64,000 bases of DNA from Microbacterium proteolyticum (GTDB lineage: Bacteria > Actinomycetota > Actinomycetes > Actinomycetales > Microbacteriaceae): positions 246,227 through 310,226 of the forward strand of contig NZ_JACHXY010000003.1 in assembly GCF_014192415.1 (NCBI RefSeq). The letters are read 5' to 3'. The notes beneath the pieces were generated by a model. The model had not been told where the DNA came from. It saw only the letters and a program-made list of their open reading frames with translations, and made no database searches. The position numbers were made by a program, and so were the translations under genes. Positions 1 through 64,000 of the stretch are shown one piece after another; the first letter of the stretch is position 1; every line of letters starts with the position of its first letter.

Positions 1-735
1 GTGGGTGTCTCGCGATACCGGATGCCGAACTCGCGCACGAAGATCGTGCACTACTGGGCGGCCGAGGCCACCGATGCGGCCGTGCGCACGTCGTCGTTCG
101 TGCCCAACAAAGAGGTCGCCGCGATCGAGTGGGTGAGCATGAAGAAGGCGCGCAAGCACCTCAGCTACCCCGTCGACATCGAGATCCTCGACGAGTTCGC
201 GCGCATCGTCGACGAACAGGCCCTGCCGACGTTCCCGATCGTGGTGCTACGTCACGGCAAGGCGCGCTCACGCGAGGAGTGGGACGGCGACGACACGGAT
301 CGCCCGCTCAACGCGCGCGGTCGCAAGCAGGCCGAGGCCATCGTCGGACCTCTGCTGGCCTTCGGGGTGCGTCGAGTGCTCTCGAGCCCCGCGGAACGAT
401 GCGTGCGCACCGCCACCCCGATCGCCCAGGCGATCGGTCAGCGGGTGCAGCTGACGGCCGACATCAGTCAAGATGCGTGGGAACGGGGCCGGGCCGATGC
501 CCGAGCTGTCATCGGGCAGCGCGTGCGCGCGCGCAAACCCGTGGTTCTCACCAGTCACGGCCCCGTTCTGCCCGCCCTTCTGCACGAGCTCGCCCTTGCG
601 ACCGGCACGATGAGCGGCTCCTACCTCGGCAGCGCGTCCACCCTCGAGCCGGGCGCGTTCTCGGTCGCCCACGTACCGGTCGAGCATCCGGGTGCGGGCA
701 TCGTGGCGATCGAGACGCACGAACCGCGGGCGTGA
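1..735 (+). CDS. Nudix hydrolase / histidine phosphatase fusion (5' end outside window)
   Basis: C-terminal part of a MutT1-type protein with a Nudix domain followed by a histidine phosphatase (SixA-like) domain; such enzymes hydrolyse nucleotide or diadenosine polyphosphates. Residues about 1-70 look like the end of a Nudix fold, but the Nudix box itself is not present, so the gene must start upstream of the window. From about residue 80 the phosphatase domain shows VLRHGKARS with the catalytic RHG, then LSSPAERCVRTA and a second histidine in TSHGPVLP. The stop overlaps the GTG of the next gene (GTGA), so the two are probably co-transcribed. In related actinobacteria this gene often sits by a polyphosphate kinase and the pst operon (from memory). 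Confidence 0.85.
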   Translation: MGVSRYRMPNSRTKIVHYWAAEATDAAVRTSSFVPNKEVAAIEWVSMKKARKHLSYPVDIEILDEFARIVDEQALPTFPIVVLRHGKARSREEWDGDDTDRPLNARGRKQAEAIVGPLLAFGVRRVLSSPAERCVRTATPIAQAIGQRVQLTADISQDAWERGRADARAVIGQRVRARKPVVLTSHGPVLPALLHELALATGTMSGSYLGSASTLEPGAFSVAHVPVEHPGAGIVAIETHEPRA

Positions 736-1295
736 CCCTCCCGCCGGGCATTCGCATCGCGTGGCGGGCGGTTCCCGCGCGCTCGTCGCGGCGAGACACG
801 TCGCGGGCGCTCCTCGCGGAGATGCTCCCCGGTGCGGGGTTCGTCTCCCGATGCCCGCTGTGCGGCGGTGACCACGGTCGGATTCGGGTGGAAGGCGAGG
901 ATGCCGAGGCGGCGGATGCCGCGGTGTCGGTGTCGTACGTCCCCGGGTGGGCCGTCGTCGCGGTGACACGGGAGCACGCGCGCATCGGCGTCGACGCAGC
1001 GCCGGCGGATGCCGCGGGACTCGATCGCGTCCTCCCCGGTGCGGCGGATGCGCGAGCCTGGGCGCGTGCGGAAGCGGTGCTGAAGGCCGACGGGCGGGGT
1101 CTGGCCGTCGACCCGGCTCGCGTCTCCGTACACGAGAGCACGGATGGGTGGTGCGCGAGGATCATCGACCGTCCGGACGGCCGGCACTCGACGACCGAAT
1201 GGCGTGGGTGGGACCTCGACGGCCCCGAGGGTGTGGTGGCGGCGGTCGCTGTCGACGCGCCCGCCGAGGCCCACCGCCGCGCGCGTAACTCCTGA
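732..1295 (+). CDS. 4'-phosphopantetheinyl transferase (Sfp type)
   Basis: 187-residue enzyme that moves phosphopantetheine from CoA to a serine on a carrier protein. The start is taken as GTG 732, overlapping the upstream stop. Visible features are a CPLCGGDHGR segment near residue 40, the IGVD metal-binding motif, and WARAEAVLKADGRG, which matches the W-x3-E-A-x2-K-A signature of the superfamily. The protein is short, as is common for the actinobacterial type. Its likely partner is the carrier domain of the Pls/PosA-type synthetase encoded 1.3 kb away on the other strand, which needs such activation. That pairing is inferred from position. It could also serve other carrier proteins of the cell. 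Confidence 0.8.
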   Translation: MTLPPGIRIAWRAVPARSSRRDTSRALLAEMLPGAGFVSRCPLCGGDHGRIRVEGEDAEAADAAVSVSYVPGWAVVAVTREHARIGVDAAPADAAGLDRVLPGAADARAWARAEAVLKADGRGLAVDPARVSVHESTDGWCARIIDRPDGRHSTTEWRGWDLDGPEGVVAAVAVDAPAEAHRRARNS

Positions 1296-1339
1296 CCGGC
1301 GCGGTTGAAGCGGGTGACCCGCCCCGGACCCCGTAAGTG

Positions 1340-2638
1340 TCAGGGGCGCGGCGGCAGAGCCTCGGCGTCGATCCAGCGCGACAGCACCGCCACGGCATCC
1401 GGTCCGCCGGCGCGCTCGACCGCGGCGCGGAAATCCTCGGTCGTGACGAGTGCGTGCCGGTGCTGCGCCGTCCAACCCCGCACCAGGTCGAAGAACGCCT
1501 GGTCTCCGAGCGTCCGGCGAAGAGCGTGCAGGGTCAGTGCTCCGCGCTTGTAGACGCGATCGTCGAACATGTCGTCGGGGCCGGGGTCGGCCAGGAGCAG
1601 ATCGCGGGGCTTGGCGGCGAGGCGCGCGTAGTGCTCGGCGACACACGTCTCGACGGGGGTGCCGCCCGAGGCATCCGACCACAGCCACTCGGCGTAACAG
1701 GCGAAGCCCTCGTTGAGCCAGATGTCGCGCCAGCGCGCGATGCCGACGCTGTTCCCGAACCACTGGTGTGCCAGCTCGTGCGCCACCAGACGCTGAGCTG
1801 CCGGTACGAGATGGTTCATGCCGAAGACGGCGAGACCCTGCGCCTCGAGCGGGATCTCGAGCTCGTCGGCCGTGACGACCAACGAGCAGGTGTCCTGCGG
1901 ATAGGGCCCGAAGAGCCGGTCGAACACACGGAGCATCTCGGGCACTGCCGCGAAGGCGCGATCGACCGCCGCGTTCAGTGACGGGGGCGCGGTGACGCTG
2001 ACCGGCGGGACGACATCCACTCCCCCACCGACGAGCGGGCGGGTGCGGTAGCGGCCCACGTGGACGGCCGCGAGGTACGTCGCGGTGGGCACGTCGGAGG
2101 TGAACGTCGACGTCACGCGTCCCCCACGCCGGGTCGTGGGACCTGCGACCCCCGTCGCCGCCACCGTGTAGCCGTCGTCGACGGTGATCTCCATGCGCAT
2201 GCGCGCACGATCGTCGGGACGGTCGTTGCACGGGAACCAGGTCGGCGCCCCGATGGGTTGGCCCGCCACGAGCGCGCCGTCGGTGAGTTCCTCCCACCCG
2301 ACGGCGCCCCAGCGCGAGCGCCGCGGGGCCGGGGCGCCCGCGTACACCACCTCGACCTCGAAGACCGCGCCCTCGGCGAGCGGCTGCGGGGGCGTCACGC
2401 GCACCACGCGCGGACCGGCGGCGAATCGGGCCACCTCCCCGTCGACGCGGACGCGCGACGTGCGCAGCCCCACGAGGTCGAGCGCGAACGAGGTCAGCGG
2501 CGCACGCGCGACGGCCACGATGGTCGCCGTCCCCTCGAGCCGGTTGGTACGCACGCGATAGCCGAGGGCGAGGTCGTAGGACCGCACATCGTACGACGCG
2601 TCACCGCTCTGCGGGGCGTAGGGGTCGGTCGTGCTCAC
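1340..2638 (-). CDS. M1-family metallopeptidase
   Basis: 432-residue zinc metallopeptidase of the M1 (aminopeptidase N-like) family, without the long C-terminal domain of full-size members. The N-terminal beta-rich part (1-215) is followed by the catalytic domain with HELAH at 287-291 and the third zinc ligand Glu310 in NEGFACYAEW, the HEXXH-x18-E pattern. The classical GAMEN exopeptidase loop is replaced by a PLEAQ segment near 263-267, so substrate choice may differ. No signal peptide is visible. ATG 2638 overlaps the stop of the upstream synthetase gene by 4 bases (ATGA), which points to translational coupling and a shared role, for instance processing or turnover of the synthetase product. 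That role is inference. Confidence 0.85.
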   Translation of the reverse strand: MSTTDPYAPQSGDASYDVRSYDLALGYRVRTNRLEGTATIVAVARAPLTSFALDLVGLRTSRVRVDGEVARFAAGPRVVRVTPPQPLAEGAVFEVEVVYAGAPAPRRSRWGAVGWEELTDGALVAGQPIGAPTWFPCNDRPDDRARMRMEITVDDGYTVAATGVAGPTTRRGGRVTSTFTSDVPTATYLAAVHVGRYRTRPLVGGGVDVVPPVSVTAPPSLNAAVDRAFAAVPEMLRVFDRLFGPYPQDTCSLVVTADELEIPLEAQGLAVFGMNHLVPAAQRLVAHELAHQWFGNSVGIARWRDIWLNEGFACYAEWLWSDASGGTPVETCVAEHYARLAAKPRDLLLADPGPDDMFDDRVYKRGALTLHALRRTLGDQAFFDLVRGWTAQHRHALVTTEDFRAAVERAGGPDAVAVLSRWIDAEALPPRP

Positions 2639-5600
2639 GTCGTCGACTGGTAGGCGCGCACCTTCACCGCACGCCAGGGTCCGATGGGGTTGCCGCTCCA
2701 GCGCGAACCGACCGGGACGGTCTCGCCGCGCATGACGAGCGAGGCGGGACCCACGGTGGCGTGCGCCCCGAGCGTGGATGCCGGCAGCACCACGCTGTGC
2801 GGGCCCAGGGTCGCCCCGGGTTCCAGCTCGACGGTGTCCATGCTCATGATTCGATCATGGAACAGATGCGTCTGAACGACGCATCCGCGGTTGACGGTTG
2901 ACGCATCGCCCAACGTGACCAGGTCGGGTTCGGGCAGCCAGTAGCTGTCGCACCACACGCCCCGCCCGATCTTCGCTCCGAGCGTTCGCAGCCACACGGC
3001 GAGCGCCGGCGTCCCCGACGCCGCCCGGGCGAACCAGGGTGCCGCGACCATCTCGGTGAACGTGTCCGACACCTCGGTACGCCACACGAAGCTCGACCAC
3101 AGCGGCTGCTCTCCCGCGCGGATGACGCCGACGATGGCCCACTTCGCCGCGGTCGACACCCCGGCGGCGACCGCACCGGCCGCCAGCAGCACGAGGCCCG
3201 ACAGCAGCAGTGTCCAGACGGGTCCGGTCGCCTCCCACAGCGTCGCGAGCGTGAACAGCACGCCCAGTCCGATGCCGCACGTCACCACGACCGGCACGAA
3301 ACGGCACAGCTCCCACAGGGTGCGAGCCAAACGCAGACCCGGTCCGGGGTTGTACGTACGGGAATCGTCGACCCCGGCCGACAACCGTCGCAGGCGCACC
3401 GCCGGCGAACCGAGCCACGACGACCCCGCTTTGGCCTTCAGCGGAGCGGCCGACAGCACGGCGACGAGCCCGTCCCGCGGAACGCGGTGGCCGGGGGCGG
3501 CCATGCCGGAGTTGCCGAGGAACGCGCGCTTGCCGATGCGCACCGGACCGATCCGCAGCCATCCGGCGCGTAGCTCGTAAGAGGCGACCATGGTGTCGTC
3601 GGCGAGGAACGCCCCGTCTTCGATCCGCGCCATCGAGGGGATGAGCAGGACGGTGGATGCCTCGACGTCACGGCCGACGCGCGCGCCCAGCATCCGCAGC
3701 CACACGGGGGTGAACAGCGACGAGTAGAGCGGGAACAGGATCGTGCGGGCGGCATCCAGGAGTCGTTCGATGGTCCACGCCTGCCAGGCGACGCGGCTGC
3801 GCACCGGATGAGTGCCCTCGGACAGACCGATCGAGAGGAGCCGCACGAGCAGGACGACGGATGCCGCGAAGACCAGGCCCGTGACGGCGACGCCCGGAAC
3901 GAGCCAGACGAAGGCCCGGCCCGCAGCCTCGGCGAGCGAGTCGGCGCCGCGCAGGCCCTGGGCCACGACGAGTCCACCCACGGCGAATGCCGCCAGCGGC
4001 AGAAGGGCGAGCGCGACCGCGGACGCGGCGTAGGCCCACAACCAGCGCGTCGGCGCCGGCGGACGCTCACTCGGCCACCCCTTCGCGGTGCCCCCCACGC
4101 GGACGGCGGGCGAGCCCGCCCACGACTGATCGGCCTTGACACGGCCGAAGACCGCCGAGCCGGGGGCGATCTCGGCACGACGGCCGATACGGGTGCCGGG
4201 CGCGAGGGTCGAACGCGCACCCACCGTGGCATCCGCTCCGATCCGCACCTCGCCGATGCGCACGAGGTCACCGTCGATCCAGTACCCCGTCAGATCGACT
4301 TCCGGCTCGATCGATGCACCGTCGCCGACTTCGAGCATGCCGGTGACCGGCGGCAGGGCGTGCAGGTCGACGTTGCGACCGATCCGCGCGCCCAGCGCCC
4401 GGGCGTAATACGACACCCACGGGGCTCCGGCCAGGCCCACGGCATCCACCTGATCGGCGATCTGCTCGGCCAGCCAGAGCCGGATGTGCACCCATCCCCC
4501 GCGGGGGTAGTCGCCCGGACGAACATCCGCCAGCAGAAGACGAGCGGATGCCACGGCGATCACCATGCGCCCGAACGGGGTCGCGAACACCAGCAGGCCG
4601 ACGCCGAGCACGGGCCAGGGCACGCTCGGCAGCACGTCGAAACCCGGGACGAGTTGCAGGATCGCGGAGGCGGTCAGCAGGTAGAGCAGCCAGCGCACCC
4701 CGGAGAGGATGAACAGGGGCGCGCCGAGGAGCGTCTGCGCCCATTGCGTCGAACGGGGCGTGGGCGCCGCACGGTGGAACTTCGCGGGCGCCTCGTCGGC
4801 GAGCTGCGGACCGAGCGCCTTGGCCATCGCACCCAGGCGCGGCACGTCGTAGATGTCGGCCACCGAGAACTCCGGCACCCGCGTGCGGATGCGCGAGACG
4901 AGCTGCGCGGCGGCGAGCGAGCCCCCGCCGAGGTCGAAGAAGTCTGTCTTCCGCTCGGTCACGGGAAGACCCAGCACCGCCTGCCACTGTTCGGCGAGCC
5001 AGCTCTCGTCGGCGGTGAAGTCGGTGGCGGCGGGGGCGTCGACGCCCGGTAGCGGCCACGGCAGCGCGGCGCGGTCGACCTTGCCCGAGGTACGCACGGG
5101 CAGGGCGTCGACGACGCCGAGGAGGGGGATGGTCGCCGCGGGGAGCCGCTCGGCGAGCGCCGCACGGGCGGCCCCGCGGTCGAGCTCCACTCCCTCGTCC
5201 ATCACGAGGTAGCCCACCAGCACCGGCACGCCGGCCTCGGTGGTGCGGACGGCGACGGTGGCCGCGCTGACCCCCGAGAGATCCTGCAAGGCCGATTCGA
5301 CCTCGCCGAGCTCGATACGTCGCCCGCCGACCTTGACCTGGTCGTCGGCGCGCCCCTGGAACACGAGTCCCTCGGGCTCGAAGCGCACGAGGTCGCCGGA
5401 GCGGTAGGCGCGGTCCCAGCCGAGGGTCGGCATGGGAGCGTACTTCTCGGCGTCCTTCGCCGGGTCCAGGTACCGCGCGAGGCCGACGCCGCCGATGATC
5501 AGCTCGCCCACCTGGCCCTCGGCGACCGGGAGCCCCTCGGCGTCGACGACGGCGAGCGCCCACCCGTCGAGGGGGAGGCCGATGCGCACGGGCAGGGAAC

Positions 5601-6573
5601 CGTCGAGCGGGGCGGCGCAGGCGACGACCGTGGCCTCGGTGGGGCCGTACGTGTTCCACACCTCGCGCCCCTCGGCGACGAGCCGCGCGGCGAGTTCGGG
5701 CGGGCACGCCTCGCCGCCGAAGATCAGCAGCCGCACGTTCTCGATCGAGTCCGCCGGCCACATCGCCGCCAGCGTCGGCACGGTCGACACCACCGTGATG
5801 CCCTGGCGCAGCAGCCAGGGTGCCAGATCTTCGCCGGAGCGCACGAGCGACCGCGGCGCCGGCACGAGGCACGCCCCGTGACCCCACGCGAGCCACATCT
5901 CCTCGCACGAGGCATCGAACGCCACCGACAGACCCGCGAGCACGCGGTCGCCGGGGCCGAGAGGCTCCTGCTGCAGGAAGATGCGGGCCTCGGCCTCCAC
6001 GAACGCCGCGGCCGAACGATGCGAGACGGCGACGCCCTTGGGGACGCCGGTGGAGCCGGAGGTGAAGATGATCCAGGCGTCGTCGTCGACGGTGGGCGGG
6101 GCGACGATGGGCACCGCGTTGGTGCTCGGGTGGGGTGCGTCGCCGTCGTACAGCCGCACCAGGTCGGTATCCTGCGCGATGAACTCCCCCTCCCCCGCGA
6201 CGATGCCGCGAACGCCCGCCTCCCCGAACACGAGGCGGGCACGGTCGTCGGGATCGTCGGCATCGACGGGGACGTAGGCGGCACCGGCCGCCATCACGGC
6301 CAGGATCGACACGTACAGCTCTTTCGAGCCCGAGGGCATGCGCACGCCGACCCGGTCTCCACGGCGGACGCCCGCCTCGTGCAGGGCCGCCGCCGTCCGC
6401 CACACCCGCGCCAGGAGCTCGCGGTAGCTGAGGGCACCCGAGCCATCGTCGATGGCCGAGGCCTCCGGATGCCGCGCGGCGACGTCGGCGAGGAGGTCGA
6501 TGAGGGTGCGCGGAGGCGGCGCGGCACCGGTCCGATCGAGGGCAGCCTGGGGCTCGGGCACGGGGGTCGTCAC
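2635..6573 (-). CDS. Pls/PosA-family membrane non-ribosomal peptide synthetase
   Basis: 1312-residue single-module synthetase. An adenylation domain (about 25-510) carries the ATP-binding loop FTSGSTGVPKG, YGPTEA, and RSGDL. A carrier domain (about 525-590) has LGGGSLAAAQ with the phosphopantetheine serine near 552. The rest alternates hydrophobic helices with three soluble segments rich in left-handed beta-helix hexapeptide patterns (for example RIGADATVG and RIGRRAEIAPG). This A-T-membrane-tandem-domain layout and the length match epsilon-poly-L-lysine synthetase (Pls, about 1319 residues) and relatives that chain one amino acid or couple it to a polyamine. The monomer cannot be read by eye. 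It is followed by an overlapping M1 peptidase; a phosphopantetheinyl transferase lies beyond. Confidence 0.88.
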   Translation of the reverse strand: MTTPVPEPQAALDRTGAAPPPRTLIDLLADVAARHPEASAIDDGSGALSYRELLARVWRTAAALHEAGVRRGDRVGVRMPSGSKELYVSILAVMAAGAAYVPVDADDPDDRARLVFGEAGVRGIVAGEGEFIAQDTDLVRLYDGDAPHPSTNAVPIVAPPTVDDDAWIIFTSGSTGVPKGVAVSHRSAAAFVEAEARIFLQQEPLGPGDRVLAGLSVAFDASCEEMWLAWGHGACLVPAPRSLVRSGEDLAPWLLRQGITVVSTVPTLAAMWPADSIENVRLLIFGGEACPPELAARLVAEGREVWNTYGPTEATVVACAAPLDGSLPVRIGLPLDGWALAVVDAEGLPVAEGQVGELIIGGVGLARYLDPAKDAEKYAPMPTLGWDRAYRSGDLVRFEPEGLVFQGRADDQVKVGGRRIELGEVESALQDLSGVSAATVAVRTTEAGVPVLVGYLVMDEGVELDRGAARAALAERLPAATIPLLGVVDALPVRTSGKVDRAALPWPLPGVDAPAATDFTADESWLAEQWQAVLGLPVTERKTDFFDLGGGSLAAAQLVSRIRTRVPEFSVADIYDVPRLGAMAKALGPQLADEAPAKFHRAAPTPRSTQWAQTLLGAPLFILSGVRWLLYLLTASAILQLVPGFDVLPSVPWPVLGVGLLVFATPFGRMVIAVASARLLLADVRPGDYPRGGWVHIRLWLAEQIADQVDAVGLAGAPWVSYYARALGARIGRNVDLHALPPVTGMLEVGDGASIEPEVDLTGYWIDGDLVRIGEVRIGADATVGARSTLAPGTRIGRRAEIAPGSAVFGRVKADQSWAGSPAVRVGGTAKGWPSERPPAPTRWLWAYAASAVALALLPLAAFAVGGLVVAQGLRGADSLAEAAGRAFVWLVPGVAVTGLVFAASVVLLVRLLSIGLSEGTHPVRSRVAWQAWTIERLLDAARTILFPLYSSLFTPVWLRMLGARVGRDVEASTVLLIPSMARIEDGAFLADDTMVASYELRAGWLRIGPVRIGKRAFLGNSGMAAPGHRVPRDGLVAVLSAAPLKAKAGSSWLGSPAVRLRRLSAGVDDSRTYNPGPGLRLARTLWELCRFVPVVVTCGIGLGVLFTLATLWEATGPVWTLLLSGLVLLAAGAVAAGVSTAAKWAIVGVIRAGEQPLWSSFVWRTEVSDTFTEMVAAPWFARAASGTPALAVWLRTLGAKIGRGVWCDSYWLPEPDLVTLGDASTVNRGCVVQTHLFHDRIMSMDTVELEPGATLGPHSVVLPASTLGAHATVGPASLVMRGETVPVGSRWSGNPIGPWRAVKVRAYQSTT

Positions 6574-6623
6574 GGGGATGAACAGTACAGCGCTGAGGAG
6601 AACACCCCGGAATGGCTGGGCTG

Positions 6624-6645
6624 GTTCACCGCCCGTTCACCCGAG
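6624..6645 (+). promoter_or_regulatory. PHO box (PhoP-type direct repeat) upstream of pstS
   Basis: Two copies of GTTCACC begin at 6624 and 6635, exactly 11 bases apart (GTTCACCGCCC, GTTCACCCGAG). This is the arrangement of PhoP-binding direct-repeat units known from actinobacterial pst and phoA promoters. It lies about 95 bases before the pstS start, so phosphate-starvation activation by a PhoR-PhoP-type system is likely. No regulator gene is in the window. Confidence 0.75.
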
Positions 6646-6738
6646 GGGCGCATCCTCTTAAGGATCGCTGTTTAGCGTTCCCGGCGAGTCCCCACGGGGC
6701 TCACCTCACAGCTCCCGATATCCCGAAGGACTTTCATC

Positions 6739-7854
6739 GTGAAGATCACTCGCTTCGCTCAGCTCGGCGCGCTCACCGCCGTCGCAGCACTCGCCCTCGC
6801 CGGCTGCGCCGCGAACGAAGGCGGCGCCAGCACCGGCGGCAGCAGCAGCGACACCGGCTCGAACCTCTCGGGCGAGGTCGCCAGCGGTGGCGCGTCGTCG
6901 CAGGAGGTCGCCGTCCAGGCGTGGACCGCCGGATTCCAGACGGCCAACCAGGGTGTCACCATCACCTACGACCCCGCTGGATCGGGTGCCGGCCGCGAGT
7001 CGTTCCAGGCCGGGGCCTTCCCCTTCATCGGTTCGGACCGCGCGTTCAAGGACGACGAGATCGCCGCCGGTGGTTTCGGCGCCTGCGCCGACGGCTCGGG
7101 CATCATCGAGCTCCCCACCTACATCTCCCCGATCGCGGTCATCTTCAACCTCGAGGGCGTCGACTCGCTCAACCTCGACGCCGCGACCGTCGCGGGCCTG
7201 TTCACGGGCACCATCACGAACTGGAACGACCCGGCCATCGCCGCCCTCAACCCGGGCGTCACGCTCCCTTCCCTGGCCGTGACCCCGGTCCACCGTCAGG
7301 ACGACTCGGGCACCACCGAGAACTTCACCGACTACCTCTACCAGGCCGCTCCCAGCGTCTGGACGTCGGAGCCCGACGGCGAGTGGCCGCTCACCTCCGG
7401 TGAGGCCGCCAACGGCACCTCGGGCGTCGTCTCGGCCGTGTCGGGCGCCAACGGAACGATCGGCTACGCCGACGCGTCGCGTGCCGCTCAGGAGGGCCTG
7501 TCGACCGTCGCCATCAAGGTCGGCGACGACTTCGTCTCGTACTCGCCCGAGGCCGCTGCCGCGATCGTCGACGAGTCGCCGTTCGTCGAGGGCCGCGCCG
7601 ACGGCGACCTCGCCATCGAGCTCGAGCGCACCTCGCAGGAGGCCGGTGTCTACCCCATCGTCCTGATCAGCTACATGATCGCGTGCGAGCAGTACAGCGA
7701 CAACAACACGGCCTCGATCGTGAAGTCCTTCCTCGAGTACGTCGCGAGCGAAGAGGGTCAGACCGCCGCCGCCGACGCCGCGGGTAGCGCCCCCATCAGC
7801 GACTCGCTCCGCGAGCGCGTCAACTCGGCGATCGACCTGATCGTCACGCAGTAA
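6739..7854 (+). CDS. pstS: phosphate ABC transporter substrate-binding lipoprotein
   Basis: 371-residue phosphate-binding lipoprotein of the Pst high-affinity uptake system, anchored on the outer face of the membrane. The signal peptide ends in a lipobox (LALAGCA, Cys about 23), followed by a Gly/Ser-rich linker. Family features include YDPAGSGAGRESF, the IGSDRAF segment, TNWNDPAIAALNPG and HRQDDSGTTENF, which contribute to the phosphate pocket. GTG 6739 is chosen because GAAGGA lies about 8 bases upstream. It is the first gene of pstSCAB, preceded by a PHO box and separated from pstC by a strong hairpin that should let pstS mRNA accumulate over the permease genes. Confidence 0.95.
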   Translation: MKITRFAQLGALTAVAALALAGCAANEGGASTGGSSSDTGSNLSGEVASGGASSQEVAVQAWTAGFQTANQGVTITYDPAGSGAGRESFQAGAFPFIGSDRAFKDDEIAAGGFGACADGSGIIELPTYISPIAVIFNLEGVDSLNLDAATVAGLFTGTITNWNDPAIAALNPGVTLPSLAVTPVHRQDDSGTTENFTDYLYQAAPSVWTSEPDGEWPLTSGEAANGTSGVVSAVSGANGTIGYADASRAAQEGLSTVAIKVGDDFVSYSPEAAAAIVDESPFVEGRADGDLAIELERTSQEAGVYPIVLISYMIACEQYSDNNTASIVKSFLEYVASEEGQTAAADAAGSAPISDSLRERVNSAIDLIVTQ

Positions 7855-7865
7855 GACCCCCTGAG

Positions 7866-7901
7866 ACCCGGCCCGGAGCACACGAACGCTCCGGGCCGGG
7901 T
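7866..7901 (+). terminator. perfect 14-bp hairpin between pstS and pstC
   Basis: Bases 7866-7879 pair perfectly with 7888-7901 around an 8-base loop. No U-run follows. It sits inside the operon, 12 bases after the pstS stop, so it is more likely a partial terminator or 3' mRNA stabiliser for pstS than an operon end. Confidence 0.7.
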
Positions 7902-7933
7902 TCTCGCCCGTTCTAGACCCGAGACAGGACGAC

Positions 7934-8878
7934 ATGACCACCACCACGGCTCCGGCGCCACAGAAGCCGAAGCAACGCCCAGGAGACCGCGTCTTCTCGG
8001 GCACCGCCCTCTTCGCCGGCTCCATGATCCTCGTCACACTCGCCGCGGTGACGATCTTCCTCGTCGCCCAGTCGATCCCCGGATTCACCGCCACCAGCGA
8101 GAACGCCTCGATCCTGAGCAGCGACTTCTGGTCGTACGTGGGCCCCCTCGCCTTCGGCACGATCTGGGCGTCCATCCTCGCGCTCATCATGGCCGTGCCC
8201 CTGTCGGTGGGCGTGGCACTCTTCATCTCGCACTACGCGCCCCGCCGCCTGGCACAGGGCCTCGGATACGTCGTCGACCTGCTGGCGGCCGTCCCCTCCG
8301 TGGTCTTCGGCCTCTGGGGCATCCTGGTGCTCGCCCCGGCCATCCAGCCGGTCTACGCCTGGCTCAACACCAACGCGGGCTGGTTCCCGTTGTTCTCCGG
8401 AACGGTCTCGGCCACCGGCCGCACGATCCTGACCGCCGCCGTCGTCCTCGCGGTGATGATCACCCCGATCATCACCGCCATCTGCCGCGAGATCTTCCTG
8501 CAGACGCCCGTCCTCCACGAAGAGGCGGCACTCGCCCTCGGCGCGACGCGCTGGGAGATGATCCGCATGGCCGTCTTCCCGTTCGGTCGCAGCGGCATCG
8601 TGTCGGCGTCGATGCTCGGTCTCGGCCGCGCCCTCGGCGAGACCATGGCCGTCGCGCTCGTCCTCTCGGCATCCGGAGTCATCACGCTCCAGCTGTTCAC
8701 GTCCGAGAACCCCAGCACCATCCCCGCCAACATCGCCCTGACGTTCCCCGAGGCCTACGGCTTCAACGTCAACGTGCTCATCGCAACGGGTCTCGTGCTC
8801 TTCATCGTCACCTTCGCGGTCAATGCGCTGGCGCGCTACATCGTCAGCCGCCGCAAGGAATTCTCGGGAGCGAACTGA
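7934..8878 (+). CDS. pstC: phosphate ABC transporter permease
   Basis: 314-residue integral membrane subunit of the phosphate importer, forming the channel with PstA. Six hydrophobic helices are visible. The cytoplasmic coupling loop EEAALALGATRWEMIRMAVFP is the EAA motif that docks on the PstB ATPase. ATG 7934 has AGGA a few bases upstream. The gene ends 1 base before the pstA start, so translation of the two is probably coupled. Confidence 0.95.
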   Translation: MTTTTAPAPQKPKQRPGDRVFSGTALFAGSMILVTLAAVTIFLVAQSIPGFTATSENASILSSDFWSYVGPLAFGTIWASILALIMAVPLSVGVALFISHYAPRRLAQGLGYVVDLLAAVPSVVFGLWGILVLAPAIQPVYAWLNTNAGWFPLFSGTVSATGRTILTAAVVLAVMITPIITAICREIFLQTPVLHEEAALALGATRWEMIRMAVFPFGRSGIVSASMLGLGRALGETMAVALVLSASGVITLQLFTSENPSTIPANIALTFPEAYGFNVNVLIATGLVLFIVTFAVNALARYIVSRRKEFSGAN

Positions 8879-8879
8879 C

Positions 8880-9989
8880 ATGACCGCCACGTCCACTGCG
8901 CCGCGCACCCCGGCGACCGCGACACCCACGCGATCGACCAACAGCCTCACCAGCGGTCGCCTCCCCTCGTGGGCTCCGTGGGTGACCCTCGCCGGCAGCG
9001 CGGGCCTCTCGGCCCTGCTCCTGGGCATCGTCTCCCTCGCCTCGGACGCTCCGTTCAACATCGCGGGGTGGGCGGTCGTCGCGGCCGTCCTGTACCTGAT
9101 CCTGATCACCACCGCCTCCACGATCATCGAGGGACGACGCAAGGGCGTCGACCGCCTGGTGACGGGCGTCGTGGTCATCGCCTTCGGCATCGCCATGGTT
9201 CCGCTGGTCTCCGTGGGAGTCACGGTCGTCACCAACGGCGTGAGCGGCATCAGCGCCGAGTTCTTCAACTCGTCGATGCGCAACGTCGTCGGCGAGGGCG
9301 GAGGCGCCCTCCACGCGATCATCGGCACCGTGCTGATTACGCTGGCCGCCGCCGTGATCTCGATCCCGATCGGCATCTTCACCGCCATCTACCTGATCGA
9401 GTACGGCGCCGGAAAGCGTCTCGCGCACGCGATCACCTTCCTCGTCGACGTCATGACGGGCATCCCGTCCATCGTCGCGGGACTGTTCGCCTACGCCCTC
9501 TTCGCGCTCTTCCTCGGCCCCGGAATCCGCATGGGCATCATGGGCGCGATCGCTCTGGCGGTGCTGATGATCCCCGTCGTCGTGCGCTCGACGGAAGAGA
9601 TGCTGCGACTCGTCCCCAACGAGCTCCGTGAGGCGTCGTACGCGCTCGGCGTGCCCAAGTGGCTCACCATCAGCAAGGTCGTCCTGCCGACGGCCGTGGC
9701 CGGCATCACCACCGGTGTCATGCTCTCGATCTCGCGCGTCATCGGCGAGACGGCGCCCCTGCTGCTCACGGCGGGCGTGGCCACCTCGGTGAACTACGAC
9801 CTGTTCAACGGCCGCATGATGACGCTGCCGGTGTTCGCCTACTCCCAGTACATGAACCAGGGCATTCCCGCGACGGCCTTCATCGACCGTGCCTGGGGTG
9901 CGGCCCTGGTGCTCATCGTCATCGTCATGGTGCTGAACCTCGTCGCGCGCGCCGTGGCGAAGTTCTTCTCCCCCAAGCTCGGCCGCTGA
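8880..9989 (+). CDS. pstA: phosphate ABC transporter permease
   Basis: 369-residue second permease of the Pst system. It has an N-terminal extension of about 30 polar residues, two extra helices before the core, and the usual permease core with an EAA loop ([22 protein letters not shown]). The start is ATG 8880, directly after the pstC stop; an in-frame upstream start at 8823 lies inside pstC and is not needed. It is third in pstSCAB. Confidence 0.94.
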
Positions 9990-10029
9990 ACGCGGCACGT
10001 CGACCCGACCAGAAATCACCCGAGGAATC

Positions 10030-10809
10030 GTGTCCAAAAGCATCGAAGTAAACGACCTGAACGTCTACTACGGCGACTTCCTCGCTGTCGAGGGCGTGTC
10101 CCTCGATATCGAGCCTCGCACCGTCACCGCCTTCATCGGCCCCTCGGGCTGTGGCAAGTCGACCTTCCTGCGCACCCTGAACCGCATGCACGAGGTCATC
10201 CCCGGCGCGCGCGTCGAGGGCTCCGTGCTGCTCGACGGCGACGACCTGTACGGTTCGGGCGTCGACCCCGTGCTGGTGCGCCGCCAGGTGGGCATGGTGT
10301 TCCAGCGCCCGAACCCGTTCCCGACGATGTCGATCCGCGAGAACGTGCTGGCGGGCGTCAAGCTCAACAACCGACGCATCGCCAAGTCCGACGCCGACGC
10401 GCTGGTCGAGAAGTCGCTCAAGGGCGCCAACCTGTGGAACGAGGTCAAGGACCGCCTCGACAAGCCCGGTTCGGGCCTGTCGGGCGGTCAGCAGCAGCGC
10501 TTGTGCATCGCCCGCGCGATCGCCGTCTCGCCCGACGTGATCCTGATGGACGAGCCCTGCTCGGCGCTCGACCCCATCTCGACCTACGCGATCGAGGAGC
10601 TCATCGGCGAGCTGAAGAGCGAGTACACCGTCGTCATCGTCACGCACAACATGCAGCAGGCATCGCGCGTCAGCGACAAGACGGCGTTCTTCAACATCGC
10701 CGGCACCGGCAAGCCCGGAAAGCTCATCGAGTACAACGACACCTCCACGATCTTCACCACGCCGTCGGTGCAGGCCACGGAGGACTACGTCTCGGGTCGC
10801 TTCGGATAA
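10030..10809 (+). CDS. pstB: phosphate ABC transporter ATP-binding protein
   Basis: 259-residue ATPase that drives phosphate import on the inner face of the membrane. It shows Walker A (GPSGCGKST, about residues 37-45), the Q-loop, the signature [16 protein letters not shown], Walker [14 protein letters not shown] and the H-loop histidine in VTHNMQQA. Length is normal for PstB. GTG 10030 has CGAGGA upstream. A strong hairpin follows the gene and closes the operon; no phoU lies next to it. Confidence 0.96.
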
Positions 10810-10821
10810 GCGTCCATTCCG

Positions 10822-10849
10822 CGAAAGCCCTGCTCCGGCAGGGCTTTCG
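10822..10849 (+). terminator. rho-independent-type terminator after pstB
   Basis: Perfect 12-bp stem, 10822-10833 with 10838-10849, around the tetraloop TCCG. It lies 13 bases past the pstB stop and closes the pst operon. Confidence 0.8.
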
Positions 10850-10963
10850 TCGTTTCCGGATGCCGGACGCCCGCGCCGCGTCCGGATGCGCCGCGTCCGG
10901 GAGCGCCGCCCCCGGCGTCGCCTCACGCGCGCGCCCCTGCCCGGGGGCAGCGAGCGCACCGGG

Positions 10964-11848
10964 TCAGTCGCGAGGGCTCAGCAGGTAGGCGTTGAGCTCG
11001 TCGGTGAGGGTCCGGTCGACCGGGAGGACTTGCCCGTCGACCGCGCAGACCGGGGCAGCGAGACGCACGCTCGACAGCAGCCACGCGGCATCCGCCCCCG
11101 CCAGCTGGGCAACCGAGATCGTGGCGTAGTCCGCGGCGAAACCCCGCTGTTCGAGGTGCGCGAACACGCTCAGCTGCGTGGTTCCGTGCAGGATGCCGAC
11201 GCTCGGCGCGGGCGTGACGAAGCGCTCCCCCACGCGCAGGACGACGGATGCCGTGGGCGCCTCGAGCACGAAGCCGTCACTGCTGACGAAGACCGCGTCA
11301 TCGGCCCCGCGGCGCTTGGCCTCGCGGATGGCGGCCATGTTCGTCGCGTACGACAGCGTCTTGGCCCCGAGCAGCAGCCACGGAGCGCGAGCGGGCACGT
11401 CGAGGGCGTAGCCGCGGTCGAGAGTCGCCACGCGGACACCGTCGGTGCGCGCCGCCGCGTTGTCGGGCGCATCGGCGAGGGTGATCCACGCGGTCGGCGC
11501 GTCGGTCCCCTCGACGCCCCGGCTGAGCAGGAGCTTCATCACGTTCTCGCCCCGGCCAGCCTCACGGGCCACCATCACGATCGCCTCTCGCCATTGCGCG
11601 AGATTCGGCACGGGCAGATCGCACAGCTGGGCCGAATGGGCGAGGCGCTCCAGATGCGGCTCGACCTCTTGCGGGTGGGCGTCGACGACGCCGAGCGACT
11701 CGAAGATGCCGTCACCGCGTTGGGCGCTCAGCTCACCGACGGGGAGAGCGGGAGCGAACGGGTCGATCACGCGGAAGGTGTCGGCGAAGGACTCCCTTCG
11801 TTCGACGGATGCCACGGGGTCGATGCGGAGAGCGAAGCGCCAAGCCAT
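10964..11848 (-). CDS. class IV aminotransferase (aminodeoxychorismate lyase-like)
   Basis: 294-residue PLP enzyme of fold type IV, the family of 4-amino-4-deoxychorismate lyase (PabC), branched-chain and D-amino acid aminotransferases. QRGDGIFESLGV (about 43-54) is the typical N-terminal active-site strand. The PLP lysine is in GAKTLSYATNMAAIREA, and FVLEAPTASVVLRV and GILHGTTQ are phosphate-binding segments. PabC is the best guess because of overall resemblance, giving p-aminobenzoate for folate, but no other folate gene is adjacent and substrate cannot be told by eye. It faces the pst operon and shares no operon partner. Confidence 0.75.
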   Translation of the reverse strand: MAWRFALRIDPVASVERRESFADTFRVIDPFAPALPVGELSAQRGDGIFESLGVVDAHPQEVEPHLERLAHSAQLCDLPVPNLAQWREAIVMVAREAGRGENVMKLLLSRGVEGTDAPTAWITLADAPDNAAARTDGVRVATLDRGYALDVPARAPWLLLGAKTLSYATNMAAIREAKRRGADDAVFVSSDGFVLEAPTASVVLRVGERFVTPAPSVGILHGTTQLSVFAHLEQRGFAADYATISVAQLAGADAAWLLSSVRLAAPVCAVDGQVLPVDRTLTDELNAYLLSPRD

Positions 11849-11943
11849 GCAGCGAGCCTACGCGGCAGCCCCGACACGCCCGGCGCTTGTCAACGGGGCC
11901 GCGAGAGGGAATGACTCGCGCCTGCGCTTGTTACACTTTCCTA

Positions 11944-12139
11944 GCCGGGCCGCAGTAACCCCGGGCTCCATCTTTTGCCGCTCTGAGCGGCCATGCGCCG
12001 AGAGGCGTTCTGCGGTCCGGCACCCACTTCTTCAGTCCTCGCTGTGCGAGTCGCGCGCTGGATCTCTGGGCTGGTCGATCGGACCGGGAGCCGCCGTCAT
12101 CCGGTGCTCTGGGTCTTCCCTCCCGAGACCCCTCGCCAC
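11944..12139 (+). ncRNA. candidate structured RNA, possibly 6S/Ms1-like
   Basis: This stretch holds no gene but looks transcribed. A -10 box TACACT (11932-11937) has a weak ATGACT upstream. Downstream, distant segments pair in nested order: 11964-11969 (GGCTCC) with 12087-12092 (GGAGCC), and 12013-12019 (CGGTCCG) with 12080-12086. A small hairpin (11979-11991, CCGCT/AGCGG) sits in the one-sided bulge, and a 6-bp GGGTCT/AGACCC hairpin lies near the 3' end (from 12111). This gives a rod with a central bubble. It runs towards a convergent gene, as Ms1/MTS2823 does before Rv3662c in M. tuberculosis (from memory). The ends are estimates. Confidence 0.4.
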
Positions 12140-12140
12140 C

Positions 12141-12779
12141 TCAGGTCAGCGCGTCGCGTCGCCACAGAGCCGCGCACGCCGACAGGTCTTCAGCGTAGGT
12201 CGCCAGGCGCAGGGCCCGCGTCGTCAGCGCGCTCGCGCGCTCCGCCTCGGTGTTGTCGTAGTCGTCCGCGAGATGGGCGGAACCCGCCGCCTGCACGCGG
12301 CAGAAGGCGGCCGCACGATCGAGTGCCACGGCGAAGTCGCCCTCGAACAATCCCCGCAGGATCGTGTCGATGAGGCGCACCAGCTCCTCGGGCCCCGCAG
12401 GTGCCGGAGCGCCCGCCACGACGGCATCCACTGTCGCGATCTCGACCCGGCCGCGCTCGTACAGCAGCGCCGCGGTCGCCGCGTCGTCATGGATCATGAG
12501 CTGCAGCAGGTACAGCCGCCAGAGCGCGCCCGGGAGAGAACGGGCGGGCGAACGCGACCACAACTCCGCGATGTCGTCGATGCCGTGGTCGTCGGTGAAG
12601 GCGACGAGGCGCTCGACGACGTCGACCGAGGGATCAGCGCGAACGCGTGAGAGAAGTGCGGAGGCGGTGCTGTGGGCCACCCGCGAGACTTCGGCGGGGT
12701 CGTCCGCCGCGAAGAGACGATCGAAGAGTTCGGCGGGTCGCCGCACGGGCTTGTGGAACTCGCGTGAGGAATCGCTCAT
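12141..12779 (-). CDS. conserved protein of unknown function
   Basis: 212-residue soluble, helix-rich protein without signal peptide, membrane helix or a motif I recognise. The N-terminus reads EFHKPVRRPAELFDRLF, then a Ser/Ala/Arg-rich helix, a WRLYLLQLMIHDD segment and a Leu/Ala-rich C-terminus. It appears to be a family conserved in Microbacteriaceae; I recall relatives carrying the automatic label 'RNA polymerase subunit beta', for which nothing in the sequence speaks. It stands alone and converges on the candidate RNA at 11944-12139. That position recalls the gene beside Ms1 in mycobacteria, but homology was not tested. Confidence 0.65.
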   Translation of the reverse strand: MSDSSREFHKPVRRPAELFDRLFAADDPAEVSRVAHSTASALLSRVRADPSVDVVERLVAFTDDHGIDDIAELWSRSPARSLPGALWRLYLLQLMIHDDAATAALLYERGRVEIATVDAVVAGAPAPAGPEELVRLIDTILRGLFEGDFAVALDRAAAFCRVQAAGSAHLADDYDNTEAERASALTTRALRLATYAEDLSACAALWRRDALT

Positions 12780-12856
12780 TCATCCAGGCTAGGCGGTCTC
12801 CCACCGCCAGGGGGTCGGGACCACTCCCCCGGAGGGGCCCACGTCGAGCGGCCGCG

Positions 12857-13666
12857 TCAGGCCGTGGCGACGGCGACGACCGGGTCGGTGCTCGGCGTGC
12901 CGTCGGGCGACCCGCCCGCCGGCTCGATCGTGACCGCGATCACGTCACCGACCTGCATCTCGCCCTGCAGGACCGCGGTGGCCTTGCCGTCGGCATCCGG
13001 CTGGAAGATGCCCGCAGCGATGGGGGTCTCACCGCGCACGAACCAGAGTTCGTACGTCGTACCGTCAGCGAGCTCCGGCATACCGTCGGCCACCAGCACA
13101 CTCTGACCCGTCGACGGTGACCAGTGGGCCGTCGCGACGGTTCCATCGGCCATCGTCGCCGACGCCGACTGTGCGTCAGGGGCGTCCTCGATCTGCTGCA
13201 GGGCGACGACCGCTGCGGGAGGCGCGAAGAACTGGCTGACGGTCACCGCTCCGAAGCCGAGCACCAGCACGGCCGCGAACGACGCGGCGAGGGCGAACCA
13301 TCGCTTCGTCCCCCATCCCGTACGGGCGGACGAACGGAGGGCGACGGGCTCGCGCACGATCGCCGCCGGGGCGATGCCCGCGGCGGCGAAATCTTCCTCT
13401 TCGGCGGAGGTACGCGCATCTCGCGGTTCCGCTGACTCCTGCGGGAGTTCGGAGATGCGGGCGAGCAACGACGCGCGCACGGCCGACGGCGGCTCGACCG
13501 GCTCGATGGAGGCACTCAGGGCGGCGACCGTATCGACCGCTCCGCGCACGTGATGGTCCCACTGTGGATTGCCCGCGAGAGCCTCCTGGTACGCGCGTTC
13601 ATCTGCCTCGGATAGCGCATTCAACGCGTGTCCGACGGCGAGGTCGGCGAAGTCCCTCTCGTTCAC
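12857..13666 (-). CDS. rskA: anti-sigma-K factor
   Basis: 269-residue membrane anti-sigma factor of the RskA type. The cytoplasmic N-terminus (1-75) has the helical fold seen in such proteins (FADLAVGHALNALSEADERAYQ). One transmembrane helix lies at about 123-143, and the extracellular C-terminal domain (about 145-265) is typical of RskA. It would hold the sigma factor at the membrane and release it after regulated proteolysis. The ATG overlaps the stop of the sigma gene by 4 bases, so the pair is translationally coupled. There is no zinc-binding HxxxCxxC motif, which is normal for RskA. Confidence 0.9.
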   Translation of the reverse strand: MNERDFADLAVGHALNALSEADERAYQEALAGNPQWDHHVRGAVDTVAALSASIEPVEPPSAVRASLLARISELPQESAEPRDARTSAEEEDFAAAGIAPAAIVREPVALRSSARTGWGTKRWFALAASFAAVLVLGFGAVTVSQFFAPPAAVVALQQIEDAPDAQSASATMADGTVATAHWSPSTGQSVLVADGMPELADGTTYELWFVRGETPIAAGIFQPDADGKATAVLQGEMQVGDVIAVTIEPAGGSPDGTPSTDPVVAVATA

Positions 13667-14265
13667 TTGTCCACCCCCATCTCCATCCTCAGACGCGACA
13701 GACCGTCGCGCATCCTGGTCTTGACCGTACCGAGCGGCGCCCCGACGAGGGTCGCGATCTCACTTTGGCTGTACCCACCGAAATAGGCCAGCGTGAGTGC
13801 TTCCTTCTGAGCTTCGGGAAGCGTCGCCAGTGCATCGACGACGCGCCGCCCCTCCATCTTCAGTTCTACTTTCTCGGATACGTCGTCATAAGCGACATCC
13901 ATATCCCGGAAGCCCGCGCGCACATCCCGATCGACGCTCGACTGCGATGACCGCACGCGGTCCACCGCTCGTCGGTGCGCGATCGTGAGTATCCACGATC
14001 TTCCTTGGCCTCTATTCGGAGTGAACTTCGCAGCGGATTGCCAGATCTCGAGGAAGACCTCCTGCAGAACCTCCTCGCTCTGGGAGCGATCGACCAGGAC
14101 GCGCCGGATGAGACCGAAGGCGCGGGCTGCGAGGGCGTCGTACACCTCGGCGAAAGCACCACGGTCGCCGTCCGCAACGCGCAGCAGCAGGATGCCGATG
14201 TGATCGACCTTCTCGAGCCCCTCGTCGGGCAGGTCGAAACCGTCGATCACCATGGCATCCATCAT
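13663..14265 (-). CDS. sigK: ECF RNA polymerase sigma factor, SigK-like
   Basis: About 200 residues from ATG 14265; the ATGs at 14262 and 14253 are alternatives, and none has a strong ribosome site. An open frame runs up to 14463, but that stretch contains an AT-rich palindrome and looks like leader, so the shorter form is preferred. Region 2 ([33 protein letters not shown]) binds core polymerase and the -10. Region 4 ([23 protein letters not shown]) reads the -35. There is no extra C-terminal domain. It is paired with rskA downstream and divergent from a FAS1 lipoprotein gene, as sigK-rskA is linked to the mpt70/mpt83 regulon in M. tuberculosis. Confidence 0.88.
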
Positions 14266-14576
14266 TCCGTACTGCCGGGACGATTCCTGTACGCGCGCGC
14301 GAGCACGCGAAAGGTCTGCACGAACCGTTATCTCGGCGTCGACGTCGGAGGTTTCCCCACCGACCCGGAAATATTCTGAAGAATATTTATAGCCGCTCGA
14401 CCTGGGCTTTTCTGGCTTCGCGACGCCGAGAATCGACCGGAAGCGAAACATTCTGCAATCCATTCCCCGGGGGGTCCCGAAGACCCTGTGTAAGCCGCTC
14501 CACGGCGAACCGCCCCTCGCACCGGGGTGTCCCTGACGGGTCGCAGACGCGATCCGAACGATTTCGGAGGAATGTC
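14266..14576. other. gene-free region between sigK and the FAS1 gene
   Basis: 311 bases holding the divergent control region of sigK and the FAS1 lipoprotein. It includes the AT-rich palindrome at 14369-14388 and, on the plus side, a GC-rich stretch ending in GGAGG (14566-14570) before the FAS1 start. I looked for the mycobacterial SigK promoter (CCATCC, spacer, CCGAAT) and found only CCGAAG and CCGAAC pieces without a properly spaced -35. Confidence 0.6.
14369..14388. promoter_or_regulatory. 20-bp AT-rich perfect palindrome upstream of sigK
   Basis: AAATATTCT, a 2-base centre GA, then AGAATATTT: perfect 9-base arms. It stands out in a GC-rich genome and lies about 100 bases upstream of the sigK start. 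A dimeric repressor site is the simplest reading; the protein is unknown. Confidence 0.55.
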
Positions 14577-15251
14577 ATGCTCACCAAGAAGAAGCCTGTC
14601 GTCGCCGGTCTCGCCCTCGTTCTGGGCTCGGCCTTCGCTCTCACCGCATGTTCGGGCGGCACCACCTCGGGTGGCACGACCACCGAAGAGAGCACCGCCC
14701 CCTCGATGGAGGCATCGCCCTCGATGTCGGCCTCGGCATCCGCGATGGACCCGGCCGCCAACCTCGTCGGCCCCGGTTGCGCCGGCTACGCCGAGACCGT
14801 TCCCTCGGGCGCTGGTTCGGTCGCCGGCATGGCCGCTGACCCGGTCGCCGTCGCCGCCTCGAACAACCCGCTCCTCACCACGCTCACCGCGGCGGTCAGC
14901 GGACAGCTGAACCCCAACGTGAACCTGGTCGACACCCTGAACGGCAGCGAGTTCACCGTCTTCGCTCCGGTCGACGACGCGTTCGCCAAGATCGACTCGG
15001 CCACCATCGAGACGCTCAAGACCGACACCGACCTGCTGACCTCGATCCTGACCTACCACGTGGTCCCCGGTCAGATCGCTCCCGACGAGATCGACGGCAC
15101 CCACACCACGGTCCAGGGTGCGGACGTCACGGTTGCCGGCTCCGGCGACTCGATCACGGTCAACGGCACCTCGAACGTCATCTGCGGTGGCGTCCAGACG
15201 GCCAACGCCACGGTGTACCTCATCGACACGGTGCTGATGCCCCCGATGTAA
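14577..15251 (+). CDS. FAS1 (fasciclin) domain lipoprotein, MPT83-like
   Basis: 224-residue surface lipoprotein. The signal peptide ends in LTAC with Cys25, followed by a Ser/Thr/Ala/Met-rich linker to about residue 60. A single FAS1 domain lies at about 90-222 with the H1 motif [17 protein letters not shown] and the C-terminal H2 segment [15 protein letters not shown]1 domains mediate adhesion or polymer contact; the exact ligand is unknown. ATG 14577 has GGAGG 6 bases upstream. It is divergent from sigK-rskA, and the M. tuberculosis homologues MPT70 and MPT83 are SigK targets, so control by the neighbouring sigma factor is likely. A strong terminator follows. Confidence 0.9.
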
Positions 15252-15310
15252 GTCCTCGGACGCGTGAGTCCTCACGCATCCGTTCGGTCGATGATCGACC
15301 GAGATTGACG

Positions 15311-15354
15311 GCGAGCGCCGGACCCCAGGCGAGGGGGTCCGGCGCTCGCTTTTT
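15311..15354 (+). terminator. strong rho-independent terminator, convergent genes
   Basis: Perfect 16-bp stem, 15311-15326 with 15334-15349, 7-base loop, followed by TTTTT (15350-15354). It ends the FAS1 gene and lies 22 bases from the stop of the converging siderophore-binding protein, so it may serve both. Confidence 0.92.
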
Positions 15355-15375
15355 CGTGTGCGGGTGCCGCGCCGG

Positions 15376-16422
15376 TCAGTTCCCCCCGACCACGCGCACG
15401 ATCTCGTCCTGAACGAGTCGAGCGGCGGTGGGTCCGGCGTTCATGAACCACGGGTCGAAGTCCACGGCCGTCGTGCGTCCGCCCGCCACGGCGTCGAGCG
15501 TGGGCCACAACGGCGCCTCCTCGATGAATGCCACGCCCTGTCCGGTGCCGGCGTAGAACACGTGATCCGCGTCGGCGAGGTCGATCTGCTCTGCGCTGAC
15601 CTCCTGCGAGGTCTCGTCGAACTGCTGGGAGGCCGGGCGACCGAGCCCGAGGTCTTCCGCGAGACCGCCGGCGAAAGAGGGCACGCCCATGATGCGCGTG
15701 CGATCGCCCGTCGACTGCAGGAACGACACCGTCGGCTCACCCGCGGGGTGCGTCGCGGCGAACGCCGCACTGTCGGACTGGAGCGAATCCAGAATCCCGC
15801 GAGCCGCACCCTCGTCGCCGAGCGCATCGGCGATGAGGAGGAAGTCGCTCTTCCAGTTCACCCCATTGCCCTTGGTGACCACGGTCGGAGCGATCGCGGA
15901 CAGGGCGTCGTAGAGCTCCGCGCCGCGCGTGGCGTTGATCAGGATGAGGTCGGGGGCGGCCTGGGCGATCGCCTCGAGGTCGGGCTCGGTGCGCTGGCCG
16001 ATGTCGGTCATGGCGGCGAGCGCCGCGGCATCCTGGGGGAAGGCGTCGAGCAGGTACTGCGGCACGAGTCCACTGTTCTCGGCGCGGGTGGCGGCGGCGG
16101 GCACCGTGCCCAGCGTGAGAAGCGCGTCGAGCTGGCCGGTGGACACGATGGCGATGCGGGACGGCGGGGTGGGGACCTCGGTCACGCCTTCGAAGTGCGT
16201 CACCTCGCGGGGGAAGACGCCGTCGGGCTCGGTGGAGCCCATGCCGGGTTCGAGGTCGCGCGACACGACCCACTCCCCCGTGGCGCCGGCTTCGGCGTCG
16301 ACGGTGGATGCCGGGGCAGCGGCGCCGGCACAGCCGCTGAGCGCGAGGACGGCTACGGCTCCGAACGCGGCGGCGAGCGGACGAAAACGGCGGAGAAGAG
16401 ACGGGGCACGAAAGTCGGTCAC
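15376..16422 (-). CDS. iron-siderophore ABC transporter substrate-binding lipoprotein
   Basis: 348-residue class III (FecB/FhuD type) binding lipoprotein. The signal peptide ends in LALSGCAG with Cys31. Family segments include VTEVPTPPSRIAIVSTGQLDALLTLG, the EPDLEAIAQAAPDLILIN strand and FYAGTGQGVAF. It should capture a ferric siderophore and hand it to the two permeases on the other strand. The start is GTG 16422; no later in-frame start would keep the signal peptide. That leaves only 4 bases to the DtxR box, so the mRNA is probably leaderless and iron-repressed. The ligand cannot be told. Confidence 0.9.
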   Translation of the reverse strand: MTDFRAPSLLRRFRPLAAAFGAVAVLALSGCAGAAAPASTVDAEAGATGEWVVSRDLEPGMGSTEPDGVFPREVTHFEGVTEVPTPPSRIAIVSTGQLDALLTLGTVPAAATRAENSGLVPQYLLDAFPQDAAALAAMTDIGQRTEPDLEAIAQAAPDLILINATRGAELYDALSAIAPTVVTKGNGVNWKSDFLLIADALGDEGAARGILDSLQSDSAAFAATHPAGEPTVSFLQSTGDRTRIMGVPSFAGGLAEDLGLGRPASQQFDETSQEVSAEQIDLADADHVFYAGTGQGVAFIEEAPLWPTLDAVAGGRTTAVDFDPWFMNAGPTAARLVQDEIVRVVGGN

Positions 16423-16426
16423 GTAC

Positions 16427-16445
16427 TTAGGTTATCCTTACCTGT
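16427..16445. promoter_or_regulatory. DtxR/IdeR iron box shared by divergent uptake genes
   Basis: TTAGGTTATCCTTACCTGT fits the 19-base DtxR consensus TTAGGTTAGCCTAACCTAA well; 15 of 19 positions agree. It fills nearly the whole 23-base gap between the starts at 16422 and 16446. -10-like sequences (TAGGTT on plus, TAAGGAT on minus) lie inside it, so bound repressor would cover both promoters. Confidence 0.85.
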
Positions 16446-17495
16446 GTGCTCGATCTGTCCGCCGCTGCTCAGCCGGCGACCGCGGCACATCTGTTTCAGC
16501 GCCGTCGGAGGGCGCAGCGGCGGGCGACCGGACTGACCCTCGTCGCACTCGTCGTCTTGCTGGGGCTCGTCGTCGCGAGCCTCGCGGTGGGGTCACGCGC
16601 GCTCTCACCGGTAGACGTCATGTCCGCGCTGTTCTCGGACCGGCGGGATGCCGTCGGCGTCATCGTCTTCGAACTCCGCATCCCCCGCACGCTCACCGCG
16701 CTCCTGGCCGGATCGTGCCTGGGGGTCGCGGGAGTGCTGATGCAGGCCGTCGCCCGCAACCCCCTCGCCGACCCCGGACTGCTGGGCGTCAACGCGGGGG
16801 CGGCAGTAGGCGTCGTCGTGGCAATCGCATTCTTCGGGGTGGGCACCGCCGCCGGATACGTCTGGTTCGCATTCGCCGGAGCGGCGGGAGCCGCGCTCCT
16901 GGTGAACGCCGCCGCACGGCCGGGGCGACGCGGCGACACGATCGGCCTCGTCCTGGCGGGGGTCGCGTTGAGCGCCTGCCTCGGCGCGGTCGTCCGCATC
17001 ATCACGCTCGCCGACGACGACACGTTCGAGTCGTTCCGCTTCTGGGCGGTCGGCTCCTTCGAGCGACGTGACCCGGACGTCGCCGCCCAGTTGCTGCCCT
17101 TCGCGATCGCGGGGGTCGTTCTGGCCGCGGCGGTCGCCCGCGGGCTCGATCAGCTGCAACTCGGCGCCGATCTGTCTCGATCGCTCGGGGTGTCGCCCGC
17201 GGCCGTCGTCGTCGTGGCCGGCACGGCCATCACCCTGCTGTGCGCGGTCGCGACATCGGCGGCCGGCCCCCTGGCCTTCATCGGACTGCTCGTCGCCCAC
17301 CTCGTCCGCCGCGTCGTCGGCCGCGGCGTGCGTACCTCGCTCCCCCTGGCCGCCCTGACCGGCGCCGCGCTCACCCTTGCCAGCGACGTGATCGGTCGGA
17401 CCATCGCCCTTCCGGGCGAGGTCGAGGCGGGCATCGTCGCCGCCTTCGTCGGAGCTCCCCTGCTGCTGTGGCTCGTCGTGCGGAAGCCGTCGTGA
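16446..17495 (+). CDS. FecCD-family iron-siderophore permease
   Basis: 349-residue membrane subunit of a ferric-siderophore importer, BtuC/FecCD fold. A cytoplasmic N-terminus of about 30 Arg-rich residues is followed by about ten helices. Family hallmarks are LRIPRTLTALLAGSCLGVAGVLMQAVARNPLADPGLLGVNAGA and GPLAFIGLLVAHLVRR, shared by all members. The start is GTG 16446, immediately after the iron box, so translation is probably leaderless. The stop shares a base with the next permease start; the two should form a heterodimer. Confidence 0.93.
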   Translation: MLDLSAAAQPATAAHLFQRRRRAQRRATGLTLVALVVLLGLVVASLAVGSRALSPVDVMSALFSDRRDAVGVIVFELRIPRTLTALLAGSCLGVAGVLMQAVARNPLADPGLLGVNAGAAVGVVVAIAFFGVGTAAGYVWFAFAGAAGAALLVNAAARPGRRGDTIGLVLAGVALSACLGAVVRIITLADDDTFESFRFWAVGSFERRDPDVAAQLLPFAIAGVVLAAAVARGLDQLQLGADLSRSLGVSPAAVVVVAGTAITLLCAVATSAAGPLAFIGLLVAHLVRRVVGRGVRTSLPLAALTGAALTLASDVIGRTIALPGEVEAGIVAAFVGAPLLLWLVVRKPS

Positions 17496-18490
17496 TGCAC
17501 CCGGCCGTGGGCCCACGACACCGTCGGTACGCGATCGTCACCGCGGTCACCGTCGCCGTCGCGGTCGTCGCCGCCATCGTCGGGGTGACGACCGGGTCGT
17601 TCCAGGCGTCGCTCGGCGACGTGGCATCCGCCCTCACTGGGAATGCCGACGGCCGCACGAGCGTCGTGGTGATGGGCCTGCGGGTGCCGCGGGTCGTCGC
17701 GGCGCTGTCGATCGGTGCGGCCCTGGGGCTCGCCGGCGCCGTCTTCCAGACCCTCGCCCGAAACCCGCTCGCCAGCCCCGACATCGTGGGGTTCACCGCC
17801 GGATCCGCCACCGGCGCGCTCGTCGGTCTCATCGTCATCGCCCCCGCCGCGTCGCCCGCCGCGGGCGCGTGGATCGGCGGGCTGCTCACGGTCGTCGTCG
17901 TGATGCTCGTCGCGCGCAGCGTCGGCGTCTCGCGCGAGCGCACGATCCTCGCGGGCATCGCGCTCTCGACGCTCCTCGCGGCGGTCAACGACTACCTGCT
18001 CACACGCGCGCCCGTCGAGATCGCGCGGAACGCCGACCAGTGGTTGCACGGGAGTCTCGCCGCCACCTCGATGGACGACGTCGCTCTCCTGCTCGGTGCC
18101 CTCGGCATCCTGAGCGTGGTCCTCGCCCTGGTGCATCGCGACTTCCGTGCTCTCGAACTCGGCGATGACACCGCGCGATCCCTCGGCGTGCGCACCGGCC
18201 GCGTGCGTCTGCTCCTGGTCGTGGTGGCGGCGCTGCTGACGGGAACAGCCACCGCGGTTTCCGGCCCGATCGGCTTCATCGCGCTCGCGGCTCCGCAACT
18301 TGCCCGCCGCACGCTCGGCACCAGCGGCATCCCGCTGTTCGGCTCGGCACTGACCGGCGCAGTGGTCCTCGTCATCGCCGACGTCGTGGCCCAGCGCGCA
18401 CTCGCCCCCCTGCAGATCCCGGTCGGTCTGCTCACCGGCGTCGTCGGAGGCGCCTACCTCTTCTGGATCGTCGCCCGCACGCGGCGATGA
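17495..18490 (+). CDS. FecCD-family iron-siderophore permease, second subunit
   Basis: 331-residue partner permease with the same fold: LRVPRVVAALSIGAALGLAGAVFQTLARNPLASPDIVGF and GPIGFIALAAPQLARR are family blocks. ATG 17495 shares its A with the upstream stop; GTG 17492 is an alternative. No ATP-binding subunit follows: the gene ends 40 bases before tRNA-Lys and the mobile island, and none is seen nearby. The transporter must use an ATPase encoded elsewhere. Iron repression through the upstream DtxR box is expected for the whole transcript. Confidence 0.93.
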   Translation: MHPAVGPRHRRYAIVTAVTVAVAVVAAIVGVTTGSFQASLGDVASALTGNADGRTSVVVMGLRVPRVVAALSIGAALGLAGAVFQTLARNPLASPDIVGFTAGSATGALVGLIVIAPAASPAAGAWIGGLLTVVVVMLVARSVGVSRERTILAGIALSTLLAAVNDYLLTRAPVEIARNADQWLHGSLAATSMDDVALLLGALGILSVVLALVHRDFRALELGDDTARSLGVRTGRVRLLLVVVAALLTGTATAVSGPIGFIALAAPQLARRTLGTSGIPLFGSALTGAVVLVIADVVAQRALAPLQIPVGLLTGVVGGAYLFWIVARTRR

Positions 18491-18530
18491 GCACGGGGGC
18501 GCCGCCGCTCCCGGTAGGCTGGAGGCATCA

Positions 18531-18606
18531 GGGCCTGTAGCTCAGTTGGCAGAGCATCGGACTTTTAATCCGCGGGTCGAGGGTTCGAGCCCCTCCGGGC
18601 CCACCA
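18531..18606 (+). tRNA. tRNA-Lys (anticodon UUU)
   Basis: 76 bases including an encoded CCA end. The acceptor stem GGGCCTG pairs with CGGGCCC (one G-U), the anticodon loop is CTTTTAA with anticodon TTT, and the T arm is GGGTTCGAGCCCC. Its 3' half doubles as the end of a serine recombinase gene on the minus strand, so it is the insertion site of the island to the right. Confidence 0.97.
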
Positions 18607-19876
18607 GACTTGTCTTACTCGAACAAATTGCCTTGAGATAAAGGTTGCTCGGGGTGGAGTCCAGGGCGTCAGCGGAATCGCTGGCGCTCTTTGCGTGTGT
18701 GGCCGCCCATGCGGTAGCTGCTTCTTGGATCAACGCGATGGGCTCGTGCACCTGGCCCTGAGCGCGCACCTGGTGGAACTCATCATCGATCCAGAGGACC
18801 GAAAAAAAGGCCTCAAGAATGCGCCGTTTGATCGGTTCGGACGCGGAGACGTAGAAGCTGTACGGGCGCTCAAGCAGATCGAGGTATGCCAGGACTAGAT
18901 CTGCGTGCCGCTGGACCTGTTCATCGGAGCGCGCGAGCTTGTCGATGAGGGTCCGACGCTGCACGGCGAGGGCACGCAGCCGGGCTTTGACGGCTTCCGC
19001 GGCCAGCTCTCCATCTGCGGCGATATCGAGCAGATTCGACTCCTGCACTTCGAGCTTCTTCAGCTGTGCTGCCAGTCGAGCTCTGGCCTCTCGCTCCCCC
19101 TGTTGCTGCACGGTGAGCGCGTCATGCACATGGCGCCTCATCTCGGCAGCAAAGCCCGGGTCAAGCCTCAGTCCGCGCACTTCCCGAGCAACGGCGCGCT
19201 CAACTTCCTTGACTGGAAGGTGCGGAAGATCGCATGTCGCGTCCTGGCGGCCGCGACACAGGAAGTATCCGTAAAGGCCGCCCTTCCCGTTGTTCGTCTC
19301 GGTGTAGATCATTCGGTGCTCCCGCCCCGCTTCGCGACACCGATCGCAGCACATCAGCCCCCGCAGAAAGTGTGCATGAACTTGGTCTCGCTGCGTCGGC
19401 CTCCTGCGAGCAGCAAGCACCTCCTGAACGCGCTCGAAGGTCTCCGCCGAGACGAGTGCTTCGTGACGCCCGTCGAACACCTGGCCCTTGTAGGTCACCA
19501 TCCCGAGGTAGTAGGGGTCGCGGAGAAGCAGGCTGAGTTGGTTCAGCGAGAGCGGACCTTCCTTCCACTTCGCCGTCGGACGAGTCGTCAGGCCTTGCTC
19601 TGCAAGCTGCTCGCGGAGAACCGACATGCTGTACTCCCCCGTCGCGTATTGCTCAAAGGCCCACCGGATGAGCGGAGCCCGCTGAGGATCGATATCGATC
19701 GTGTTCACCAGACGTCCGTCGAAGTCCCTGCGCACGTTGAGGTAGCCGATCTTGGCCCGACCGGTGGTCCCGCCGCTCATCGCCTTGTGGAGCATCTTCT
19801 GCTTAATGTCCTCGCCGCTCTGCCGGACTTGGACTTCGTTCATGATGTCCGTGACGGCCTCCATGGCATCGGCCAT
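18542..19876 (-). pseudogene. serine recombinase, catalytic domain lost
   Basis: 444 codons of a large serine recombinase. Present are the end of the catalytic-domain helix (MADAMEAVTDIMNEVQVRQSGEDIKQKM), the Recombinase domain (SGGTTGRAKIGYLN to about residue 145), a zinc-ribbon with CCDRC and later CRGRQDATC cysteines, and a coiled-coil tail. Missing are the first 130 or so residues with the nucleophilic serine; the sequence abuts the IS3 element instead. The C-terminal tail (VGPEGLEPSTRGLKVRCSAN) is read from the antisense strand of tRNA-Lys and the stop lies inside that tRNA, which marks integration there. It is certainly inactive as it stands. Confidence 0.9.
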
Positions 19877-19913
19877 GTAAGGGCGTGAGGAACGAACTGG
19901 TGACAGGTTCGGT

Positions 19914-20789
19914 TTAGGCCGCGAGTGTGAGCGGCTCGGTTAGCTTGGCTTCGAATTCGATGGGCGTCAACCCGCCGAGGGTGTCCTGGGCTCGCTGTCG
20001 GTGATACTTCCGCTCGATCCAGACCACGATCGCCAGGCGCAGCTCCTGCCGCGTCACCCATCGCTGCTGGTTGAGCACGTTCGTCTGCAGCAGTGACCAG
20101 AAGCTCTCCATGGCCGCGTTGTCCCCGGCGGCGCCGACTCTGCCCATCGATCCGACCATGTCGTGACGGCGCAGCTCACGGGCCATCGCCCTGCTCCGAA
20201 ACTGGCTGCCCCTATCGGCATGCAGGATGCAGCCGGCGACCTCACCGCGGCGTGCGATGGCGTTGCGGACGGCGTCGACGGCGAGCTTCGCGGTCATCCG
20301 GTCGCTGATTGAGTATCCGACGATCCGGTTCGAGAACACGTCTTTGATCGCGCAGCAGTAGAGCTTGCCCTCGCTCGTCCAATGCTCCGTGATGTCCCTG
20401 AGCCAGACCCGGTTCGGTGCATCGGCGCGGAACTCGCGCTGGACGTGGTCGTCGAACACCGGCGGGCCGGCCTTCTTGCCCTTCCCGCGTCGGCGACGCT
20501 GCGCGGAGGAGAGGATGCCGGCCTGCGAGCACAGCTTCCACGCCGTCCGTCGACTCATCCGCCACCCGGCCCGACGAGCTTCGTCAGCGAGGTATCGGTA
20601 TCCGAACGTCGGGTCGTCGTGGTGCGCGTCATGCAGCGCGTTGATCCGATACGCGCGGAGCACGTCCGCGTCCCGCACCGGATCGTTCCGCCACCGGTAG
20701 TAGGGCTGGCGAGCGAGCTTGAGAACCCGGCACGACACCGTCACGGGAATCCCCGCATCGGCGAGCTCAGCTACGAGCGGGTACGTCAT
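19914..20789 (-). CDS. IS3-family transposase OrfB (DDE integrase)
   Basis: 291-residue catalytic subunit. An N-terminal HTH_21-like region (ALHDAHHDDPTFGYRYLADEAR) is followed by the rve integrase core. The acidic triad is visible in RVWLRDITEHW, ILHADRGSQF and NAAMESFWSLLQ, with the typical C-terminal LGGLTPIEFE. It looks intact. The ATG overlaps the orfA stop (AAAATGA), so it may be made by re-initiation or by slippage on the A-run as an OrfAB fusion. Confidence 0.93.
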   Translation of the reverse strand: MTYPLVAELADAGIPVTVSCRVLKLARQPYYRWRNDPVRDADVLRAYRINALHDAHHDDPTFGYRYLADEARRAGWRMSRRTAWKLCSQAGILSSAQRRRRGKGKKAGPPVFDDHVQREFRADAPNRVWLRDITEHWTSEGKLYCCAIKDVFSNRIVGYSISDRMTAKLAVDAVRNAIARRGEVAGCILHADRGSQFRSRAMARELRRHDMVGSMGRVGAAGDNAAMESFWSLLQTNVLNQQRWVTRQELRLAIVVWIERKYHRQRAQDTLGGLTPIEFEAKLTEPLTLAA

Positions 20790-21124
20790 TTTGGGGAGCC
20801 ACCGAGTTTCAGATTCGCCTGCGACAGATACGCCGCCGCACGGCGGAGAACTTCGTTCTCCTGCTCGAGCAACCGAATCCGTTTCTTCAACTCACGAGCT
20901 TCCGCCGCGTCCGCAGCGGTCTGACCGGGGCGGTTGCCGTCCTCGACATCGGCCTGGCGGAGCCAGTTCTGCAGCGTCGCCTCGCTGATACCGAAATCCG
21001 CGGCGATCTGCTTGATGGTGACGCCGCTCTCACGACGTCGCGCGACCGCGATGACGTCCTCGCGGAACTCTCGGGGATATGGACCGGGCATGATGACATC
21101 CTCCCCGCCAGCACCTCCCGGCAC
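20786..21124 (-). CDS. IS3-family transposase OrfA
   Basis: 112-residue DNA-binding subunit. The helix-turn-helix (about 25-50: SGVTIKQIAADFGISEATLQNWL) recognises the IS ends, and a leucine-zipper-like coiled coil (ELKKRIRLLEQENEVLRRAAAYL, about 75-97) serves oligomerisation with OrfB. It is intact and overlaps orfB by 4 bases. The start is ATG 21124; an in-frame ATG at 21091 could also serve. Confidence 0.9.
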   Translation of the reverse strand: MPGGAGGEDVIMPGPYPREFREDVIAVARRRESGVTIKQIAADFGISEATLQNWLRQADVEDGNRPGQTAADAAEARELKKRIRLLEQENEVLRRAAAYLSQANLKLGGSPK

Positions 21125-21173
21125 TAACGATCAGTTGTCACCAATTCGTTCCTCACGCCCACCGGGGTTTTTC

Positions 21174-21218
21174 TGGCCGCGATGACAGGATTTGAGCCTG
21201 GGACCCCTTGACCCCCAG
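21174..21218 (-). repeat. tRNA-Pro(GGG) 3'-half remnant
   Basis: Read on the minus strand, 45 bases run from the anticodon arm (CTGGGGGTCAAGGGGTC) through a T arm (GCTCAAATCC) to a degenerate acceptor end GCGGCCA. Against the actinobacterial tRNA-Pro(GGG) sequence I remember, about 41 of 45 positions agree. The 5' half is absent, so it is not a working tRNA. Such 3' fragments are normally left by an element that integrates into the matching tRNA gene. It lies between the IS and the large nuclease-like gene. Confidence 0.65.
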
Positions 21219-21243
21219 GTGATGGTCACCTAGTTGGTTCATT

Positions 21244-24200
21244 TCACGTCAGGTCTCCCATATCCTGCTCGATGACCTCACCGCATTCAGTAAGAGCGAC
21301 AACGAACTGAGACGCCGTGAGCACCTCATACGGGCGCGAAATCCAGTAGCCTGCTGGCGTCAGATGGCGAGTGACGAAGCGCGTCTGAAGCACGTGGGCG
21401 CCGTGCTCCGGCAGTGGCTCGAGGCCGAGCATCGTCGCTACATTTTCAACGTAGGGCTTCAACTCGGATTCCTTGCGCGCGAGCTGAGTGGCGTAGCAAG
21501 GCTTGATCTTGCCCTTGTTTTCCAAATCGCTGTAGAAGGTCCGTAACTGGCGCGCGGTCTCCGCAAAGCCATAAACGGATGCTGGGTCCTTCGCCTCGAT
21601 CAGCCAGATGTTTGGATCGCCACTACGCCCGCAAACGAGGTCAACTTCTGTCGTTAGCTCCGGGACGCCAAGGCGACCGTGGTCGCCAGGCTTCACGCGC
21701 GCGATGGTCTTGAACCCGGCTTCTTGTGGCTGCCGCTCAAGTGTCCGCTCGAACGTCTTGTTCCTCGCCGATCGTCTCTCAGCGAGGGCCCTCGACACAT
21801 CGTCCGGCACCTCGCCGGTCCAGGGAAGAACGCCCTGTGTCAGGTGATTGTTGTAGACACTCAGGGTCATCAGGAGATATTGCGGAGCGATCAGGATCGT
21901 GGCATCCGGACGCCGTACAAGCGGTTGGACCAGGAGACGATGCCTGCGGGTGCGGGTTTGCCACGGCTCCCAACTGCTGGATCGCAGGATGTCTGCGGAC
22001 ACCGTGAGCATTTGAAATGCGCGCCGGAGACGCGACCGCTGCTCTTCGTTGGGATCACCGGCTGCTTCAAAGACCCAGTTGAGAGCCTCGTCCTCTGAGG
22101 CAAATGTGATGCTTCTGCCCTCGTCGAATGAATCCCACTGAGCGAGTGCCATCAAAACTACGAAGAGATCGGAAGTGGACGCGCCGAAGGATTCCAGCAT
22201 CGCTGGGTCAACGGCATCCTCAAATGCTCCTGTGCCTGCCTCGTCGTCATCGAGTACCGGGCCGAGGCGGACAGCGGCTGCCGCCGTGTTGAGGGAGCCC
22301 CCTTCCAACACCCATGAGCCATCAGTGACCTGCTCGTCATCCTTGAATGTGAGCTCGTACGCCGAGCTGATCTCGATGACCGCCGGAGCAACCCGATGAT
22401 GCAGCCGCTCGCTCAACGTCGTCATCGTGCGATATGCATCTGCGGCCGCTAGGAGCGCACTCCAGCTGTGAGCCGTAACAGGCTGTTGCCCTCCGACACC
22501 CAAATCCAATCTCAATGCGGCTTCGACGATGATCTCGTTGCACTGCCGTAGTTCGAGCGTTTCGCTGGCGAGCTCGGCCATGCGGGCGACTGGGTCCCAC
22601 TCCGTGCTGAGATTCTGGGCGACGCGGGTCAGGTTGCCCTGTTCATCTTGGAGGTGGTCATACACACGATTAAGTTGCTCCATCCCCGTAGCGACGATCA
22701 CATCGACGTCGTGCATGGCGATTCGATCGTTGAGGTGCTCCAGAGCTGCGGGCGCGAGATGTGTTCTGACTAGCGCATTGGCTTCGAACCCACCGTACGC
22801 GCCGGGTTGTACGCCCGTTGCGTGAAGGCGACGGGCGAAGGATGCAGTTGTCGCTGATTCGTCAGACGGGCTCAGCTGCCACGGCCTAGGCAGGTGGTTG
22901 AGCTTGGTTCGGGCGGTCTTCGTCTCGAGTATGAGGAATGGTCGGCAGGTGAGCCATTCGCGTCCGATCTCTTGCGCAACGCTCTCAGTGACGCCGCCGT
23001 ACACAAGAAGCTGTTCGAGGGCGTCTGCTGTAAGCGCATTGGCTGCGAAGAGCTTACCGTCCGCCTCCTGCACGAAATTCTCCACGTCAAGACTCCAGAG
23101 CGCGACCCGCGGAGCACCTTCGGTTTGACTCCGCAGCGATGAGAACTCGACCACTTCATCGCCTCGCTCAACTGCCCGGAGCCAGAGTCGGTATCCGCGG
23201 GTTCCGAGGCCTTCGTGGGCCTGCCGCCACCAGTCACCGATTGCATCAAACGCGAAGATGAGGCCTCCACAGACGTCGAACAGGAACCGATACTCCTGCT
23301 CGTCTGTCCAGTCCGGGTCGGACCTAACGATTGCGATCGGAGGCGTGATCAGAGGCAGGGACCAGCCGATGCGGTCCGGGGCATGGTGGGTTCCCCGTCG
23401 GTAGTCGTATTCGCTCTCTGCGGCAAGAAACGATACGGAAGCGACATTGCCGGATGAGATTTCGGCCATCTCCGCGTGCCGCAGCGACGGTAGGCCCGTT
23501 CCATGAAGCGCAACTTCTAATCTCGAGAGAGCGACCGCGCGCTCCCACTCTGCATCTCCCGCGTGCGCCTCGAAGTACATGTGTGTTGGGCTGATCCCGC
23601 CCTTGAAGAATGTTTTGTCGTTCGTCCTCCACGGTTCCCAGTAGTTGATTGCTTCCCAGCCGAAGCTGGACGGGAACTCCGGTGAGCTCAGGTCACGAAC
23701 GAATCGATACAGGTCGTCTTTCGCCGTCGCTGTCTCCGCAATCCAGGTGAGATCTTCCAACGCGAGGGTCGCTTGGCCTGGAACCTGCGGAGCCATCAAA
23801 TGGGAGGTGCCTGCGACGATGACAAGCGGTACGACGCTTGCACCGGGGAGCAGTTCGATGGTGCCACCGCCAGCGATCTGCGCCGAGAGCGGGCCGTCGG
23901 TGGGGGCATGGTCCCGGACGCGGTCTGCGAGCGTTACGCACGCTGGTGACGACGGCCCTGTTCTGGGAAGGTCTTCTGTGAAGAGGATCGACACCGCGAT
24001 GAAATTGGGTCCGTCGACAGGAACGAGCCACTGGCTTGCGTTCCCAGTCAGCGGAAGCGTCTCATCGCGCACCTTGGGCGGTGCCTCGATCAATGCATCC
24101 GAGAACCGCCAGAGTGCGCCGCGGATCGCATCAATGCAGGAGGCCCGGAGCGCTCGCCTGGCATGGTTATCACGTTTAAGGCCCTCAACAAGATCCGCGA

Positions 24201-25017
24201 CCGCGTGAGCAAGCACTTCGGGGACATAGGTCGGTGGCAACCATCGGTAGCGCGGGTCAGCAGTCGGAAGGCGATAACGCAGAGTTCGTCCAAAGGGACT
24301 CGTGCGACTCTCGTGGTCGTACTTCGCCGAGATCGCTGGTGAGGTCATCCACTCAAGCGCGAGCAGGTCGGCTTGGTCGAGTCGGAGCGACTCAAGCGGG
24401 TCCGTGGACACGAGCCTGCCGGCGGCGTCCAGCTCATTAGCAGGAAGGGTGATTTCATCGCCAAGTTCGATGTCCGGAGCCGGTTGCCACTCCGGCAACA
24501 GAGCGTCCAGGCAGTGGTCCACGTACCTGAGCGCTACTCGGACGACGTTGGCGATGCCGAACTTGTGCCGCCGCATAAGTCGGTCGTCTACCGCGTCGGC
24601 CAGGCGCAGAGCCCGTGAGAGGTCGGCTATTGGCCTCTCGACCAAACCTGGCACGTAGCGAAGCAGTTCGTCATCAACTCGGACAGTAGCAACATTGGTG
24701 GTGTCCGTCGGGACGTAGTCCTCGTGCATGACACCGATGCCCTTGGAATGAGCCGCCGTATCAATCAGCTCCTGCGCATCGGGGAGAGGCGCGCTTGAAC
24801 GCTCGGGGGAAACGGAGGTCGCGCTGAGGCTGGCAGCGAGCGCCGCGCCGATCGATGTGGTTCGATGACGGGCAGACGGGGACGAGGCTGCCGCGAATAA
24901 CATGGTCCACAGCTGGTCAGGGTCGAACCGACAATAGGCTTGCGCAAGTTCATCGAGTTCGGGCGCCACGGGCTTGGCTTGAGCGCGCTTCGGCTTTCTC
25001 GCTTTGCTTCGCCCCAT
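21244..25017 (-). CDS. large protein of unknown function with C-terminal nuclease-like domain
   Basis: 1257 residues from ATG 25017, chosen over an upstream ATG (25086) because TTGGAGG lies 6-7 bases before it. The N-terminus is basic (GRSKARKPKRAQAK). I recognise no domain in the first 1080 residues and no Walker motif, signal peptide or membrane helix. Near the C-terminus, FERTL (about 1090), TEVDLVC (Asp about 1126) and WLIEAKD (Glu 1141, Lys 1143) form the E...D...ExK pattern of PD-(D/E)XK nucleases, close to the NERD/Mrr style. It is the only sizeable cargo of the island and has lower GC than its flanks. A role in defence against phage or plasmids is inference. Confidence 0.7.
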   Translation of the reverse strand: MGRSKARKPKRAQAKPVAPELDELAQAYCRFDPDQLWTMLFAAASSPSARHRTTSIGAALAASLSATSVSPERSSAPLPDAQELIDTAAHSKGIGVMHEDYVPTDTTNVATVRVDDELLRYVPGLVERPIADLSRALRLADAVDDRLMRRHKFGIANVVRVALRYVDHCLDALLPEWQPAPDIELGDEITLPANELDAAGRLVSTDPLESLRLDQADLLALEWMTSPAISAKYDHESRTSPFGRTLRYRLPTADPRYRWLPPTYVPEVLAHAVADLVEGLKRDNHARRALRASCIDAIRGALWRFSDALIEAPPKVRDETLPLTGNASQWLVPVDGPNFIAVSILFTEDLPRTGPSSPACVTLADRVRDHAPTDGPLSAQIAGGGTIELLPGASVVPLVIVAGTSHLMAPQVPGQATLALEDLTWIAETATAKDDLYRFVRDLSSPEFPSSFGWEAINYWEPWRTNDKTFFKGGISPTHMYFEAHAGDAEWERAVALSRLEVALHGTGLPSLRHAEMAEISSGNVASVSFLAAESEYDYRRGTHHAPDRIGWSLPLITPPIAIVRSDPDWTDEQEYRFLFDVCGGLIFAFDAIGDWWRQAHEGLGTRGYRLWLRAVERGDEVVEFSSLRSQTEGAPRVALWSLDVENFVQEADGKLFAANALTADALEQLLVYGGVTESVAQEIGREWLTCRPFLILETKTARTKLNHLPRPWQLSPSDESATTASFARRLHATGVQPGAYGGFEANALVRTHLAPAALEHLNDRIAMHDVDVIVATGMEQLNRVYDHLQDEQGNLTRVAQNLSTEWDPVARMAELASETLELRQCNEIIVEAALRLDLGVGGQQPVTAHSWSALLAAADAYRTMTTLSERLHHRVAPAVIEISSAYELTFKDDEQVTDGSWVLEGGSLNTAAAAVRLGPVLDDDEAGTGAFEDAVDPAMLESFGASTSDLFVVLMALAQWDSFDEGRSITFASEDEALNWVFEAAGDPNEEQRSRLRRAFQMLTVSADILRSSSWEPWQTRTRRHRLLVQPLVRRPDATILIAPQYLLMTLSVYNNHLTQGVLPWTGEVPDDVSRALAERRSARNKTFERTLERQPQEAGFKTIARVKPGDHGRLGVPELTTEVDLVCGRSGDPNIWLIEAKDPASVYGFAETARQLRTFYSDLENKGKIKPCYATQLARKESELKPYVENVATMLGLEPLPEHGAHVLQTRFVTRHLTPAGYWISRPYEVLTASQFVVALTECGEVIEQDMGDLT

Positions 25018-25168
25018 GCCAGCCTCCAAGTCGACGTGCAGCAGTCCCACACGATTAGGTTTGGTCACTAGCGCCTGACACGTCATTCAAGCGCGGCCAC
25101 CACGGCGTGGCTCTTCGCAAGCATTACTGATCGACGGCGGGCGGTCAACGAAGCCGGTGAAGCCGACC

Positions 25169-25621
25169 CTACCGACCAGGACGCGGACGCAGCCTGACGC
25201 CCTCCGCCTTCAGCACACGATGAACGGCGCCGAAGCTGGAGCCAAGCTCGACTGCAATCGGTTTGATGGCGAAACCCTCTTCATAGAGCTGCACCGCGCG
25301 AGCCCGTTGCGTCTTGGTCAGTGGCTGACGACGCATCTGCACGTCACGATCGTGAAGCAGCTCGAGGAGACTCGGCTTCGAGATGCCGAACCGCTTGGAC
25401 AGGGCCGGCGTGCCAAGACCCCATCGGTACAACTCTACCAACTCTGCAACCTGCTCGTCGCTCAGACGGCGGCGGATCAGCCACGAGCGACCAGTTTCGT
25501 CCAGGTCAGTATCGGGATCTGCAGGCACGACCGCGGCGAGTTCAGCCAACTTCTGCAGTTTTTCCAGAGGCGGGAGCAGCCCTCTTGATTTTTTAGAGGC
25601 TGGCCCTACCGTGCCCACCAC
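25169..25621 (-). CDS. small HTH DNA-binding protein (start uncertain)
   Basis: About 120-150 residues. Two consecutive homeodomain-like helix-turn-helix units are visible: LSDEQVAELVELYRWGLGTPALSKRFGISKPSLLELL and LTKTQRARAVQLYEEGFAIKPIAVELGSSFGAVHRVL. Proteins of this kind often accompany serine recombinases and resemble the HTH tail of resolvases. No ATG is available; GTG 25528 lacks a ribosome site, and the GTG pair at 25618-25621 sits exactly where the island seems to end. The original 5' end may therefore have been lost at the junction. The frame stays open further right only by running into host DNA. Confidence 0.5.
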   Translation of the reverse strand: MVGTVGPASKKSRGLLPPLEKLQKLAELAAVVPADPDTDLDETGRSWLIRRRLSDEQVAELVELYRWGLGTPALSKRFGISKPSLLELLHDRDVQMRRQPLTKTQRARAVQLYEEGFAIKPIAVELGSSFGAVHRVLKAEGVRLRPRPGR

Positions 25622-25668
25622 CTCCCCCACTCGAGCACGAGTTCCCGGGATCGGCGCGAGACCAGCCG

Positions 25669-26664
25669 CTACGCGGCCAGGGACAGCAGCCACGCGTAGA
25701 GGGCCATCGAGGCCCCGTAGACGACGATCAGGATGCCGAAACCCAAAGCCTGGGCGCGCCAGCCCGGCTTCGGCTTCAGCCACCACGCGAACATCTTGAA
25801 CACGCGGGGCATCACGAACCAGCCGAGGAGCTGGGTGCTGACGAAGTTGCCGACGAACAACGACAGCCAGAACGGGATGGCGTGCGGACCGTCGAAGAGG
25901 GGCGTGCTGACGAAGTAGCTCCACCCGAACACGATCGGGTACAACGCCGCCAGCACGAGCAGGTTGTTCTTCATCACCGATTCGCGAGCGGTCTCGCCCG
26001 CGGGCGTCCAGAAGTCGAAACCGAAGCTCGACGCGGCGACCGACAGGTCGGCGTTGAACCGCTCCCCCTCTTCGAGGAGACGCGTGCGCTCCGGCGAGTC
26101 GATCCAGGTCGCGAGATTATCTGCCGTGTCGAACGTGAGGATGACGACCCACTCGTCCTGCACACCGGGAACGGGACGCTGGATCCGGTGACCCCGGAAG
26201 CCGCGGAACTGCGCCTCGACATCGGAGATGCGCTTCTGCCACGCCAGATAGTCCGCCTCAAGAGCCGGGGGAACCGTGGACGAGATGAGCACCGAGACCT
26301 CGTCGCCGGGCGACGGGTTCTCGCGGAAGAGCGTCACCTCTTCGTCGATGACCTCGACGTCGGCGATCTGTTCGTAGAGTTCCCGCCGTGCGGAGCCGTC
26401 GAGCCATGCGCGTGCGGCGGCGGCATCGGTGAAGCGCTGGACGAGTGTCCAGTCGTCCCTCGATTCGCTCGGCGAGATGACGGTGCTGCCGAGATACCCC
26501 GGCGTCCCGGTGAGGGCGCGGCCCGATCGCTCCAGCCACCCTTCGAACGCCTCGACGTCGCGGGCGGCGACCTTCCGGTGGGTGACGAGGGTGACCGCCG
26601 TGTCGTCGGCGCCCGACACTTCCCCCGACGTCGGCCGTTCGTCCGCGACGGCGAGGCGTTGCAC
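25669..26664 (-). CDS. antibiotic-biosynthesis-monooxygenase-like membrane protein
   Basis: 331 residues. Two ferredoxin-like ABM domains come first (about 20-110 and 118-215), with blocks such as VTLVTHRKVAARDVEAFEGWL and VSVLISSTVPPALEADYLAWQKRI. Then come three or four transmembrane helices (about 230-325). This tandem ABM plus membrane layout is found in a family of unknown reaction. GTG 26664 starts 2 bases after the guanine deaminase stop, so the two form an operon. It lies directly right of the island border. Confidence 0.75.
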   Translation of the reverse strand: MQRLAVADERPTSGEVSGADDTAVTLVTHRKVAARDVEAFEGWLERSGRALTGTPGYLGSTVISPSESRDDWTLVQRFTDAAAARAWLDGSARRELYEQIADVEVIDEEVTLFRENPSPGDEVSVLISSTVPPALEADYLAWQKRISDVEAQFRGFRGHRIQRPVPGVQDEWVVILTFDTADNLATWIDSPERTRLLEEGERFNADLSVAASSFGFDFWTPAGETARESVMKNNLLVLAALYPIVFGWSYFVSTPLFDGPHAIPFWLSLFVGNFVSTQLLGWFVMPRVFKMFAWWLKPKPGWRAQALGFGILIVVYGASMALYAWLLSLAA

Positions 26665-26666
26665 CG

Positions 26667-28079
26667 TCAGTCCTTCTTATAGAGACGTACGCCGGACACC
26701 CAGGTCTCGTCGACGTTGCGGTCGTCGCCGACCATCATCACCGCGAACAGCGCGTGCGCGGCTTCTTCCATCGTCGTCGGGCCCGCTTCGTCGAAGAAGA
26801 GGGACTGGTGCCACGGCATCGCCGACGGACCGGCGTTCCAGTCGAGAGCCACGAAGTCCGCGGACTTCCCGACCTCGAAGTTGCCGACCTGGTCGTCGAT
26901 GTACAGGCCTTCCGCGCCTCCCAGGGTGACCGACCAGAAGGCCCGGTAGGGCGAGAGCTTGCTGCGCTCGGCCGCCGCGAGGTCCTGGGTGATGCGGTTC
27001 GTCGTACCGTCCAGCAGCGTGTTGCCCAGCATCCCGACCTTGTACGCCTCGTCGAGGACGTGGATCATGCTGAACCGGTTGCCGCCGCCCATATCGGTGC
27101 CGAACGACATCTTGACGCGCTTGTCAGGGTCGGTCGCCTTCGCGAGCCGGAAGATGCCGCTACCGAGGAAGAGGTTCGAGCACGGACAGAACACCACCGC
27201 ACCACCGCTGTCGGACAGGCGCCCGAACTCATTGTCGGACAGCCAGACCGCGTGCCCGCCGGAGAACTTCGGCCCGACCAGCTCGTATTTCTCATAGACA
27301 CCGAGATAGTCGGTGCAGTCCGGATGCGCGAGGAGGAGATTGGAGATCTCGAGCGGGTTCTCCGAGATGTGGGTGTTCACCCAGAGGTCGGGATGCTCCT
27401 TCTTGAGGCGCTGACAGGCTTTGAGCAATTCATCGCTCGCGCCGAGCGCGAAACGCGGGGTGATGGCGTAACGGTTGCGACCCTTGCCGTGGTATTTGGC
27501 GATCATCGCCTTGCTGTCGGCGTAGAACTCCTCGGGCGTGCTCGTCGACCCTTCGGGCGCGAACTGATCGATGCCGGTAACCCCGCTGATCACCAGCATG
27601 TCGCGCCGCGCGGCGGCCTCGAAGAACTCCTCGACAGCGACCGTGGAGGTCGTGGTGAACGCCTGCACCGTCGTCGTCCCGGCGGCGAGCATGTTCTCGA
27701 GGAAGCGGTCCGAGCCGGCGCGCGCGTAGTCGCGGTCGCTGTAGCGAGCTTCCTCAGGGAAGACGGTGTCGAGCAGCCACGGCAGGAGCTGCTCACCGAA
27801 GGCGCCCAGGGCCCGCGTCTGCGGAACATGCACGTGGCCGTCGATGAACCCCGGGGTGATGATGCGCCCGCGGATCTCGGTGATGTCGAGGTCGGGATGC
27901 AGGGGGGACACCTCATCGAAAGGGCCGAAGGCGACGATCACACCGTCTTCGATGACGAGGAGACCATCACGGAGGAATCGAGCCGAATCCTCTTCTCTGC
28001 CCACGTGCTTCCACGGGTCGTCGATGAAATCGAAGAACGTACCGCGAATTCCAGAAGTGACGATGATCGCGCCTTTCAC
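26667..28079 (-). CDS. guaD: guanine deaminase
   Basis: 470-residue metal-dependent amidohydrolase converting guanine to xanthine in purine salvage or breakdown. Metal ligands are in PGFIDGHVHVPQ (HxH, about 80), NTHISEN, SGGHAVWLS and SFGTDMGGG. FCPCSNLFLGSGIF is close to the FCPTSN block of guanine deaminases and supports that assignment over chlorohydrolases of the same family. Length is normal. The start is GTG 28079, without a clear ribosome site. It is first in a two-gene operon with the ABM-like protein; no other purine gene is adjacent. Confidence 0.85.
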   Translation of the reverse strand: MKGAIIVTSGIRGTFFDFIDDPWKHVGREEDSARFLRDGLLVIEDGVIVAFGPFDEVSPLHPDLDITEIRGRIITPGFIDGHVHVPQTRALGAFGEQLLPWLLDTVFPEEARYSDRDYARAGSDRFLENMLAAGTTTVQAFTTTSTVAVEEFFEAAARRDMLVISGVTGIDQFAPEGSTSTPEEFYADSKAMIAKYHGKGRNRYAITPRFALGASDELLKACQRLKKEHPDLWVNTHISENPLEISNLLLAHPDCTDYLGVYEKYELVGPKFSGGHAVWLSDNEFGRLSDSGGAVVFCPCSNLFLGSGIFRLAKATDPDKRVKMSFGTDMGGGNRFSMIHVLDEAYKVGMLGNTLLDGTTNRITQDLAAAERSKLSPYRAFWSVTLGGAEGLYIDDQVGNFEVGKSADFVALDWNAGPSAMPWHQSLFFDEAGPTTMEEAAHALFAVMMVGDDRNVDETWVSGVRLYKKD

Positions 28080-28245
28080 AGAGGGCTAATGAATGTCCGC
28101 GCCGGATTCGCCATGACGTTCGGCAGGTCAATCGGGCACCTTGCGTCATAGTGGCATAAAACCGTTCGCGCCCGGGAAGAAATTCGAGCGAACAATGCGC
28201 GACCGGCGCGACTCGCCGCGGAGGCGGGGCCGACAGCGGGGACCC

Positions 28246-29706
28246 CTAACGAACGACGACCGCCGTCGGCGCCGACGTGCGCTGCGCCGAGGTGAACCCG
28301 ACCTTACTCCCGGTGACGCTGACGGTGATCCGTTTGCCCAGCTGCGTCGTGGCGACTTTCAACGTCCTACCCGTCGCACCGGCGATGTCGACACCGTTCG
28401 CCTTCCACCGGTACGTTAGGGTGACCGGGCTGGGCGTCCACGTGCCCGGCGACGCGGTCAGGGTCGACCCGAGCCTCGCGGTGCCGCTGATGGCGGGAGT
28501 GACCGCGCCCAGCGTGCCCGCGGTCACGGGGACCGTCGGCAGCGAAGTCGCGGCATCCGATCCGTCCGGGGCCGAGACCGTGACGGAGACGCGCTTGCCG
28601 ACTGCCGTGCCCGGAACGGCGAACGAGGCACCCGTGGCGCCGGCGATCGCGGTGCCGTCCGCCCTCCACTGGTACGTCACCGGCACCTCGCGTCCGGACG
28701 CCGCCACCAGGGTCGCCCCCGCCGCGGCGGTGCCCGCGATCGTCGGGATCGACGGCGCCGGAGGGTCGGACCGGTACACCGCGACGTGCTCGACCGACAT
28801 CGTGCCCCCCGAGGTCTTCGGCGCCGACGCACTGTCGCACCCGCAGACGCCGTTGGGCAGCCCGCCGCCGATCGCGAGGTTGAGGATGACGAAGAAGTCG
28901 TTCGGGATGGCGGCATCCCATGCACTCTCGCCCACCTCCGCTTCCTCGACGACGTGCGTGCTCACCCCGTCGACGAAGAACTCCACGCGTTCAGCGCCGG
29001 GCACCGTGCGATCGATCAGCGTGGAGTAGCTGTGGAACCCGGTCAGGCAGGATGCGCAGTCCTGCAGGCCGCTGGTGATGCCGTAGGGCTCGTCGCAGGC
29101 ACCCCCGTCAGGAAGGTCGCAGTGCAGCGTCTGAAGGAGCTGCGGTGTGCCGTTCACCGCCTCGAGCATGTCGATCTCGCCCGTACGCGGCCAGTCGATC
29201 TGCCCGCTCGCATCGCGGCCGAGAGCCCAGAAGGCCGCCCAGTACCCGGTCGGGTCGGCGATGGCGGGCAGACGAATGGATGCCGTCAGGAGCAGTCGTC
29301 CGCCCGGCGGCGCCGAGAACGACTTGTCGGCAGTGATGATTCGGCCCGAGGTCCATGCGCCGGAGGCATCCTCGAGGGCGCGAATGCCGAGCGCGCCAGC
29401 CCCGTCGAGGAAGACGTTCGCCGTCGACGCGGTGGTGCGGTCGATGGCGCCCGTCCCCCAGGTGCCCACCTCGTGCTCCCACTGGGGACCGACCGCGGTG
29501 CCGGCGGGCCCGTCGAAGTCGTCCCGGAAGAGCGTCGACCACCCCGGGGCATCGGCGGGGGCGGAGGCGACGACCGCCGTCGGAGCGGCATCCGTGGGTC
29601 CCTCCGCCGCGACGGCGTTGCCCGGTGCGGCGGCGAGCCCGACGAGGGCGAGGAGGGTCAGCGCGGCGCCCGCCTGACGCGGCACCAGAAGGAAACGACC
29701 GAGCAT
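28246..29706 (-). CDS. secreted glycoside hydrolase family 16 (beta-glucanase-like)
   Basis: 486 residues. A signal peptide (1-34, AVAA) is followed by a GH16 catalytic domain at about 55-315 with the nucleophile and acid/base glutamates in GEIDMLEAV, and substrate-cleft segments TGYWAAFWALG and IPNDFFVILNLAIGG. Two Ig-like repeats of about 85 residues follow (YQWRADGTAIAGATGASF and YRWKANGVDIAGATGRTL), probably for surface or substrate binding. GH16 enzymes of this shape cut beta-1,3 or mixed-link glucans or agar-type galactans; the target is not decidable. It diverges from the polysaccharide-synthase-like gene at 30036, which may hint at linked polysaccharide handling. Confidence 0.88.
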   Translation of the reverse strand: MLGRFLLVPRQAGAALTLLALVGLAAAPGNAVAAEGPTDAAPTAVVASAPADAPGWSTLFRDDFDGPAGTAVGPQWEHEVGTWGTGAIDRTTASTANVFLDGAGALGIRALEDASGAWTSGRIITADKSFSAPPGGRLLLTASIRLPAIADPTGYWAAFWALGRDASGQIDWPRTGEIDMLEAVNGTPQLLQTLHCDLPDGGACDEPYGITSGLQDCASCLTGFHSYSTLIDRTVPGAERVEFFVDGVSTHVVEEAEVGESAWDAAIPNDFFVILNLAIGGGLPNGVCGCDSASAPKTSGGTMSVEHVAVYRSDPPAPSIPTIAGTAAAGATLVAASGREVPVTYQWRADGTAIAGATGASFAVPGTAVGKRVSVTVSAPDGSDAATSLPTVPVTAGTLGAVTPAISGTARLGSTLTASPGTWTPSPVTLTYRWKANGVDIAGATGRTLKVATTQLGKRITVSVTGSKVGFTSAQRTSAPTAVVVR

Positions 29707-30035
29707 GACGAGTCCTGCCTCTCGAACACCTGACGACGACGGAGACGACCGTCACGCGCGGCCTTCTTGTGAATCGCCCTCCAATGAATCTGAGCAGAAG
29801 CTGATTAATGACGCAAGAAAAGGCCCGAACTGCCCTTTCCTCACCTTCTGCCGATCTTGAGGTTCTCTTGCGCCCCCGTCGACGAAATCTCGTATTCATG
29901 CGCATAGGTTCAACGCTGTCCGAGATCCACTGCGATCCGACAGACCGCATCAGCGGCAGCGGGGCTGCGAGTTCTCACACCGGCGAGCCCATCTCCGGTG
30001 CATTTCTGCATGCACCGACGACGAAAAGGATCCCG
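29707..30035. other. gene-free leader region before the glycosyltransferase
   Basis: 329 bases between divergent genes. On the plus strand it holds two hairpins that cannot form together (see 29978-30017). An open frame continues upstream from 30036 to 29808, but the predicted peptide has no family resemblance and the ribosome site favours 30036. No known riboswitch motif was recognised, including cyclic-di-GMP classes. Confidence 0.55.
29978..30017 (+). promoter_or_regulatory. mutually exclusive hairpins in the glycosyltransferase leader
   Basis: CACCGG (29978-29983) can pair with CCGGTG (29995-30000), or CGGTGCA (29996-30002) can pair with TGCACCG (30011-30017). The middle segment is shared, so only one can form. 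The second hairpin ends 18 bases before the GTG start, close to the ribosome site. This is a switch-like layout, but chance in GC-rich DNA is possible. Confidence 0.35.
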
Positions 30036-31481
30036 GTGACGACCACCACAAGCCGCGCACGCAGCCACGCATCGCCCCTCCCGCGTCGGGCGTCGTGGGA
30101 GGCTCCGCCCGAGGTCCTTCCGACACGGAGATCGCGAACCCGGCGTCGCCCTACCTCGCCCTCGGTCAGCGGGCTCGATCGACCGACGGCGCCGACCCCG
30201 CGCCGCTCCGACGCGGCTTCCGCGACCATACAGCGGCCCGCCGAGGTCTCGGTCTTCGCGATATCCCCGCCGAGGGAGCGACCCTCCGATGTCTCGGTCT
30301 TCGTGACATCCCCGTCGAGGGAGCGACCCGCCGATGTCTCGGTCTTCGCGGCGTCCCCGCTCGGCACGCCTCTTGCGATCGACTCGGAGGCGCCGGCCGC
30401 AACTCCGACACGCCGTCGCCGCGCGGGCGCCCGCACCGCGAGCCTTGTCGCCGCTCTTCCCGCCCACAATGAGGAAGCCGGCATCGCCGCAGCGATCCAG
30501 GGCCTGCAGAACCAGACGTCCCCGCCGGATCACATCGTCGTGATCGCCGACAACTGCACCGACCGCACGGTCGAGATCGCCCAGGCGCACGGCGCCGAGG
30601 TCTTCGTCACGACCGGCAACACCCACAAGAAGGCCGGAGCGCTCAATCAGTTCCTGGCCGAGACGCTCCCCTACCTGCGGGAAGACGACGTGGTGCTCGT
30701 GCAGGACGCCGACTCAGCCCTTGACCCGGACTTCCTCGAGATCGCGCGCAAGAACCTCCGCGGGCGCATCGGCGCCGTCGGCGGTGTCTTCCGCGGCAGC
30801 GAGGGCGGTGGCTTCGTCGGGCACCTCCAGCGCAACGAGTATGCGCGCTACGCCCGCGATGTGCGGCGCCTGCGCGGCAAGTGCCTCGTGGTCACCGGAA
30901 CCGCCGCCGTGCTGCAGGTCGGTCTGCTCCGCCGGATCGGAGAGGCGCGCCTCGCCGGCGAGCTCCCCGCGGGCGACGGTCGGGGCGGGGTCTACGACAC
31001 GTCGGTGCTCACCGAGGACAACGAGCTCACCTTCGCCATCCGCCACCTCGGCTACGACGTGCTCAGCCCCGCCGGGTGCACCCTCGTGACGGAGGTCATG
31101 CCGACGTGGCGCGAACTGTGGAACCAGCGTCTGCGGTGGAAGCGCGGAGCGGTCGAGAACTGCGTGCAGTACGGCCTGACGCGGGTCACCGCGCCGTACT
31201 GGGGGCGTCAGCTGCTCACCATGATCGGCTGCGTCATCACCTACGTCTACCTGGCCACCATCGTCTATGCGATCGGGTGGGGCAACTTCGCCGTCCAGCC
31301 GTTCTGGCTGGGCGTGACGGTCATCTTCATCGTCGAGCGCATCGTCACCGTCCGCGACCGCGGGTGGCGGCACATGGTGCTCGCCGGCCTGATGTACGAA
31401 CTCGTCATCGATCTCTTCCTGCAAATCGTCCACACCAAGGCATACCTGGACGCGTTGACACGACGTCGACGCGACTGGTGA
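30036..31481 (+). CDS. processive family-2 glycosyltransferase
   Basis: 481 residues from GTG 30036, preceded by AAAGGA at a good distance. An unusual N-terminus of about 125 residues is rich in Arg, Pro, Ser and Thr and contains three 15-residue repeats. The GT-A domain follows (from about 137: VAALPAHNEEAGIAAAIQGL), with DADSALDPD (DxD), TEDNELTF, and NQRLRWKRG, the QxxRW motif of processive synthases such as cellulose, hyaluronan or chitin synthase. Three to four membrane helices form the C-terminus. The product is probably an extracellular polysaccharide. A 53-codon LAxTG peptide gene follows 13 bases later. Confidence 0.87.
   Translation: MTTTTSRARSHASPLPRRASWEAPPEVLPTRRSRTRRRPTSPSVSGLDRPTAPTPRRSDAASATIQRPAEVSVFAISPPRERPSDVSVFVTSPSRERPADVSVFAASPLGTPLAIDSEAPAATPTRRRRAGARTASLVAALPAHNEEAGIAAAIQGLQNQTSPPDHIVVIADNCTDRTVEIAQAHGAEVFVTTGNTHKKAGALNQFLAETLPYLREDDVVLVQDADSALDPDFLEIARKNLRGRIGAVGGVFRGSEGGGFVGHLQRNEYARYARDVRRLRGKCLVVTGTAAVLQVGLLRRIGEARLAGELPAGDGRGGVYDTSVLTEDNELTFAIRHLGYDVLSPAGCTLVTEVMPTWRELWNQRLRWKRGAVENCVQYGLTRVTAPYWGRQLLTMIGCVITYVYLATIVYAIGWGNFAVQPFWLGVTVIFIVERIVTVRDRGWRHMVLAGLMYELVIDLFLQIVHTKAYLDALTRRRRDW
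30234..30362 (+). repeat. three 45-bp tandem repeats inside the glycosyltransferase gene
   Basis: Units start at 30234, 30279 and 30324; the third is cut short. They keep the frame and encode RPAEVSVFAISPPRE, RPSDVSVFVTSPSRE and RPADVSVFAASPL. The copies differ at only a few bases, so they are recent and the copy number may vary among strains. Confidence 0.85.
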
Positions 31482-31494
31482 ACGGAGAAACACC

Positions 31495-31656
31495 ATGTAC
31501 AACAACATCGCATCGTCCACCGGCGCAGGCGTCGGCGCCGGCGCACTGGCCATGACCGGATTCAACTCGGTGTGGCTGGGTCTCGCCGCCTTCGCCCTGA
31601 TCGCCGCCGGCACCGCCGTCATGCGCATCGTTCCCCGCCGCACGCGCGAGTCCTGA
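31495..31656 (+). CDS. 53-residue LAxTG-type membrane peptide
   Basis: Short gene with GGAG upstream of ATG 31495. The peptide starts MYNNIASSTGAGVGAGA, continues with LAMTG, then a hydrophobic helix (VWLGLAAFALIAAGTAVM) and a basic tail RRTRES. That order (LAxTG, membrane helix, Arg tail) is the cell-wall sorting signal of class E sortases, here on almost nothing else. There is no separate signal peptide, so it may instead be a small membrane partner of the synthase encoded 13 bases upstream. It is co-transcribed with the synthase and followed by an inverted repeat. Confidence 0.75.
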   Translation: MYNNIASSTGAGVGAGALAMTGFNSVWLGLAAFALIAAGTAVMRIVPRRTRES

Positions 31657-31675
31657 ACAAACGACCTCACCCCTA

Positions 31676-31709
31676 GACGGCCGTCGGCGCTCCCGCGTCG
31701 ACGGCCGTC
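31676..31709 (+). terminator. inverted repeat after the LAxTG peptide gene
   Basis: Perfect 11-bp stem, 31676-31686 with 31699-31709 (GACGGCCGTCG/CGACGGCCGTC), 12-base loop. There is no U-run. It probably ends the glycosyltransferase operon. Confidence 0.65.
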
Positions 31710-31903
31710 GCTCCGTGGACTGCCGACGCCCGGCATCCACCGGCTCTGAGAGACAACACGCGCCCACCCCCGAATTCGACGACGACCATCGTGTCGTTCG
31801 AAGCGGGCCTTCGTTCGCAGCCGACTCTCACGATCCGAGACACGGACGAAACAAGGGCCCCCTCGAATGCGGGTCACTCGGGCGGCGGTGCGAGGATGTG
31901 GAC

Positions 31904-33097
31904 ATGGCATTCGGGATGGCCCGGAACGTGCTGCGCCCCGCGGACTCCGCGCGCGCGGATCGCGTGACGTACGTCGAACTGTTCTTCGACCTGGTCTTCG
32001 TCCTCGCGTTGACCCAGCTGTCCGCCTACATTTCCGAGAATCACACGCCACTGGGGGCCTTGGAGGGCGCCGTCATGGTGTGCGCCTTGTGGTGGTCATG
32101 GGTGTCGACCACCTGGGTGACGAATTGGCTCGACCCCATGAAGCTGCCCGTCCGCGGGGCGGTGATCGTGCTGGCCTTCGTCGCCCTCGTGATGAGCGTC
32201 TCGATCGCCGAGGCCTTCGGCGACCGCGCGTGGGCGTTCGCAATCGCTTACGTCATCCTTCAGGTGGGGCGCACGGGGTTCATCGTCTGGGCGACGATCC
32301 GCCACGACCGCGCGGTCGCCCGCGACTTCGCTCTCGTGCTCGGCTGGACGGTCGCCAGCAGCGCCCTGTGGATCGTCGGCGCGCTGCTGCCCCTCACCTG
32401 GCAGTTGCCGCTGTGGGCCGCGGCACTCGCTGTCGAACTGGCCGGTACGATTCTGGGGTTTCCTGTCCCGGGCCGAGGCAGAGTGATGCTGCAGTCGTGG
32501 GATCTGTCCGGCCCCCACATCGCCGAGCGCACGGCGCTGTTCGTGCTCATCGCCCTGGGCGAGGGGTTGCTCGTCACGGGCTTCGCTTTCGTCGAGAAGG
32601 AGTCGTCCACATCATCGATCGCCGCGATGGTGACGGCTTTCATCGCCGCGGCGGCCACCTGGTGGATCTACTTCGACCACGGCGAGCGCGTCGGCGCCGA
32701 AGCGATCGAGGCGTCGGATGAGCCGGGCCGGCTCGCTCGCACCGCCTACACCTGGGTGCATCTTCTGATCATCGCGGGCATCGTGCTGATGAGCGTGGGC
32801 GACAAACAGATGCTCACGCTTCCCGACCAGCGCGGTCTTTCGACCACGGTCGTGATCGTGGGCGCGCCCGTCCTCTTCCTCAGCGGCACCGTGGCGTTCC
32901 GTCGCGTCCTCGAGGGCCGCTGGTCACGACCTCAGCTTCTCGGTCTCCTCGCTCTCGCCGTGCTCGCAGGTGCGGCATCCGTCGTCCCGGTCTTCGATGC
33001 GCTCGGCTTGTCGATCGCGTGCGCGATGCTCCTCGTGGGTGTCGCCGCGGGCGAGACCGTCGAGCGCGTCCGTCGCGGCCGTCGCGCCGGCGGATGA
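31904..33097 (+). CDS. LtrA-family (low temperature requirement A) membrane protein
   Basis: 397 residues with about twelve hydrophobic helices. The N-terminal RVTYVELFFDLVFVLALTQLSAYI is the LtrA hallmark; GPHIAERTALFVLIALGEGLLVTG is the second conserved block. The family was named for a Listeria cold-growth mutant; the transported or sensed molecule is unknown. ATG 31904 is chosen because GAGG lies 8 bases upstream and the family begins here; the open frame back to 31715 has no match. It is a single gene facing a convergent LysR regulator. Confidence 0.85.
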   Translation: MAFGMARNVLRPADSARADRVTYVELFFDLVFVLALTQLSAYISENHTPLGALEGAVMVCALWWSWVSTTWVTNWLDPMKLPVRGAVIVLAFVALVMSVSIAEAFGDRAWAFAIAYVILQVGRTGFIVWATIRHDRAVARDFALVLGWTVASSALWIVGALLPLTWQLPLWAAALAVELAGTILGFPVPGRGRVMLQSWDLSGPHIAERTALFVLIALGEGLLVTGFAFVEKESSTSSIAAMVTAFIAAAATWWIYFDHGERVGAEAIEASDEPGRLARTAYTWVHLLIIAGIVLMSVGDKQMLTLPDQRGLSTTVVIVGAPVLFLSGTVAFRRVLEGRWSRPQLLGLLALAVLAGAASVVPVFDALGLSIACAMLLVGVAAGETVERVRRGRRAGG

Positions 33098-33302
33098 CCG
33101 GTCACGCTGATGATCGATCTCGACCTGAACACCGCTGGGTCTCTGTTGTGCACGCCTGGCACTCTGTCGAGCCGTCTCGTTGCGATATCTTCTCGCGATG
33201 CAGGAGGGCGTTCGACCCCGACGACCTAGCCGTGGTTCGTCGCACCGTACGTCATGGTGCGGGACGGGCGCCGTCCTCGACAGCGACGACTCATCCCGCT
33301 CC

Positions 33303-34244
33303 TCAGCCGAGCAGCGCCACCCCGAACCCGGCGACCACCTCGCGCACCTCCCCCAGGTAGCGCTGAGCCTGCTCGGTCAGCGGGATCGCGCTGCGTCCGA
33401 TCCAGCCGATCTCGATGCGCTCGTCGACCTCCAGCGGCACCGCCACGATCTCGGGATCGAGGTCGTCGCTGATGATTCCCGTCGAGATGGTGTAGCCGTC
33501 GAGGCCGATCATGAGGTTGAAGATCGTCGCGCGGTCGGACACCCGGATCTCCCGGGGGCTCGACAGGGTCGAGAGGATCTCCTCGGCGAAATAGAAGGAG
33601 TTGTTCGCCCCCTGGTCGAACGTGAGGCGGGGCAGGCCGGCGAGGTCGGCGAGGGTCGCCCGGGGCCGGGATGCCAGGGGGTTCCGCCGCGAGACGAAGA
33701 TGTGCGGCGCGGCGACGAAGAGCGGGTGAAAGACCAGCCCCGAATCGCGCAGCAGCTTGTCGAGCACGTTGCGGTTGAAGTCGTTGCGGAACAGGATGCC
33801 GAGCTCGCTGCGCAGCGTCCGGACGTCTTCGATGATGTCGAACGTTCGTGTCTCACGGAGCGAGAACTCGTACTCGGCGGCATCCGTCGCCTTGACCATG
33901 CGGACGAACGCGTCGACGACGAAGGAGTAGTGCTGGGCCGAGACGCCGAGCAGTCGCCGCGACGGCGGGCGTCCGAGGTACCGCTGTTCGAGCAACGCCG
34001 CCTGCTCCACCACCTGCCGTGCGTAGCCGAGGAACTCGACGCCGTCGACAGTGAGCGTCACCCCGCGGGCGGAGCGGGTGAGCAGATCGCGCCCCACCCG
34101 CGTCTCGAGGTCGCGCATCGCCGCCGACATCGTCGGCTGGGCCACGAACAGCAGATCGGCTGCGGCACTGATCGATCCCTCCGCGGCCACCTCGATGAAG
34201 TACTGGAGCTGCTGCAGCGTGATGCCGCTCGTCCGCTTGGGCAT
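33303..34244 (-). CDS. LysR-family transcriptional regulator
   Basis: 313 residues. The N-terminal winged helix (about 8-66: LQQLQYFIEVAAEGSISAAADLLFVAQPTMSAAMRDLE) is followed by an inducer-binding domain of the periplasmic-binding-protein type (about 95-305). It is divergent from the MesX/MesD-like pair, and a LysR box overlaps its own start. By the usual logic of the family it represses itself and controls the pair, perhaps in response to a methionine-pathway metabolite. The inducer is not known. Confidence 0.92.
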   Translation of the reverse strand: MPKRTSGITLQQLQYFIEVAAEGSISAAADLLFVAQPTMSAAMRDLETRVGRDLLTRSARGVTLTVDGVEFLGYARQVVEQAALLEQRYLGRPPSRRLLGVSAQHYSFVVDAFVRMVKATDAAEYEFSLRETRTFDIIEDVRTLRSELGILFRNDFNRNVLDKLLRDSGLVFHPLFVAAPHIFVSRRNPLASRPRATLADLAGLPRLTFDQGANNSFYFAEEILSTLSSPREIRVSDRATIFNLMIGLDGYTISTGIISDDLDPEIVAVPLEVDERIEIGWIGRSAIPLTEQAQRYLGEVREVVAGFGVALLG

Positions 34245-34269
34245 AGGTAGAGGCTATAGCAGGGCATAG
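34243..34269. promoter_or_regulatory. LysR-type operator between the regulator and mesX
   Basis: ATAG-N7-CTAT at 34243-34257 contains the T-N11-A core of LysR boxes (T34244, A34256). A further ATAG at 34266-34269 forms a second inverted pair with CTAT, so three half-sites are present. The first overlaps the regulator's start codon. Confidence 0.6.
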
Positions 34270-34369
34270 CGTCGCGGAATTACCCGATGCCTCCTCTTCC
34301 GCTGGACGATGAGGGAACCGACTTCCTCGAGACCCGCCCGGTCTCCCCGCCTCCCCGATTGGCATCCCC

Positions 34370-35359
34370 ATGTCGAACGACATCACGTTCCGCATCACCA
34401 CCACCCGTTTCGACGAGGACTACGCACCCGCCGAGGGATCGCGCGTCACGACGAACTTCGCCAACCTCGCCCGTGGGGAGGGGCGTCAGCAGAACCTGCG
34501 CACCGCCCTGTCGATGATCGACCGTCGCCTGAACGACCTCGCGTCCGACGACCCGGACGGCCAGCGGTATCGCGTCGAACTCGACATCGTGTCGGTGCAG
34601 CTGCAGTTCGCCGACGGTGCCGACGAGGAGTTCCCGGTCATCGAGGTGCTCGACGTGCACATCCTCGACACGCACACCGGCGAGCGCCACCAGGGCATCG
34701 TGGGCAACAATTTCTCGTCGTACCTGCGCGACTACGACTTCAGCATCGTGCTGCCCGCAGCCCAAGCCGCCGCGGGTGGCTTCTCCGTGCCCGACGACTT
34801 CGGCGACCTGCACGGCAAGCTGTTCTCGCACTTCCTCGATTCCGCCGCCTACCGCGAGCGCTTCCCGCTCCCGCCCGTCATCTGCATCAGCGTCTCGACG
34901 AGCCGCACCTACCACCGCACCGGCGTCGTGCACCCCGTACTGGGCGTGGAGTACGCGCAGGACACCACCTCGTCGCTCACCGACGAGTACTTCGGCAAGA
35001 TGGGGCTCCAGGTGCGCTACTTCATGCCGCGCGGCAGCGTCGCGCCCCTGGCGTTCTACTTCCGGGGCGATCTGCTCGCCGACTACACCGATCTGCAACT
35101 GATCGGCACGATCAGCACCATGGAGACCTTCCAGAAGATCTACCGCCCCGAGATCTACAACGCTCGCGTCCCCGCGCACGAGGTCTACCGCCCGAGCCTC
35201 GAGGCTGCGGATTTCGAGCCGACCGAGGTCACGTACGACCGCGTCGAGCGCAGCCAGCTCGCCGTCATCCAGGGCCGTTACGCCGAGGAGCACTTCGTGG
35301 AGCCGCACCGCGCGATCCTCGACCAGTGGGCCGCCGACTACGCACTGGCCGCACGATGA
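34370..35359 (+). CDS. mesX: DUF1852 protein, MesX-like partner of methionine synthase
   Basis: 329-residue soluble protein of the DUF1852 family, with the characteristic blocks NNFSSYLRDYDFSIVLPA, YHRTGVVHPVLGVEY and YFGKMGLQVRYFMPRG. In Acinetobacter baylyi a protein of this family, MesX, is needed together with oxygen for the methionine synthase MesD (established knowledge, recalled). Its own chemistry is not settled. The next gene encodes the MesD-like enzyme and overlaps by 4 bases (ATGA), which supports the same partnership here. Likely controlled by the divergent LysR regulator. Confidence 0.85.
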   Translation: MSNDITFRITTTRFDEDYAPAEGSRVTTNFANLARGEGRQQNLRTALSMIDRRLNDLASDDPDGQRYRVELDIVSVQLQFADGADEEFPVIEVLDVHILDTHTGERHQGIVGNNFSSYLRDYDFSIVLPAAQAAAGGFSVPDDFGDLHGKLFSHFLDSAAYRERFPLPPVICISVSTSRTYHRTGVVHPVLGVEYAQDTTSSLTDEYFGKMGLQVRYFMPRGSVAPLAFYFRGDLLADYTDLQLIGTISTMETFQKIYRPEIYNARVPAHEVYRPSLEAADFEPTEVTYDRVERSQLAVIQGRYAEEHFVEPHRAILDQWAADYALAAR

Positions 35360-36417
35360 CCCGCGAAGGATCGACCGCGGTGTCCCCGCTCCTGCCCACC
35401 TCGACCGTCGGAAGCCTCCCCAAGCCCGCGTGGCTGGCCAGACCCGAGGTGCTGTGGTCGCCCTGGGAGCTCGAGGGCGATGTGCTCGTCGAGGGCAAGC
35501 ACGACGCCCTGCGTTCCGCGGTGCAGGAGCAGGAGCGTCGCGGCCTCGACATCATCAGCGACGGAGAGCAGACCCGTCAGCACTTCGTCACGACCTTCAT
35601 CGAGCACCTCGAGGGTGTCGACTTCGAACACCGCGAGACGGTGCGCATCCGTGACCGTTACGACGCGAGCGTGCCGACCGTCGTCGGAGCCGTCAGTCGT
35701 CGCGCCCCCGTCTTCGTCGAGGACGCCGCTTTCCTGCGCGCGCAGACCGATCGACCCATCAAATGGGCGCTGCCGGGCCCCATGACGATGATCGACACGC
35801 TCGCCGACCGCCACTACCGCAGCCGCGAGAAGCTGGCGTGGGAGTTCGCCACCATCCTCAACCAGGAGGCGCGCGAACTCGAAGCCGCCGGGGTCGACAT
35901 CATCCAGTTCGACGAGCCCGCCTTCAACGTCTTCTTCGACGAGATGAAGGACTGGGGCATCGCCGCCCTCGAGCGAGCGGTGGAGGGCCTGAACGCCCAG
36001 ACGGCCGTGCACATCTGCTACGGCTACGGCATCAAGGCGAACACCGATTGGAAGGCCACGCTCGGGTCGGAGTGGCGACAGTACGAGGAGTCATTCCCGC
36101 TGCTGCAGCAATCCACCCTCGACATCGTCTCGCTCGAGAGCCACCGTTCGAACGTGCCGATCGACCTGATCGAACTCATCCGCGGCAAGAAGATCATGCT
36201 CGGTGCCCTCGATGTCGCCAGCGAGCGCATCGAGACGCCGGAGGAGGTCGCCGAGACCCTGCGCCGCGCGTTGCGGTTCGTCGACGCCGACAAGCTGATC
36301 CCCAGCTCCAACTGCGGCATGGCGCCGTTGCCGCGCCAGGTCGCGTTCGACAAGATCAGCGCGCTCTCCGCGGGAGCGCAACTGCTGCACGAGGAGCTCG
36401 CCGGCGCGGCGTCCTGA
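35356..36417 (+). CDS. mesD: core MetE-type methionine synthase, MesD-like
   Basis: 353 residues, matching only the C-terminal catalytic half of cobalamin-independent methionine synthase (MetE). Zinc and homocysteine site residues are visible in VHICYGYG (His, Cys) and SSNCGMAPLPRQ (Cys), and DIIQFDEPAFNVFF and SDGEQTRQHF are family blocks. It lacks the N-terminal folate-binding half, so the methyl donor is probably not folate. Pairing with DUF1852 identifies the MesD class, in which the donor is unresolved. ATG 35356 overlaps the mesX stop. No standard metE or metH is in the window. Confidence 0.85.
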   Translation: MTREGSTAVSPLLPTSTVGSLPKPAWLARPEVLWSPWELEGDVLVEGKHDALRSAVQEQERRGLDIISDGEQTRQHFVTTFIEHLEGVDFEHRETVRIRDRYDASVPTVVGAVSRRAPVFVEDAAFLRAQTDRPIKWALPGPMTMIDTLADRHYRSREKLAWEFATILNQEARELEAAGVDIIQFDEPAFNVFFDEMKDWGIAALERAVEGLNAQTAVHICYGYGIKANTDWKATLGSEWRQYEESFPLLQQSTLDIVSLESHRSNVPIDLIELIRGKKIMLGALDVASERIETPEEVAETLRRALRFVDADKLIPSSNCGMAPLPRQVAFDKISALSAGAQLLHEELAGAAS

Positions 36418-36594
36418 GCGACGCCTCGATCGGAGCAGGCGAGGGATGGCGCGGCATCCGGGCCGGTGCCGGGCTTCCTGTTCGCGGTCGACACGATGCC
36501 GTACCGACCTGGTCCGCCGCGTTCGAGGGAGAGCGCGGACCGGGACGGGCATGGCAGAGTCGAGGCATCCCGCTTACGCCCTCCGAGGAGCACC

Positions 36595-37635
36595 ATGCCC
36601 ATCGACGCCGATGACCCCCGCTTGACCTCTCCGTTCGAGGCCGCCGCCACGCGCTACGACGACGTGCCGTTCCTGCGCGCAGGCTCCAGCGGCATCCCGC
36701 TCCCCCGCATCTCACTCGGGCTGTGGCAGAACTTCGGCAGCGCACGTCCGCTGGATACGCAGCGCGAGATCCTGCGGCACGCGTTCGACCGCGGCATCGT
36801 GCACATCGACCTCGCCAACAACTACGGTCCCCCGTACGGGGCGGCGGAGTCGACCTTCGGAACCGTGCTCGACAGCGACCTGCGCCGCTACCGCGACGAA
36901 TTGTTCCTCTCGACCAAGGCCGGGTACGACATGTGGCCGGGTCCCTACGGCGACGGTGGATCGCGCAAGTACCTGATGCGCTCGCTCGAGCAGAGCCTGG
37001 GGCGCATGCGCACCGACCACGTCGACGTGTTCTACTCGCACCGCGTCGACCCCGACACCCCGATCGAAGAGACCGTGCACGCCCTCGCCGACATCGTGCG
37101 CAGCGGTAAGGCGCTGTACGCCGGCATCTCGAACTACCCCGCCGACCTCACTCGTCGGGCGTGGGAGCTGCTGGCCGCTGAGGGCGTGCGTCTATTCATC
37201 CATCAGCCGCGGTACTCGCTGTTTGATCGCACACCGGAAGCCGAGCTGTTCCCGACGCTGCGCGAGCTCGCCGTCGGCAGCGCCGTGTTCTCCCCTCTCG
37301 CGCAGGGGCTCCTCACCGCGAAGTACCTCGACGGGACCGTGCCCGCCGATTCCCGCGCCGCCGACAGCCGGTTCCTCGACGCCTCGGCGCTCACCGACGA
37401 CTACCTCGAACGCATCCGCGGCATCGAGGGCGTCGCCCGTGAGGCGGGGCTCTCGATCCCCCAGCTGGCCGTCGCGTGGGTGCTGCGCGACCCGGTCGTC
37501 ACCACGGCGATCATCGGCGCCTCGCGCACGAGCCAGATCGACGACGCGGTCTCGGCCAGCTCCACGCCCCTGCCCGACGACGTCGTCGCCGCCCTCGAGC
37601 CGTTCGCGGCCGGGGTGGGCGAGCGCATCGCCTGA
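36595..37635 (+). CDS. aldo/keto reductase (YghZ-like)
   Basis: 346-residue NADPH-dependent reductase with the TIM-barrel aldo/keto reductase fold. The catalytic tetrad can be placed in IDLANNYGPPYG (Asp, Tyr), LSTKAGYDMWPGPYG (Lys) and VFYSHRVDPD (His). LGLWQNFG and the GDGGSRKYL segment match the YghZ group, which reduces L-glyceraldehyde 3-phosphate and methylglyoxal; a detoxification role is likely but not proven. ATG 36595 has a strong GAGGAG 4 bases upstream. The frame is open further upstream to 36466 but without homology. Confidence 0.9.
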   Translation: MPIDADDPRLTSPFEAAATRYDDVPFLRAGSSGIPLPRISLGLWQNFGSARPLDTQREILRHAFDRGIVHIDLANNYGPPYGAAESTFGTVLDSDLRRYRDELFLSTKAGYDMWPGPYGDGGSRKYLMRSLEQSLGRMRTDHVDVFYSHRVDPDTPIEETVHALADIVRSGKALYAGISNYPADLTRRAWELLAAEGVRLFIHQPRYSLFDRTPEAELFPTLRELAVGSAVFSPLAQGLLTAKYLDGTVPADSRAADSRFLDASALTDDYLERIRGIEGVAREAGLSIPQLAVAWVLRDPVVTTAIIGASRTSQIDDAVSASSTPLPDDVVAALEPFAAGVGERIA

Positions 37636-37735
37636 GCCGGCGTCACAGCACACCCAGGGGCGAGGCGCAAGCGTGCCGGCATCCGTCGTCCGATCCTGTC
37701 TGCTGGAGTCTCCAGACGCGACAGAAGGAGGCGCC

Positions 37736-37921
37736 ATGGGTGTCGGACGATGGATCGGAACCGGGGCGGTAGGACTGGCCGGGGCGGTGCTGGCACGCAC
37801 GGCGATCGGGCGTGCGGTCGCCGCGGGCACCGTCGCGTATCGGGTGTGGAACGACCCGAAGGTGCAGAAAGTGCGGCGCCGGGTGGTGACCAAGCTCGCC
37901 AAGCAGCGCCGCGCGCGCTGA
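37736..37921 (+). CDS. small basic membrane-associated protein
   Basis: 61 residues from ATG 37736, with GGAG at good spacing. A Gly/Ala-rich hydrophobic segment (WIGTGAVGLAGAVLARTAIG) is followed by a strongly basic tail (KVQKVRRRVVTKLAKQRRAR). No family is recognised with certainty. It is a single gene, followed by a very long compound hairpin. Confidence 0.65.
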   Translation: MGVGRWIGTGAVGLAGAVLARTAIGRAVAAGTVAYRVWNDPKVQKVRRRVVTKLAKQRRAR

Positions 37922-37928
37922 CCGGGGC

Positions 37929-37988
37929 GGCTCCCCTCGCGTCCAACCCGGTCGCCTCGTCCGAGGTCACCGGAACGCGAGGGGAGCC
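37929..37988. terminator. 60-base compound hairpin between convergent genes
   Basis: The outer stem is 14 bp and perfect (37929-37942 with 37975-37988). Inside it, CCGGT (37948-37952) pairs with ACCGG (37969-37973), and CCTCG (37955-37959) with CGAGG (37962-37966). It starts 7 bases after the small gene. It probably serves as a terminator. Confidence 0.7.
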
Positions 37989-38135
37989 ACGGATGCCGAG
38001 GTCGTGAGGGACACGGATCGTCGCGGGGCTGCGGTCGGCGTAGGCGGCGTGCTTGCCATCGGCCTGATGGCCGACGAGATTCGCTCGATCGCGGCGGTCC
38101 GACGAGAACCCGCGCACCGGCCGTCGGCTAGCGCG

Positions 38136-38624
38136 TCAGGGCGCGCGATACGACACGTCGCGGTGGACGGGCAGCGGCGACAGGGGTTTGGTGACCCCGA
38201 AGGCGAAGGTCGTGTCGATCGACGACAGTGCGGGAATGGCCCGGAGGTGCTCGCGCAGCAGGCGCTCGTACTCGTCGAAACTGGGGGTCACGACGCGGAC
38301 GAGGTAGTCCCAGTCGCCGGCGAGCAGATGTGCCTCGACGATCCACGGAATGGCGCGCAGCCGCTCCTCCACCGCATCGACGGTCGAGCCCTCGTGCGAG
38401 GCCAGACGCAGCCGCACGAAGGCCGTGATCTCGAGGTCGACGGCCTTCGGCGAGACCACCGCGCGGTATCCGGAGATCACGCCCGCGTCTTCGAGACGTC
38501 GGACGCGCCGCAGGCACGGCGAGGGCGACAGCCCGACGCGATCGGCCAACTCCTGGTTCGTGAGACGTCCGTCGCGCTGCAACTCAGTGAGAATGAGTCG
38601 ATCGATCGCGTCTAAACCGTCCAT
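38136..38624 (-). CDS. Lrp/AsnC-family transcriptional regulator
   Basis: 162 residues. The N-terminal helix-turn-helix (LDAIDRLILTELQRDGRLTNQELADRVGLSPSPCLRRVRRLE) is followed by the RAM ligand-binding domain (about 70-150, with LLAGDWDYLVRVVTPSF). Lrp-family proteins respond to amino acids and often control exporters. It is divergent from an EamA exporter gene 80 bases away, which is its likely target. Confidence 0.93.
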   Translation of the reverse strand: MDGLDAIDRLILTELQRDGRLTNQELADRVGLSPSPCLRRVRRLEDAGVISGYRAVVSPKAVDLEITAFVRLRLASHEGSTVDAVEERLRAIPWIVEAHLLAGDWDYLVRVVTPSFDEYERLLREHLRAIPALSSIDTTFAFGVTKPLSPLPVHRDVSYRAP

Positions 38625-38704
38625 GGAGCAGATTCTGCCAATCTGAGCGGCCGTGAAGCAATATCCGCAATCGCGTGCCTCATCGCCTTTCCTACGCTCG
38701 CAGG

Positions 38705-39646
38705 GTGACGACGTTCGCCCTCCCGCGCCCCTCCGTGTCGTCGCACCGGACGATCGTCGGGGCCGTCGCCCTCGCCGCCGTCGTCTGCCTGTGGTCGTCG
38801 TTCGCGCTGTCGACCCGCGCGCTCGAGACGACCGGGATGAGCGTGGGGGATGCCGCCATCGTGCGCTTCGGCGTACCCGCGATCGCGCTCGCTCCCTGGG
38901 TGCCGCGCACGCTGCGACGCCTGCGCGGGGAGCGTGCGAGCGTGATCGCGCTCGTGCTGCTCGCGGGACTGCCCCATTTCCTCCTCTTCGCGTGGGGGGC
39001 GCACCTGACCTCCGCGGCGCTGACCGGGTTGCTCGTACCCGGTACCGTGCCGTTGTTCGTCGCGGTGCTGCTCTTCCTCGGCTTCCGCGCTCCGATCTCC
39101 CGCCGCCGCCTGATCGCCCTCGGAGCCATCGTCGCCGGCGTCGCCGCGAGCGCCACCCTCACCGGCGGCCCCGCCGGTCCGGACGGGATCGCCGTGCTGA
39201 TGGCGGCGGGACTCGTCTGGGCGGCGTACACCATCGGGCTCTCGCGCACGCGAGTCGATCCGCTCGGAGTCATCGCCCTCGTCTCGCTCACCTCGCTCGT
39301 CGTGGCGCTCGTGCTCGCGGCGGCGGGAGCCCTGCCGTCCCAGCTGTTCAGCGGCACCGTCGACCTGCCCGCCTGGGGGACGTACGCCCTGGTGCAGGGC
39401 GTGGGCACCGGGCTGCTGTCGACCGCATGCTACGTCGTGGCGGTGAAGAATCTGGGGAGCAGCATCACCGCCGCAGCCGGCGCCCTCAGTCCCGTCCTCA
39501 CCGCGGTGGTCGCCGTCCCCCTCCTCGACGAGCCGCTCACCGCCGGACTCGCCGTCGCGCTCGTGCTGATCGTGTCGGGGGTCGTGGCCTTCGCGCTCGC
39601 CCCGGGCCGCGCGGCGCGGACCCCTCCCGCCGACCCACGGCGCTGA
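38705..39646 (+). CDS. EamA/DMT-family transporter
   Basis: 313 residues, ten membrane helices in two EamA repeats (about 15-135 and 150-300). The family exports amino acids and other small metabolites. GTG 38705 is taken as the start: TACGCT, a good -10, ends 7 bases upstream, so the mRNA is probably leaderless; GTG 38675 is the alternative. It is divergent from the Lrp-type regulator, suggesting amino-acid-induced export. Confidence 0.88.
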   Translation: MTTFALPRPSVSSHRTIVGAVALAAVVCLWSSFALSTRALETTGMSVGDAAIVRFGVPAIALAPWVPRTLRRLRGERASVIALVLLAGLPHFLLFAWGAHLTSAALTGLLVPGTVPLFVAVLLFLGFRAPISRRRLIALGAIVAGVAASATLTGGPAGPDGIAVLMAAGLVWAAYTIGLSRTRVDPLGVIALVSLTSLVVALVLAAAGALPSQLFSGTVDLPAWGTYALVQGVGTGLLSTACYVVAVKNLGSSITAAAGALSPVLTAVVAVPLLDEPLTAGLAVALVLIVSGVVAFALAPGRAARTPPADPRR

Positions 39647-39757
39647 CCTCTCTCCGGGCCGACCGCGGCGTGCGGGCTCGGCATCCGATCGCCCCTCCGC
39701 TCCGAAGAAGAAGCGAGGCGGGGTCGCGCGTGCGTGACACCCGGAAACGAGGATGCA

Positions 39758-41347
39758 ATGACCATCGACACCGCGACCCACACCGACGACACGACCAGAG
39801 TCCGCCGCCCGCACGGCTGGATCTGGGCGGCCTTCGCCGGCATCGCGTCGGCCGCCGTCCTCCTCGCCGTCGCAGAGCTGTTCGCCGCCCTCGTCGCACG
39901 CTCGGCCAGCCCGGTGCTGGCGGTCGGTTCGTTCATCGTCGACATCGTGCCGCGCCCGCTGAAGGAGCTCGCGATCACGCTGTTCGGCGAGACCGACAAG
40001 ATCGCCCTGCTGGCGGGCGTCGGTGTCGGCGCAGCCGTGGCCGCGGCCGTGGCCGGAATCGCGCAGTACCGGTTCCGCCCGGTCGGTGCGGTGCTGATCG
40101 GCATCGGCGGAGCGCTCGCCACCGCCGCCATCATCACCCGCGCCGGCGCCGGGGCCCTCGCGTGGCTGCCTCCGGTGCTCGGCACGATCGCCGGGATCTT
40201 CGTCCTCGTCTTCGCCGTCTCGCGTCTCCAGCGGTGGGTCGCCGCGGCGCGCGAGCACGACGCACAGGTCGCCGGCGCCAATCGCCGTCAGTTCCTGCTC
40301 TTCACCGGCATCACGACCGTGGGCGCCGTCCTCGTCGGCGTCGGTTCACGCATCCTCAACGCCACCACCGCGTCGGTCGCGGCGGCGCGCGACGCGTTGC
40401 GACTCCCCTCGGCGCGCACCACCGTCACGGTGCCCGACGGGGCGAACTGGGAGATCGACGGCCTCACGCCGATCATCACCCCCAACGACGACTTCTACCG
40501 CGTCGACACCGCGCTGACCGTGCCCAACGTCGACCCGACCACTTGGCGCCTCTCGATCGAGGGCATGGTCGACACCCCGATCGAGCTGAGCTTCGACGAC
40601 CTCGTCGGCATGGGTCTCGACGAGTACGGCGTGACCCTCACCTGCGTGTCGAACGAGGTCGGTGGAGGCCTCGTCGGCAACGCCATCTGGACGGGCGTCC
40701 CCATCCGCGATGTGCTGCGCATGGCGGGTGTGCAGGCCGACGCCGACATGGTGCTGTCGGAGAGCGTCGACGGGTACACGGCATCCACTCCCCTGTCGTC
40801 GCTGACCGACGACAACCTCGACGCCATCTTCGCGGTCGCGATGAACGGCGAACCGCTCCCCTTCGACCACGGGTTCCCCGTGCGCATGGTCGTTCCGGGC
40901 CTCTACGGCTACGTGTCGGCGACGAAGTGGGTCACCAAGCTCACCGTGACGCGCTTCGATCGCGACGAGGCGTACTGGACCCCGCGCGGGTACTCCGCCG
41001 AGGCGCCCATCAAGATGTCCTCGCGCGTGGACACCCCCAAGATCGGCGCACCCATCGCCGCCGGCGCGATCGTCATCGCCGGCATGGCCTGGGCGCAGCC
41101 CGTGGGCGTGGAGAAGGTCGAAGTCAGCATCGATGACGGCGACTGGCAGGAGACGCAGCTGTCCACCCCCATCAACGATCAGTCATGGGTGCAGTGGAAG
41201 CTGGACTGGAACGCCGATCCCGGCTCGCACTACATCGCGGTGCGCGCGACCGACAAGCAGGGCAACCTGCAGGTCCAGGATCAGGCCCCCATCGCCCCCG
41301 ACGGATCGAGCGGCTGGCAGCGAACGCTGGTCACCGTCTCGTCGTAA
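39758..41347 (+). CDS. membrane-anchored sulfite-oxidase-like molybdoenzyme
   Basis: 529 residues from ATG 39758 with GAGG upstream. Five or so membrane helices (about 20-200) precede an extracytoplasmic oxidoreductase domain (about 225-430). VTLTCVSNEVGGGLVG contains the molybdenum-ligating Cys296. A C-terminal Mo-co dimerisation Ig-like domain (about 440-525) reads VGVEKVEVSIDDGDW. This layout fits the sulfite oxidase / YedY superfamily; the substrate may be sulfite or methionine sulfoxide in proteins. A twin-arginine-like NRRQFLLFTG stretch lies at the last helix, near residue 178, consistent with Tat-type insertion of the cofactor domain. Confidence 0.87.
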   Translation: MTIDTATHTDDTTRVRRPHGWIWAAFAGIASAAVLLAVAELFAALVARSASPVLAVGSFIVDIVPRPLKELAITLFGETDKIALLAGVGVGAAVAAAVAGIAQYRFRPVGAVLIGIGGALATAAIITRAGAGALAWLPPVLGTIAGIFVLVFAVSRLQRWVAAAREHDAQVAGANRRQFLLFTGITTVGAVLVGVGSRILNATTASVAAARDALRLPSARTTVTVPDGANWEIDGLTPIITPNDDFYRVDTALTVPNVDPTTWRLSIEGMVDTPIELSFDDLVGMGLDEYGVTLTCVSNEVGGGLVGNAIWTGVPIRDVLRMAGVQADADMVLSESVDGYTASTPLSSLTDDNLDAIFAVAMNGEPLPFDHGFPVRMVVPGLYGYVSATKWVTKLTVTRFDRDEAYWTPRGYSAEAPIKMSSRVDTPKIGAPIAAGAIVIAGMAWAQPVGVEKVEVSIDDGDWQETQLSTPINDQSWVQWKLDWNADPGSHYIAVRATDKQGNLQVQDQAPIAPDGSSGWQRTLVTVSS

Positions 41348-41461
41348 CGGAGCACACGCGCACCGGGCTCACGGTGTCAATCGCTGTCGGAGGCGGGACC
41401 GGCTCGGGCATGATCGCTGTATGCCTCCTGTTCGCACCCTCCTGTCCGGTGGTGTGCGCGC

Positions 41462-42556
41462 GTGAGCGCCGTTCCCGGCGGAGAGCCCGGTTCGCCCGTC
41501 CCCGCCCCGCGCGCGCTGACCAGCATCCGTCGCTCGGTTCCGCGCGACTGGGATGAACAGGTCGACCTGTTCGCCATCGTCAAGCTCGACAGCGGCGGAT
41601 TCGTGCGCGGATGGAACCTGGGCGCAGAGCGCATCAAGGGCTACACCGAAGACCAGATCATCGGATGCCATTTCTCGCAGTTCTACCGCGAGGACGCACG
41701 TCGCCGCGGGGTGCCCGATCAGCTGCTCGCCGCCGCTCAGCGCGACGGACACGTCGAGGACACGGGCTGGCGGGTACGCAACGACGGCAGCGAGCTCTGG
41801 GCGCGCGTGACCATCTCGGCGATCCGCAACGACCAGGGCCAAGTGCTGGGGTTCGTGAAGATCGTGCGCGACCTCACGAGCGAGAAACGGGCGTCCGACG
41901 AGCGCGCCGCCGCCCGACGCGCCGTCGCCGAGGATCTGCTGGCCCCCGCGACGGCGCTGCGCGACCACCTCGCGCTGCTCAGCGAAGAACTCGGCCACGA
42001 CCACCGCCTGCTGCGGCTCGCGGCGGAGGCAGGCGATCGCATCCTCGCGGTGGCGGACACGCTCGGGGGCGTCGCCGACGCCCACGCACGGCGGGGCCGG
42101 CGGAGCGAGACCTTCGCCGTGGTCGCGCGCGACGCGGCCTCACTCGTGCTTCCCGGTGACACCCACGGCCGCGTCGTGTTCGGACAGATGGATGCCGTGC
42201 CGGTCTGCGCCGACGTGCGAGGACTGCGCCACGCGGTCGCGCACGTGCTCGAGAACGCCGCAAAATACTCCGACGACGTCATCGACGTCGACGCCTACGA
42301 GACCGACGAGGGCGCCGCCGTCCGCGTGCACGATCGAGGTCGCGGCATCCCTGCCGACGATCTGGCCGCCATCCTTCACGGTGGCCACCGCGGACGATTC
42401 GACGATACGGAAGACGGCGGTCAGGGACGTGGTCTGACGAACGCGCAGCGCATCGTCGGCGAGCACGGCGGCATCCTGCGCATCACCAGCGTTCCGGGCG
42501 AGGGGACGACCGTGACGATCACGATCCCCCGCACCGACGACTCGTTGTCGTGCTGA
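41462..42556 (+). CDS. PAS-domain ATPase sensor lacking a phosphoacceptor histidine box
   Basis: 364 residues, soluble. A PAS domain lies at about 30-140 (FAIVKLDSGGFVRGWNLGAERIKGYTEDQIIGCHFSQFY, then GFVKIVRDLTSEKR). A helical linker of about 60 residues and a GHKL ATPase domain (about 240-360) follow, with VLENAAKYS (N box), VHDRGRGIP (G1) and GGQGRGLTNAQRIVGEHGG (G2). At the place where HisKA would have the H-box the sequence is VAEDLLAPATALRDHLALL, with no His-Glu-x-x-T/R-P. No response regulator is adjacent. Start GTG 41462. Confidence 0.8.
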   Translation: MSAVPGGEPGSPVPAPRALTSIRRSVPRDWDEQVDLFAIVKLDSGGFVRGWNLGAERIKGYTEDQIIGCHFSQFYREDARRRGVPDQLLAAAQRDGHVEDTGWRVRNDGSELWARVTISAIRNDQGQVLGFVKIVRDLTSEKRASDERAAARRAVAEDLLAPATALRDHLALLSEELGHDHRLLRLAAEAGDRILAVADTLGGVADAHARRGRRSETFAVVARDAASLVLPGDTHGRVVFGQMDAVPVCADVRGLRHAVAHVLENAAKYSDDVIDVDAYETDEGAAVRVHDRGRGIPADDLAAILHGGHRGRFDDTEDGGQGRGLTNAQRIVGEHGGILRITSVPGEGTTVTITIPRTDDSLSC

Positions 42557-42563
42557 CCGGGGT

Positions 42564-43142
42564 TCAGCCCTCGGATACAGCCAGTTCTGCTCCCGCGGCG
42601 GCGATCTCGACCAGGGCGGCGTCGCTGGAAACGGGATGGACGCCCGCGACGAGATCGGTGAGCACGCGCACACGGCGTCCGGCCGCTAGCGCGTCGAGAG
42701 CGGACGCGCGCACGCAGTAGTCGGTGGCGATGCCGACGACGTCGATGTCGCGGATGCCATGGGCGTCGAGGATCGCCGCCGCGGTCTCGCCGTCGTCCGA
42801 TACGCCCTCGAAGAGCGAGTAGGCGGGCTTTCCCTGCCCCTTCTTGAGGTGGTGGGTGACCCGCGTGGTGTCGAACACGTCGTCGTAGGCGGCGCCGTAC
42901 GTGCCGCCGACGCAGTGCACCGGCCACGTGTCGACGAAGTCGGGCTCGGCCGAGAAGTGGCCGCCGTTGTCGTCGTCGCCGTTGTGCCAGTCGCGCGAGG
43001 CGACGATGAGCGCGTACTCGCCGGCGTGGGCATCGAGGTAGCGCGAGACGCGCTCGGCGACCGCGTCTCCGCCCTCGACCCCGAGGGCACCGCGTTCGGT
43101 GAAGTCGTTCTGCACGTCGACGATGAACAGGGCGCGGGTCAT
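42564..43142 (-). CDS. pncA: nicotinamidase / pyrazinamidase
   Basis: 192-residue isochorismatase-fold hydrolase that turns nicotinamide into nicotinate in NAD salvage. The catalytic triad can be placed: Asp9 (FIVDVQNDF), Lys100 or 101 (HHLKKG) and Cys143 (IATDYCVRAS). Metal ligands are Asp51 and His53 (RDWH) and His62. Length is normal. The ATG overlaps the stop of the MMPL transporter by 4 bases, so it is downstream in that transcript, an odd pairing by function. Confidence 0.92.
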   Translation of the reverse strand: MTRALFIVDVQNDFTERGALGVEGGDAVAERVSRYLDAHAGEYALIVASRDWHNGDDDNGGHFSAEPDFVDTWPVHCVGGTYGAAYDDVFDTTRVTHHLKKGQGKPAYSLFEGVSDDGETAAAILDAHGIRDIDVVGIATDYCVRASALDALAAGRRVRVLTDLVAGVHPVSSDAALVEIAAAGAELAVSEG

Positions 43143-45421
43143 GCGTCGAGCCTACGCGCGCGTCGTCCGTCCACGCCCCGCCCGTCGCGGCCGGCCGCGT
43201 CGGCATCCCTCCGGCCCAGCTTCGACGGCCACCAGATCCGGTGGCCGAGGTCGTAGGCCAGCGCCGGCACGAGCAGGGAGCGCACGACGAAGGTGTCGAG
43301 CAGCACGCCGAAGGCCACGATGAACGCGATCTGCGCGAGGAACAGGATCGGGATGACGCCGAGGGCGGCGAACGTCGCGGCCAGCACGAGTCCCGCCGAG
43401 GTGATGACACCGCCGGTGGCGACGAGACCCCGCAGGATGCCGGGTCGCGTACCGTGCGCGAGAGACTCCTCCCTCACGCGCGACATGAGGAAGATGTTGT
43501 AGTCGACCCCCAGCGCGACCAGGAAGACGAATCCGTACAACGGCACCGAGGGGTCGGCGCCGGGGAAGCCGAAGACGCCGTCGAACACCAGCGCGCTCAC
43601 CCCGAGCGCCGCGCCGAACGACACGATCACCGTGCCGATGAGGATGAGTGGCGCAACGACCGACCGCAACAACGCCATCAGGATGAGCAGGATGACGACC
43701 AGCACGATCGGGATGATGAGCGTGCGGTCGCGGATCGAGGTGTCGACCGAGTCGATGTCGGTCGCGGTGACGCCGCCGACGATGGCGGTGTCCTCGCCGA
43801 GCTCGGCGGTCAGGCTCGCGCGCAGATCGCGCACCGTGTCGGCGGCTGCCGCCGAGTCGGCGGTGTCGGCCAGGGTCGCCGCCAAGAGCACCTCCCCGTC
43901 GGAGACGGTCGGGGCGGGGGCGGCGGTTCCGGGCGGACCGAACGCGGTGGTCTGCAGAGTGCCGTCAGCGGCCGTGACGGGCGCCTGGCCGCCGGGCGCA
44001 TCGGACGAGAGGACTCCGACGCTGTCGATTCCCGCGGTCCGCTCGATCACTGCGACCGCCTCGGCGGCGCGGTCCTCCGGCACGAGCACGTAGGCCGGGC
44101 TGCCGGAACCGCCCGGGAAGTGCTCGGCGAGCGCGGTCTGGCCATCGCGCGCCTCCGAGGCGCCGAGCACCAGATCGCTGGCGGGCACGCCGTCGGCGCG
44201 CAGTTGCGTGACGCCGACGCACGCGGCCAGCAGCACGAGCGTGCACACGATCCACACCGGACGCGCGCGACGGGCGACGAAGCGCGCCTGGCGCGGCCAG
44301 AGGCCCTTCGCGGGCGCGGTGAGATCGGCCGGCAGCGAGGCGGCTCCGGGCTTCGGCGCGAAAGGCCAGAAGGCGGCACGACCGAAGAGGGCGAGCAGAG
44401 CGGGTAGGAAGGTGAGGGCCGAGAGCACCGCGAAAGCGATGCCGATCGAGGCGATCGGGCCGAGCGCGCGGTTGGTCGCGAGATCCGACAGCAGAAGGCA
44501 GAGCAGTCCCGCGATGACCGTTCCCCCCGAGGCCAGGATGGGCTCCACCGCTCCCTTCCACGCTCGGACCGTGGCATCCCACCGACGCTCGCCCGACCCG
44601 ATCGCCTCGCGGAACCGCGCGACATAGAGCAGGGCGTAGTCGGTGGCGGCGCCGATCACGAGGATGAACAGGATGCCCTGCACCTGCCCGTTCAGCACGA
44701 CGATGCCGGCGAAGGCGAGCCACCACACCGTCAACAGAGCGACGCACAACGCGAACACCGACGTCAACAGCACGAGGATCGGCAGCAGGGGGGAGCGGTA
44801 CACGATGACGAGGATGACGAACACCGACGCCAGCGCCACGATCAACAGAAGACCGTCGATGCCGAGGAAGCCCTTCACGAGGTCGGCGGTGAACCCCGCG
44901 GGGCCGGTGACCCAGGCATCGACGCCGGCGGGAACGTCACCGGCGACCACATCTCGCACCTGCTCGACCGCCTCGCGGACTTCCCCGGAGCTGTCGATGG
45001 GGACGAAGATCTGCACAGCCTTCCCGTCGTCGGACACGACCGGGGGTGAGGCGTCTCCGGCCACCCCGTCGATGCCGGCGATATCGGTGGCCAGCGTCTG
45101 CAGGGCGGCGACCTGGGAGTCGCTGAGGGCGCTGCCATCTGCGGTGGCGGCCACGACGATGGCGGGAATGGTGTCGCCGCCGGTGAAGTCCGTCAGCCGT
45201 TCGCTCACCCGTGTGGCGTCGGCCGACTGTGGCAGGAACGACGACTGATCGTTGGTGGCGACCTCGTCGACCTTTCCGAAGAACGGACCGCCGATCGACC
45301 CTCCCACCACCCACAGCAGCACGAGCAGGCTCGGGATGCCGATCCGCAGCCAGCGCGAGACGCGGGGAGCGTCGTCGGAGCGCCGGGAACGGCGAAGGGT
45401 GGGGCGGAGCGAATCGGACAT
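43139..45421 (-). CDS. MMPL-family RND transporter
   Basis: 760 residues, about 12 membrane helices in two halves, each with a large extracellular loop (about 60-180 and 410-560). Family blocks are VIGAATDYALLYVARFREAI and LGVDYNIFLMSRVREES, which hold the proton-relay aspartates. MMPL proteins export lipids or drugs by proton antiport; the cargo here is unknown. The cytoplasmic tail is short and basic. The ATG at 45421 lies at the edge of an inverted-repeat operator, so expression is probably repressed until induced. pncA follows with an overlap. Confidence 0.9.
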   Translation of the reverse strand: MSDSLRPTLRRSRRSDDAPRVSRWLRIGIPSLLVLLWVVGGSIGGPFFGKVDEVATNDQSSFLPQSADATRVSERLTDFTGGDTIPAIVVAATADGSALSDSQVAALQTLATDIAGIDGVAGDASPPVVSDDGKAVQIFVPIDSSGEVREAVEQVRDVVAGDVPAGVDAWVTGPAGFTADLVKGFLGIDGLLLIVALASVFVILVIVYRSPLLPILVLLTSVFALCVALLTVWWLAFAGIVVLNGQVQGILFILVIGAATDYALLYVARFREAIGSGERRWDATVRAWKGAVEPILASGGTVIAGLLCLLLSDLATNRALGPIASIGIAFAVLSALTFLPALLALFGRAAFWPFAPKPGAASLPADLTAPAKGLWPRQARFVARRARPVWIVCTLVLLAACVGVTQLRADGVPASDLVLGASEARDGQTALAEHFPGGSGSPAYVLVPEDRAAEAVAVIERTAGIDSVGVLSSDAPGGQAPVTAADGTLQTTAFGPPGTAAPAPTVSDGEVLLAATLADTADSAAAADTVRDLRASLTAELGEDTAIVGGVTATDIDSVDTSIRDRTLIIPIVLVVILLILMALLRSVVAPLILIGTVIVSFGAALGVSALVFDGVFGFPGADPSVPLYGFVFLVALGVDYNIFLMSRVREESLAHGTRPGILRGLVATGGVITSAGLVLAATFAALGVIPILFLAQIAFIVAFGVLLDTFVVRSLLVPALAYDLGHRIWWPSKLGRRDADAAGRDGRGVDGRRARRLDA

Positions 45422-45422
45422 A

Positions 45423-45441
45423 TCGCTAGCTTATCTAGCGA
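45423..45441. promoter_or_regulatory. inverted-repeat operator at the MMPL gene start
   Basis: TCGCTAG and CTAGCGA, perfect 7-base arms around CTTAT, beginning 2 bases upstream of the ATG. On the minus strand TAGATA and TAAGCT inside the repeat could be the -10. It is a typical TetR or MarR style operator; no such regulator gene is in the window. Confidence 0.7.
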
Positions 45442-45461
45442 GATGCACCTCGCGTCAATGG

Positions 45462-45857
45462 TTACCCGCGAACGAACAGCATCACGATCGATGCGACGAA
45501 AGCCACGAGTCCCAGCGCCAGGACACCCGCAGCCAGGAGAGACACGAACCGCACGAGCGGCGACGAGCGCGTCAGACGCATCCGGTGCTCGCTCCCTCGC
45601 CGGTAGAAGATGTCGATCATGTCGGCGGAACCGATCTTGGCATCGTCGTGCGCCGACAATGCCGCCTCGTTCACGCCCCCGTCGTGATCGAACCACCGCA
45701 CGACCCGCCCCTCACCGACAGGCTCCACCACGGCTCGGGCGGGCAGCCATGTGCCGTCGGCGAGCAGGAGGAACACCGCGACGAGGGCGAGCAGCAACCC
45801 CGCGCCCAGGCCCACCCACGTGAAGATCTCGATGACGGCGTCGATCGCATTCGACAC
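45462..45857 (-). CDS. small two-helix membrane protein (DUF3592-like)
   Basis: 131 residues. One helix lies near the N-terminus (about 10-32) and one at the C-terminus (about 105-128), enclosing a beta-rich domain of about 70 residues (WLPARAVVEPVGEGRVVRWFDHDGGV, then DMIDIFYRRGSEHRMRL). The layout resembles DUF3592 proteins, of unknown function. It lies 40 bases upstream of the MMPL gene on the same strand, with the operator in between. Confidence 0.65.
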   Translation of the reverse strand: MSNAIDAVIEIFTWVGLGAGLLLALVAVFLLLADGTWLPARAVVEPVGEGRVVRWFDHDGGVNEAALSAHDDAKIGSADMIDIFYRRGSEHRMRLTRSSPLVRFVSLLAAGVLALGLVAFVASIVMLFVRG

Positions 45858-46003
45858 GGGAACTCCAGCGGGTAGCGGACGGGCACGACCGTCGTGGGGG
45901 GCGGGTTTTCAGCCTATCGTTCGGGCTCGCTGGTCCCCGGCGCCGCCCGCTGGGGAAGGCGTCCACCAACCGGATGCGGGATGCGAGACCACGCAGACGT
46001 GAA

Positions 46004-46038
46004 AAGGCCCCCACCCGGTGGAAGCGGGTGAGGGCCTT
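46004..46038 (-). terminator. terminator of tRNA-Thr
   Basis: A stem of 14 pairs with one mismatch, 46004-46017 with 46025-46038, loop of 7, followed on the minus strand by TTTT. It lies 4 bases past the tRNA 3' end. Confidence 0.85.
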
Positions 46039-46041
46039 CGG

Positions 46042-46114
46042 AGCCGCCTAAGGGAATCGAACCCTTGACCTATTCATTACGAGTGAATCGCTCTGCCGTC
46101 TGAGCTAAGGCGGC
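46042..46114 (-). tRNA. tRNA-Thr (anticodon CGU)
   Basis: 73 bases. The acceptor stem GCCGCCT pairs with AGGCGGC, the anticodon loop is CTCGTAA with anticodon CGT, and the T arm is AGGGTTCGATTCCCTT. CCA is not encoded (CCG follows). A strong terminator lies directly downstream. The site is undisturbed by insertions. Confidence 0.97.
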
Positions 46115-46191
46115 ATGTGCGCGCTGTCGCGTGCACGATCATCGAGTTTACATGCTCCAGCGCGCTCGGACGCACACGCCCGACGCGACGA

Positions 46192-46863
46192 TCAGTAGTC
46201 GCCGCTCGCGGACCGGTCGGCGAGGATGTCGCGGCTGGACGACAGTCCCAAGCGCGTCGCTCCGGCGGCGATCATCTGTTCGGCGGCATCGCGCGTGCGA
46301 ACGCCACCAGAGGCTTTCACCTCGGCCCGATCGCCGACCGTGCGCTTCATCAGCTCGACCGCGTGCACGCTGGCGCCGCCGGCGGGGTGGAACCCCGTGG
46401 AGGTCTTGACGAAGTCGGCTCCTGCGGCGACCGCCGCTTCGCACACGGCCACGATGGCCTCATCGTTCAGCGCCGCCGACTCGATGATGACCTTGAGCAC
46501 GGTCGGCGCCGGGGCGGCGTCGCGCACGGCGCGGATCTCGGACTCGACGAGTTCGTAGTGGCCCTCGATAGCGGCGCCCACGTCGATCACCATGTCGATC
46601 TCGTCAGCTCCCTGCGCGACCGACAGCGCCGCCTCGGCCGCCTTGATCTCGGCGTGGTGCTTGCCGCTGGGGAAGCCGCAGACGACGGCGAGCTTCAGAC
46701 CGGCGGGCACCTCGACGGGGAGGAACGACGGCGAGATGCAGACGCTGTAAGTACCCAGCTCGGCGCCCTCGGCGATGAGTCGCTCGACGTCGGCGCGGGT
46801 GGCCTCGGGCTTGAGCAGGGTGTGGTCGATGTACGTCGCCAGGTCGGCGGTGGGCGCTGTCAT
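46192..46863 (-). CDS. deoC: deoxyribose-phosphate aldolase
   Basis: 223-residue class I aldolase splitting 2-deoxyribose 5-phosphate into glyceraldehyde 3-phosphate and acetaldehyde in deoxynucleoside breakdown. The Schiff-base lysine is in [11 protein letters not shown], the second lysine in [11 protein letters not shown], and the proton-relay aspartate in [13 protein letters not shown] 46863 has GAGGAG upstream and starts the family N-terminus ([12 protein letters not shown]). No other deoxynucleoside gene is adjacent. Confidence 0.95.
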
Positions 46864-46907
46864 AGGGGTCTCCTCGGGGTGTGACGGATCAAGCGTAGGC
46901 GAGGTCA

Positions 46908-48449
46908 TCACTCGCAGCGCAGCCCCGCCTCGGGTACGGTGCCCTCGACGAGGTAGTCGTCGACGGCGCCGTTCACGCAGGCGTTGCCCTTGTTGTAGGC
47001 GAGGTGGCCCTCGCCGACGTACGTCACGAGCACGCCCTGCGAGAGCTGCTCGGCGAGCGCCTGCGCCTCGGTGTAGGGCGTGGCCGGGTCGCCGGTGGTG
47101 CCGAGGACGACGATGGGCGGCGAGCCGGGCGCGGTGATCGCGGCGCGCGTCCCGGTCGGGGGCGCGGGCCACGCGGCGCAGGGGTCGGGGCCGACCCAGT
47201 AGGGCGCGACGACGGGGGCCTTCTGTTCGAGCTCCGCTTCGAGCGCCTCATCGTCGGCGTCGGCCTCGTCGGGGTAGTCGACGCAGTTGTACGCGCGCAG
47301 CGCCTGGAGGGTGTTGCTCGGATACTGCCCGTTCTCGCGGCCGTTGTAGAAGTCGGCCAGCTGGAAGGCGACCGACGCGTCGCCGTTCTGCGCGTCGGTG
47401 AGGGCGATGCGGAGATACGGCCAGCTCTGGTCGCTGTACAGCGCGGCGAGGACAGCCGTCACGAGGGTGTCCGCGCCGAGGCTGCGGCCGTCGCCGTTGG
47501 TCAGCGGCCGGACGTCGACCCGTTCGAGCAACGCGGTCAGATCGCTCATCGCGTCGTCGACGGAGCCGGCGAACGGGCAGTCCGAGAGCGTCAGACAGTC
47601 GGCCATGAAGGCACGCAACGCGTTCTCGAAGCCGACGGCCTGAGCGACACCGCTCGCACTGCCGGGGAGGCTCGGATCGATGCCGCCGTCGAGCACCATC
47701 CGCCCGACCCGTTCGGGGAAGAGGCCGGCATAGGTCGCCCCGAGCAGCGACCCGTACGAGAAGCCGAGGTAGGAGAGCTTCGCATCGCCCAGCACCGCGC
47801 GCAGCAGATCCATGTCGCGCGCCGCGTTCTCGGTCGAGATGTAGGGCAGGATGCCGTCGCTCCCCGCCTCGCACGCCTGGGCGAAGTCTGTCTGCCGTTG
47901 TTCGAGGGCCGCGTTGCGTTCGTCGCTCCCCCGTTTTCCCGGGGGGATGTCGTAGAGGAAGGCGTCCATGCCGGACGCGTCGTAACAGGTCACGGCGGAC
48001 GACTGCCCGACACCCCTCGGGTCGAACCCGATGACGTCGTACGCGGAGGTGAGGGTCTCATCGGCCACGAGCGACAGCGAGTCGCGCACGGTGTCGACCC
48101 CGCTGACGCCCGGTCCCCCGGGATTGGTGAGCAACGACCCCAGCGGCTCACCCGACGTCGCTCGGTGGCGGATCACCGCCAGCTGCAGGTCGCCGGCCGA
48201 CGGATCGGCGTAGTCGCGGGGTGCGGTGACCGTCGTGCAGTCGAAGCCGACGCTGCCGCAGTCGCTCCACGCCAGCGTCTGGCCGTAGTAGGGCAGGAGG
48301 GATGCATCGACGCCGTCGGTCTGCGGGGCCGGTGAGCGACCGGTGTCGGGTGCCATCGGCGGGATCTGGGCGTAGAGACACCCGCTCAGCACGAGGGCCA
48401 GACCCGCCATCCCCGCGATGGCGGCGGTCATTCGGCGGCGCAGGCTCAC
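46908..48449 (-). CDS. alpha/beta-hydrolase lipoprotein (TAP-type peptidase)
   Basis: 513 residues from GTG 48449, which overlaps the holB stop (GTGA). The signal peptide ends in LVLSGC (Cys about 24). The alpha/beta-hydrolase core has the oxyanion segment NPGGPGVSG, the nucleophile elbow GFSYGSLLG, and the C-terminal TAP-like domain with TTGDPATPY (Asp) and [11 protein letters not shown] (His). Proteins of this type are related to tripeptidyl aminopeptidases of Streptomyces and to mycobacterial lipoprotein hydrolases; peptide or ester substrates are both possible. Confidence 0.88.
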
Positions 48450-49624
48450 GGCGCCGAGCCGTTCGCCACGGTGATCATGAGGCTCTCCAGTGCGAGCAGC
48501 GGGGCGGCGTTCTGTTCGAGGTTGCGGCGCGTGACCGAGATGCGATCGAGCACCCCGAGCGTGCGGGAAGGCGTCCACTCGGCTGCCAGGGCGCGCAGGG
48601 CGTCGAGCCGCTCACTGTTGACGAGATCTCCCTCGCGGCCGTACTGGATCATCACGACGTCGCGGAACAACGACTGCAGGTCGGTGAGCACCCGGTCGAT
48701 ACCGTCGCGGAGGCTGCGGGTGGCCCTGCGCTTCTGGTCGTCTTCGAGGGCGTTGACCTGCCCGCGCACCGACGGCGGCACGGCGGCGCCCTCGGCGACG
48801 CCGAGCATGCGCAGGAGCGACCGACGCTCTTCTTCGTCGCGGGTGGCGGTGAGGGCCTTGGCGTCGTCGGTGGCCAGGCGTACCACTCGACCCGCGACGT
48901 CGACGGCGTCGCCGATGCCCCGCACCGCCAGGACGGCGGCGAGCGTCTCGGCCCGGCGCGCACGCGCGTCGTCGTCGGTCGCGAGGCGCTGGGCCATACC
49001 GATGTGGCGCTGCGCGTGGCGAGCAGACTCCTCGGCGATCTCGGCAGAGACGCCGGTGCGCTCGACGATGAGCGCCGCGACGTCGGCGACCGACGGTTCG
49101 CGCAGTCGAAGAACCCGCACTCGTGAGCGGATGGTGGGCAGCAGGTCGGCGTCGCTCGGCGCGCAGAGCACCCAGACGGTCTTCTCGGGCGGCTCCTCGA
49201 GCGCTTTCAGAAGCACGTTGGACGTGCGCTCCGACATGCGATCGGCGTCTTCGACCACGATCACGCGGTGCCGACCGAGCGACGGCGCGAAGGATGCGCG
49301 CTCGACGAGGCGACGGGCCTCGTCGATCCGGATCACGACCTGTTCCGTGCGAAGCGCCGTCAGATCAGGATGCGTGCGGGCGAGCACCTGCCGTTGGGCG
49401 CGCTCGTCGCCCGGGTCGGCGATGAGCGCGGCGGCGAACGCGTAGGCGAGGGTGGAGCGCCCGGACCCGGGCGGACCGGTGATGAGCCAGGCGTGCGCGA
49501 GGGAGGAGGGGATGGACGCCGCCGCACGCAGCGCCGCGACGGCCTCGTCTTGCCCCCACACGGCATCCCACGGGAAGGGCGCCGTGCCGACGGCCTGCGG
49601 GGACGAATCGAGGGCGACGGACAT
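48446..49624 (-). CDS. holB: DNA polymerase III subunit delta'
   Basis: 392-residue clamp-loader subunit. The AAA+ domain starts near residue 15 (WDAVWGQDEAVAALRAAA). Its P-loop reads GPPGSGRST, with Arg instead of the catalytic Lys, which fits a subunit that does not hydrolyse ATP. VVEDADRMSERTSNVLLKALEEPPEKTVWVL and RSR match the sensor and SRC-like region. ATG 49624 is chosen by GGAG upstream and by homology; the frame is open to 49705. It lies between tmk and the TAP-type hydrolase, the usual tmk-holB order. Confidence 0.92.
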   Translation of the reverse strand: MSVALDSSPQAVGTAPFPWDAVWGQDEAVAALRAAASIPSSLAHAWLITGPPGSGRSTLAYAFAAALIADPGDERAQRQVLARTHPDLTALRTEQVVIRIDEARRLVERASFAPSLGRHRVIVVEDADRMSERTSNVLLKALEEPPEKTVWVLCAPSDADLLPTIRSRVRVLRLREPSVADVAALIVERTGVSAEIAEESARHAQRHIGMAQRLATDDDARARRAETLAAVLAVRGIGDAVDVAGRVVRLATDDAKALTATRDEEERRSLLRMLGVAEGAAVPPSVRGQVNALEDDQKRRATRSLRDGIDRVLTDLQSLFRDVVMIQYGREGDLVNSERLDALRALAAEWTPSRTLGVLDRISVTRRNLEQNAAPLLALESLMITVANGSAP

Positions 49625-49772
49625 GGGCTCCAGCCTAACCGCGGGGTCCGACACCGCCGCTGGCGTTCGGCTGTGCAAACCCTTGGCGACGTGGTCGCGG
49701 AGCACGGCAGCTGCCGTGGGGGCGAGGACGGTGGATGCCGCGGCGCGGCGGAATCAGCTTGCTCCCCGGATC

Positions 49773-50443
49773 TCAGCCCAGACGCTCCGCGACCGCCTCG
49801 CGCACGAGGGCGGCGAGGTCGTCGGGGGCCGTTTCCGCGTCGAGCACGAGGAAGCGCCGAGGCTCGGCGGCGGCGAGAGCGAGGAAGCCGGCGCGCACGC
49901 GCGCGTGGAAGTCCTCTTTCTCCGCCTCGAGCCGGTCGAAGGGTTTGTCGTCGGCGTCGAGACGGCGACGCGCGGCGGCCGGGTCGAGGTCGAGGAGCAC
50001 CGTCAGGTCGGGAAGCAGTCCATCGGTCGCCCACAGCGACAGCGCACGCACGTCGTCGGCGTCCAGGACGCGGCCGGCCCCCTGGTAGGCGACGGACGAG
50101 TCGAGGTAGCGGTCCTGGATGACGACGTCTCCGCGAGCCACGGCCGGACGCACGTGCGTGGCGATGTGATGCGCGCGGTCGGCGGCGTACAACAGCGCTT
50201 CGGCGCGGGCGTCGATATGGCCGCGGTGATGCAGGACGATCTCGCGGATACGCACACCGACGTCGGTTCCGCCCGGCTCGCGCGTACGCACGACCCGTCG
50301 ACCCTTCTCCTTGAGCCACTGCTCGAGAAGCGACGCCTGCGTGGTCTTTCCCGCGCCGTCTCCGCCTTCGAAGGTGACGAACAGCCCCGGCCCCCCGGCC
50401 GCCGCGGCCCGGGGGGCGTGCAGCGGCCGGGTGAGGTCGTCTG

Positions 50444-50447
<4 letters not shown>
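49773..50447 (-). CDS. tmk: thymidylate kinase
   Basis: 224 residues; phosphorylates dTMP to dTDP. P-loop FEGGDGAGKTT (about 26-36), TREPGGTDVG, and QDRYLDSSVAYQG (DRY motif) are visible. An N-terminal extension of about 20 residues precedes the core. GTG 50447 overlaps the topA stop (GTGA). It is co-transcribed with topA and holB. Confidence 0.95.
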
Positions 50448-53401
<2,954 letters not shown>

Positions 53402-53464
53402 CACTGGGGTCCTTTCGTCGATGCACACCATACACACGCCTCCCTGTTCGGGTTCCGGGAGGTC

Positions 53465-53794
53465 TCACGGGGCGGACGCGTCGGGGGGTCCGGCCCGGGA
53501 GCGCGCATCGAATGGAATTCCACCGTACGCCCCACCGACGGAGATGGTGGCGATGAGACCCTCCAGATCGCACCCGATCAGACGGACCGCGTGCGCCGCG
53601 GCGATCCGGCCGGCCTGCTCGCACGGCGCGCCGGGCACCGCCCCGCTCGCGGCGTCGGCCGCAGCGAGAGCTGCCGCGTCGGCGACGCCGGCCACCCGCT
53701 GGGCTTCGACTGCCGCGGCGCCCGCGATGCCGAGCGACACCGTCACGGCCACCAGTGTCGCGACCACACCGACGACCGAGACGCTGCCCGCCAT
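53465..53794 (-). CDS. TadE-like secreted protein (Rv3654c type)
   Basis: 109 residues from ATG 53794, overlapping the previous stop by one base (TGATG). An N-terminal helix (VSVVGVVATLVAVTVSLGIAGAAAV) is followed by ALAAADAA and two cysteines (APCEQ, IGCDL). It matches the 'helicase/secretion neighborhood TadE-like' family at the end of actinobacterial tad loci, a minor pilin-like protein. Its upstream machine is broken (see tadA/tadC), so it is probably not exported by a pilus any more. Confidence 0.8.
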   Translation of the reverse strand: MAGSVSVVGVVATLVAVTVSLGIAGAAAVEAQRVAGVADAAALAAADAASGAVPGAPCEQAGRIAAAHAVRLIGCDLEGLIATISVGGAYGGIPFDARSRAGPPDASAP

Positions 53795-54123
53795 CACCGG
53801 CCTCCATCGAGCGCACACGCACGTGCGGTGATGGCGGGCAGCGGCGGTCCCACCGGAACGGGCGCCACGGCTGCCACGCATACCAGCCCGTCGTGACGCT
53901 CGACGGACGCCGTCCCGCCGGTCTCGGCGATGCCGGCGAGGGCGTCGGTTTCGCCGCGACCGAGCAGGCGGGCGGCCTCCGTCGCGGCGTGTTGCAGACG
54001 CACGGTCGCCGCGGCCGATCCGAGGACCCCGACGCCGAGGGCGAGAACGATGATCACCGCCGGGAGAGCCACCGCGAATTCCGCGGTGACGGCTCCCCGG
54101 TCGTCGAGCAGCCGCCGCGTCAT
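53794..54123 (-). CDS. TadE-family pseudopilin
   Basis: 109 residues. DDRGAVTAEFAVALPAVIIVLALGVGVLG is the TadE N-terminus with the Glu at the prepilin cleavage region and one membrane helix; two cysteines lie in the C-terminal part. It corresponds to Rv3655c in M. tuberculosis. The ATG overlaps the DUF4244 stop by 4 bases. Confidence 0.85.
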   Translation of the reverse strand: MTRRLLDDRGAVTAEFAVALPAVIIVLALGVGVLGSAAATVRLQHAATEAARLLGRGETDALAGIAETGGTASVERHDGLVCVAAVAPVPVGPPLPAITARACALDGGR

Positions 54124-54356
54124 TGCACGGTGAGCGCGCGTCGGACCAGATCGGTCAGGATGCCGCGGACCTCGTCGCTGCGCATGATGGCGACGAGCAG
54201 ACCGGCGAAGGCGACGGCCGCCATGGTCGCGATGGCGTACTCGGCCGTCGCCGCACCGCGGTCGTCGAGGAACAGCGCGCCGGCGCGTGCGGTCGTCAAC
54301 GTCGGCAGGTCTGATGCCGGGTGCTGCGGACGGAACGGGTTCGGGAACATGGTCAT
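54120..54356 (-). CDS. DUF4244 protein, Flp-pilin-like
   Basis: 78 residues from ATG 54356, with AGGAG upstream. DDRGAATAEYAIATMAAVAFAGLLVAIM is the prepilin-type segment with the AEYA motif of Flp pilins. It corresponds to Rv3656c, the main pilin candidate of the actinobacterial tad locus. It is intact even though the assembly ATPase and platform genes upstream are destroyed. Confidence 0.85.
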   Translation of the reverse strand: MTMFPNPFRPQHPASDLPTLTTARAGALFLDDRGAATAEYAIATMAAVAFAGLLVAIMRSDEVRGILTDLVRRALTVQ

Positions 54357-54415
54357 GGAGAACTCCTGGGGTCGAGGTGAGGGAAGTGCGTCGAAGGGAC
54401 GAGGAAGGGGCGTGG

Positions 54416-54790
54416 TCACGGAAGGGCCCCGGACCTCAGGATGCCGAGCATCATCGGGGCGACCGCGAGAAGAAGGAACGCGGGAAGCGTGCAGATTCCG
54501 AGCGGCAGCAGCAGCCGCGTCGACAACCGTGCCGCCGCGGTGCGCCCCGAGGTTCGTGCGCGCTGTCGGGCGAGCCAGGCGTCGGCGCGAAGCAGCTCCG
54601 CGGCCGGGACCCCGGCACGGTGGGCGAAAGCGACCGTCTCCGCCGCGTCGTCGGGCGAGTCGTCGGAAGGGCGGGAGCGCAGCGCGGTGTCCACCAGCGA
54701 ACGTGCGCGGTCGGCGGACGCTCCGGCTGAGAGGGCGATGGCTCGCGTTGACGCGCGGAGAGCATTCCGCTGCGTTCGAGATCCGACAGA
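54416..54790 (-). pseudogene. 'tadC remnant (type II secretion F-like, C-terminal part)
   Basis: About 120 codons of the C-terminal part of a TadC/GspF-type platform protein (Rv3657c-like): SPDDAAETVAFAHRAGVPAAELLRADAWLARQRARTSGRTAAARLSTRLLLPLGICTLPAFLLLAV, ending in a membrane helix. The N-terminal half is missing, and the frame joins out of phase to a tadA fragment at about 54,770-54,790. No start codon belongs to it. Confidence 0.75.
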
Positions 54791-55158
54791 TCGGGTGCGT
54801 CCCAGCGCGGTACGCGCACCGACAGCGTCGTGCCGCTCGCGGCGACGGGAGCGAGGACGGCGTGGACCCTCACCCCTCGATGGAGGCGGACGTCCACGCA
54901 CGGCGAGGCGTCGTCGAGGTGACGCCCACCCAGCGCGATCAGACGGACGGCGACGTGGCGCACCTCGGTCTCGCTCGCGCGCCAGGACGACACGCGTTCG
55001 ACGCCGTCGCCCCGGTCGACGAAGAGGCCCCGGTCCCCGTTGATGAAGAGATCGGTGACGGCGGGATCGTCGAGGAACGGGCGCAGGAACGCCAGCGCAG
55101 GATCCCGCCAGGCGGCGGAGGCGGGGTCGATCGGATGGACCGGAGCGAGCGAGGACAT
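54760..55158 (-). pseudogene. tadA' remnant (pilus ATPase, N-terminal part)
   Basis: About 133 codons of the N-terminal domain of a TadA/CpaF ATPase (Rv3659c-like): FLDDPAVTDLFINGDRGLFVDRGDGVERV, then the RLIALGGRHLDDASPCVDVRL and SVRVPRWDAPDLSDL blocks. The Walker A, Walker B and His boxes that should follow are absent. After residue 133 the frame enters 'tadC in the wrong phase. A deletion of roughly 2 kb (rest of tadA, all of tadB, start of tadC) explains this. An assembly error is the alternative. Confidence 0.75.
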
Positions 55159-55597
55159 GCCGACGACCGTAAGGACGATGCGTGTTCCGCCGTCGGCGAA
55201 GACGGGCTATCCGTGGACGGCCGGGAACCTGCGACACCTGGGGAGGGGCCGCGGCCAACCACCTACCCGCCGACGCATCATCGGCGACGGGGCTGCACAA
55301 GGAGGGGGCGGCATCCCGTCAGTGGGGGGCGAGGGATGCCGCCGTGCGGCGGAGGAATATTGGGGGGCTCCCCCCGGACGCAAATGCCGGAAGCGATGTT
55401 CGGGCTCACTTAGATTACGCGTGCCGAAAACCCCGCACCAACTCGACGCACCTATTCATCGCGATATATCACCTGTTTCGCCGAATTGGGGATGCCAACT
55501 ATCGGAGGTGGCCCGCATCGGAGGGGGTCGATAGCGTGACCCAGGTGAAGACGCCGTGCGCTGACGCGGGCGTCACGTAACGCGAAGGAGCGCCGCG
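55159..55597. other. gene-free region before acs
   Basis: 439 bases without a credible gene on either strand. The start of the tad locus would normally carry an ssd/cpaE-like gene; none is seen. Towards acs the DNA becomes richer in A+T (about 55,400-55,500), with GATATATC at 55463-55470. A G6/C6 inverted repeat lies at 55362-55375. This AT-richer part probably contains the acs promoter. Confidence 0.5.
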
Positions 55598-57565
55598 ATG
55601 AGCAGCCAGATCGACCACCTCCTCTCCGAATCCCGCCGGTTCCCACCGTCGGCCGAATTCGTCGATCATGCCGTGGGCGATCGCGCCCTGTACGAGCGTG
55701 CGGCCGCCGACCGCGAGGGATTCTGGGCCGAACAGGCGCGCGACCTGCATTGGCACACGCCCTTCACGCGGGTGCTGGACTGGTCGAATCCGCCGTTCGC
55801 CGAGTGGTTCGCCGACGGCGAGCTGAACGTCGCCTACAACTGTCTCGACCGGCACGTCGAGGCGGGTCACGGTGACCGCATCGCCCTGCGGTGGGAGGGA
55901 GAACCCGGCGACTCGCGCAACGTCACGTACGCCGAGCTCACCGACGAGGTCAAGCGCCTCGCGAACGTGCTCACCGATCTCGGCGTCGAGCAGGGCGACC
56001 GTGTGGCCCTCTATCTGCCGATGATCCCCGAGGCGATCGCCTCGATGCTGGCGGTCGCCCGCATCGGCGCGGTGCACTCGGTCGTCTTCGGAGGATTCTC
56101 GGCGGACAGTCTCCGCGCCCGTATCGACGACGCCGGAGCGAAGGTCGTCATCACCGCCGACGGCGGCTGGCGCAAGGGCAGGGTCTCGCCCCTCAAACCC
56201 GCGGTCGACCAATCGCTCGCCGACCGCAACGGCTCCGGCATCCAGGAGACCGTCGAGCACGTCATCGTCGTCAAGCGCGGGGGGAACGAGGTCGAGTGGA
56301 CGAACGATCGCGATCTCTGGTGGCACGAGATCGTCCCGCAGGCGTCGGCCGAGCACGAGGCGCGAGCCTTCCCCGCCGAGACGCCGCTGTTCATCCTGTA
56401 CACCTCGGGCACGACGGGCAAGCCGAAGGGCATCCTGCACACGTCGGGCGGCTACCTCACGCAGGCGGCGTTCACCAACCGCGTCGTGCACGACGTCCAT
56501 CCCGAGACCGACGTCTACTGGTGCACGGCGGACATCGGCTGGATCACCGGCCACACCTACGTGACCTACGGCCCCCTCGCCAACGGGGCGACGCAGCTGC
56601 TGTACGAGGGAACCCCCGACACGCCGCACCCCGGCCGCTGGTGGGAGCTCATCGAGAAGCACGGCGTGACCATCTTCTACACGGCGCCGACGGCTATCCG
56701 CTCGTTCATGAAGATCGGCCGCGACGTTCCCCAGAAGTTCGACCTGTCATCGCTTCGTCTCCTCGGGTCGGTGGGCGAGCCGATCAACCCCGAGGCGTGG
56801 GTCTGGTACCGCGAGATCATCGGTGCCGATCAGACGCCGATCGTCGACACGTGGTGGCAGACCGAGACCGGCGCGATCATGATCTCGGCCCTCCCGGGGG
56901 TGACCGAGACGAAGCCCGGTTCCGCACAGGTGCCGGTGCCCGGCATCTCGATCGCCGTCGTCGACGACAGCGGTGAACCCGTCGCCAACGGCAGCGGCGG
57001 CCTGCTCGTCGTCACCGAGCCGTGGCCCAGCATGCTCCGCGGCATCTGGGGCGACCCCGACCGCTACCGCGAGACGTACTGGGACAAGTTCGCCGACAAG
57101 GGCTACTACTTCGCCGGCGACGGCGCCCGTCTCGACGAGGACGGCGACGTCTGGCTGCTCGGACGCGTGGACGACGTCATGAACGTCTCGGGGCACCGCC
57201 TGTCGACGGCCGAGATCGAATCCGCGCTCGTCGGGCACGAGGGCGTGGCCGAAGCGGCCGTGGTGGGTGCCTCCGACGAGACCACCGGCCAGGCGGTGGT
57301 CGCATTCGTGATCATCAAGAGCCGCTACCTCAAGCAGAAGCCCGTCGACGGTCTCGGCGATGAGCTCCGGCGGTGGGTCGGCGAGCAGATCGGGCCCATC
57401 GCCCGCCCGCGCGACGTCTACATCGTCGGCGAACTGCCCAAGACCCGCTCGGGCAAGATCATGCGCCGCCTTTTGCGCGATGTGGCCGAAGGCCGCGAGG
57501 TCGGCGACACCACGACACTGGCCGACACCGCCGTGATGAGCGTGATCAGCGCCCAGGTGAAATGA
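55598..57565 (+). CDS. acsA: acetyl-CoA synthetase
   Basis: 655 residues, normal for the family; makes acetyl-CoA from acetate, ATP and CoA. ATP loop YTSGTTGKPKG, DIGWITGHTYVTYGPL, WWQTETGAIMISALPG, the hinge GRVDDVMNVSGHRLSTAEIES, and the C-terminal PKTRSGKIMRR, whose lysine is the site of regulatory acetylation. ATG 55598 has GGAG upstream. It is a single gene with its own terminator. Confidence 0.97.
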   Translation: MSSQIDHLLSESRRFPPSAEFVDHAVGDRALYERAAADREGFWAEQARDLHWHTPFTRVLDWSNPPFAEWFADGELNVAYNCLDRHVEAGHGDRIALRWEGEPGDSRNVTYAELTDEVKRLANVLTDLGVEQGDRVALYLPMIPEAIASMLAVARIGAVHSVVFGGFSADSLRARIDDAGAKVVITADGGWRKGRVSPLKPAVDQSLADRNGSGIQETVEHVIVVKRGGNEVEWTNDRDLWWHEIVPQASAEHEARAFPAETPLFILYTSGTTGKPKGILHTSGGYLTQAAFTNRVVHDVHPETDVYWCTADIGWITGHTYVTYGPLANGATQLLYEGTPDTPHPGRWWELIEKHGVTIFYTAPTAIRSFMKIGRDVPQKFDLSSLRLLGSVGEPINPEAWVWYREIIGADQTPIVDTWWQTETGAIMISALPGVTETKPGSAQVPVPGISIAVVDDSGEPVANGSGGLLVVTEPWPSMLRGIWGDPDRYRETYWDKFADKGYYFAGDGARLDEDGDVWLLGRVDDVMNVSGHRLSTAEIESALVGHEGVAEAAVVGASDETTGQAVVAFVIIKSRYLKQKPVDGLGDELRRWVGEQIGPIARPRDVYIVGELPKTRSGKIMRRLLRDVAEGREVGDTTTLADTAVMSVISAQVK

Positions 57566-57572
57566 CATCGTG

Positions 57573-57609
57573 GTTGCGTGGATGCCGGGTGACCGGGCAT
57601 CCACGCAAC
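57573..57609 (+). terminator. hairpin terminator after acsA
   Basis: Perfect 14-bp stem, 57573-57586 with 57596-57609, 9-base loop. It starts 8 bases after the stop. There is no U-run. Confidence 0.75.
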
Positions 57610-57643
57610 GACAGCCGCGTGGCGTCACCGCCCGCAGACACGA

Positions 57644-57675
57644 AGACGGGGCCGTTCATCCGAACGGCCCCGTCT
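57644..57675 (-). terminator. hairpin terminator for the TP-rich surface protein
   Basis: Perfect 14-bp stem, 57644-57657 with 57662-57675, tetraloop ATCC. It lies 9 bases past the stop of the minus-strand gene. Confidence 0.8.
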
Positions 57676-57683
57676 CGTCGTTA

Positions 57684-58493
57684 TCAGATGGAGCGGCGGC
57701 GACGCAGCAGCAGCATGAATGCACCGGCGGCGAGGACACCGGCGGCGATCAGCGCGATCGGCAGCAGCGAGGCGCCGGACATACCGGTCGTCGCGAGCGA
57801 ACCCTTACCGGACTGACCGTTGCCGGCCGGCACGGGCACCGCGGTCGCGGTGGCCGTGGGCGTGGCGGTGGGCGCAACCGTCGGCGTCGAGGTGGCCGTC
57901 GGCGTGGCGGTCGGCGTCGGGCCACCGGTCGGGGTCGCGGTCGGCGTCGGCGTGGACGTCGGCTGAGCGGTCGGCGTAGCCGTGGGCGTGGCCGTCGGCG
58001 TAGCCGTGGGCGTAGCCGTGGGCGTCGCGGTCGGCGTAACAGTCGGGGTGGGCGTGGGCGTCGGCGGCAGGTCGCAGCCGATCACGGTGACGCGCGAGTC
58101 CCACGCCGTGATGACGCCCGAGGTCCACTCCGGGTCGCCGCCACGCGAGGACGAACCGAAAGCGACACCCGCGGTGGTGTCGAGGTCGCTGCAGTCGTAC
58201 CCGTCGAATGACGCCGACCAGGTCCACGTCTCACCGGGCGCGAAGCGCTTCTCGCTGAAGGTCTCGACCCACCCGTTGGTCTGGGCGACCGTCGCCGAGC
58301 CGTACGCGGTGACGGCCGAAGTGTTCTGCGCCCAGACCGAGACCTCGACCTCGTCGGGCGTGGTGAAGTCCAGCGTGACCCGTACATCACCCGTGATGTC
58401 GGCCGCGTAGGCAGCGGGGACGCTGATCCCGGCGCCGACCGCGAGGGCGAGAGCCGTTGCGCCGGCCGCCCAGAATTTCGTCGTCTTCTTCAT
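57684..58493 (-). CDS. LAxTG cell-wall-anchored protein with TP-rich stalk
   Basis: 269 residues from ATG 58493. Signal peptide (1-31, AYAA), then a globular beta domain of about 105 residues ([25 protein letters not shown], two cysteines C100 and C140 or so), a long stalk of TPTATPTA repeats (about 145-225), and LATTG with membrane helix and RRRR tail. It is a class E sortase substrate displayed on the wall. The stalk is coded by near-perfect 12-base repeats and may vary in length. The head domain resembles carbohydrate-binding modules loosely; function unknown. Confidence 0.85.
57830..58070 (-). repeat. TPTA-coding short tandem repeats
   Basis: GGCGTCGCGGTC-like 12-base units and their variants on the plus strand encode the Thr-Pro stalk. 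The most regular run is at about 57,975-58,035. Slippage here would change stalk length without shifting frame. Confidence 0.8.
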
Positions 58494-58653
58494 GTTTCCC
58501 CGTTTTCCCCTAAAGAATGTGCCCCCCACATCACGTGGAAGGCGAGCGCAGGTGCGCTTCCCCGTAAATACCCTAATCATTCGATGGGCATATTCTGAAA
58601 ACCGAAATGACACGCTAGGTTACGCTTTCGCTTCCTGGCAGTGCCGTCGGTGG

Positions 58654-59121
58654 TCAGACGACGGTGAAGACGACCTCGACCTCGACCGGGCTGTCCAGGG
58701 GCAGGACGGGCACACCGACCGCAGAACGCGCGTGCGCGCCGGCTTCGCCGAACACCTCGCCGAACAATTCGCTCGCCCCGTTGATGACGGCCGGCTGGCC
58801 GGTGAACTCGGGCACGGATGCCACGAAGCCGGTGAGTTTGAGCACGCCGCCGAGGTTGTCGACACCCCCGACGACCGCGGCCGCCGCCGCGATGGCGTTG
58901 AGCGCACACTGACGGGCATACGACCTGGCATCCGCCGGCGAGACGAGGCCCCCGGACTCACCGACCTTGCCTGTCGCGGGGAGGGCGCCCTGCACCATCG
59001 GAAGCTGGCCCGACGTGTAGACGAGATCCCCGTGACGCTTCGCCGGGATGTAGGCGGCGACGGGGGGAACGACGCCTGGAAGGTCGACGCCGAGTGCGGA
59101 CAGGCGCTCGGAGACGCTCAC
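58654..59121 (-). CDS. RidA-family enamine/imine deaminase
   Basis: 155 residues of the RidA (YjgF) family, which hydrolyses reactive enamines from PLP enzymes. VYTSGQLPM, the catalytic-site arginine in HARSAVGV, and LPLDSPVEVEVVF are visible. It is somewhat longer than E. coli RidA, as in the subgroup found in actinobacteria. It follows the DUF4177 gene with a 4-base overlap. Confidence 0.88.
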   Translation of the reverse strand: MSVSERLSALGVDLPGVVPPVAAYIPAKRHGDLVYTSGQLPMVQGALPATGKVGESGGLVSPADARSYARQCALNAIAAAAAVVGGVDNLGGVLKLTGFVASVPEFTGQPAVINGASELFGEVFGEAGAHARSAVGVPVLPLDSPVEVEVVFTVV

Positions 59122-59336
59122 TGCTGACCCTCGAACTGACGGGCTGCGGCCTCAGCGGCACCCAGGCCGGCGTTGGCGGTCCCGCCGCCGGTCGGACGCT
59201 TGAGATAGGCCACGAGCCCCCCCTCGGGGCCGGGCACCACCTGCACGAGCTCCCACCCCTGCTTGCCCCAGTTGTTGAGGATGGCGGCGGTGTTGTGGAT
59301 CAGCAGCGGAGTGGTGAGGTATTCCCACGTGGTCAT
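59118..59336 (-). CDS. DUF4177 small protein
   Basis: 72 residues from ATG 59336 (MTTWEYLTTPL). WGKQGWELVQVVPGPEGGLVAYLKRP is the DUF4177 core, unknown in function. Its stop overlaps the ridA start, so the two form an operon. It is divergent from the penicillin-binding protein gene. Confidence 0.82.
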   Translation of the reverse strand: MTTWEYLTTPLLIHNTAAILNNWGKQGWELVQVVPGPEGGLVAYLKRPTGGGTANAGLGAAEAAARQFEGQQ

Positions 59337-59455
59337 TGTCGGGCTCCCGGCGATGGCTCGGCGCGCATTGATCGTGCGCGCGCGGACGAATGGCGTACGC
59401 GCGCGAGCGCACGCCTTCAAGGCATCGCCCAGCAACGTCGCTTAGCATCAAGCCT

Positions 59456-62158
59456 ATGCCCGAGAACAAACGTACGGCTAGCGGTGCCCTCGGCGGCATC
59501 CTGGGCCTCGTCGGACTCAGCGCGGTCGCCGGACTCCTGGTCACCGCCGCCGTGACGCCGGCCATCGCCGTCTCCGGTGCCGCTGCCTCCAGCGCCATCA
59601 CGATCTTCGACAAGATGCCGAGCTATCTGCAGCCCGACGAGCTGATGCAGCCCACCACGCTGATGGCCGGCGACCGGGTGCTGGCGAAGTTCTACGACCA
59701 GAACCGCTCCCCCGTCACCTTCGAGCAGATCGCGCCCGTCATGTACGACGCCGTCCTGTCGTCGGAAGACCCCCGCTACTACCAGCACGGCGGTGTCGAC
59801 CTGATCGGCACCACGCGCGCATTGCTGAACAACGCCGCCAGCGGCGAGACGCAGGGTGGTTCCTCGATCAGCCAGCAGTACGTGAAGAACGTGCTCGTGC
59901 AGCGGTGCGAGCGCGACGCGAAGGCCGTCGAGCCGACCGAGACCGACCCGGTGGGCAAGACGCGTGACGAAGCGCTGCAGGAGTGTGCCTTCGCGGCCGT
60001 GCAGGCCGAGGGCGCCGAGGGCTACCAGCGCAAGCTGCAGGAGATGCGCTACGCCATCCAGCTCGAGAAGGAGTACTCGAAGGATCAGATCCTTCTGGGC
60101 TACCTCAACATCGCCAACTTCGGCGGCGTGACCTACGGCATCGACGCCGCAGCCAAGCGCTACTTCGACATCTCGGCCTCGCAGTTGAACATCGGGCAAT
60201 CCGCGGTGCTCGCCGGCATGGTGCAGAACCCCAACCGCTTCCGCATCGACCGTGTCGAGGGCTCGATCGTCGACGCCGACGGAACGGCGTACAACAAGCA
60301 GCCCGACGGCTCGATCGACGACGTCGATCAGAGCACCATCCAGGCGCTCTACACGCTGCGCGACAACGGCGAGATCACGCAGGAGCAGCTCGTCGCGGCG
60401 GCCGACGGCTACAGCGAGACCAAGGGTCGTCAGCTCTACGTGCTGAGCCGCATGGAGGCCGACGGCAAGATCACGCACGAGCAGTACGTGCAGTTCGCGA
60501 TCGAGCCGATCACGCCGAAGCTGTCCGAGACCGAGCAGGGCTGCGGCTCCTCGGGCGCCCCGTACTTCTGCCAGTACGTCGTCTCGACGATCCTGAACGA
60601 CCCGGCCTTCGGTGCCGAGACCGACGATCGCGTGCGCGCGCTCCGCCAGGACGGTCTGACCATCCAGACGACGCTGGACTGGCGGATGCAGGATGCCGCG
60701 CAGAACACGATGAACGAGAACACGCCCCAGAGCGTCGAGGGCATGAAGTTCGGTTCGAGCGCCGTGAGCCTCGAGGCGAAGACCGGCCGCGTGCTGGCGA
60801 TCGCGCAGAACACCAAGTTCACGCAGGACCCGGAACTGGCGCAGTCCGACCCGTCCTACAACTCCATCGTCTTCGCCGGGGATTCCACCAACGGCGGCTC
60901 GATCGGATTCAGTGTCGGGTCGACGTTCAAGCTGTTCACCCTCGTCGACTGGCTCGAGAAGGGTCACTCGCTCAACGAGACGCTCAACGGACGCCTGCAA
61001 CCCGTGCCGAACATGACGAACTCCTGCCAGGGCAACTGGGTCAACCCCGGCGGCGTGCGCATCAACAACTTCGCCAACAGCCAGGGCTACGTCGGTACGC
61101 CGATGATGTTCACGCGCGACTCCCTCAACACCGGTTACCTCGCCATGGCCGCCGAACTCGACCTGTGCGACATCGCCAACGTCGTCAAGAAGCTCGGTGT
61201 GAAGACCGGCGACGGCAAAGAGATCCTCATGGCAAATGCGAACGAGGTGATCGGTAGCGACAACGTCTCGCCCATCGCGATGGCGGGCGCCTACGCCACC
61301 GTCGCCAACGGCGGCAACCAGTGCCAGCCGAAGGTCATCGACAAGGTCACGACCGCCGACGGCGAAGAGCGCCCCATCCCGGAGCGCGTCTGCTCGCCGG
61401 CTCTGACACCCGAGATCGCCGCCACGGCCGCGTACGCCCTTCAGGGCGTCATGGCGCGAGGCGGAACAGGGTCGACGGCCAATCCCTTCGACGGCACCGC
61501 TGTGATGGGCAAGACCGGAACCCACGAGGGCCACGAGACCTGGATGATCGAGTCGTCGACCAACGCCACCACCGCGGTGTGGGTCGGCAACTGGGACGGT
61601 GACGTCGACCTGTTCGGGCAGTACTTCAACGGCACCCAGCTCAGCGACATGCGTTACGTGCTCGCCCGCGACATCCAGAGCGCCGCCAACGAGTTCTACG
61701 GCGGCGACCGGTTCCCGGACCCCGTCTCGAACCTGCTGCGCACGCAGCAGCGCGATCTGCCGAACGTCGTGGGTCAGAGCATCGACAGCGCCCGGTCGAC
61801 CCTGACCGGCGCCGGCTTCCGCGTCACCGTGGGCGACCCCGTCGACTCCGCGTCCGGCGAGGGCACCGTGGCCGCGCAGAGCCCCAACGGCGGCTCGGCC
61901 CCGGCCGGTTCCACCATCACGATCAACCCCGGTAACGGGCAGACCGGCACCGTGCCGAACGTCGATGGCCAGACCGTCCCCGCAGCCCAGGCGGCGCTCG
62001 CCGGTGCGGGTTACGGCAGCATCTCCATCGGGGCATGCCAGCGCGACGCCAACGCCCCGGCCGAGGGCCAGGTCGTCAGCACCAACCCTTCAGGCGGCAC
62101 CGCGGCCAACAGGAGCACGGCGATCGCTTTGTCGGTCGTGGCGCGGGAATGCCCGTGA
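59456..62158 (+). CDS. bifunctional penicillin-binding protein with PASTA domains
   Basis: 900 residues. One membrane anchor (about 12-36), a GT51 glycosyltransferase domain (about 60-260) with SSEDPRYYQHGGVD and GGSSISQQYVKN, then a transpeptidase domain with SVGSTFKLF (SxxK), SLNTGY (SxN) and GKTGTHEGHETW (KTG). Two PASTA domains at the C-terminus (DLPNVVGQSIDSARSTL and TVPNVDGQTVPAAQAAL) sense muropeptides. It polymerises and crosslinks peptidoglycan (class A, PonA type). ATG 59456 follows TAGCAT by 7 bases, so the mRNA is probably leaderless. Confidence 0.95.
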   Translation: MPENKRTASGALGGILGLVGLSAVAGLLVTAAVTPAIAVSGAAASSAITIFDKMPSYLQPDELMQPTTLMAGDRVLAKFYDQNRSPVTFEQIAPVMYDAVLSSEDPRYYQHGGVDLIGTTRALLNNAASGETQGGSSISQQYVKNVLVQRCERDAKAVEPTETDPVGKTRDEALQECAFAAVQAEGAEGYQRKLQEMRYAIQLEKEYSKDQILLGYLNIANFGGVTYGIDAAAKRYFDISASQLNIGQSAVLAGMVQNPNRFRIDRVEGSIVDADGTAYNKQPDGSIDDVDQSTIQALYTLRDNGEITQEQLVAAADGYSETKGRQLYVLSRMEADGKITHEQYVQFAIEPITPKLSETEQGCGSSGAPYFCQYVVSTILNDPAFGAETDDRVRALRQDGLTIQTTLDWRMQDAAQNTMNENTPQSVEGMKFGSSAVSLEAKTGRVLAIAQNTKFTQDPELAQSDPSYNSIVFAGDSTNGGSIGFSVGSTFKLFTLVDWLEKGHSLNETLNGRLQPVPNMTNSCQGNWVNPGGVRINNFANSQGYVGTPMMFTRDSLNTGYLAMAAELDLCDIANVVKKLGVKTGDGKEILMANANEVIGSDNVSPIAMAGAYATVANGGNQCQPKVIDKVTTADGEERPIPERVCSPALTPEIAATAAYALQGVMARGGTGSTANPFDGTAVMGKTGTHEGHETWMIESSTNATTAVWVGNWDGDVDLFGQYFNGTQLSDMRYVLARDIQSAANEFYGGDRFPDPVSNLLRTQQRDLPNVVGQSIDSARSTLTGAGFRVTVGDPVDSASGEGTVAAQSPNGGSAPAGSTITINPGNGQTGTVPNVDGQTVPAAQAALAGAGYGSISIGACQRDANAPAEGQVVSTNPSGGTAANRSTAIALSVVARECP

Positions 62159-63078
62159 CGCGCCCTCTCGTGACCGCCGCCCTCGCGCCCCTCGGGGTCG
62201 CGGGGGCGGCGGCTGTCGGGGCCGCCGCCTGGGGTGTGGGCGTCGAGCGCTACCTCTTCACGGTGCGCTACCACGCGCTCCGTGTCCTTCCGAAGGGCGC
62301 GGAGCCCCTCCGCGTCCTCCATGTCTCCGACGCGCACATGGCGCCGTGGCAGCACCGCAAGCAGGAGTGGATGGCACGCCTGGCGGAGCTCTCCCCCGAT
62401 CTCGTCGTCAACACGGGCGACAATCTCGGACATCGAGACGGGCTCACCGGCATCCGCACGGCTCTGTCCCCCCTGCGCGGTGTGCCCGGTCTCGTCGTGC
62501 ACGGTTCGAACGACTACCAGGAGCCGGCTCCGCGCAACCCGTTCCGCTACTTCATCGGTCCGTCGGGGCATCTGCCGGCGCACAAGCACCTCGACGTCGA
62601 CGCGCTGGATCGTTTCTTCACCGACGACCTCGGGTGGAGCATCCTCGACGACACGGCTGTGTCGCTGGAGATCAAGGGGCTGCGCGTGACCGCCTTCGGC
62701 GTGAACGACGGCCACCGCGGCTGGGATCACCCCGAGCTGATCCCGCCGGTCGTCGAGACCCTGGATACCGCCGACATCACCCTCGGCGTGATGCACGCGC
62801 CCTACCGGCGCACGCTCGACACGTTCACCGACCTCGGCGCGGACGTGCTGCTGGCGGGCCACACCCACGGCGGACAGGTGCGCGTACCGTTCAGCCGTAA
62901 CGCGCTCGTCTCCAACTGCGACATCCCGCTCGACCAGGCCCGCGGCCTCAGCGAGTGGACCCACGACGGACGCACGGTGCCGTTGAACGTGAGCGCGGGT
63001 CTCGGCCATTCGATCTACGCGCCCGTGCGGTTCGGCTGTCGCCCCGAGGCGACCCTTCTGACGCTGCTGCCCCGCTGA
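62149..63078 (+). CDS. metallophosphoesterase
   Basis: 309 residues with an N-terminal membrane segment (about 8-27). Calcineurin-type motifs: HVSDAHM, NTGDNLGH, HGSNDYQE, MHAPYR and LLAGHTHGGQ hold the metal-binding residues. Similar proteins accompany ponA in many actinobacteria; the substrate is unknown (YkuE-like). ATG 62149 overlaps the PBP stop; GTG 62155 is an alternative. It is co-transcribed with the PBP, and a strong terminator follows. Confidence 0.9.
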   Translation: MPVTRPLVTAALAPLGVAGAAAVGAAAWGVGVERYLFTVRYHALRVLPKGAEPLRVLHVSDAHMAPWQHRKQEWMARLAELSPDLVVNTGDNLGHRDGLTGIRTALSPLRGVPGLVVHGSNDYQEPAPRNPFRYFIGPSGHLPAHKHLDVDALDRFFTDDLGWSILDDTAVSLEIKGLRVTAFGVNDGHRGWDHPELIPPVVETLDTADITLGVMHAPYRRTLDTFTDLGADVLLAGHTHGGQVRVPFSRNALVSNCDIPLDQARGLSEWTHDGRTVPLNVSAGLGHSIYAPVRFGCRPEATLLTLLPR

Positions 63079-63096
63079 GGCATCCTCCCCACCCAC

Positions 63097-63132
63097 GCAA
63101 GGGGTCGATCCGTGCACGGATCGGCCCCTTGC
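63097..63132 (+). terminator. terminator after the metallophosphoesterase
   Basis: A 16-bp stem with one G-T pair, 63097-63112 with 63117-63132, tetraloop TGCA. It ends the PBP operon. Confidence 0.85.
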
Positions 63133-63194
63133 CTCGTTGTCGCGCGGGCGTCGTCATGGACGATCGAGTCTCCTCGAACGAAGGGACTCCTCAC

Positions 63195-64000
63195 ATGCAT
63201 CACCCTCCTCCGTCACATCGACGAACTCTCGCCGCACTGGCCGTCATCGCGGCGCTCCTCGGCGGTCTCGGCGTGGCTCCGGCCGCCCACGCCGCCGATC
63301 GTGGCACCGGCTTCGGCACCTGGGCGCCGCTGTCACGCACGGGCTGGCACGGCTCGATGCGGGTGGGCGATGTGCACACCTACTGCATCCATCCGGGCCT
63401 CCCCGTCGCCACCGATCCCACGACCGATCGCGGTGTCTCGTCGGACGTCAACGGCCTGAGCCCGCAGCAGCTGGTGTCGATCAACCACCTGGTCAGCACC
63501 TACGGTCAGACCGACGATCCCGTGCAGGCAGCCGGCGTCGGGTGGGCCGTCAAAGCGATCGTCGACCGCGACACCACCCTTCACTCGTGGGGGTACACCG
63601 GCGACAGCTTCCCCGAGGCGATCGACTACATCATGCGACGAGCAAGTCCCGAGAACAGCGCGGCGGTGCAGGAACGGGCGGTGCATTACCTCGCGGAGGC
63701 CGAGAGCATCGCCGTTCCACGCGTCGGAGGTGCGCTGGCGTTGACGACGCGCGATGACGACCCGACCCGCGGCACCGTGACCGCCGATGTGGACCCCTCC
63801 GCGACGGGCAGTCTGCACCTCGAGAACGCCGTCTTCGCCGACACCGGTCGAGGTGATCGTGCGGACGTGCGCCCCGGGCAGAGTTACGACATCATCGCGC
63901 CCGCGTCCTCGTCCGACGGCGGCCGTCCGTACACGGTCCGCGCGACGGGGTCCTTCTCCGTGCGCTCCGCCGCGATCCACTACTACTCCACGCCCGGACA
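63195..64000 (+). CDS. secreted protein, 3' end outside window (possible thioester-domain adhesin)
   Basis: At least 268 residues from ATG 63195; the frame stays open to the window end. Signal peptide of about 34 residues (TLAALAVIAALLGGLGV, then AHAAD). The mature part begins TWAPLSRTGWHGSMRVGDVHTYCIHPGLP; a single early cysteine in YCIHPG followed by VNGLSPQQLVSINHLVSTYGQ recalls the Cys of Gram-positive thioester (TQXA) surface adhesins. A later beta-rich part (from about 190) could be a stalk. No anchor is visible because the end is missing. The thioester reading is a guess. Confidence 0.7.
   Translation, partial: MHHPPPSHRRTLAALAVIAALLGGLGVAPAAHAADRGTGFGTWAPLSRTGWHGSMRVGDVHTYCIHPGLPVATDPTTDRGVSSDVNGLSPQQLVSINHLVSTYGQTDDPVQAAGVGWAVKAIVDRDTTLHSWGYTGDSFPEAIDYIMRRASPENSAAVQERAVHYLAEAESIAVPRVGGALALTTRDDDPTRGTVTADVDPSATGSLHLENAVFADTGRGDRADVRPGQSYDIIAPASSSDGGRPYTVRATGSFSVRSAAIHYYSTPG

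What the first reader, a model, noticed from the sequence alone, without database searches (positions are those of the whole stretch)
21244..25017. Large island protein with an isolated C-terminal PD-(D/E)XK-like nuclease: candidate single-gene defence system
The only sizeable cargo of the island is a 1257-residue protein with lower-GC DNA than its flanks and an excellent ribosome site. By eye the first 1080 residues match no family I know and contain no NTPase motif. The end carries FERTL, TEVDLVC and WLIEAKD, the E-D-ExK pattern of restriction-like nucleases. Big single proteins with such a tail on recombinase-borne islands are often phage or plasmid defence factors. The nuclease pattern is seen; the defence role is inference.
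Basis: partly seen in the sequence, partly recalled or inferred. Interest (0 to 1): 0.72.

Follow-up and report, generated by a model that had tools for sequence, protein, structure and literature searches.

The report
Divergent Upx-like antiphage nuclease on island
A very large single protein on a mobile island in an actinobacterium turns out to be a distant, so far unlabelled relative of Upx, a bacterial anti-virus protein that most likely cuts DNA when a virus attacks.

Summary
An intact 1257-residue gene (21244-25017, minus strand, good ribosome site, G+C about 0.61 against about 0.70 in the flanks) ends in a PD-(D/E)XK-type nuclease; D1126 and K1143 are kept in 25 of 25 aligned proteins. 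It is not family-less: over at least its last two thirds it is homologous to Upx, a catalogued antiphage protein. Evidence: profile-profile E 3.6e-22, against 0.16 or worse in 20 shuffles and one reversal; Foldseek's only hit below E 0.001 is 9WUF, 'Cryo-EM structure of Upx', 1.8e-15; VIA-align Z 20.2 over 510 residues. PADLOC and NCBIfam Upx models barely see it, and a tree gives it its own well-supported clade. Relatives are patchy, sit at different sites, and several lie beside defence genes: Avs3, DRT4, PifA-like, ApeA-like, Cas7/Cas8c. The island occupies a tRNA-Lys hotspot; a tRNA-Pro attachment remnant behind the gene indicates that it came from another island. Its serine recombinase lacks a detectable catalytic domain. 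Best reading: single-protein, NTPase-free sensor-nuclease. Defence activity itself is untested.

The parts
21244..25017 (-). Upx-like protein, 1257 aa, intact single gene
   Evidence: ORF; homology; dN/dS 0.15-0.18 against three close relatives
21298..21972 (-). C-terminal nuclease module, about residues 1016-1240: conserved R1024 and P1032, then E1090, D1126, E1141, K1143
   Evidence: nuclease folds (AF1548, XisH, Hjc, FokI, Card1/Can2) align to about model residues 1045-1200 at Z 6-9
21301..23082 (-). Region (residues 646-1239) that superposes on solved Upx 9WUF residues 657-1270, Z 20.2, 510 aligned
23614..24312 (-). Possible inactive restriction-nuclease-like lobe, about residues 236-468 (tentative)
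   Evidence: VIA-align Z 7.5-7.9 to Nt.BspD6I and R.BspD6I2 over residues 282-468, below the level the tool calls trustworthy; profile self-comparison gave no support
25023..25027 (-). Ribosome-binding site GGAGG
   Evidence: sequence
21181..21218 (-). Remnant of a tRNA-Pro attachment site 25 bp behind the gene (38 bp, 94.7% to the tRNA-Pro 3' end)
   Evidence: perfect 43-bp and 40-bp direct repeats of the tRNA-Pro end in L022 and L019
18531..18606 (+). tRNA-Lys(TTT), left border and integration site
   Evidence: flank homology to two sister genomes ends at 18606-18607
18542..19876 (-). Serine recombinase remnant: Recombinase and zinc-ribbon domains, no Resolvase domain found; the tool's ORF overlaps the tRNA gene at its 3' end
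19886..21155 (.). IS3-type insertion sequence (orfB 19914-20789, orfA 20786-21124; type recalled from the two-ORF layout), inverted ends, no target-site duplication visible; exact ends approximate
25169..25600 (-). Small helix-turn-helix protein (HTH_58/resolvase-type HTH); the tool's ORF runs to 25924, real start uncertain
   Evidence: sequence
25604..25620 (.). Right border of the island: flank homology resumes at 25604 (G1298) or 25614 (G1360); by eye a degenerate copy of the tRNA-Lys end

Best explanation
The gene encodes a deep-branching member of the Upx superfamily: a single, NTPase-free antiphage protein of about 1250 residues. Its large N-terminal and middle body most likely detects an infection-specific partner (a phage protein or an unusual DNA form) and holds the C-terminal PD-(D/E)XK domain inactive. 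On detection the domain cuts DNA, using the metal-binding set E1090/D1126/E1141/K1143. The gene travels as a self-contained cassette between tRNA-integrating islands. Shown: the gene, the nuclease residues, homology to Upx, purifying selection, location on a variable island, defence neighbours of several relatives. Inferred: antiphage activity, sensing by the body, inhibition before infection, and whether phage DNA or all DNA is cut.
For: Profile-profile match of the window clade (12 rows) to the Upx clade (5 rows): probability 99.5, E 3.6e-22, 799 collinear columns; a third clade (8 rows) matches both nearly full length, E 5.7e-73 and 3e-27. Controls: 20 column shuffles and one reversal gave E 0.16 to 0.89; four of five unrelated neighbour proteins gave 0.15 to 0.74, the fifth 0.0015 at probability 16.9. 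PDB sequence search with the window-clade profile: 9wuf_A 8.4e-6, collinear, next 0.089. Foldseek: 9WUF E 1.8e-15, next 0.21. VIA-align: Z 20.2, next 8.8. D1126 and K1143 25 of 25, E1141 24 of 25. dN/dS 0.15-0.22 in seven pairs. Avs3a and Avs3b directly upstream in L020 and L022; DRT4 and PifA-like KAP in L020, ApeA-like in L019, nSTAND3-Mrr in L025, Cas7 and Cas8c in L034. In Deinococcus QL22 an Avs2-like gene directly precedes a Upx-clade gene.
Against: Curated Upx models hardly recognise it: PADLOC 19.2 bits over 150 of 1271 positions, NCBIfam 17.7 bits against a cut-off of 1900; but a Bosea protein with 283 bits fails that cut-off too. The window-clade profile A1 did not find the Upx-like gene of G455 in a six-frame genome search. 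The window-to-Upx profile alignment starts only at column 420; the N-terminal third is linked only through the third clade. The structure model is weak (mean pLDDT 54.2) and Foldseek's TM to 9WUF is 0.33, rmsd 29 A. Neighbour enrichment was not shown to be significant, and no defence neighbour was identified in several loci. No activity data. Two of 12 relatives from the named-genome scan are broken.
Confidence: 0.78

Rival explanations
1. It is a restriction enzyme in the classical sense (type II or type IV) that cuts incoming DNA by its sequence or modification state, with no infection-specific sensing.
For: PD-(D/E)XK domain; the PDB entry 9wuf names its molecule 'Restriction endonuclease'; FokI and McrBC chains are among lower-ranked fold matches. 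One relative, L021 (itself broken), has a type I methyltransferase (HsdM) about 7.5 kb away.
Against: Apart from that HsdM, no methyltransferase match was seen among the neighbours scanned, only a weak cross-hit of the IS orfA (0.027); but only part of the neighbouring ORFs was scanned. No Walker A motif of the kind McrBC-type enzymes need.
Confidence: 0.2
2. It is an accessory of Avs-type STAND sensors and needs such a partner.
For: Avs3a and Avs3b directly upstream in L020 and L022, Avs2-like gene upstream of a Upx-clade gene in Deinococcus, weak Avs4-like neighbour in L027, STAND-like NTPases in L023 and L025.
Against: No STAND gene was seen in the window's island; in L019 the upstream gene is ApeA-like; only about 40-60 bp upstream of the start are shared between the window and L019, L020 and L022, so the gene seems to move alone.
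Confidence: 0.1
3. It is a decaying passenger on a dead island and no longer works in this strain.
For: Recombinase without detectable catalytic domain, an IS beside it, a degenerate attachment remnant; two relatives are broken, one by an in-frame stop and one by a frameshift.
Against: The window ORF is intact with ribosome site and all four catalytic residues; dN/dS 0.15-0.18 against three close relatives.
Confidence: 0.12
4. It is a housekeeping DNA-repair or recombination nuclease.
For: The nuclease domain alone resembles Hjc-type resolvases at Z 5.8-6.8.
Against: Patchy: 4 of 299 (family), 6 of 394 (class) and 4 of 396 (phylum) genomes, the window's own included each time; variable sites; no Pfam match.
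Confidence: 0.02

Closest known systems
Upx (PADLOC PDLC02221; NCBIfam NF042954; PDB 9WUF)
   Same: Length about 1240-1270, collinear homology over at least the last two thirds, C-terminal E-D-ExK nuclease
   Different: Separate clade with full support; BLAST identity 24-26% to two of the five Upx-clade proteins and no BLAST match at 1e-3 to the other three; far below the curated Upx cut-off
Shedu (SduA) single-protein nuclease (recalled)
   Same: Works-like comparison only: one protein, PD-(D/E)XK nuclease, no NTPase (recalled)
   Different: The PADLOC scan with E up to 1 gave only Upx
Card1/Can2 ligand-gated nucleases
   Same: Nuclease domain fold aligns at Z 6.6-6.8, a level the tool calls common for unrelated folds
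   Different: No CARF match in Pfam or PADLOC for this protein

Membership tests
Upx superfamily | Collinear homology beyond the nuclease domain | tested here: met
   hhalign E 3.6e-22 over columns 420-1270 with shuffled controls; 9wuf sequence match at profile positions 724-1175; VIA-align model residues 607-1200
Upx superfamily | Homology of the N-terminal third | tested here: inconclusive
   Window clade to third clade and third clade to Upx clade both nearly full length, but no direct window-to-Upx alignment before about column 420
Upx superfamily | C-terminal E...D...ExK residues | tested here: met
   22, 25, 24 and 25 of 25
Upx equivalog (NCBIfam NF042954) | Curated score of 1900 bits | tested here: not met
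   17.7 bits; so it is not filed as a Upx equivalog, only as a relative
Upx (PADLOC model) | Match over most of PDLC02221 | tested here: not met
   150 of 1271 model positions, E 3.8e-5
Upx superfamily | Antiphage activity | not testable with these tools
   needs phage challenge
Shedu | SduA-type domain | tested here: inconclusive
   No Pfam match at E up to 1 and only Upx in PADLOC; such models may be insensitive at this distance

The most novel reading that the evidence does not exclude
The Upx superfamily is built around two restriction-nuclease lobes in one chain: an active C-terminal lobe and an inactivated N-terminal one (about residues 236-468) that was turned into the DNA- or phage-sensing part, so that one polypeptide mimics a heterodimeric enzyme such as R.BspD6I. 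The actinobacterial clade seen here would be a so far unlabelled branch of this architecture.
Probability: 0.3. Interest if true: 0.6.

Novelty: new variant of a known kind. Interest (0 to 1): 0.42.

Why it matters
The PADLOC and NCBIfam Upx models hardly see this clade, and the PADLOC model missed the three Streptomyces-plasmid relatives that were scanned, so the spread of Upx-type defence in Actinomycetota may be underestimated. The window gives a defined clade with conserved catalytic residues that can be set beside the solved Upx structure to find which body residues are shared (mechanism) and which vary (recognition). The step from a tRNA-Pro island to a tRNA-Lys island is a clear example of a likely defence gene moving between islands as a unit.

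Tried and rejected
N-terminal lobe as a duplicate of the nuclease: a secondary hhalign hit (columns 1058-1177 against Bosea 213-312, E 0.0013, probability 18.4) suggested it, but profile self-comparison of residues about 120-420 against the C-terminal part in five alignment/reference pairs gave probability 0.3% or less. It is kept only as the novel case, on a fold hint of Z 7.5-7.9. BFVD search of the model: best E 0.017, nothing used. Relatives in viral contigs: three scans, none confirmed; phage records: no match.

Natural two-gene split: the two-piece copies in G164/L029 and L021 suggested it, but L029 has a frameshift at a run of G and L021 an in-frame stop. Intact relatives exist.

Neighbour enrichment: of the loci at hand, 13 were used (near-copies L024, L026, L028, L030 left out; plasmid loci and L033, L039, L040 not used), five nearest predicted ORFs of at least 150 aa each. 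These 65 proteins hit 44 PADLOC families at E 1e-20 (25 shown); 40 of 41 window ORFs outside the island hit 3. The output counts families, several of which can name one protein, and the controls' hits include cross-hits such as mad3, which also hit an L035 ATPase, so no p-value is claimed. The RmrA hits were not traced; two guessed proteins were not it.

Literature: searches in the open-access library gave no title on a Upx mechanism or structure; listings only, most papers not opened. PMC10855318 (one table passage seen) lists Upx under nuclease activity; PMC12629846 (two passages seen) places Upx in a Pseudomonas island hotspot; PMC13367071 came up for Gao_Upx and a word search in it found no Upx. 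The original description (Gao et al. 2020) is not held and is recalled.
Full report
What is there. The window carries an intact 1257-residue gene on the minus strand (21244-25017; the tool's ORF reaches 25086). The shorter start is the likely one: the close relatives share it, and GGAGG precedes it. The gene is lower in G+C than its flanks. Pfam has no match for it at E up to 1. By pattern it has no Walker A or DEAD motif.

Relatives. Genome samples give 4 of 299 (family), 6 of 394 (class) and 4 of 396 (phylum) genomes with a match, the window's own counted each time. A scan of named species genomes gave 12 loci (66 stretches matched a pattern, 15 were confirmed): eight Microbacterium, three Arthrobacter, one Leucobacter, at 50-88% identity. 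Large Streptomyces plasmids carry more distant relatives.

Identity. PADLOC's only hit is Upx, weak, at residues 1016-1164; NCBIfam's is the Upx equivalog model at 17.7 bits against a 1900-bit cut-off. A protein in G455 is Upx-like by the PADLOC model (6.2e-26 for a partial ORF) and matches window-clade proteins by BLAST (9e-6 from the window, 2e-10 to L025), although the window-clade profile did not find it in a genome search. Profiles of three clades (I: window, 12 rows; II: Streptomyces plasmids and two genomes, 8 rows; III: Upx, 5 rows) were compared. I-II: E 5.7e-73; II-III: 3e-27; both nearly full length. I-III: 3.6e-22 over 799 columns, 420-1270. Twenty column shuffles and one reversal of clade III gave 0.16 to 0.89. 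Of five unrelated neighbours four gave 0.15 to 0.74 and one, a STAND-like protein, 0.0015 at probability 16.9. A PDB sequence search with the window-clade profile gives 9wuf_A (8.4e-6, 724-1175 to 735-1202), the next entry being 0.089. The predicted model (residues 40-1239, 14 rows, mean pLDDT 54.2) hits 9WUF, 'Cryo-EM structure of Upx', with Foldseek E 1.8e-15, the next hit being 0.21, though with TM 0.33 and rmsd 29 A; VIA-align gives Z 20.2 over 510 residues of the C-terminal half. A maximum-likelihood tree of 25 proteins separates clades I and III with full support; clade II is poorly supported (72/48), and the program warns of long branches, mostly in clade III. I therefore file the protein in a Upx superfamily and not as a Upx equivalog.

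Nuclease. E1090, D1126, E1141 and K1143 are kept in 22, 25, 24 and 25 of 25 proteins; R1024 and P1032 are kept in 25 of 25. The domain aligns with AF1548, XisH-type, Hjc, FokI and Card1/Can2 nucleases at about Z 6-9. Selection: dN/dS 0.15-0.22 in seven pairs; the nuclease part changes least in four of the seven, but in the three pairs with the window it is not the most conserved part.

Neighbours. L020 (Leucobacter) and L022 (Microbacterium Leaf151) have full-length Avs3a (1080.7 and 1091.6 bits) and Avs3b directly upstream. L020 adds a PifA-like KAP NTPase, DRT4 and a nucleotidyltransferase. L019 has an ApeA-like HEPN protein. L025 has an nSTAND3-Mrr protein. L034 has Cas7 and Cas8c. L021, whose copy is broken, has a type I methyltransferase about 7.5 kb away. 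L027 has a weak Avs4-like match and L023 a weak IetA match. In Deinococcus QL22 an Avs2-like gene precedes a Upx-clade gene; in Bosea the annotated neighbours include helicase, TIR and caspase genes. Not every locus shows this: I identified no defence neighbour for L029, L036, L037 or L038, for L035 only an ATPase that matches mad3 and LmuB and may be a cross-hit, and the Streptomyces plasmid neighbours were seen only as annotated, mostly hypothetical.

Mobility. Flank homology with two sister genomes ends at 18606-18607 and resumes at 25604-25614. The same tRNA-Lys site holds 3.6 kb in G1298, with a 39-bp direct repeat, and about 10.4 kb in G1360; the latter includes a Tmn-like protein. In L022 and L019 the tRNA-Pro 3' end is repeated perfectly (43 and 40 bp) just behind the gene, and tRNA-Pro lies upstream, so there the gene sits at the right end of a tRNA-Pro island. 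The window keeps a 38-bp, 94.7% remnant of that tRNA-Pro site right behind the gene, and shares only about 40-60 bp upstream of the start with L019, L020 and L022. The simplest account is that the gene and its right end came from a tRNA-Pro island and now lie in the tRNA-Lys hotspot. The window's recombinase has no detectable Resolvase domain and an IS3-type element without visible target duplication lies beside it, which suggests an adjacent deletion (inference).

Mechanism. Shown: nuclease residues, homology to Upx, selection, location on a variable island. Inferred: the body senses infection and gates the nuclease. Whether phage DNA or all DNA is cut is open. A possible second, inactive nuclease-like lobe rests on Z 7.5-7.9 to BspD6I subunits; the profile test did not support an internal duplication.

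Noticed in passing
L029 12790-12880; L021 12880-13060: Two relatives are broken close to the body-nuclease junction: M. suaedae by a frameshift at a run of eight G (sequencing error or phase variation possible), Arthrobacter MYb229 by an in-frame stop.
   Followed up: partly
window 21181-21218: Degenerate tRNA-Pro attachment remnant inside a tRNA-Lys island, evidence of cargo transfer between islands.
   Followed up: yes
L064 (G1360) 4081-12829: The same tRNA-Lys hotspot in a sister genome holds a Tmn-like protein and a second large protein with a weak PD-Lambda-4_A match.
   Followed up: partly
L041 3481-11427: Deinococcus QL22 plasmid: Avs2-like gene directly upstream of a Upx-clade gene.
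   Followed up: partly
L045-L050: Streptomyces large plasmids carry a further Upx-like clade that the PADLOC model missed in the three members scanned (L045, L046, L048).
   Followed up: partly
window 25169-25600: Small HTH protein with matches to the HTH_58 and HTH_Cbp1 models (the latter far below its cut-off), next to the right island border.
   Followed up: no
L043 5965-9678: In the Bosea Upx-clade protein the N-terminal lobe has a LEAK (ExK-like) stretch at the place where the other aligned members have none, a hint of a once active second nuclease lobe.
   Followed up: partly
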